From positions 1 to 21,013 of the IMG/VR virus record IMGVR_UViG_3300017749_000171: 21,013 nt of DNA. One strand, given 5' to 3'. The notes beneath the pieces are model-generated. The model was given only the letters and a program-made list of their open reading frames with translations, did no database searches and had not been told where the DNA came from. This stretch comes from a virus. Below, piece by piece: positions 1 to 21,013 of this stretch. A program made the position numbers and the translations under genes. Positions within the stretch are counted from its first letter, which is position 1. Each line of letters begins with the position of its first letter.

Positions 1-6
1 AGACAT
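1..6 (-). CDS. First codons of a downstream gene, cut by the window edge
   Basis: One base after the stop codon of the gene at 8-337, the minus strand reads ATG TCT and then leaves the window. A GAGG sequence lies about 7 bases upstream of this ATG, inside the end of the preceding gene. The arrangement (stop, one base, ATG, with a ribosome binding site inside the preceding gene) is the same as at 19244, 11222 and 9517, so a continuing gene is likely. Nothing can be said of its product. Confidence 0.4.
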
Positions 7-7
7 A

Positions 8-337
8 TTATACCTCTTGGATGTCTAATGCTCTAATATTTACTGTACCACTTGCTTCAATATACTGCCCTGCTTTAAGTACGAATGGACGAGTAACACC
101 GTAAGGTGGGATACAAGCATTTCCATTAGCAGCAGATGGGTTAGTAATATCGTTTGTTGCTTTGATTGCAAACCATACAACTGAACCGCTGTAGTCTTGA
201 ATCTCTACAATCCGATCAGCGTTTGCGTCAAACTGTAACCCTGTATTAGCGACAGTAACCTTAGCGTCAACAGTGCTTAAACCGCCAACCTGTATTGTTG
301 TTCCTTTTCCGCCAAATTGTTGTGCTTTGATTCCCAT
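8..337 (-). CDS. Small beta-rich probable virion protein, unknown function
   Basis: This 109-residue protein is not recognised. It is rich in Gly, Val, Thr and Ala with alternating hydrophobic residues, which suggests a small beta-sandwich or similar fold. There is no signal peptide, membrane segment or catalytic motif. The start is well supported by AGGAG about 7 bases before ATG, and the reading frame begins with MGIKAQQFGG. It lies directly after the giant internal virion gene but is separated from it by its own promoter (364-390), so it probably needs more copies than its neighbour. Its size and composition resemble the probable decoration protein at 16705-17052, but no clear sequence match was seen. 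A head decoration, fibre-base or adhesin-type structural protein is the most likely role, by inference only. Confidence 0.7.
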   Translation of the reverse strand: MGIKAQQFGGKGTTIQVGGLSTVDAKVTVANTGLQFDANADRIVEIQDYSGSVVWFAIKATNDITNPSAANGNACIPPYGVTRPFVLKAGQYIEASGTVNIRALDIQEV

Positions 338-363
338 ACTATTTCTCCTGTGTTGTCAATTTT

Positions 364-392
364 ATTATAAAAAAAATATATTCTTGTCAAGA
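364..392 (-). promoter_or_regulatory. Promoter with palindromic -35 region before the small virion gene
   Basis: On the minus strand TTGACA (385-390) lies in the 11-base palindrome TCTTGACAAGA (382-392), followed by a run of eight T and by TATAAT (364-369). The spacer to that exact -10 hexamer is 15 bases, shorter than the ideal 17. The element sits just after the stop codon of the giant gene and about 25 bases before the ATG at 337. The same palindrome followed by a T run and a TATAA-like box occurs before the major capsid gene (18205-18235). A weak hairpin-plus-T-run terminator is an alternative reading, but the stem would have only four A/T-rich pairs. Confidence 0.55.
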
Positions 393-400
393 TTATACTC

Positions 401-3400
401 TCACAAAGCCCTTAACCTTCTATTTTTTGTTTTTTTCTTAGGTTGTTCGATGCTAACACCTAAACCAAAGAACTCTCCACCGAACTCAGTAATGATTTCT
501 CCTGTCGTTGCATCTTCTCTCCAGTTTTGATAAGCACTAGAAGCTGTTAAAGGGAAAGCTCTCTCTAATATAATTTCCGGGATGGTTATTTTTTCTCCAC
601 TAACATAACGTTTGCCACCTATTGCTTCTAATGATCCACTAATCCAGGGGGAAGCTTTATATTTAACAAGTGTATTTATAGTTTTAGTAGGTATATTAGC
701 AGTTACTTCCTCACCTCTAATCTGTTTAAATATGCTATCCATGTACAATGAAAACAATCGTTTGTTAGGCCCAAGCCCTGCCCATATATCAATTTTCGTG
801 TTTCCAAATGTTATCTTTAAAAAGTCAGATTCTTCTGGCTCGTCTAAGTTAACTGATCCTCCCGCCATAATCGCAAGCGTAAAGGTTACAGCCCCCATCC
901 CATACAAAGCTAAATATTGTTTTGCAATTTCTTTTGCAACTTCAGCATCACCTTCTTCTTTACCTCGTATACCTTTTCCTATTTTGTAAGCAGCTTCTAA
1001 TGGCATTAAAAACCTAGATGCGGCAAAACGTGGAGAGAAAGCCAATACTGATAAAGCTTGGATTGCACCCTCTGCGTTACCTAAGTCACCTCGACCGCTA
1101 CTAGTGTTAATCCAATGTGCATAAGATTTTAACTCTCTTTCCGTAGCTTTAGGGTTGGCATTGTAATATATATCAAAAGCCCCTGCTCTCATTAGATTTA
1201 AGAATACAACCATGTTTCTTTCAGATGCACCCATAACAGTTTCAACAGTTTTACCATACAATCCAGTGTTTTTATATATCCACTGCAATGCGTTTGAACT
1301 AAACTGCTCTTCTGAGTCAATCATACCAGTATCTAAATTACCAAAAAACAAACCTGATTGTTCTCTAATAACTTGAATATCCTGAGACTCTAGTTCCATC
1401 ATTACTTGTTCAGCAAATTCTGGGTCTACAAAAGCTTTTATTGCTTTAGACATAGCCTGGGCTGCTAACTTAGGATGCCTAATAGCTAAACCAAACCCTT
1501 GTTTAAGAAATCCAGACATATCACCTGTAGCCATAAAGGCACGACCTAGTGACATAACATCGCCAAATTGTTCTAACTTAGTTCTTGGTTTAAGCTCTTG
1601 TATTTTCTTTCTAATAATACGTTCGTTAGCTCTCTGCTCTGTTAGTAACGCTTTTAACTCCGGGCTTTGTATTTCACTTTTTTCTTTGGGAGTCATAAAG
1701 TCAGATAAATCATTTTCATCAATAACTCTACGTTGCTCTTCAATTTTAGCAGTTACTTGAGCTATTCTTTTTTGCTCAAATTCAGCTTTCTTAATTTGCC
1801 TATACCACTCTTGTTGTTTAAGTTCTTCCTGAAGGTTATCTATAGTTTCAGAAAATTCTGTTTCGTCTTTAATTTGACGGTTAGCTTTCTCAGGCAACAC
1901 ACCTGTTCTTAATATCTCACTAAGTTCAGCTATTCTATCTTGCTGTTTAATTAGTCGTTGCTGCTCTTTTATAGATTTTTGCGTATCGTTTATCTCTGCT
2001 TGTTTACGAGGTGCTACATTGTCTCTATACCAACCCTCAACTTGGCCTATCAAAGACTCTAACCTAGCTTCTTGGTCAGCTTTTATTTGTGCTTTCTTGG
2101 CAGCATCAGATTTGCGCTTTTTCTCATCTTTTATTTCTTGCTCAAGATTAGCTATCTCGATTCTTAATAAATCTAATCGTTCTGATTGTGCTTCACGTTT
2201 AATACCAGGTATTACAGGAGGTTCTCCATACTCTATAATTTGTTTTAAAAGAACTATTTTATCAGCAGCTTTAAGTTCTGCTCGCTTAACAAACAGTTTT
2301 TGTTCAACAGCTTTTACATCTTCTCTCTTTTTCTTTGGCTCTTTCTTTGGAACTAAGTCTGTAGATCGTTCCCCTTTAATTAATACTTCATCTATTAGTT
2401 TTTCTAAGTATTCGATCTGAGTTAACATACGCTCAATTTGTTGAACATCGTTAGCGTTCTGTCTAGCTACAGATTTAAGTTCGTTAAGTTGTTCCCTAAG
2501 AGCCATTATCTCTAGGTCTTTAGGTGCTTGCTTTCTTAATGGATCAAATATTTTATCTAAGCCATTATTAATTTGAACCATTAAATCAGACTGAAGTGTT
2601 AGTCTTTTTAAAGTGTTTTGAGCTTCTGATGGGGTTTGTGGTATTCTTTGTATACGACCAGAGATTGAGCCAAGAACATCTTTTAAGCTAACGTCTGGCA
2701 ATAATCCTCTTATCACATCTACAATTTCATTAAGATCATCATAGCCATCTTCAATAACAAGTATTCTAGCCATCTCTCTTATGTTTCTTGCTAGATCAAC
2801 AGATATATCTGCAAGTTGGTTTTTACCAAACCCATCAATATTTACGCCTGACTCACGCATTTTATTGATTAATCTTTGTTTATTAGACAACTTTTGCTTT
2901 TTGACCTTGCCTCGTTGTTTTTTATTATCATCAATAAATTTTTTGCTATTAGCAACGTCTGTCTCAGAAGAGTTAGCAGATTCTTTTCTTATAACGTCTT
3001 GTATTTTATTATTTGTTTCTTCCCACTTACTTTGGGCATCAAGTACATTCTTTAAATCTTCGTCTTTAAGAGTTCCTCTGGCGGTTTGTGTAGCTCGTTT
3101 TGTTACACCTTGCACAGAGTAATCTTGCCCAACCATTATTCTTCTAGCGACTAAGGCACTACCCGCCTTTGAGCCTCCTTTAGCATCAGCTCTTAAAATT
3201 GTGTTCATAGCCGACAGTATTTCTTCCATGGTGTTAGGCAAATCAACATCAGTGCTATAAGCTTTACCTTCTTCTATGGAAGTTCTAACAAGCTCGTATT
3301 GGTTTTTAAGTTTTACAATAGCTAGAACAAAAGAAGCGTGTTGAGCATCTGTATGAATCATATCATCAGAATCTAAAATTTGTTTTGCTAAATCTAAAAC

Positions 3401-6400
3401 CTGGTTTAAATTAAAATCTCTAGCAGCATTTGCTACCAGTGTTGTTTGTCTTTGAGAAGCGGGTAATGATAACCCGGCAACTCCTATAGCTTTTAGAAGT
3501 CTATCTATTTCCATGTGTGTTAATTTAGTAGACCCAATAATACGCTCTTCATCCCTAATAAAGTCTTCTTGATACATAGGCCCATTATAAAAGTCTTCTT
3601 GACTTGGTATTGGCATATCTTCATCAATTTCTTCTAACGGAGCTTCGTTTATATCATCAATGATAGCTTTAGTTTCTTCTTTTGATTTATTTAATTTATC
3701 ATTATCTATTTCAGCTAATTTTTCATTAATGTAATCATCACTTAACTGAGGCTTACCAATCATAGGCTCAATAAATTCTCTAGTAATTACACCTTGAATA
3801 CCATTTCCAAGAACAGCTCGATTCAAACGTGTGTTATCAGACATAATTGTATCGGTAGGTAGATTCATGTACGCCAAATACATTGGTGTAGTGCCACGTT
3901 TAAATAAGAACCCTGTACCATAGTAAGCGTCATTAATTTGTTTAACGGAAGCTCCATACTGTTTAGCTACAGCTTTTGCCCCTAACTCATCTACTAACTT
4001 ACGCACAGGAAGTGCTACACGCATAACGGCAGATGAACCATATAAAGAACCATCTTCTGTTCTTAACTTTTCTTTTACCCCTTGCTTTCTCTTTTTAGGG
4101 TCATAAATAAAGTTAGCCGTTAACGCATTACCTGCTCTACCTTGAGGTCTAAACTGACCATCGCCTCCAGGATTAACATAAGCTACATTTGCATCATATT
4201 TTTTAGATGCTATGTTATTTAATAAATTTACTACATTTTTAGTTAAACCGCCTTCTTTTCCACCTGTGTATTGCATTAGCTCATCAACAGGAGCTTCTTT
4301 TAAGAAAGGTTCTAAAGCAGGATACCAATCGCCTGATCTGTTAGTCTTAGGCTCTTCTTTTAAAGGAGTAAGCGATGCTTGAACAATTAAGCGTTTACGA
4401 CTAGAGTTACCTCCGTAGTTTTGAGCATCAGGAGTTTGTTCCCGAATAAAGTAACCTTCTTTTTCTAATACTTTTTTAATAACTGCATATTGTTCTGAGT
4501 CTTGATAAGCAGGAGCATTTTCTATAGTCAAATTATCAGGTTTTACTATTGTAATAATTTCAGCTAACTTGCGGGCAATCTTCATTTCAAGTTCATACAT
4601 CTCAGGAGTTACTGCGCCTTTTTCTCTAGCTGCGCTAAATGCTTGGCATGGTGGTGACATATGTATAAATTTAACCATCTTTTTAACAAGATCGTTAGGG
4701 TCTAGCTCTAAAATATCAACAGGAATTTCAGCAGTGCCGTGAGTAAGATTGTATAAATCAATAATAGGTTGCTCAAGTTCTGCGGTTTGAACAACATTAA
4801 TGCCTGCTTTTCTTAATAATGCAGCTTCAGCAGTACCCATTCCTGCAAAGAAAAATGCTGCTTTTACTCTTTCGTTTTCATCTAATTGGAATTTAGCATC
4901 ATCACGAAGAATACCTAATGCTTCTTTATGTGATTCTTTTTGCAAACGGAATTTAGGATGATCTAGTGTTACTATTTCCGGGTTCTTAGCAAATACTAAT
5001 CCACCGATCTGCACAACTTCGTTTGCACTAAGCACAGGCATGCCAACCTTATTGCCCTCTCTAATATAGAAGAACGAGCGTCTGAAGGGGTTAAATCCAA
5101 TCTGAATCCAGTTAGGATCATTTATTACTTGTAGACCTAAGTCATAGTTTTCTTGGTCTGTAGCCTCTATGTACTCACCTCGCATTGTAGATATTGAGTC
5201 TTTATTTTTTATACCTATAGCAATTTTAGCTGATGTTATTGCCGGTGATACCATTTCAACATTTTTAGCTCTAGCCGTTGCTTGATAAGATATAGGTTTA
5301 AAATCTTTTGCGTTATGAATTGTTACTACATATTTACCTACACGATTGCCTTGCTTGTCTTTTTTTGTGTAAGCAGGAATATCTAATCGTAACTTTACTA
5401 TTTCACCTTCTTTTGGTCGTTTGTTTACTTTAGGTCTTTTAGGTTCGTCTAGAACATCTTTCATCTGCTTGGCAGTTGGTAGTTCTGGCAGTATATCAAA
5501 TCTACGAATAGGATCAAACTTTTGCTGTATCTCTACAAACTGCTCGTATGTAATCTCACCTACAAAGTAACGCTTAATAGCTTCTACCACCTGAGGTATG
5601 CGATCAAAGTTAAGCATATAATCTGATGATAGTTGCGACTTGCCTTTTACCATAACACGCAAAGGTGCAACAGAAACACCCGCTTGTTCGGGAAATACGT
5701 TTAACCTTCTATCTTCTGGAATAGGTTTGCCAATAGATATATATGATTTATCTTTTTGTTGTTGAACGTCAGAAAAACCATCTATTTTATTATATCTATC
5801 TTTTAATATATGAACTACTGGTCTGCTTCCATTTTTAGATGCAACAACAAAAGGATAAGATTCGTGTGCATTAAATGACTCTGGTGTTTTTAATAATTCT
5901 ACAGGGCCATTAATTTCTATAACAGCATATATTTGACCACCTGTTAATCTATTAATAGATGGTTCGCCTGGTATAGAGTTTTTTAACAAAGGTTCAGTTT
6001 GAAACTCTGAAAAGAAAGCCCTTCCTTTTACTCTTAAACTTTTTGCGCTTTCTGGTTTTTTAAGTTTTTCTGGCTGTTCGTATTTAATACTGTTATATAA
6101 ATCAAATAATGCTTTTTGTAGTTTAGGGGCTTTCTCTGCTTGATCGGCTAGACTGTTAATCAAACCAAGAGCAAAGTTTGATCTTTCTTGAAAATTAGAT
6201 TCAAATGCACCTAATATTTTTTTGATAACACTTTGATCATTGGTATTTATATTTAAAAAATCGTTAGGCTTACTTTTGCCCATATATTTTCTGCTAGTAG
6301 CGTCTATTAACGCTTTATTTAATTGCTCTTGTGTTAATGGAAAACTTGGGTCATTTACTAAGTTTTGTAATGTATCTAAAACGCCTAAAGAGCCTATAGT

Positions 6401-9400
6401 AGAAGATAACTCTTTTCCCCGACGTGCGGACGATAATCCCATTAATATAGTTCCGCCATTAGCTTCTATCATAGAGTTTAAGTTTTTAACAAACCCTTGC
6501 ATATTGGTGTCGTCGCCATCTTTGCCACTACCTGCCCAAAAATATCCTAGCTCATTAAATAATAACGGAAAGTTAACGCCACCTTTACCTCTAACAAGTA
6601 CAACGCCATCACGCTCAATTGTTCCTGCAAAAGCTCCATCAGGTTGATGTACTAACATAAACTTATCATTAAAGTCTCTAAGGCTAAAATTACGAGTAAC
6701 ATAACCATCTTCTTCTAGCTGTTTAAATTGTTCTCTATCAATATCGTATGAGAAAGTCATACCTGTATCTGGGTCAGTATAAGACTGTTGGAATTTACTT
6801 GCAGGGTATTGAGTCTCACCTTCAGATTCATATCCTGGAATAGAATCGTATTCGCTTAGTATCTCATCAAGTAATGATACATCTTCTTTAAATATAGTTT
6901 CACCACGTTCTACTTTACCGGCTATAACTTCTAAAAGCTGAATAGCTCTTGCTTCATCTGAAACGTTAATAAATCCTTTAAATATACGAGCAAGAAAATC
7001 TTGTATTCTTGACTTTAAAGATCGTTCAAATACAGGCATTCCCTCACGCATCATTGCCGCAAATTCAGCTAACTGTTCTTCTTTAAGATCAACTAACTGA
7101 TCGTTTCTGATATATAGCGATCTAAACTTGGTCATTCTAGCTCTAGCTTGAGGAGTTAGTCTAGCAGAGCCTAACATATCATCTAAAATACGAGCAGCAG
7201 CATACCTAATAGCCGCATCACTTTTTAATCTAGAGTGAAAAATAGCGTGTGTACTTTCATGAGCTAAACTTCCTGCATTCGCTCTTTTAGGATTAACTAA
7301 AATAGTCCCATCCATATCGTAAAAAGCTCTAGCTATATTCCCGGTTATTTCTTTAAAGTTTTGATCATTAGCTGCAAATTTAACTTTAATGTTAGGAACA
7401 ACGCTTTTTAATATATCAATTAATTTTTGAGATTGCTCGTTAGCTCTTGGATTTTCTGATGTAAATTCTGTTGCTTTAGCTTTTGCTTCTCGTTGTTTTA
7501 AGAATTTAGCTCTATCGGCTTCTACTTCTGCTCTAATAACAGCTTTTGTTCTGCCTTTTCCAGATAATTTTATTCCTACATCTTTAGCGTATTGTTTTAT
7601 TTCTTCCCAAGACAGTTCTCTTTCATCCTCAGACTTTTCGGTTTCATCCTTGTCAATTTTAGTTCCACGTTTTTTATAAATTTCTTCAACGCTTCTCTTA
7701 CGGCCATCTTCTATAGACTCGCCTTCTTCTAAAATAATACTTTCGTCATGTTGACCATCTAAAACTTGTTGTACAAATTTTTCTAAATTATCAGGTAATT
7801 CATATTGCTCATTGATAGGTTTAGTAGTATCTATAGTTTCATCGCTTTCATCGACTTCAGCAATAACTCCTAATTCATTTTCTGGTTCATCTTCTGGGGC
7901 AGAATCTTCTACCATTTTTTCGCTTTCATATCCTAAAATAATATCGTTGTAACTTTTACGAGCCTCCATGTCACCATAAACAGCATTAACAAATATAGGA
8001 GCGGCTTTTGGATCAGCAATTAAATTACTCAATTGTTCAGCGTTATATTGTAGAGCTAATCTATCAAAATCATTATTCGTTAATATCTCGCCATTAGCTG
8101 TGATTAAACCTGTTTCATCATGCATGCGTTGAGATTTTTCTATCTCTATTCTAGCGGCTTTAGCTAAATCAATTTGTTCAGTATCTAATCTAATTCTTTC
8201 AGTAACTGCTTCGTATTCTTCTCGATTAGATGCTGCATTTGCTAAGTCTCTTGCATACTCTTTGGCTCGTGGTTCATCAAAACCAAACTCAAGTAATCTT
8301 TCAGTGTTACTGTTGATGAAATTTTTAGTAGCAAAACCTCTTCGCAATGTACCAGGAAATGCTGATATAAAAGAAATACGACCCGCCATTAATGCGCTTT
8401 CGCCCATGCCTTCAGTAATTTTAACTTTCTTTGCAGTAGTGCCGTATTTTTCGTTAGAATAATCAACAGCTAAATTATATATAAAATTATAAGCACCTTG
8501 TTGAACAATTTCTTCACCTATGTTTTCAGCAGTTAAAATGCCTATCTTTTTAAGATGACCACCAAGTGTGTTGATTAACTCTCTTTGTTTCTTCTTAACA
8601 AATTGTCCGCCAGTTTTAGCTATAACTCTATTTTGATAATACTCAACAATCCCGGAAGCTATTCCGTAAGCAGAAGCAAATAACTCAGCCTCTTGTCTTT
8701 TTTGATTTAAAATCTCTATATTAGGGTTATCTTTACCAATAACACTTGGTACTCCAAATAATTTTTCAAAGTTTGGTAACTCTGCTCTTTTTTCAATAGT
8801 CATCATTAACGGCATGCCTATTTGCGGAGGTAAAGTTCCTAAGACTAAATTAGGCGTGTTAGCTAAAAAAGCATCAAAAGCAGCTACAAGATTAAGAGGA
8901 TTTTCATCTGCGGCACTAACATAAAGCTCTGTAAGATTGTCACGCATTTCTTGGCTAAGAAACTTTGAGTTTTCATCAACAGCCGATTGTGATTCAATCA
9001 TAAGCTTTCTTAAAGCATCTCTATCAAATCCACCTTCAATTGTGTATGTCTCGTCAATTCCTTCAGGAATAGTGTTGTAAGAATTAATTTCTGCGCCAAT
9101 AAATTCTATTAATTGAGCAAATGCTCCTAAAAAACCAGTAGCTCTCTCTCCAAAAGTAAAATCTTCAAAATCTCCTGTATAGTGTTGATCTTGAGCTTTT
9201 AAGTCTTCATTAATAGAAAAATAATCAATATCTTGTTCGGGATCAATTCCCCATGACGTTCTAATATAAGAATCAACTTCTTGGTCGGTCATGTCTTGAC
9301 CTTCAGCCCTATATGAAGCTCCGTATTTACTTCTTATAAAATTCCTAGTTTTTACCCTTTGTTCTTCAAACATACCATCAGCAGTTGAATAATACTCCCG

Positions 9401-9517
9401 CTCATCTGTGTTTGCCTTTTCTATTAGGTTTACGTCTAAGTAATCAAAAGGTCGGACGGTATTATCGGGTTTTACAACTCGTAACCCAACGTCCTCATTA
9501 AACTTTAATTCGTCCAT
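401..9517 (-). CDS. Giant polyvalent internal virion protein with DNA methyltransferase (T7 gp16 position)
   Basis: This 3038-residue protein (roughly 340 kDa) lies after gp14-like and gp15-like genes, where T7-type phages encode the ejected protein gp16. Seen in order: N-terminal region with amphipathic and hydrophobic helices (about 115-400); acidic linker (about 560-630); HeH/SAP-like segment (about 632-672); metallopeptidase-like domain with HESTH at 753-757; unassigned region with GKGGVNFP (about 975); a segment with PFRRSFFYIREG (about 1475), a pattern I recall from other phage polyvalent proteins; cytosine-C5 methyltransferase (about 1548-1920); charged coiled coils (about 2200-2640); and a C-terminal region (about 2650-3000) with GMGAVTFTLAIMAGG and SDFLKITFGNTKIDIWAG, resembling the C-terminal domain of polyvalent proteins. 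No soluble-lytic-transglycosylase motif like that of T7 gp16 was recognised. ATG follows the previous stop by one base, with AGGA upstream. Ejection into the host is inferred from position. Confidence 0.88.
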   Translation of the reverse strand: MDELKFNEDVGLRVVKPDNTVRPFDYLDVNLIEKANTDEREYYSTADGMFEEQRVKTRNFIRSKYGASYRAEGQDMTDQEVDSYIRTSWGIDPEQDIDYFSINEDLKAQDQHYTGDFEDFTFGERATGFLGAFAQLIEFIGAEINSYNTIPEGIDETYTIEGGFDRDALRKLMIESQSAVDENSKFLSQEMRDNLTELYVSAADENPLNLVAAFDAFLANTPNLVLGTLPPQIGMPLMMTIEKRAELPNFEKLFGVPSVIGKDNPNIEILNQKRQEAELFASAYGIASGIVEYYQNRVIAKTGGQFVKKKQRELINTLGGHLKKIGILTAENIGEEIVQQGAYNFIYNLAVDYSNEKYGTTAKKVKITEGMGESALMAGRISFISAFPGTLRRGFATKNFINSNTERLLEFGFDEPRAKEYARDLANAASNREEYEAVTERIRLDTEQIDLAKAARIEIEKSQRMHDETGLITANGEILTNNDFDRLALQYNAEQLSNLIADPKAAPIFVNAVYGDMEARKSYNDIILGYESEKMVEDSAPEDEPENELGVIAEVDESDETIDTTKPINEQYELPDNLEKFVQQVLDGQHDESIILEEGESIEDGRKRSVEEIYKKRGTKIDKDETEKSEDERELSWEEIKQYAKDVGIKLSGKGRTKAVIRAEVEADRAKFLKQREAKAKATEFTSENPRANEQSQKLIDILKSVVPNIKVKFAANDQNFKEITGNIARAFYDMDGTILVNPKRANAGSLAHESTHAIFHSRLKSDAAIRYAAARILDDMLGSARLTPQARARMTKFRSLYIRNDQLVDLKEEQLAEFAAMMREGMPVFERSLKSRIQDFLARIFKGFINVSDEARAIQLLEVIAGKVERGETIFKEDVSLLDEILSEYDSIPGYESEGETQYPASKFQQSYTDPDTGMTFSYDIDREQFKQLEEDGYVTRNFSLRDFNDKFMLVHQPDGAFAGTIERDGVVLVRGKGGVNFPLLFNELGYFWAGSGKDGDDTNMQGFVKNLNSMIEANGGTILMGLSSARRGKELSSTIGSLGVLDTLQNLVNDPSFPLTQEQLNKALIDATSRKYMGKSKPNDFLNINTNDQSVIKKILGAFESNFQERSNFALGLINSLADQAEKAPKLQKALFDLYNSIKYEQPEKLKKPESAKSLRVKGRAFFSEFQTEPLLKNSIPGEPSINRLTGGQIYAVIEINGPVELLKTPESFNAHESYPFVVASKNGSRPVVHILKDRYNKIDGFSDVQQQKDKSYISIGKPIPEDRRLNVFPEQAGVSVAPLRVMVKGKSQLSSDYMLNFDRIPQVVEAIKRYFVGEITYEQFVEIQQKFDPIRRFDILPELPTAKQMKDVLDEPKRPKVNKRPKEGEIVKLRLDIPAYTKKDKQGNRVGKYVVTIHNAKDFKPISYQATARAKNVEMVSPAITSAKIAIGIKNKDSISTMRGEYIEATDQENYDLGLQVINDPNWIQIGFNPFRRSFFYIREGNKVGMPVLSANEVVQIGGLVFAKNPEIVTLDHPKFRLQKESHKEALGILRDDAKFQLDENERVKAAFFFAGMGTAEAALLRKAGINVVQTAELEQPIIDLYNLTHGTAEIPVDILELDPNDLVKKMVKFIHMSPPCQAFSAAREKGAVTPEMYELEMKIARKLAEIITIVKPDNLTIENAPAYQDSEQYAVIKKVLEKEGYFIREQTPDAQNYGGNSSRKRLIVQASLTPLKEEPKTNRSGDWYPALEPFLKEAPVDELMQYTGGKEGGLTKNVVNLLNNIASKKYDANVAYVNPGGDGQFRPQGRAGNALTANFIYDPKKRKQGVKEKLRTEDGSLYGSSAVMRVALPVRKLVDELGAKAVAKQYGASVKQINDAYYGTGFLFKRGTTPMYLAYMNLPTDTIMSDNTRLNRAVLGNGIQGVITREFIEPMIGKPQLSDDYINEKLAEIDNDKLNKSKEETKAIIDDINEAPLEEIDEDMPIPSQEDFYNGPMYQEDFIRDEERIIGSTKLTHMEIDRLLKAIGVAGLSLPASQRQTTLVANAARDFNLNQVLDLAKQILDSDDMIHTDAQHASFVLAIVKLKNQYELVRTSIEEGKAYSTDVDLPNTMEEILSAMNTILRADAKGGSKAGSALVARRIMVGQDYSVQGVTKRATQTARGTLKDEDLKNVLDAQSKWEETNNKIQDVIRKESANSSETDVANSKKFIDDNKKQRGKVKKQKLSNKQRLINKMRESGVNIDGFGKNQLADISVDLARNIREMARILVIEDGYDDLNEIVDVIRGLLPDVSLKDVLGSISGRIQRIPQTPSEAQNTLKRLTLQSDLMVQINNGLDKIFDPLRKQAPKDLEIMALREQLNELKSVARQNANDVQQIERMLTQIEYLEKLIDEVLIKGERSTDLVPKKEPKKKREDVKAVEQKLFVKRAELKAADKIVLLKQIIEYGEPPVIPGIKREAQSERLDLLRIEIANLEQEIKDEKKRKSDAAKKAQIKADQEARLESLIGQVEGWYRDNVAPRKQAEINDTQKSIKEQQRLIKQQDRIAELSEILRTGVLPEKANRQIKDETEFSETIDNLQEELKQQEWYRQIKKAEFEQKRIAQVTAKIEEQRRVIDENDLSDFMTPKEKSEIQSPELKALLTEQRANERIIRKKIQELKPRTKLEQFGDVMSLGRAFMATGDMSGFLKQGFGLAIRHPKLAAQAMSKAIKAFVDPEFAEQVMMELESQDIQVIREQSGLFFGNLDTGMIDSEEQFSSNALQWIYKNTGLYGKTVETVMGASERNMVVFLNLMRAGAFDIYYNANPKATERELKSYAHWINTSSGRGDLGNAEGAIQALSVLAFSPRFAASRFLMPLEAAYKIGKGIRGKEEGDAEVAKEIAKQYLALYGMGAVTFTLAIMAGGSVNLDEPEESDFLKITFGNTKIDIWAGLGPNKRLFSLYMDSIFKQIRGEEVTANIPTKTINTLVKYKASPWISGSLEAIGGKRYVSGEKITIPEIILERAFPLTASSAYQNWREDATTGEIITEFGGEFFGLGVSIEQPKKKTKNRRLRAL
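3758..4876 (-). other. Cytosine-C5 DNA methyltransferase domain inside the giant protein
   Basis: Residues about 1548-1920 carry C5-methyltransferase motifs in canonical order. These are motif I FFAGMGTAEAAL (Met1560; S-adenosylmethionine binding), an acidic ELEQPIIDLYN after it (motif II), VDILELD (III), SPPCQAFSAARE (IV, with catalytic Cys1624), IENAP (VI, Glu1666-Asn1667), SSRKRLIVQA (VIII, Arg1707-Arg1709) and LGNGIQGVITREF (X, from Gly1904, in place of the usual GNAV/GNSV). The roughly 190 residues between VIII and X would hold the target recognition domain. A clear motif IX (RxxTxRE) was not found there. The key catalytic residues are present, so activity is likely. The target sequence cannot be read from the protein. 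Confidence 0.9.
6968..7450 (-). other. HExxH metallopeptidase-like domain inside the giant protein
   Basis: Residues about 696-849 have the form seen in zinc peptidase domains of phage polyvalent proteins. A beta strand TILVNP is followed by NAGSLAHESTHAIFH, with His753, Glu754 and His757 as the HExxH zinc-binding and catalytic residues. About 60 residues later EEQLAEFAA (813-821) offers Glu818 as a plausible third zinc ligand, as in gluzincin-type enzymes. A short basic amphipathic helix, RIQDFLARIFKGF, closes the domain. Possible substrates are the giant protein itself, other virion proteins or a host protein. The sequence does not decide between them. Confidence 0.72.
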
Positions 9518-9518
9518 A

Positions 9519-11222
9519 TTAATCCTGAGTAGCTTCTATTATTTCTTGTTCTAATGAAGAAAACACTGGCTGTGATCTTTGATATTGAGTGTCACTTTCG
9601 GTTTGTATATAAACACCAAGAGTTTTATTTAATGCTACATCCGCTCTATATCTTAAATAAGGAGCAAATGTACTGTTAATAAATTTAAGTATTATTTGAT
9701 TGTTAGCATCACTAGCTACCAGGTTGCCTTTACTGTCATATTCTAATTGCCCAAATCGACGAGCAGTAGCTGTAATAGCCGCTTTTGCGTCTTCTCTTTT
9801 TTTAGCAGCTTGATATGCTAACATTCTTCCAGTACCACCAAAAGCATTTATAGCTTGCTCTGGACTTCCAGTACCACCAAAAGCATTTATAGCTTGCTTT
9901 GGAGGTTTTTCTGTTCCTAAACCCATTGCTGTTTGTTTTTGGTTTTTTAAAAAGTTTAATAGTTGGGTTTTAGTTTCTATTAAATCACGATTCTTTTTAT
10001 ACATAGGCATAAATGCATTTGCATCGTCATATGTTTTCCAAAATGCCGCCCAAACTTCTCTAACATCGTCTGAGTAAACAGATTTATTCTTTGCTCCCTT
10101 TGCAAAAACATCAAACCCTTGAGTTGTTTTCATCCCATCTACTACTAATTCTAGATAATGATTTTTTAATACACTATCCATATCACTAGTAATAATTGTT
10201 GTTAACAAGGTGTTAAAAGATTTTTCTGGGTTTGCGTCCTCTCCAGAGAATAGAGTTTTTATATCGTTATCTAAGACTGTTAAATCTTTAATAGAAGTGC
10301 CTTCTTCCTCCTGGTATGTTGCTTGTAACCCAGCTAATTGTTTTTCATACTCAATCATTAATCCATTAACTACTTCTGGATTACTAATATTTAAAGCTGC
10401 TATTTTTTCAGGGTCTAGTTCTTCTTCTTTAATTAGTTCAGCCGCTCGGTCAATAGCTTCAGCTTCTTTGTTTATAAAATATTGTTTATGAGCTTCATTC
10501 ATTTTTGACTCAATAGTCATTTGATCAAGTTTAGGCATGCTGTTAAAACGATCAGAAGATTTAATATCATCTATCTCAGCCTGAACTGTTACCGATTTAG
10601 CTAGTCCAGAAAAATAACTGACGTTAGCGGTACTAATAAATGTATCAGCGGCAGTTTTTGTAATATAGCCATTAGTAACCATATCATTAATACGCTGAAC
10701 GCCATCTTCGTATCTGTTTTCAGTCATAATCATAAGGGCGGCTTCTTGCTGTATGTTTGCTACATGATTTTCAGTAGCTTTCTTGACTCGATCAACACGT
10801 TCCATCTTAATCATATTGCTAAAGTCCATATCAGCAGTCTCAAGGATACGGCCTGCAACACGCTTAGAGTAGCCACTATTTAAAAGACCATTACGAAACT
10901 CATTTATCTTAGGCTGTAATACCTTTTCTTCGTAATTTTTATAACCAACGCTAGGGTCTTCAAGAGCTTTTTGTTTCTCTAATATCATATCGTTCTGGAA
11001 CTCTACCATACGTCTACTAGCATCAGCTACAGATGATTCATCTTCTAATGTCTGAAACCTTTCTATGCCTTTTTGAACACCCGCTCCAAGGTTTTCTATG
11101 CCTCCTGCAATATCATCAGCGATTTGACCTATAGCTTGTATCTCAGCAGATGCATCATACATTACACCAGGTGCTTGATCACTTATTCCTACTTGTTGTT
11201 GATATAATGGTATTTTTGGCAT
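9519..11222 (-). CDS. Internal virion protein, T7 gp15-like
   Basis: This 567-residue soluble protein is predicted to be mostly helical and to belong to the internal core that is ejected and helps DNA cross the cell envelope. It begins MPKIPLYQQQVG, a form of N-terminus common in podovirus gp15-like proteins. It continues with long Glu/Lys/Ala-rich helical stretches and has no catalytic motif or membrane segment. Near residues 440-465 it contains two copies of a 13-residue repeat, QAINAFGGTG plus a short linker. A longer frame opens upstream at 11264, but it would lie inside the gp14-like gene. The ATG at 11222 is preferred because AGGAAGA stands seven bases before it and it follows the upstream stop by one base. 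Placement between gp14-like and the giant gene supports the assignment. Divergence is high, so the family name rests on position and overall character. Confidence 0.78.
   Translation of the reverse strand: MPKIPLYQQQVGISDQAPGVMYDASAEIQAIGQIADDIAGGIENLGAGVQKGIERFQTLEDESSVADASRRMVEFQNDMILEKQKALEDPSVGYKNYEEKVLQPKINEFRNGLLNSGYSKRVAGRILETADMDFSNMIKMERVDRVKKATENHVANIQQEAALMIMTENRYEDGVQRINDMVTNGYITKTAADTFISTANVSYFSGLAKSVTVQAEIDDIKSSDRFNSMPKLDQMTIESKMNEAHKQYFINKEAEAIDRAAELIKEEELDPEKIAALNISNPEVVNGLMIEYEKQLAGLQATYQEEEGTSIKDLTVLDNDIKTLFSGEDANPEKSFNTLLTTIITSDMDSVLKNHYLELVVDGMKTTQGFDVFAKGAKNKSVYSDDVREVWAAFWKTYDDANAFMPMYKKNRDLIETKTQLLNFLKNQKQTAMGLGTEKPPKQAINAFGGTGSPEQAINAFGGTGRMLAYQAAKKREDAKAAITATARRFGQLEYDSKGNLVASDANNQIILKFINSTFAPYLRYRADVALNKTLGVYIQTESDTQYQRSQPVFSSLEQEIIEATQD
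9826..9903 (-). repeat. Two tandem 39-base repeats inside the gp15-like gene
   Basis: Two direct copies of a 39-base unit (9826-9864 and 9865-9903) differ by one base. Each keeps the reading frame and encodes 13 residues containing QAINAFGGTG. Near identity at the DNA level points to a recent duplication. Confidence 0.93.
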
Positions 11223-11223
11223 T

Positions 11224-11781
11224 TTAAGGTCTTCCTGGCCCGGGGTTAATAACAATCTGAGCAAAAGGTGCTTCTGCTAGTAATGGGTTAAACTGTTCAG
11301 CAGGGTCAGTTGGAGTATACGCTGACGCTATCTTGCCTACACCAGACAACACCCCTGACAACATAGTGGCTCTTGCTTTTTGCTGAGATAGATAAACAGC
11401 GTTGCGACCTTCATATAGAGTCATCTCTTTACCCGATCTTGCGTGTTGTGCCTCAATCATTTTGTTTCTACGGAAGTTGTTTGCCTCTAAAGACATTTCC
11501 TCCATTTGCTCCAACATAACTTCTAATGGGGTATCTTCTGATATAACAGCCTTACTTTTAGCAAATGCTGCTCTTTGTGTGGCAGCCATTCTACGTTGAC
11601 TTCTACGCAAGCGGCCGCTTTCAGCCCTTGTTGCATACTCAATAGCTAACGCTTTATTTTCCATTAACTTAGCATTGTATTCAGCTTCTCGTTGCGATGC
11701 TGCACCCTGCGCTTTAGCGGCTCTTGCTGAAATGCCCGCACTAGCTATTCCTGTTATTGCTCCTACTATTGCCCCAAACAT
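11224..11781 (-). CDS. Internal virion protein, T7 gp14-like
   Basis: This 185-residue protein is close in length to T7 gp14 (196). Its N-terminus, MFGAIVGAITGIASAGISARAA, is a small-residue hydrophobic segment able to enter a membrane. It is followed by a long Ala/Glu/Arg/Gln-rich helical region rich in RR and AKA steps, and a Gly-rich C-terminal part (LSGVLSGVGKIASAYTP). In T7, gp14 forms an outer-membrane channel after ejection, and a similar role is inferred here. The gene starts at the TAATG shared with the stop codon of the gp12-like gene, with GGAG about nine bases upstream. Its 3' end carries the ribosome binding site of the gp15-like gene, so the two are probably translated together. 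Confidence 0.8.
   Translation of the reverse strand: MFGAIVGAITGIASAGISARAAKAQGAASQREAEYNAKLMENKALAIEYATRAESGRLRRSQRRMAATQRAAFAKSKAVISEDTPLEVMLEQMEEMSLEANNFRRNKMIEAQHARSGKEMTLYEGRNAVYLSQQKARATMLSGVLSGVGKIASAYTPTDPAEQFNPLLAEAPFAQIVINPGPGRP
11230..11236 (-). promoter_or_regulatory. Ribosome binding site that fixes the gp15-like start
   Basis: AGGAAGA on the minus strand stands seven bases before ATG at 11222, inside the last codons of the gp14-like gene. The alternative ATG at 11264 has no comparable signal and would need a 41-base overlap, so 11222 is preferred. Confidence 0.75.
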
Positions 11782-14700
11782 TATCTTATACTCCCTGTGT
11801 CAACGTGCGGTGTCATAGAAAGGACAGTACACGGCTGTGGTTCATCACTTACAACATATACAGTTTGCAAGTATTCTGGTGCGTTAGACATATATGCTTC
11901 TGCTGTCTCAGAAACCATGCCTGTGCCTGCAAATTTAACAGGTTGTAAATCAGAAGATGCTTCAGTTTGCCCTGTTTTTGCGGTAACTGTATCTTTAAAT
12001 CGTAACGTAGCTATTGAAGCATTTAACTTAGAGCCACCAGTTTGACCACTTCTGGTTATGTAATTTAAATATAGCGGTGCTAATACGCCTGTGTATTCTT
12101 TACCTATAACCACTCGTGAGTAAGTAGAATCACCTAGTTTGTATACTGTAGCTTTACTAGAACCAGATGTTGTGTATGTTTCGGTGCTACCAGTTAGAGC
12201 GGTTGTAATAACGGTTGTACTCGTAATGCTTCCAGACTCTAAAAAAGATTTACCATTAGGGTCTGTTGTACTGTAACCTAGACCACTAACATTGATAGTA
12301 TCACCTTCAGCCAGGCCGTGTGGAGCAGAGAAGGTAAGAACTAAGTTGTTGCTAGTTAGTGAAGCACTACTAATAGCAAGATCAGCAGAACTACCAATGT
12401 TTAAATCACCATCCGTGTCCACTACACCAGTAAATGTTGTCGTACCATCTGCTACAACTTTGTATGTTTCACCAATAGCGTAGTTGTAATTCCCTATAGT
12501 GCCTGTCGATAGGTTTGTAACTATGGTGTAGTAGTCTAACCCATTGTACTGTGTTACATAGTTTGTACCCCACTCTCTGTTATCGAGCTTGCAAATGTAA
12601 CGAACATCTGCGCTGTTAACTGTTAGCTTAATAGAAACATAAACGGCATCTGCCCCACTAGCTGTAGGCAACACAGTTACGCTTTCAAATGCACCAGTAC
12701 ACTTATGTCTATGCCAACCAACTACTTTCTGATCACGCTCGTATGTCATACCTACAAGTTCGTTATCGCTATTTATAGTCCACACAATGTTGTCTGGTTG
12801 CTGTTGTAGCGCAATAGCTTGAAACCCTGTGCCTGCAATGTGTTCAGCAACAAGCGTTAAGTCTGGTGCTACATAGTCTTGTGAATCAAAGTTAAATACC
12901 CACTCACGTAGCTTCTTACCTTGTCTCATAACAAACAATACAGCAGAGTTTACCAATAGGCCTGCTATTGAGTTAGAGCCGTATGTTGTTTTACGCTTAA
13001 TATCAAACGATGTTGGTGTTACAGGTCTATTGTCAGACTCTGCTCCTAACGACCACTCACTTCCTGATGTTCCTATAATTAAAGCTCGATGAGGAACAAG
13101 CCATTGTATGCCATCTAACTGACCAGATGCAATAGTTAGCCTCATTGGTGAGGTATCTAGTGTAGCTGTTTTAAAGTTAAAAAAGTTGTCCGTTTCGCTT
13201 AACCATAAAGTGTTTGGATTGTTAGGTGTACCTGCATATACCAGTCTACTTTCAAAAAATGCGAGTGTGTCCGGAAATCCTCTATAGTTAGAAAACGCAC
13301 CTTCAGACCATCTGCTCATTTTTGGCTGTACTTCATACCAATGTCCGTCAGATAACTGTGTATTAAAGTCATCTGTGTTATTTTGAAGTACTTGTTCTAA
13401 GCATTGATAATATTTAGAAGTAGTAACAAAGTTGTATTTCTTAATAACACCTGTTGTATCACCCACCCAAAACAACTCACTATTATCCGTAGAATTATCG
13501 TAAAATGAAGCTGTAGCTATAGTAGAAGGGAATTCACTTATTAAATTAAAACTACCTGCACTAGTAAATGTTGGTGTGAAAAAAGATATTTTATTGTTTT
13601 CTTTATCTATGCAATAAATCTGATTAACAGATGCATCACTAACGCCAGTAATATCTGTTATATTTGCAGTACCGCTTGGCCCTTCAACATTAGCAGATGT
13701 GCCAAGAGGAATATTAAAGTCGTATGAAAAACTTTGTGAATAAAGTTGAGTCTCAGATTCATAAGAACCAGTTGATCCATATTTTCTAATGGCTACCTTT
13801 GTATTAAAATCTAAGTCGTCCCTAGTTTTATAACCATATCTATGTTGTGCCGTCATTACGCAAGATATATAAAACTTGCCATTCAATACGCCTATACTTC
13901 TTGGAATGGTAATGTCTTTAAAAGTTCTATTTGGGCCTGAAAAAGAATAAGGTGTAGCTTCATCTGATAGAAACTGAACACCATTGCTTCCGTCTATGTC
14001 ATATTTAAAAACCTTAAATCTTTCAAATCCGCTTGTCGATGATCCAGCGTTGTAAAAAGTTTCAGTCTTAGCAGTTATACCACCTAACACATATACATGA
14101 TTACTATAATATGCAACATCAAGACCTGTATTATTACTAGAATCTAAATTACTCGCAGTCCATTGGTCGTATGGCATAAAGTTGTCAGAGCTGTCTTTTG
14201 TAAATACATGAACAAGTCTATTTTGATCTATAGCAAAGTATTTAGCATCACCGTATGCACCACCACGTAAATTGTCCATTCCACCAGATGTAGTAACCAA
14301 GTTGACATTAAACGTTAAGTTAGCCGCACCACCACCGCCTAATGCAGAGTCTTGAATTGTAAATGTATCGTCCTCAGCGTAGTTCTTACCGGAAACACCA
14401 AGCATTGTAACAGTAGCTGCACCAGTTCCCGCTGCTACCACTACTCTTATTCTAGCTCCAGTACCAGCACCTGTGTTAGCTATTCCAGTTGTAGTTCCGT
14501 CTACGAAATCATAAGTGCCTGCTGTTCTACTTGAGTCTGCTGCGCTAACTGTATCTACAGTCGATAGTATTCCTGTGAAAGTAGATAGGTCTTTTGATAC
14601 ACTTGCGTACTCTAAACCGCCTTGTATTTGTATTTTATCGTTTACAGCAAACGCTGTGCCTGACGCCCAAGATGTTGTGTAATCGCCAATAGAATCTTGA

Positions 14701-15707
14701 AAGTCAGATATTACTGCTGCAACCACTTGTGTAGCTGAGGTGTAACTTGTAATTCTAACTAATGAGGTTACTGTTGTGTTGGTAGGTATAAGTGAAAATT
14801 GGAAGCCAGTATGTCCGCTAAAGGTAACTCCTTTTTCATACTGAACACGTAAAAAGGTATTGTTACCTTCTGGAGACGGAGATGAAACTGAAAAGTTTTT
14901 TGCGCTTGCTGACGTACTTATTGATGAGGTGTCTGCAACTGTAATATACTCAGAAAAGCTAACACCTCCATCGAGACTTCTGTCAATACTTACTCGACCA
15001 TTCCATATTCCACCAGTTTCAAAATCCCAATCTGTGTTGGAAACATTTATTGATGCACTTACAAAACTATCACTTGATTTTTGTTCTAAACTTAAATTAT
15101 TACTTAACCTAGGTGTTTCAAAAGAAAAGTAACCACCAACCATATTGGAGTTAAATAAATCTTGAGATGCAGTTAATACTGTTTCTCCAGATTTACTAGA
15201 TGTAGTTATTCTAATAGTTGAGTCTGTGTTCTCATTAAGTAGTGGTGGGAAATTCCACTGTACTTCACTCATAGACCAAATGGTGTCACTTAATCTTTTT
15301 ATTTCTTGTGGTGCATAATTTTTGTGGGCAGTAAACAATATGTCTGCTGATTGCGTAAACTGTATATCATCCAAGTCGGCTGTAGTATAGGGTGATGTCA
15401 AAAGTATGTCAGCTCCACCGCTTTGATGTGGAGAGTCATTCTTCCATACCCGGACATATTGGTTACCAAACTCAAGTAGGTAGTTTTCGGTTACACTAAA
15501 TGTAAATGGAATTAATCTTACTTTCCCAGAGTGAGATGTGCCAAGAAATTTAGTAGCAGGTCGTCTGGTCGCACCACCATAAGGCAGAGGAATAAAGTTC
15601 TCCATCTTCAAACAACTCTTGTTGTAGATTCCGTCTACGTCTTCACGGGCATATAGGTATGGAGAAACCTCACCACCATTAAAATTGTTTATAGGTAGCT
15701 TGGCCAT
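11781..15707 (-). CDS. Tail nozzle protein, T7 gp12-like, enlarged
   Basis: This 1308-residue tail tube/nozzle protein starts with the hallmark FNGGEVSPYLYAREDVDG (residues 9-26), followed by MENFIPLPYGGATRRPAT. That opening is typical of podovirus tail tubular protein B or 'stabilisation' proteins. The second conserved block is at about 830-960: WLSETDNFFNF, GTSGSEWSLGAESD and KLREWVFNFDSQDY. The C-terminus (QPCTVLSMTPHVDTG) also fits. The protein is about 500 residues longer than T7 gp12 (794). Extra material includes a Gly/Ala/Thr-rich module at about 400-467 (IANTGAGTGARIRV to GGGGAANLTFNV), a region at about 480-780 with VYVLGG and repeated aromatic strands, and a module at about 1105-1180 with APHGLAEGDTINVSG. 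It overlaps by one base (TAATG) with the genes on both sides, implying coupled translation. It probably forms the distal tail that meets the cell surface. Confidence 0.86.
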   Translation of the reverse strand: MAKLPINNFNGGEVSPYLYAREDVDGIYNKSCLKMENFIPLPYGGATRRPATKFLGTSHSGKVRLIPFTFSVTENYLLEFGNQYVRVWKNDSPHQSGGADILLTSPYTTADLDDIQFTQSADILFTAHKNYAPQEIKRLSDTIWSMSEVQWNFPPLLNENTDSTIRITTSSKSGETVLTASQDLFNSNMVGGYFSFETPRLSNNLSLEQKSSDSFVSASINVSNTDWDFETGGIWNGRVSIDRSLDGGVSFSEYITVADTSSISTSASAKNFSVSSPSPEGNNTFLRVQYEKGVTFSGHTGFQFSLIPTNTTVTSLVRITSYTSATQVVAAVISDFQDSIGDYTTSWASGTAFAVNDKIQIQGGLEYASVSKDLSTFTGILSTVDTVSAADSSRTAGTYDFVDGTTTGIANTGAGTGARIRVVVAAGTGAATVTMLGVSGKNYAEDDTFTIQDSALGGGGAANLTFNVNLVTTSGGMDNLRGGAYGDAKYFAIDQNRLVHVFTKDSSDNFMPYDQWTASNLDSSNNTGLDVAYYSNHVYVLGGITAKTETFYNAGSSTSGFERFKVFKYDIDGSNGVQFLSDEATPYSFSGPNRTFKDITIPRSIGVLNGKFYISCVMTAQHRYGYKTRDDLDFNTKVAIRKYGSTGSYESETQLYSQSFSYDFNIPLGTSANVEGPSGTANITDITGVSDASVNQIYCIDKENNKISFFTPTFTSAGSFNLISEFPSTIATASFYDNSTDNSELFWVGDTTGVIKKYNFVTTSKYYQCLEQVLQNNTDDFNTQLSDGHWYEVQPKMSRWSEGAFSNYRGFPDTLAFFESRLVYAGTPNNPNTLWLSETDNFFNFKTATLDTSPMRLTIASGQLDGIQWLVPHRALIIGTSGSEWSLGAESDNRPVTPTSFDIKRKTTYGSNSIAGLLVNSAVLFVMRQGKKLREWVFNFDSQDYVAPDLTLVAEHIAGTGFQAIALQQQPDNIVWTINSDNELVGMTYERDQKVVGWHRHKCTGAFESVTVLPTASGADAVYVSIKLTVNSADVRYICKLDNREWGTNYVTQYNGLDYYTIVTNLSTGTIGNYNYAIGETYKVVADGTTTFTGVVDTDGDLNIGSSADLAISSASLTSNNLVLTFSAPHGLAEGDTINVSGLGYSTTDPNGKSFLESGSITSTTVITTALTGSTETYTTSGSSKATVYKLGDSTYSRVVIGKEYTGVLAPLYLNYITRSGQTGGSKLNASIATLRFKDTVTAKTGQTEASSDLQPVKFAGTGMVSETAEAYMSNAPEYLQTVYVVSDEPQPCTVLSMTPHVDTGSIR

Positions 15708-16654
15708 TATTCAAAAGAGCCATAAGAAGTTTGTGAAAAAGGTGGCCAGGAGTTTGATAATGAACTTGGAGATATAACAGTAGCTTCTAACCACTCGCTA
15801 TCAAGCGTCGGGGCTTCTAATCTTTCAAATCCATTAACTCGTCTTGCTTCTGGCAAAATAACGCTATTTATTTCTTCTAACAAACTAATTTCAAGTTCAC
15901 GATCTCCTGTAATCGGAACGGCCAGCTTCATTGCCAACATTGTGTAAAAGGTTTTTGCAAACAAAGAATCCATATCTTCTGGCAGAGGAATTGCATCATA
16001 ACATAAAAACAATCTAGGCTCGTTTGTTAAAATAGAATTTCCCTCACGAACCCAATCAACTCTTGGTTTAATATAATTATATACAGCAGAACTATCTGTA
16101 ACATAAAAAGATCGTTCAGCATCTGTAGGTATTCTGTATGAATAGTCGTATTCAAACTCTGGCTTTACTATAGCAACGGTATATACACCACCACTATATA
16201 AAGTAAACGGATTATATCCAGTATATGTAGGGCCGTCTGGCGGTGAAGCATTAGCAACATTATTACCATTATTAGCACCATAAGTAATAGACCACTTTCC
16301 TGCCGTATCATTAAATGCTAAATTAATATAACCATTTTGACCACTTGTGCCTGTAGTGTATACAGGTCTTCCATTAGAATCTGTAGATGTTGCCGTTAAA
16401 ATCCCACTAAATCCACCAGCAGCTAATGTTGAAGCATTCGGAGTAAGTTCAATTTTAAATGCGCCTACTTCCGTTCGCTTCTTACAACAGTTCCAAGAGT
16501 GCATTCGTGCAAGCTCTTCAAGAGTTTGGTCGTAGTGTAACCTGGCTTGGTTGCCGGCTACTGTTGTGTCTGTATCAAAGTTGGTAATTTGAAGACGGTC
16601 GCTACCAATTTTAGAAAGTGCTAGGTTTGTAAGTACGACTTTTGATAGAGCCAT
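15707..16654 (-). CDS. Tail tubular protein A, T7 gp11-like, with inserted domain
   Basis: This 315-residue adaptor connects the portal to the tail nozzle. The N-terminal helical part (LTNLALSKIGSDRL, then HYDQTLEELARMHSWNCCKKRTEV, to about residue 63) and the part after PEFEYDYSYRIPTDAE (from about 163) match the gp11-like/tail adaptor family, which is usually near 200 residues. Between them lies an insertion of about 95 residues, rich in Gly, Thr, Asn and Tyr, with GRPVYTTG, GKWSITYG and PDGPTYTGY. This resembles small beta modules in phage tail proteins that may bind surface polymers. GGAG lies five bases before ATG. The gene follows a probable terminator at 16669-16698 and overlaps the gp12-like gene by one base. 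Confidence 0.84.
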   Translation of the reverse strand: MALSKVVLTNLALSKIGSDRLQITNFDTDTTVAGNQARLHYDQTLEELARMHSWNCCKKRTEVGAFKIELTPNASTLAAGGFSGILTATSTDSNGRPVYTTGTSGQNGYINLAFNDTAGKWSITYGANNGNNVANASPPDGPTYTGYNPFTLYSGGVYTVAIVKPEFEYDYSYRIPTDAERSFYVTDSSAVYNYIKPRVDWVREGNSILTNEPRLFLCYDAIPLPEDMDSLFAKTFYTMLAMKLAVPITGDRELEISLLEEINSVILPEARRVNGFERLEAPTLDSEWLEATVISPSSLSNSWPPFSQTSYGSFE

Positions 16655-16668
16655 GTTATCTCCAAATT

Positions 16669-16698
16669 AAAAAAGGGTAAGGGGAGGTTTCCCTCCCC
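16669..16698 (-). terminator. Intrinsic terminator or attenuator after the capsid genes
   Basis: On the minus strand GGGGAGG, the tetraloop GAAA and CCTCCCC (16681-16698) form a perfect seven-pair GC-rich stem. They are followed by TTACCC and six T (16669-16674). The hairpin starts six bases after the stop codon of the probable decoration gene and ends before the ribosome binding site of the gp11-like gene. The six-base gap between stem and T run is longer than ideal, so partial termination that lowers tail gene expression is more likely than a full stop. Confidence 0.7.
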
Positions 16699-16704
16699 AA
16701 TGTA

Positions 16705-17052
16705 TTACTCGTTTGTTGCAATCAGGATTACACCTGAAACAGACGCAGTAGCGTCAGTAGTAGCAAGAAGAACCTTGCCTCCTACGTCAACATTACCTGC
16801 AAATTCACAAAGGCTTGAAGCCCCTGTTTTTACTGCAGTTAATGCACCTGCGTATCCAATGTCAACGTCTCCCGAGCTTGGGGTTAAGTTAGCATAGACA
16901 ACACGAGCTTCCTGCGGAAGAACTATTGATACTGTGTGACTAGCTGCCCCTGTAGAAGAAATTGTAACAGGAATAGCCTGAACATTTCCACGATAGTTAG
17001 ACTTAGTAACTAAGCCTGCATTTACTGCTGTAACTTCACTTGAATTAGCCAT
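16705..17052 (-). CDS. Probable head decoration protein
   Basis: This 115-residue protein is not recognised by sequence. It is rich in Val, Ala, Thr, Ser and Gly with alternating hydrophobic residues (PVTISSTG, HTVSIVLP, ARVVYANLTP, GVILIATNE), indicating an all-beta fold, and has no membrane segment or signal peptide. AGGAG stands about eight bases before ATG, and only 18 bases separate it from the capsid gene upstream. Capsid and this gene are bracketed by a strong promoter (18205-18233) and a hairpin terminator (16669-16698), so both should be made in large amounts from one transcript. That pattern fits a capsid decoration or cement protein. The role is inferred from position, size and expression only. 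Confidence 0.62.
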   Translation of the reverse strand: MANSSEVTAVNAGLVTKSNYRGNVQAIPVTISSTGAASHTVSIVLPQEARVVYANLTPSSGDVDIGYAGALTAVKTGASSLCEFAGNVDVGGKVLLATTDATASVSGVILIATNE

Positions 17053-17070
17053 TTTAAATACTCCTTATAA

Positions 17071-18063
17071 TTAAGATTCTAGACAAGGAATGACAACAAC
17101 TTTTTCTTCTTCCATGCGGACAGCACCGAACTCTGCCTTCATGTAAGCGTAGTAGTTGAACGATTTATCAGCCCGCTCACTAATCTTAGAGGTTAGATCA
17201 GGGTTGATTTCCAACAATGCTGCATCAGGCATAAACGCATACGCAGTACGAGTATTTGAAGAGTTTGTGTTACTCCAAGTACCAGTAGTTGTGTTAATGT
17301 CGCTATCAGCAATATTGAAGTCAGCTTCAGTATATGCCGTATGCTTGTCCTCATCGAAGTAAGGAAGGATGTTGCTAATGCAGAACTTCGCACCCATGTA
17401 GTCGTAGATAGTTCCTACAGACTGATCAACTGGACGTTGAGAAGTGTAGTCGAAGTTGATGAAGTTATCATCATCCATCATGTCTTTCCATTGCTTCCAA
17501 GAAACCTTGAAGATAGGAGCTTGTGAGTCAATGTCTACATTGTTGCTTCCGAATTTTTCTAAAGAAGCCAAAAACTTCTTATAAGTGAAACCTTCAGCAG
17601 TTCCTGTAGCAGTAACATCAACGTCAACAAAGTTAGCGTCAGGCAAAGTTGTTGCTGAGTTGCCGTCAACTCCACCCTGAGCAGAACCCAAAAGAGCCTG
17701 GTCAAGAATGATGTCTTCCTGACGAAGAAACTTGTTCTTCATGATTTGCAATTTAGCATTGCGAGGATCAACACCCATCTTAGAAACATCAGCCCAGTCC
17801 ATGAACTGTCCATCTTGGTATGAAACCCGAGATGTCCGTCTACGACTGTAATCAATGTCTGATACAGGTGAGTCACCGAAACGATTGGTTACCTTCTGAG
17901 GAAGACCACCACCAGTAGTACGTTGATAAACGCCTTCTTTACGAAACAAGTCGCCTGTTGCGAGTTGAACGTAAGGACGAAGTTTACCGCCTTTGACTTC
18001 AACCGTCTCACGAATAGCCCGGTCAAAACCAATTACATAAGTATTAAGCAGATTTCCCGCCAT
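17071..18063 (-). CDS. Major capsid protein
   Basis: This 330-residue protein is the expected main shell subunit. It lies directly after a scaffold-like gene and before tail genes. The sequence has the style of podovirus capsid proteins with the HK97 fold: a basic loop-like region (DLFRKEGVYQRT to SRRRTSRVSYQDG, about 40-85), DWADVSKMGVDPRNAKLQIM (about 89-108) followed by a helix with RQEDIILDQALLGSA, and later YDYMGAKFCISNILPY and AALLEINPDL near the C-terminus. The fold is inferred, not shown. GGAG lies about seven bases before ATG. The gene has its own promoter and a leader of about 135 bases, consistent with high expression. A shorter minus-strand frame within it (17193-17393) is a shadow. 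Confidence 0.88.
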   Translation of the reverse strand: MAGNLLNTYVIGFDRAIRETVEVKGGKLRPYVQLATGDLFRKEGVYQRTTGGGLPQKVTNRFGDSPVSDIDYSRRRTSRVSYQDGQFMDWADVSKMGVDPRNAKLQIMKNKFLRQEDIILDQALLGSAQGGVDGNSATTLPDANFVDVDVTATGTAEGFTYKKFLASLEKFGSNNVDIDSQAPIFKVSWKQWKDMMDDDNFINFDYTSQRPVDQSVGTIYDYMGAKFCISNILPYFDEDKHTAYTEADFNIADSDINTTTGTWSNTNSSNTRTAYAFMPDAALLEINPDLTSKISERADKSFNYYAYMKAEFGAVRMEEEKVVVIPCLES

Positions 18064-18198
18064 AATAATTCTCCGTTATGTTATTAATTAATTAGTTTTA
18101 GTCGGCCATGAGTGTCCACACCGTGTGGGTCTAGCCTAATATTAGGTTCTCACCTTCGATTCTTCTTCAGGCTCTTGCGAGGTATCCGTTTCAAATCT
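18064..18198 (-). promoter_or_regulatory. Structured 5' leader of the capsid transcript
   Basis: From the promoter, transcription should begin near 18198, leaving about 135 untranslated bases before the capsid ATG. The leader contains a perfect 12-base palindrome CCTAATATTAGG (18135-18146), an interrupted palindrome CCACAC/GTGTGG (18116-18128), and AGCCT (minus strand of 18169-18173), which can pair with AGGCT (minus strand of 18133-18137). An AT-rich single-stranded stretch and GGAG (18071-18074) follow. No known riboswitch or open frame with a good start was recognised. A role in message stability or translation is inferred. Confidence 0.5.
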
Positions 18199-18204
18199 AC
18201 ACGC

Positions 18205-18235
18205 CTTATATAAAAAAGTTACAATCTTGTCAAGA
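18205..18235 (-). promoter_or_regulatory. Strong sigma70-type promoter for the major capsid gene
   Basis: On the minus strand a perfect TTGACA (18228-18233) is separated by exactly 17 bases from TATAAG (18205-18210; five of six match TATAAT). The -35 box lies in the 11-base palindrome TCTTGACAAGA (18225-18235), and a six-base T run precedes the -10 box. It begins just after the scaffold gene's stop codon. The match to the host consensus suggests that host RNA polymerase can use it. The palindrome may also be an operator. Confidence 0.8.
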
Positions 18236-18240
18236 TAATA

Positions 18241-19080
18241 TTAATAATTACTACCTTGCAACTCAGATTTCTTGCTAAGTAACTCTCCATACTGTTTTGT
18301 TAACTGTTGATAAGTTAAATCATTAGTATTTTCGTGAGAGTACATTTTACTTTCTAACTCTATAAGTTGATCTTCAATTGTATGTGCATTGTCTAAATTT
18401 CGTTGTTCAATAATCTTGTCGTTATCAAGAAGAGGAACTACTTTTTCAAACCATGCTTTTACAAACTCAGGATTATTAGCAATAACTGGGTCTTCTTTAA
18501 AATCACCCATGCCTAAATAATCTAATGAATTAGCAACTTTAGCTAAGTTGTATTCATACTGGTCGCCTTTCCATTCACTACGAAGTTCAGATTCAGCCTC
18601 TTGTAAAGACTGTTCATACGCACGATCTTCGTCACCAATTGATTGACCAACTTTTTCTAACTCCCAGTTTACTAGAGCTTGTGCCGCTTCTTTAGATAAA
18701 CCATTCTCATAAGCAAATTGCTTAAAATCGTTTATTCTATCTTCATCGACTTCTATGCCTTCTGGAGCTTCGTATGCTATTTCATAATCATCTACAGATG
18801 ACCCGATCCCCATGAGTTCATTACGTTTTGAAACATCGTTGGCATCTTCAGATGCCCAGAACTCTTCTGCCTTTCGACCTGCTAAACTTTGTGCGTTAAT
18901 AGCACCTTTTACTAGGTCAACAGGATTGTCGTATTTTGACCAGATAGAATGATTTCCCAATTCTTCTGGCAAGGACTCACGCCATGATTCATTAAACTTG
19001 CCTTCACTTGTGAGTATTTCTACAGGCTGTGTTGCAGTTTCCTCAACTGAGGGTGCTTCTACAGGTGTCTGTTCTTCCAT
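18241..19080 (-). CDS. Capsid assembly scaffold-like protein
   Basis: This 279-residue, strongly acidic, largely helical protein starts MEEQTPVEAPSVEE, has Pro/Glu-rich N-terminal sequence and ends in Gln/Lys/Leu-rich helices (QLTKQYGELLSKKSELQG). The segment WRESLPEELGNHSIWSKYDNPVDLVKG (about 28-54) is a pattern I recall from podovirus scaffold or head assembly proteins, as is YENGLSKEAAQALVNWELE (about 128-146). It lies directly before the major capsid gene, the usual scaffold position. AAGGAA precedes the ATG by about five bases. It probably forms the internal core that guides procapsid assembly and then leaves. No protease motif was seen. Confidence 0.83.
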   Translation of the reverse strand: MEEQTPVEAPSVEETATQPVEILTSEGKFNESWRESLPEELGNHSIWSKYDNPVDLVKGAINAQSLAGRKAEEFWASEDANDVSKRNELMGIGSSVDDYEIAYEAPEGIEVDEDRINDFKQFAYENGLSKEAAQALVNWELEKVGQSIGDEDRAYEQSLQEAESELRSEWKGDQYEYNLAKVANSLDYLGMGDFKEDPVIANNPEFVKAWFEKVVPLLDNDKIIEQRNLDNAHTIEDQLIELESKMYSHENTNDLTYQQLTKQYGELLSKKSELQGSNY

Positions 19081-19094
19081 TATTTTTCCTTCTG

Positions 19095-19244
19095 TTAGTA
19101 TTTCTTTTTAGCCGTTTTGGCGGATTTCTTAAAATTTAATAAAGTAGGTGCGCCCTTTGTTCCGGGTTTACGCATCTTCTCACCTGATCCTGCTTTTATA
19201 CGCTTACGTTTAGCGTGTATATTTGCATATAATCCTTTTTTCAT
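19095..19244 (-). CDS. Very basic 49-residue phage protein, unknown function
   Basis: The protein begins MKKGLYANIHAKRKRIKAGSG and continues EKMRKPGTKGAP to a Lys-rich end (AKTAKKKY). I recall closely similar short proteins near the head genes of many tailed phages, all without assigned function. The frame could open at 19310, but that would overlap the upstream gene by 65 bases. The ATG at 19244 is preferred because GGAG stands eight bases before it and it follows the upstream stop by one base. The high positive charge suggests contact with DNA, RNA or an acidic protein such as the scaffold. That is inference. Confidence 0.75.
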   Translation of the reverse strand: MKKGLYANIHAKRKRIKAGSGEKMRKPGTKGAPTLLNFKKSAKTAKKKY

Positions 19245-19245
19245 A

Positions 19246-19533
19246 CTAACATCTCCATCTCCGCCTTGCGGCTTTTCCTCTTTCGCCAGTCCAACTTTTA
19301 GACCTAGCACAAAATGATTTACGTCTTTTAGCTGCTTTGCTACCAGGTTTTACTTTACCAGTAACAGCAGTTTTAAGTTTACTACCTGGGTTAGCTCTGC
19401 GATGAGCTGCAACCCCTTTAGCTGTCATACCCGCACCTTCTTTAGCAGACCTATAGTTACGGCCTTTACCTTTAGTTGTTTTAGGTATAGCTTTTTCTTT
19501 TTTTCTAGAAAGTAAAGTTCGCTTCTGGCTCAT
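19246..19533 (-). CDS. Very basic 95-residue conserved phage protein, unknown function
   Basis: The protein is almost without acidic residues and very rich in Lys, Arg, Gly and Ala. Its core, GAGMTAKGVAAHRRANPGSK, followed by TAVTGKVKPGSKAAKRRKSFCAR and ending ARRRWRC, matches a pattern I recall from a widespread family of unknown function in tailed phages. Two Cys are present (in SFCAR and at the last residue). GGAGG stands five bases before ATG, so the start is firm even though it overlaps the end of the lysozyme gene by 29 bases. The stop is followed after one base by the start of the next basic gene, so the two are likely to be co-translated. Binding to packaged nucleic acid is possible but unproven. 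Confidence 0.8.
   Translation of the reverse strand: MSQKRTLLSRKKEKAIPKTTKGKGRNYRSAKEGAGMTAKGVAAHRRANPGSKLKTAVTGKVKPGSKAAKRRKSFCARSKSWTGERGKAARRRWRC
19253..19256 (-). promoter_or_regulatory. Ribosome binding site that fixes the 49-residue gene start
   Basis: GGAG on the minus strand stands eight bases before ATG at 19244, within the last codons of the 95-residue gene. It supports the short form over the longer frame opening at 19310. Confidence 0.65.
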
Positions 19534-20095
19534 CTATACCTCCATATTCTTGTTGATAACTTACTTCTTCTAAATCCCATTCATCATTATCATTCATTAA
19601 GCGGCTGAAGTTATCTTCTGCTCGATAACCTACTTGCCCAAAATACTTGCTTTCGGTAAAGTCAGACTTTTCAGCATTTACAAACTTTAACTCACCTGCT
19701 GCTTTACGCATATAAATCTTTTTTAAAACAGGGTTTGTTTGTTCAGAAGCCTTCTTTATATTTTTAATTAGGTTGGGAAACTTTGCAGTCCAGTTAACGC
19801 CCATATTAAATGTTAAATCAATTAAAGCTGCTTTTTGTTGATCTGTTAACGTATCAAACCCTTCAATTTCTCTAGCCCTTTTGTAATGTAACTTAAAATC
19901 TTTTTCAAATAATCCTTCAAGGTAGCTTTCATCTACACGATCTCCTTCTTTATATTTTTCTTTTTCTTTATCAGTTAGCCTGTGACCAGTCCCCATAGTT
20001 AGGTATCCTCGGCTATCTTCGTAAACATAGTTTCGATAACCCTCATGCTTACGAACCATTGCTTTTACTTTTCTTATAAACTGTTCTTCATTCAT
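19505..20095 (-). CDS. T4-type lysozyme (endolysin, muramidase)
   Basis: This 196-residue enzyme should cut the N-acetylmuramic acid to N-acetylglucosamine bond of peptidoglycan. The motif HEGYRNYVYEDSRGYLTMGTGH lines up with the T4 lysozyme active site: Glu18, Asp27 and Thr33 match T4 Glu11, Asp20 and Thr26. Further fits are ALIDLTFNMG (T4 ALINMVFQMG) and a final GYRAEDNFSRLMNDNDEWD (T4 NRAKRVITTFRTGTWD). About 20 acidic residues extend the C-terminus. The frame opens upstream at 20218, but MNEEQFIRK at 20095 fits the family start and overlaps the previous stop by eight bases. No good Shine-Dalgarno lies close to it, so coupling is assumed. It has no signal peptide in this form and no holin is visible, so release needs a holin elsewhere or the enzyme acts from the virion. 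Confidence 0.88.
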   Translation of the reverse strand: MNEEQFIRKVKAMVRKHEGYRNYVYEDSRGYLTMGTGHRLTDKEKEKYKEGDRVDESYLEGLFEKDFKLHYKRAREIEGFDTLTDQQKAALIDLTFNMGVNWTAKFPNLIKNIKKASEQTNPVLKKIYMRKAAGELKFVNAEKSDFTESKYFGQVGYRAEDNFSRLMNDNDEWDLEEVSYQQEYGGIDEPEANFTF

Positions 20096-20294
20096 CGTCT
20101 GATATAATCGCCTCGACATATCTATACAAGTCTTGCATTCCGTTACGATAGGCGCAGTCAGCATGAGTAAGATCAGCCCCCGCTTGAGCATCGATGTTGC
20201 AAAAATCTCTAAGATCATCTAATACCTCAGAACCTTCTGGCGTTTTAAACACACGTTTGTATGCTGATATTAAGTTAGATAACTCGTGTGACAT
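20088..20294 (-). CDS. Bbp19-like small head protein
   Basis: This 68-residue protein has the pattern YKRVFKTPEGSEVLDDLRDFC, then AYRNGMQDLYRYVEAI. From memory this is the signature of the Bbp19-like family of small proteins encoded beside the portal gene in many podoviruses (an R-V-F then G-x-x-V-L-x-D-L block, and an A-x-x-x-G-x-x-x-x-x-x-R block). Its role is not established. It starts at a TAATG shared with the portal stop codon, with AGGAG about six bases upstream, and its 3' end overlaps the lysozyme start by eight bases. An accessory role in connector assembly is inferred from constant association with the portal. Confidence 0.72.
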   Translation of the reverse strand: MSHELSNLISAYKRVFKTPEGSEVLDDLRDFCNIDAQAGADLTHADCAYRNGMQDLYRYVEAIISDDE

Positions 20295-21013
20295 TACTCT
20301 CCTAACTGTTGTGCAACAATACTACTTGGGTCAACTGCTCCGCTTAACTTCTGCGTTGCATCTGCAAGTGCAGGTAGCTGTTGGGCTGCTTGTTGTTCTG
20401 CCATTGCGGCAGCCTTAGCCTCACGCTCAACCTGTACATCTTCTGGGTCATTAAGAGCGTTCATGCTAGAACTGTTAGCATACCATATCTCACGGAATAA
20501 CTTGTCTGGGTTAACATTATCTAACGACTGCAACATATTAGGATCAAGTTGCGCTAACTCACCAAACATACGCAAGGTAGTAACAGCCCCCATAGTCTCA
20601 AATGACTTCGTTGCCATTGAGAGTCGGCCGACATAATCAACCTCGTACTCTGGGCTATCCGCTAACTCTGGAGGTATTGGGGGCAAAAGTTTTTTCTTAG
20701 CCAATATGTAATACACATGATTCATTACAGGAGTAACATGCTCTTCAACATACCGAGCTACAAACGGAGCAAGCTGCATTAGGTCTGTAGTCATACGCTC
20801 TTGAACTTCTGTAGCCGTCATGTTGCGATACGCATCTAAAGGTCGGAATAAATGATTAAAGAACATACGCTTGATTTGTTCGTCATGTAACTTAAACATT
20901 TCTAAAGCTATGCCAGGATCACCATTAGGAGCAAGTCGCTCTGGCTTACCGTTAGGGTTAGTCGCCCGCCATCTAATAAATGCACCTGCACGACTAGACA
21001 TACCAGAAACGCT
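20294..21013 (-). CDS. Portal / head-tail connector protein, C-terminal part
   Basis: The frame is still open at the window edge (codons for SVSG precede the first Met), so only the last 239 residues are present. The portal is a dodecameric ring through which DNA is packaged and ejected. Family signs are RMFFNHLFRPLDAYRNMTATEVQERM (about 50-75 of the visible part) followed by the long helix LAPFVARYVEEHVTPVMNHVYYILAKKKLLPPIPPEL, typical of podovirus head-to-tail connecting proteins, then EVDYVGRLSMATKS. The C-terminus is Ala/Gln-rich, as expected for the portal barrel. It overlaps the Bbp19-like gene by one base. The terminase gene, which usually lies upstream, is outside the window. Confidence 0.87.
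   Translation of the reverse strand, partial: SVSGMSSRAGAFIRWRATNPNGKPERLAPNGDPGIALEMFKLHDEQIKRMFFNHLFRPLDAYRNMTATEVQERMTTDLMQLAPFVARYVEEHVTPVMNHVYYILAKKKLLPPIPPELADSPEYEVDYVGRLSMATKSFETMGAVTTLRMFGELAQLDPNMLQSLDNVNPDKLFREIWYANSSSMNALNDPEDVQVEREAKAAAMAEQQAAQQLPALADATQKLSGAVDPSSIVAQQLGE

Follow-up and report, generated by a model that had tools for sequence, protein, structure and literature searches.

The window, i.e., the whole stretch of 21,013 nucleotides analysed here (positions 1 to 21,013 of IMG/VR record IMGVR_UViG_3300017749_000171), carries on its minus strand genes in the order portal, lysozyme, small basic protein, scaffold-position protein, capsid, small protein, gp11, gp12, gp14, a 581-aa protein and a giant protein. 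By its family matches, this is a T7-type virion block with the giant in the place of gp16. The following members were placed by match or by position:

20294..21013, minus strand: C-terminal part of the portal (head-tail connector), PF12236, E 1e-23; the N-terminal part is at the other end of the parent contig
18241..19080, minus strand: scaffold-position protein, phrog_3742, E 2.9e-23
17071..18063, minus strand: major capsid protein, PF19821, E 3.2e-37
15707..16654, minus strand: gp11-like tail protein, 315 aa, phrog_394, E 5.1e-29
11781..15707, minus strand: gp12-like tail tube protein, 1308 aa, phrog_376, E 1.3e-146
11224..11781, minus strand: gp14-like internal virion protein, 185 aa, phrog_418, E 5.3e-15, and Pfam T7_gp14, E 0.014
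9519..11264, minus strand: gp15-position protein, 581 aa, placed by position only, with no confident family match

The original prediction had put a methyltransferase gene at the T7 gp16 position. The presence of gp11 (phrog_394), gp12 (phrog_376) and gp14 (phrog_418) upstream bears this out, and the position is replicated in L153/G019 and, for a giant without the methyltransferase, in L043.

The gp12-like protein, with its 1308 aa, is much longer than the about 712 of its PHROG, and its match falls in three pieces, which indicates large insertions. Inside the gp15-position gene, a head-to-tail duplication of 39 bp (window 9826-9903) doubles the stretch QAINAFGGTG in the protein. The lysozyme gene is located at 19505-20218, in the interval between portal and scaffold; no transglycosylase was detectable in the gp16-position giant. 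The parent record, G001, has a size of 38,465 bp and is 99.9% identical over the window. Its contig ends overlap by about 98 bp, with a few mismatches, inside the portal gene. Because both ends fall in this same gene and overlap, G001 is regarded as an essentially complete, circularly mapping genome.

The giant is encoded in a single open frame with no internal stop, and a protein-identical copy of the 3038-aa ORF is present in IMGVR_UViG_3300017770_000043 (IMG/VR). Its regions are listed below:

401..9517, minus strand: giant gp16-position protein, 3038 aa, ATG start
6878..7420, minus strand: putative zincin metallopeptidase region, aa 700-880, with HESTH at 753 and EExxxE at 813-818
5645..6793, minus strand: conserved giant-protein module with the motif HQPDGAF...GGV, aa 909-1291, found in Elemovirus and 31 viral giants
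4949..5602, minus strand: domain just before the methyltransferase, aa 1306-1523, matching the region of the G008 methyltransferase giant scored as Phage_L5_gp82
3758..4876, minus strand: C5-cytosine methyltransferase domain, aa 1548-1920, from PF00145, PHROG 116/363, AlphaFold2 and a PDB fold match
749..1234, minus strand: C-terminal region, aa 2762-2923, common to the L035 giant (blastp E 8.5e-8)
404..442, minus strand: basic C-terminal tail QPKKKTKNRRLRAL, the end of the giant

The HExxH motif and the downstream Glu residues (EExxxE) of the zincin-like region are invariant in 22/22 relatives, and the region looks like a putative gluzincin; a fold search with the model of this region gave no significant PDB match and no solved relative. 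Residues 700-1291 recur in 31 further viral giant ORFs and, within the same residues, 31.8% identity is found with part of a 3667-aa Elemovirus protein. The latter carries the label 'structural protein', by annotation only, and the Baltic Flavobacterium phage paper contains no proteomics for it. The C5 motif is absent from the 31 other zincin-family giants. The carrier is an established virion-block protein, which holds an extra methyltransferase in the window phage. The domain at aa 1306-1523 is common to L010-L012, L025, L036, L037, L042 and the G008 giant, in which PF25735 matches aa 1905-2017 (Pfam, E 1.4e-5). It has counterparts in Roseobacter phages CRP-207 and CRP-9 and in a Manatee Spring podovirus, where the genes of the proteins that contain it lie between those of portal and capsid.

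No match in phage records was obtained for the C-terminal 1118 aa, and neither the C-terminal part nor the gp14 and gp15 proteins have a PDB sequence relative. Hydropathy identified one strongly hydrophobic segment in the giant, near the C-terminus (aa 2868-2887) and inside the region common to the L035 giant. T7 gp16 likewise has a hydrophobic segment near its C-terminus and ends in basic residues, which are needed for infectivity (PMC8954989). The two proteins thus resemble each other in gene place (after gp11, gp12, gp14 and gp15), in the C-terminal hydrophobic segment and in the basic tail. On the contrary, T7 gp16 has 1318 residues vs. 3038 here, no transglycosylase domain was found in the giant, and no sequence similarity with gp16 was seen in Pfam, PHROGs or PDB sequences.

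A C5 methyltransferase with motifs I, IV (PPCQ, Cys1624), VI, VIII and X in order had been predicted within the giant. All five motifs were recovered at the expected residues:

4835..4849, minus strand: motif I, FAGMG, SAM binding, aa 1557-1561
4643..4657, minus strand: motif IV, SPPCQ, with catalytic Cys1624, aa 1621-1625 (PPCQ from 1622)
4511..4522, minus strand: motif VI, ENAP, aa 1666-1669
4391..4399, minus strand: arginines of motif VIII, RKR, aa 1707-1709
3794..3808, minus strand: motif X, GNGIQ, aa 1904-1908

Pfam PF00145 covers residues 1556-1736 (E 7.2e-18, 65.5 bits vs. a cut-off of 22), and the PHROG methyltransferase families 116 and 363 provide further matches, the latter reaching residue 1842. 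Aligned with 27 divergent viral relatives (18-25% identity), the window domain retains 7/7 of the columns that are invariant (F, G, C, S, E, R and R). The usual motif VIII of C5 methyltransferases is PQxRxR. In the window domain it reads SSRKR, with Ser in place of Gln, motif IX is weak, and an insertion of 40 aa near motif IX precedes motif X.

An AlphaFold2 model, built from the alignment with these 27 relatives, has a pLDDT of 80.4 and a pTM of 0.80. It matches M.HhaI (2uyc) with an E of 4e-14 and a TM of 0.70 on the target, over the whole M.HhaI length and about 400 alignment columns. EhMeth and DNMT2 are fold matches as well (DNMT2 with an E of about 1e-14 over about 400 columns); at the sequence level, the PDB matches of the domain are two, EhMeth and S. 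pombe Dnmt2. A methyltransferase fold was thus obtained from structure prediction and fold search, the check proposed with the original prediction, and M.HhaI was matched end to end. Judged by sequence and model, the domain is a real and complete C5-cytosine methyltransferase, the match being far beyond chance, and DNA methylation is its predicted activity.

The parent genome encodes a second METHYLTRANSFERASE, a standalone C5 enzyme of 468 aa with all motifs, at L005:9231-10637 (minus strand), i.e., parent contig 28231-29637, outside the window. Its C5 type is different (27% over 112 aa). An ORF over the same stretch, P0004 (L005:9269-10597), could be read from its match to phrog_1008 'DNA methyltransferase' as a lone target-recognition/methyltransferase subunit; this reading was discarded, since the ORF overlies the true standalone gene in the wrong frame. 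In the tail-fibre region, a 192-aa protein encoded at L005:3665-4240 (plus strand) weakly matches phage methyltransferases (phrog_15480, E 7e-8) and may be a third SAM-dependent enzyme.

A standalone C5 gene is present in 15/19 contigs (at least 40 kb) with a methyltransferase giant vs. 5/14 with zincin-family giants without the embedded enzyme (Fisher p 0.029), an association that is suggestive only, as the two sets were not obtained in the same way. The co-occurrence argues for a task of the embedded enzyme that the standalone one does not perform. The standalone gene of the window phage also complicates a simple self-protection story: because of it, progeny DNA may already carry 5-methylcytosine, and a virion enzyme would then need another specificity or another job.

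The tetranucleotide composition of G001 suggests past restriction. CGCG was found twice vs. 29.9 expected (Poisson P 5e-11) and is the most depleted tetranucleotide, while GCGC and ACGT are mildly depleted. Where expected counts allow the test, a CGCG depletion this strong was seen in 0 of nine comparison loci. The lineage has probably met restriction, and the avoidance suggests that neither methyltransferase protects this site.

Single-sequence viral scans returned nothing beyond the parent contig, so alignment-based scans were needed. A viral scan with the C5 alignment placed the embedded METHYLTRANSFERASE family at eight loci in giant ORFs, next to many standalone genes, and a follow-up scan aimed at the giant-embedded type gave 51 loci, 44 of them with a clear motif IV. 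These 'HASPVC'-type methyltransferases reside in ORFs of more than 1500 aa in 36/44 cases, the longest ORF being 6245 aa. A Pfam scan of 12 of these giants found PF00145 in all 12, ART-PolyVal in six, LPD13, LPD38 and LPD23 in two each, and ddrB-ParB in one; GNAT and InPase modules also occur in the clade. At E 1e-15, no member was found in 50,697 phage records, and at E 1e-5, annotated phages gave standalone-type enzymes only. One embedded-type locus lies in a Bacteroidota genome, that of Prevotellamassilia timonensis.

On the tree, the giant label requires 2 changes vs. a shuffled mean of 18.6. Grouping the window enzyme with the short or standalone ones was rejected (p-AU 0.003), a result to be taken with caution, as the branch of the window enzyme is very long (2.6-3.0 changes per column). 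Its nearest relative in the tree is G034/L172, in which the ORF with the methyltransferase also has an LPD38. The clade of the embedded enzyme is virus-restricted. Standalone phage C5 methyltransferases, such as that of Planktothrix phage PaV-LD, have the same catalytic domain (24-28% identity) but are free-standing genes of 300-480 aa, whereas the window enzyme clusters with the giant-embedded ones.

The whole arrangement recurs in an unrelated podovirus contig, G019/L153, with gp12 (E 8.6e-173), gp14 (E 6.4e-8), a 678-aa gene and a methyltransferase giant of 3320 aa; the gene after this giant resembles, by eye, a T7-type tail fibre N-terminus. L043 has the order capsid, gp11, gp12, a 245-aa gp14-like gene, a 571-aa gene and a giant of the same family without the methyltransferase. 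Three divergent phages have the giant at the end of the gp11-gp12-gp14-gp15 block. Among methyltransferase giants, a clear T7-type order was seen in the window phage and G019 only. Since phrog_376 is nearly confined to these two among the methyltransferase-giant contigs (G001 and G019, plus a marginal match in G033), most methyltransferase giants must reside in other kinds of phage.

The closest known counterparts are the polyvalent proteins and, among these, DarB of phage P1, an adenine-methyltransferase protein of the virion head that protects DNA in cis (PMC5512222; PMC12707154). Its mechanism is still argued, physical shielding having been proposed besides methylation (PMC12707154). Like the polyvalent proteins, the window giant is multidomain, has a metallopeptidase motif and adjoins virion genes, its very large ORF (3038 aa) uniting the methyltransferase and the HExxH...EExxxE region. 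Its clade relatives possess ART-PolyVal, LPD13/23/38 and ddrB-ParB, while no Pfam LPD or PolyVal model matched the window giant itself. Unlike the EcoKI- or TaqI-like adenine type of the polyvalent proteins, its enzyme is a C5-cytosine methyltransferase, and neither a SWI2/SNF2 helicase nor an LPD36 partner was matched in the giant.

DarB is, likewise, a large protein with a methyltransferase domain; it is carried by the virion and thought to act on the DNA that enters with it, a virion place that is predicted here. DarB, on the contrary, combines its adenine methyltransferase with a helicase in a myovirus head, whereas a C5 enzyme in a podovirus gp16-position protein is found here. The N4 virion RNA polymerase is another giant enzyme-bearing protein, ejected with the DNA and provided with a metallopeptidase domain (PMC5512222), but the enzyme differs, and the window giant has no RNA polymerase domain. 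In the main text of the polyvalent survey, the methyltransferases described are of the adenine type, and 'cytosine' appears in a reference title only (Iyer et al. 2017, PMC5512222). Within the main texts of the open-licence literature, no paper joining a C5 methyltransferase with polyvalent or ejection proteins was found, an earlier mention elsewhere being possible. Polyvalent proteins, DarB and gp16 are known; within this literature, a C5 methyltransferase in such a carrier is new.

The reading that we prefer, at a probability of about 0.6, makes the giant an ejection protein of the polyvalent type in a T7-like phage, with an embedded, active C5 methyltransferase that would block restriction on the DNA at entry, in a DarB-like way. 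From gene order and relatives, we infer that the 3038-aa protein would be part of the capsid core and would enter the cell together with the genome, as gp14-16 leave T7 with the DNA. The metallopeptidase-like region may process the giant on the way. The methyltransferase, presumed catalytic from its conserved residues and fold, would modify the DNA at or just after entry, ahead of any phage gene expression. Restriction would then be blocked at its recognition sites, a role suggested by DarB and the polyvalent context, so that the DarB strategy would be carried out with a different enzyme class and a different carrier. A broader scheme in two stages is tentative and somewhat less probable than its opposite: the C5 clade would occur almost only in giant virion-delivered proteins, usually beside a standalone C5 enzyme, with the standalone one marking progeny DNA and the particle-borne one acting in the first moments of infection.

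Ejection could also serve another target, with the methyltransferase directed at host DNA, for marking or for host gene expression, and not at the entering genome. The polyvalent neighbours in the clade include the host-directed modules ART-PolyVal, GNAT and InPase, and progeny DNA could already be protected by the standalone enzyme. A few ejected copies, however, would be faced with a megabase chromosome to methylate, and the DarB precedent acts in cis on packaged DNA, which makes a host target unlikely.

Activity itself could be altered or lost, because of the very long branch, the unusual motif VIII and the 40-aa insertion near motif IX. The domain might then have been acquired by chance and persist in the ejection protein as a non-catalytic segment with a structural or DNA-binding role, comparable to the C-terminal part of T7 gp16, which binds DNA without modifying it (PMC8954989). 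Against this, the seven invariant residues, the catalytic Cys, the Glu and two Arg among them, are all retained at 18-25% identity, the fold is M.HhaI-like over its full length, and the embedding recurs in dozens of viruses. A domain without catalysis is therefore rather unlikely.

Whether the giant enters the particle at all bears on a further alternative, a large late cytoplasmic enzyme modifying progeny DNA before packaging, in line with which the 'structural protein' label of the Elemovirus relative is an annotation only. This is improbable, as the place of the giant as last gene of the gp11-gp12-gp14-gp15 block is conserved in three divergent phages and the standalone enzyme already fills the progeny-modification role. 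Least probable by far is a DNMT2-like RNA (tRNA) C5 methyltransferase countering host tRNA-cleaving defences: the PDB sequence matches are EhMeth and S. pombe Dnmt2, and DNMT2 is among the best fold matches, but M.HhaI is as good a match over its full length, and the nearest sequence families are DNA methyltransferases, identity to all being too low to assign a substrate.

Restriction takes effect within minutes after entry, when phage genes are not yet expressed. A methyltransferase carried in the particle, as in the preferred reading, would be a direct answer to it, if true. The enzyme is of a different class, the carrier of a DarB-like kind, and the combination occurs in dozens of viruses, in two of them at the T7 gp16 position. 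With about 35 other uncultured viruses doing something similar, a kind of virion-carried protection from restriction enzymes that has not been described before is suggested. Modification at the entry stage is made testable by one well-understood catalytic cysteine and a mark that can be sequenced, 5-methylcytosine. If the reading is true, 5-methylcytosine in phage DNA or in just-infected cells need not stem from enzymes made after infection.
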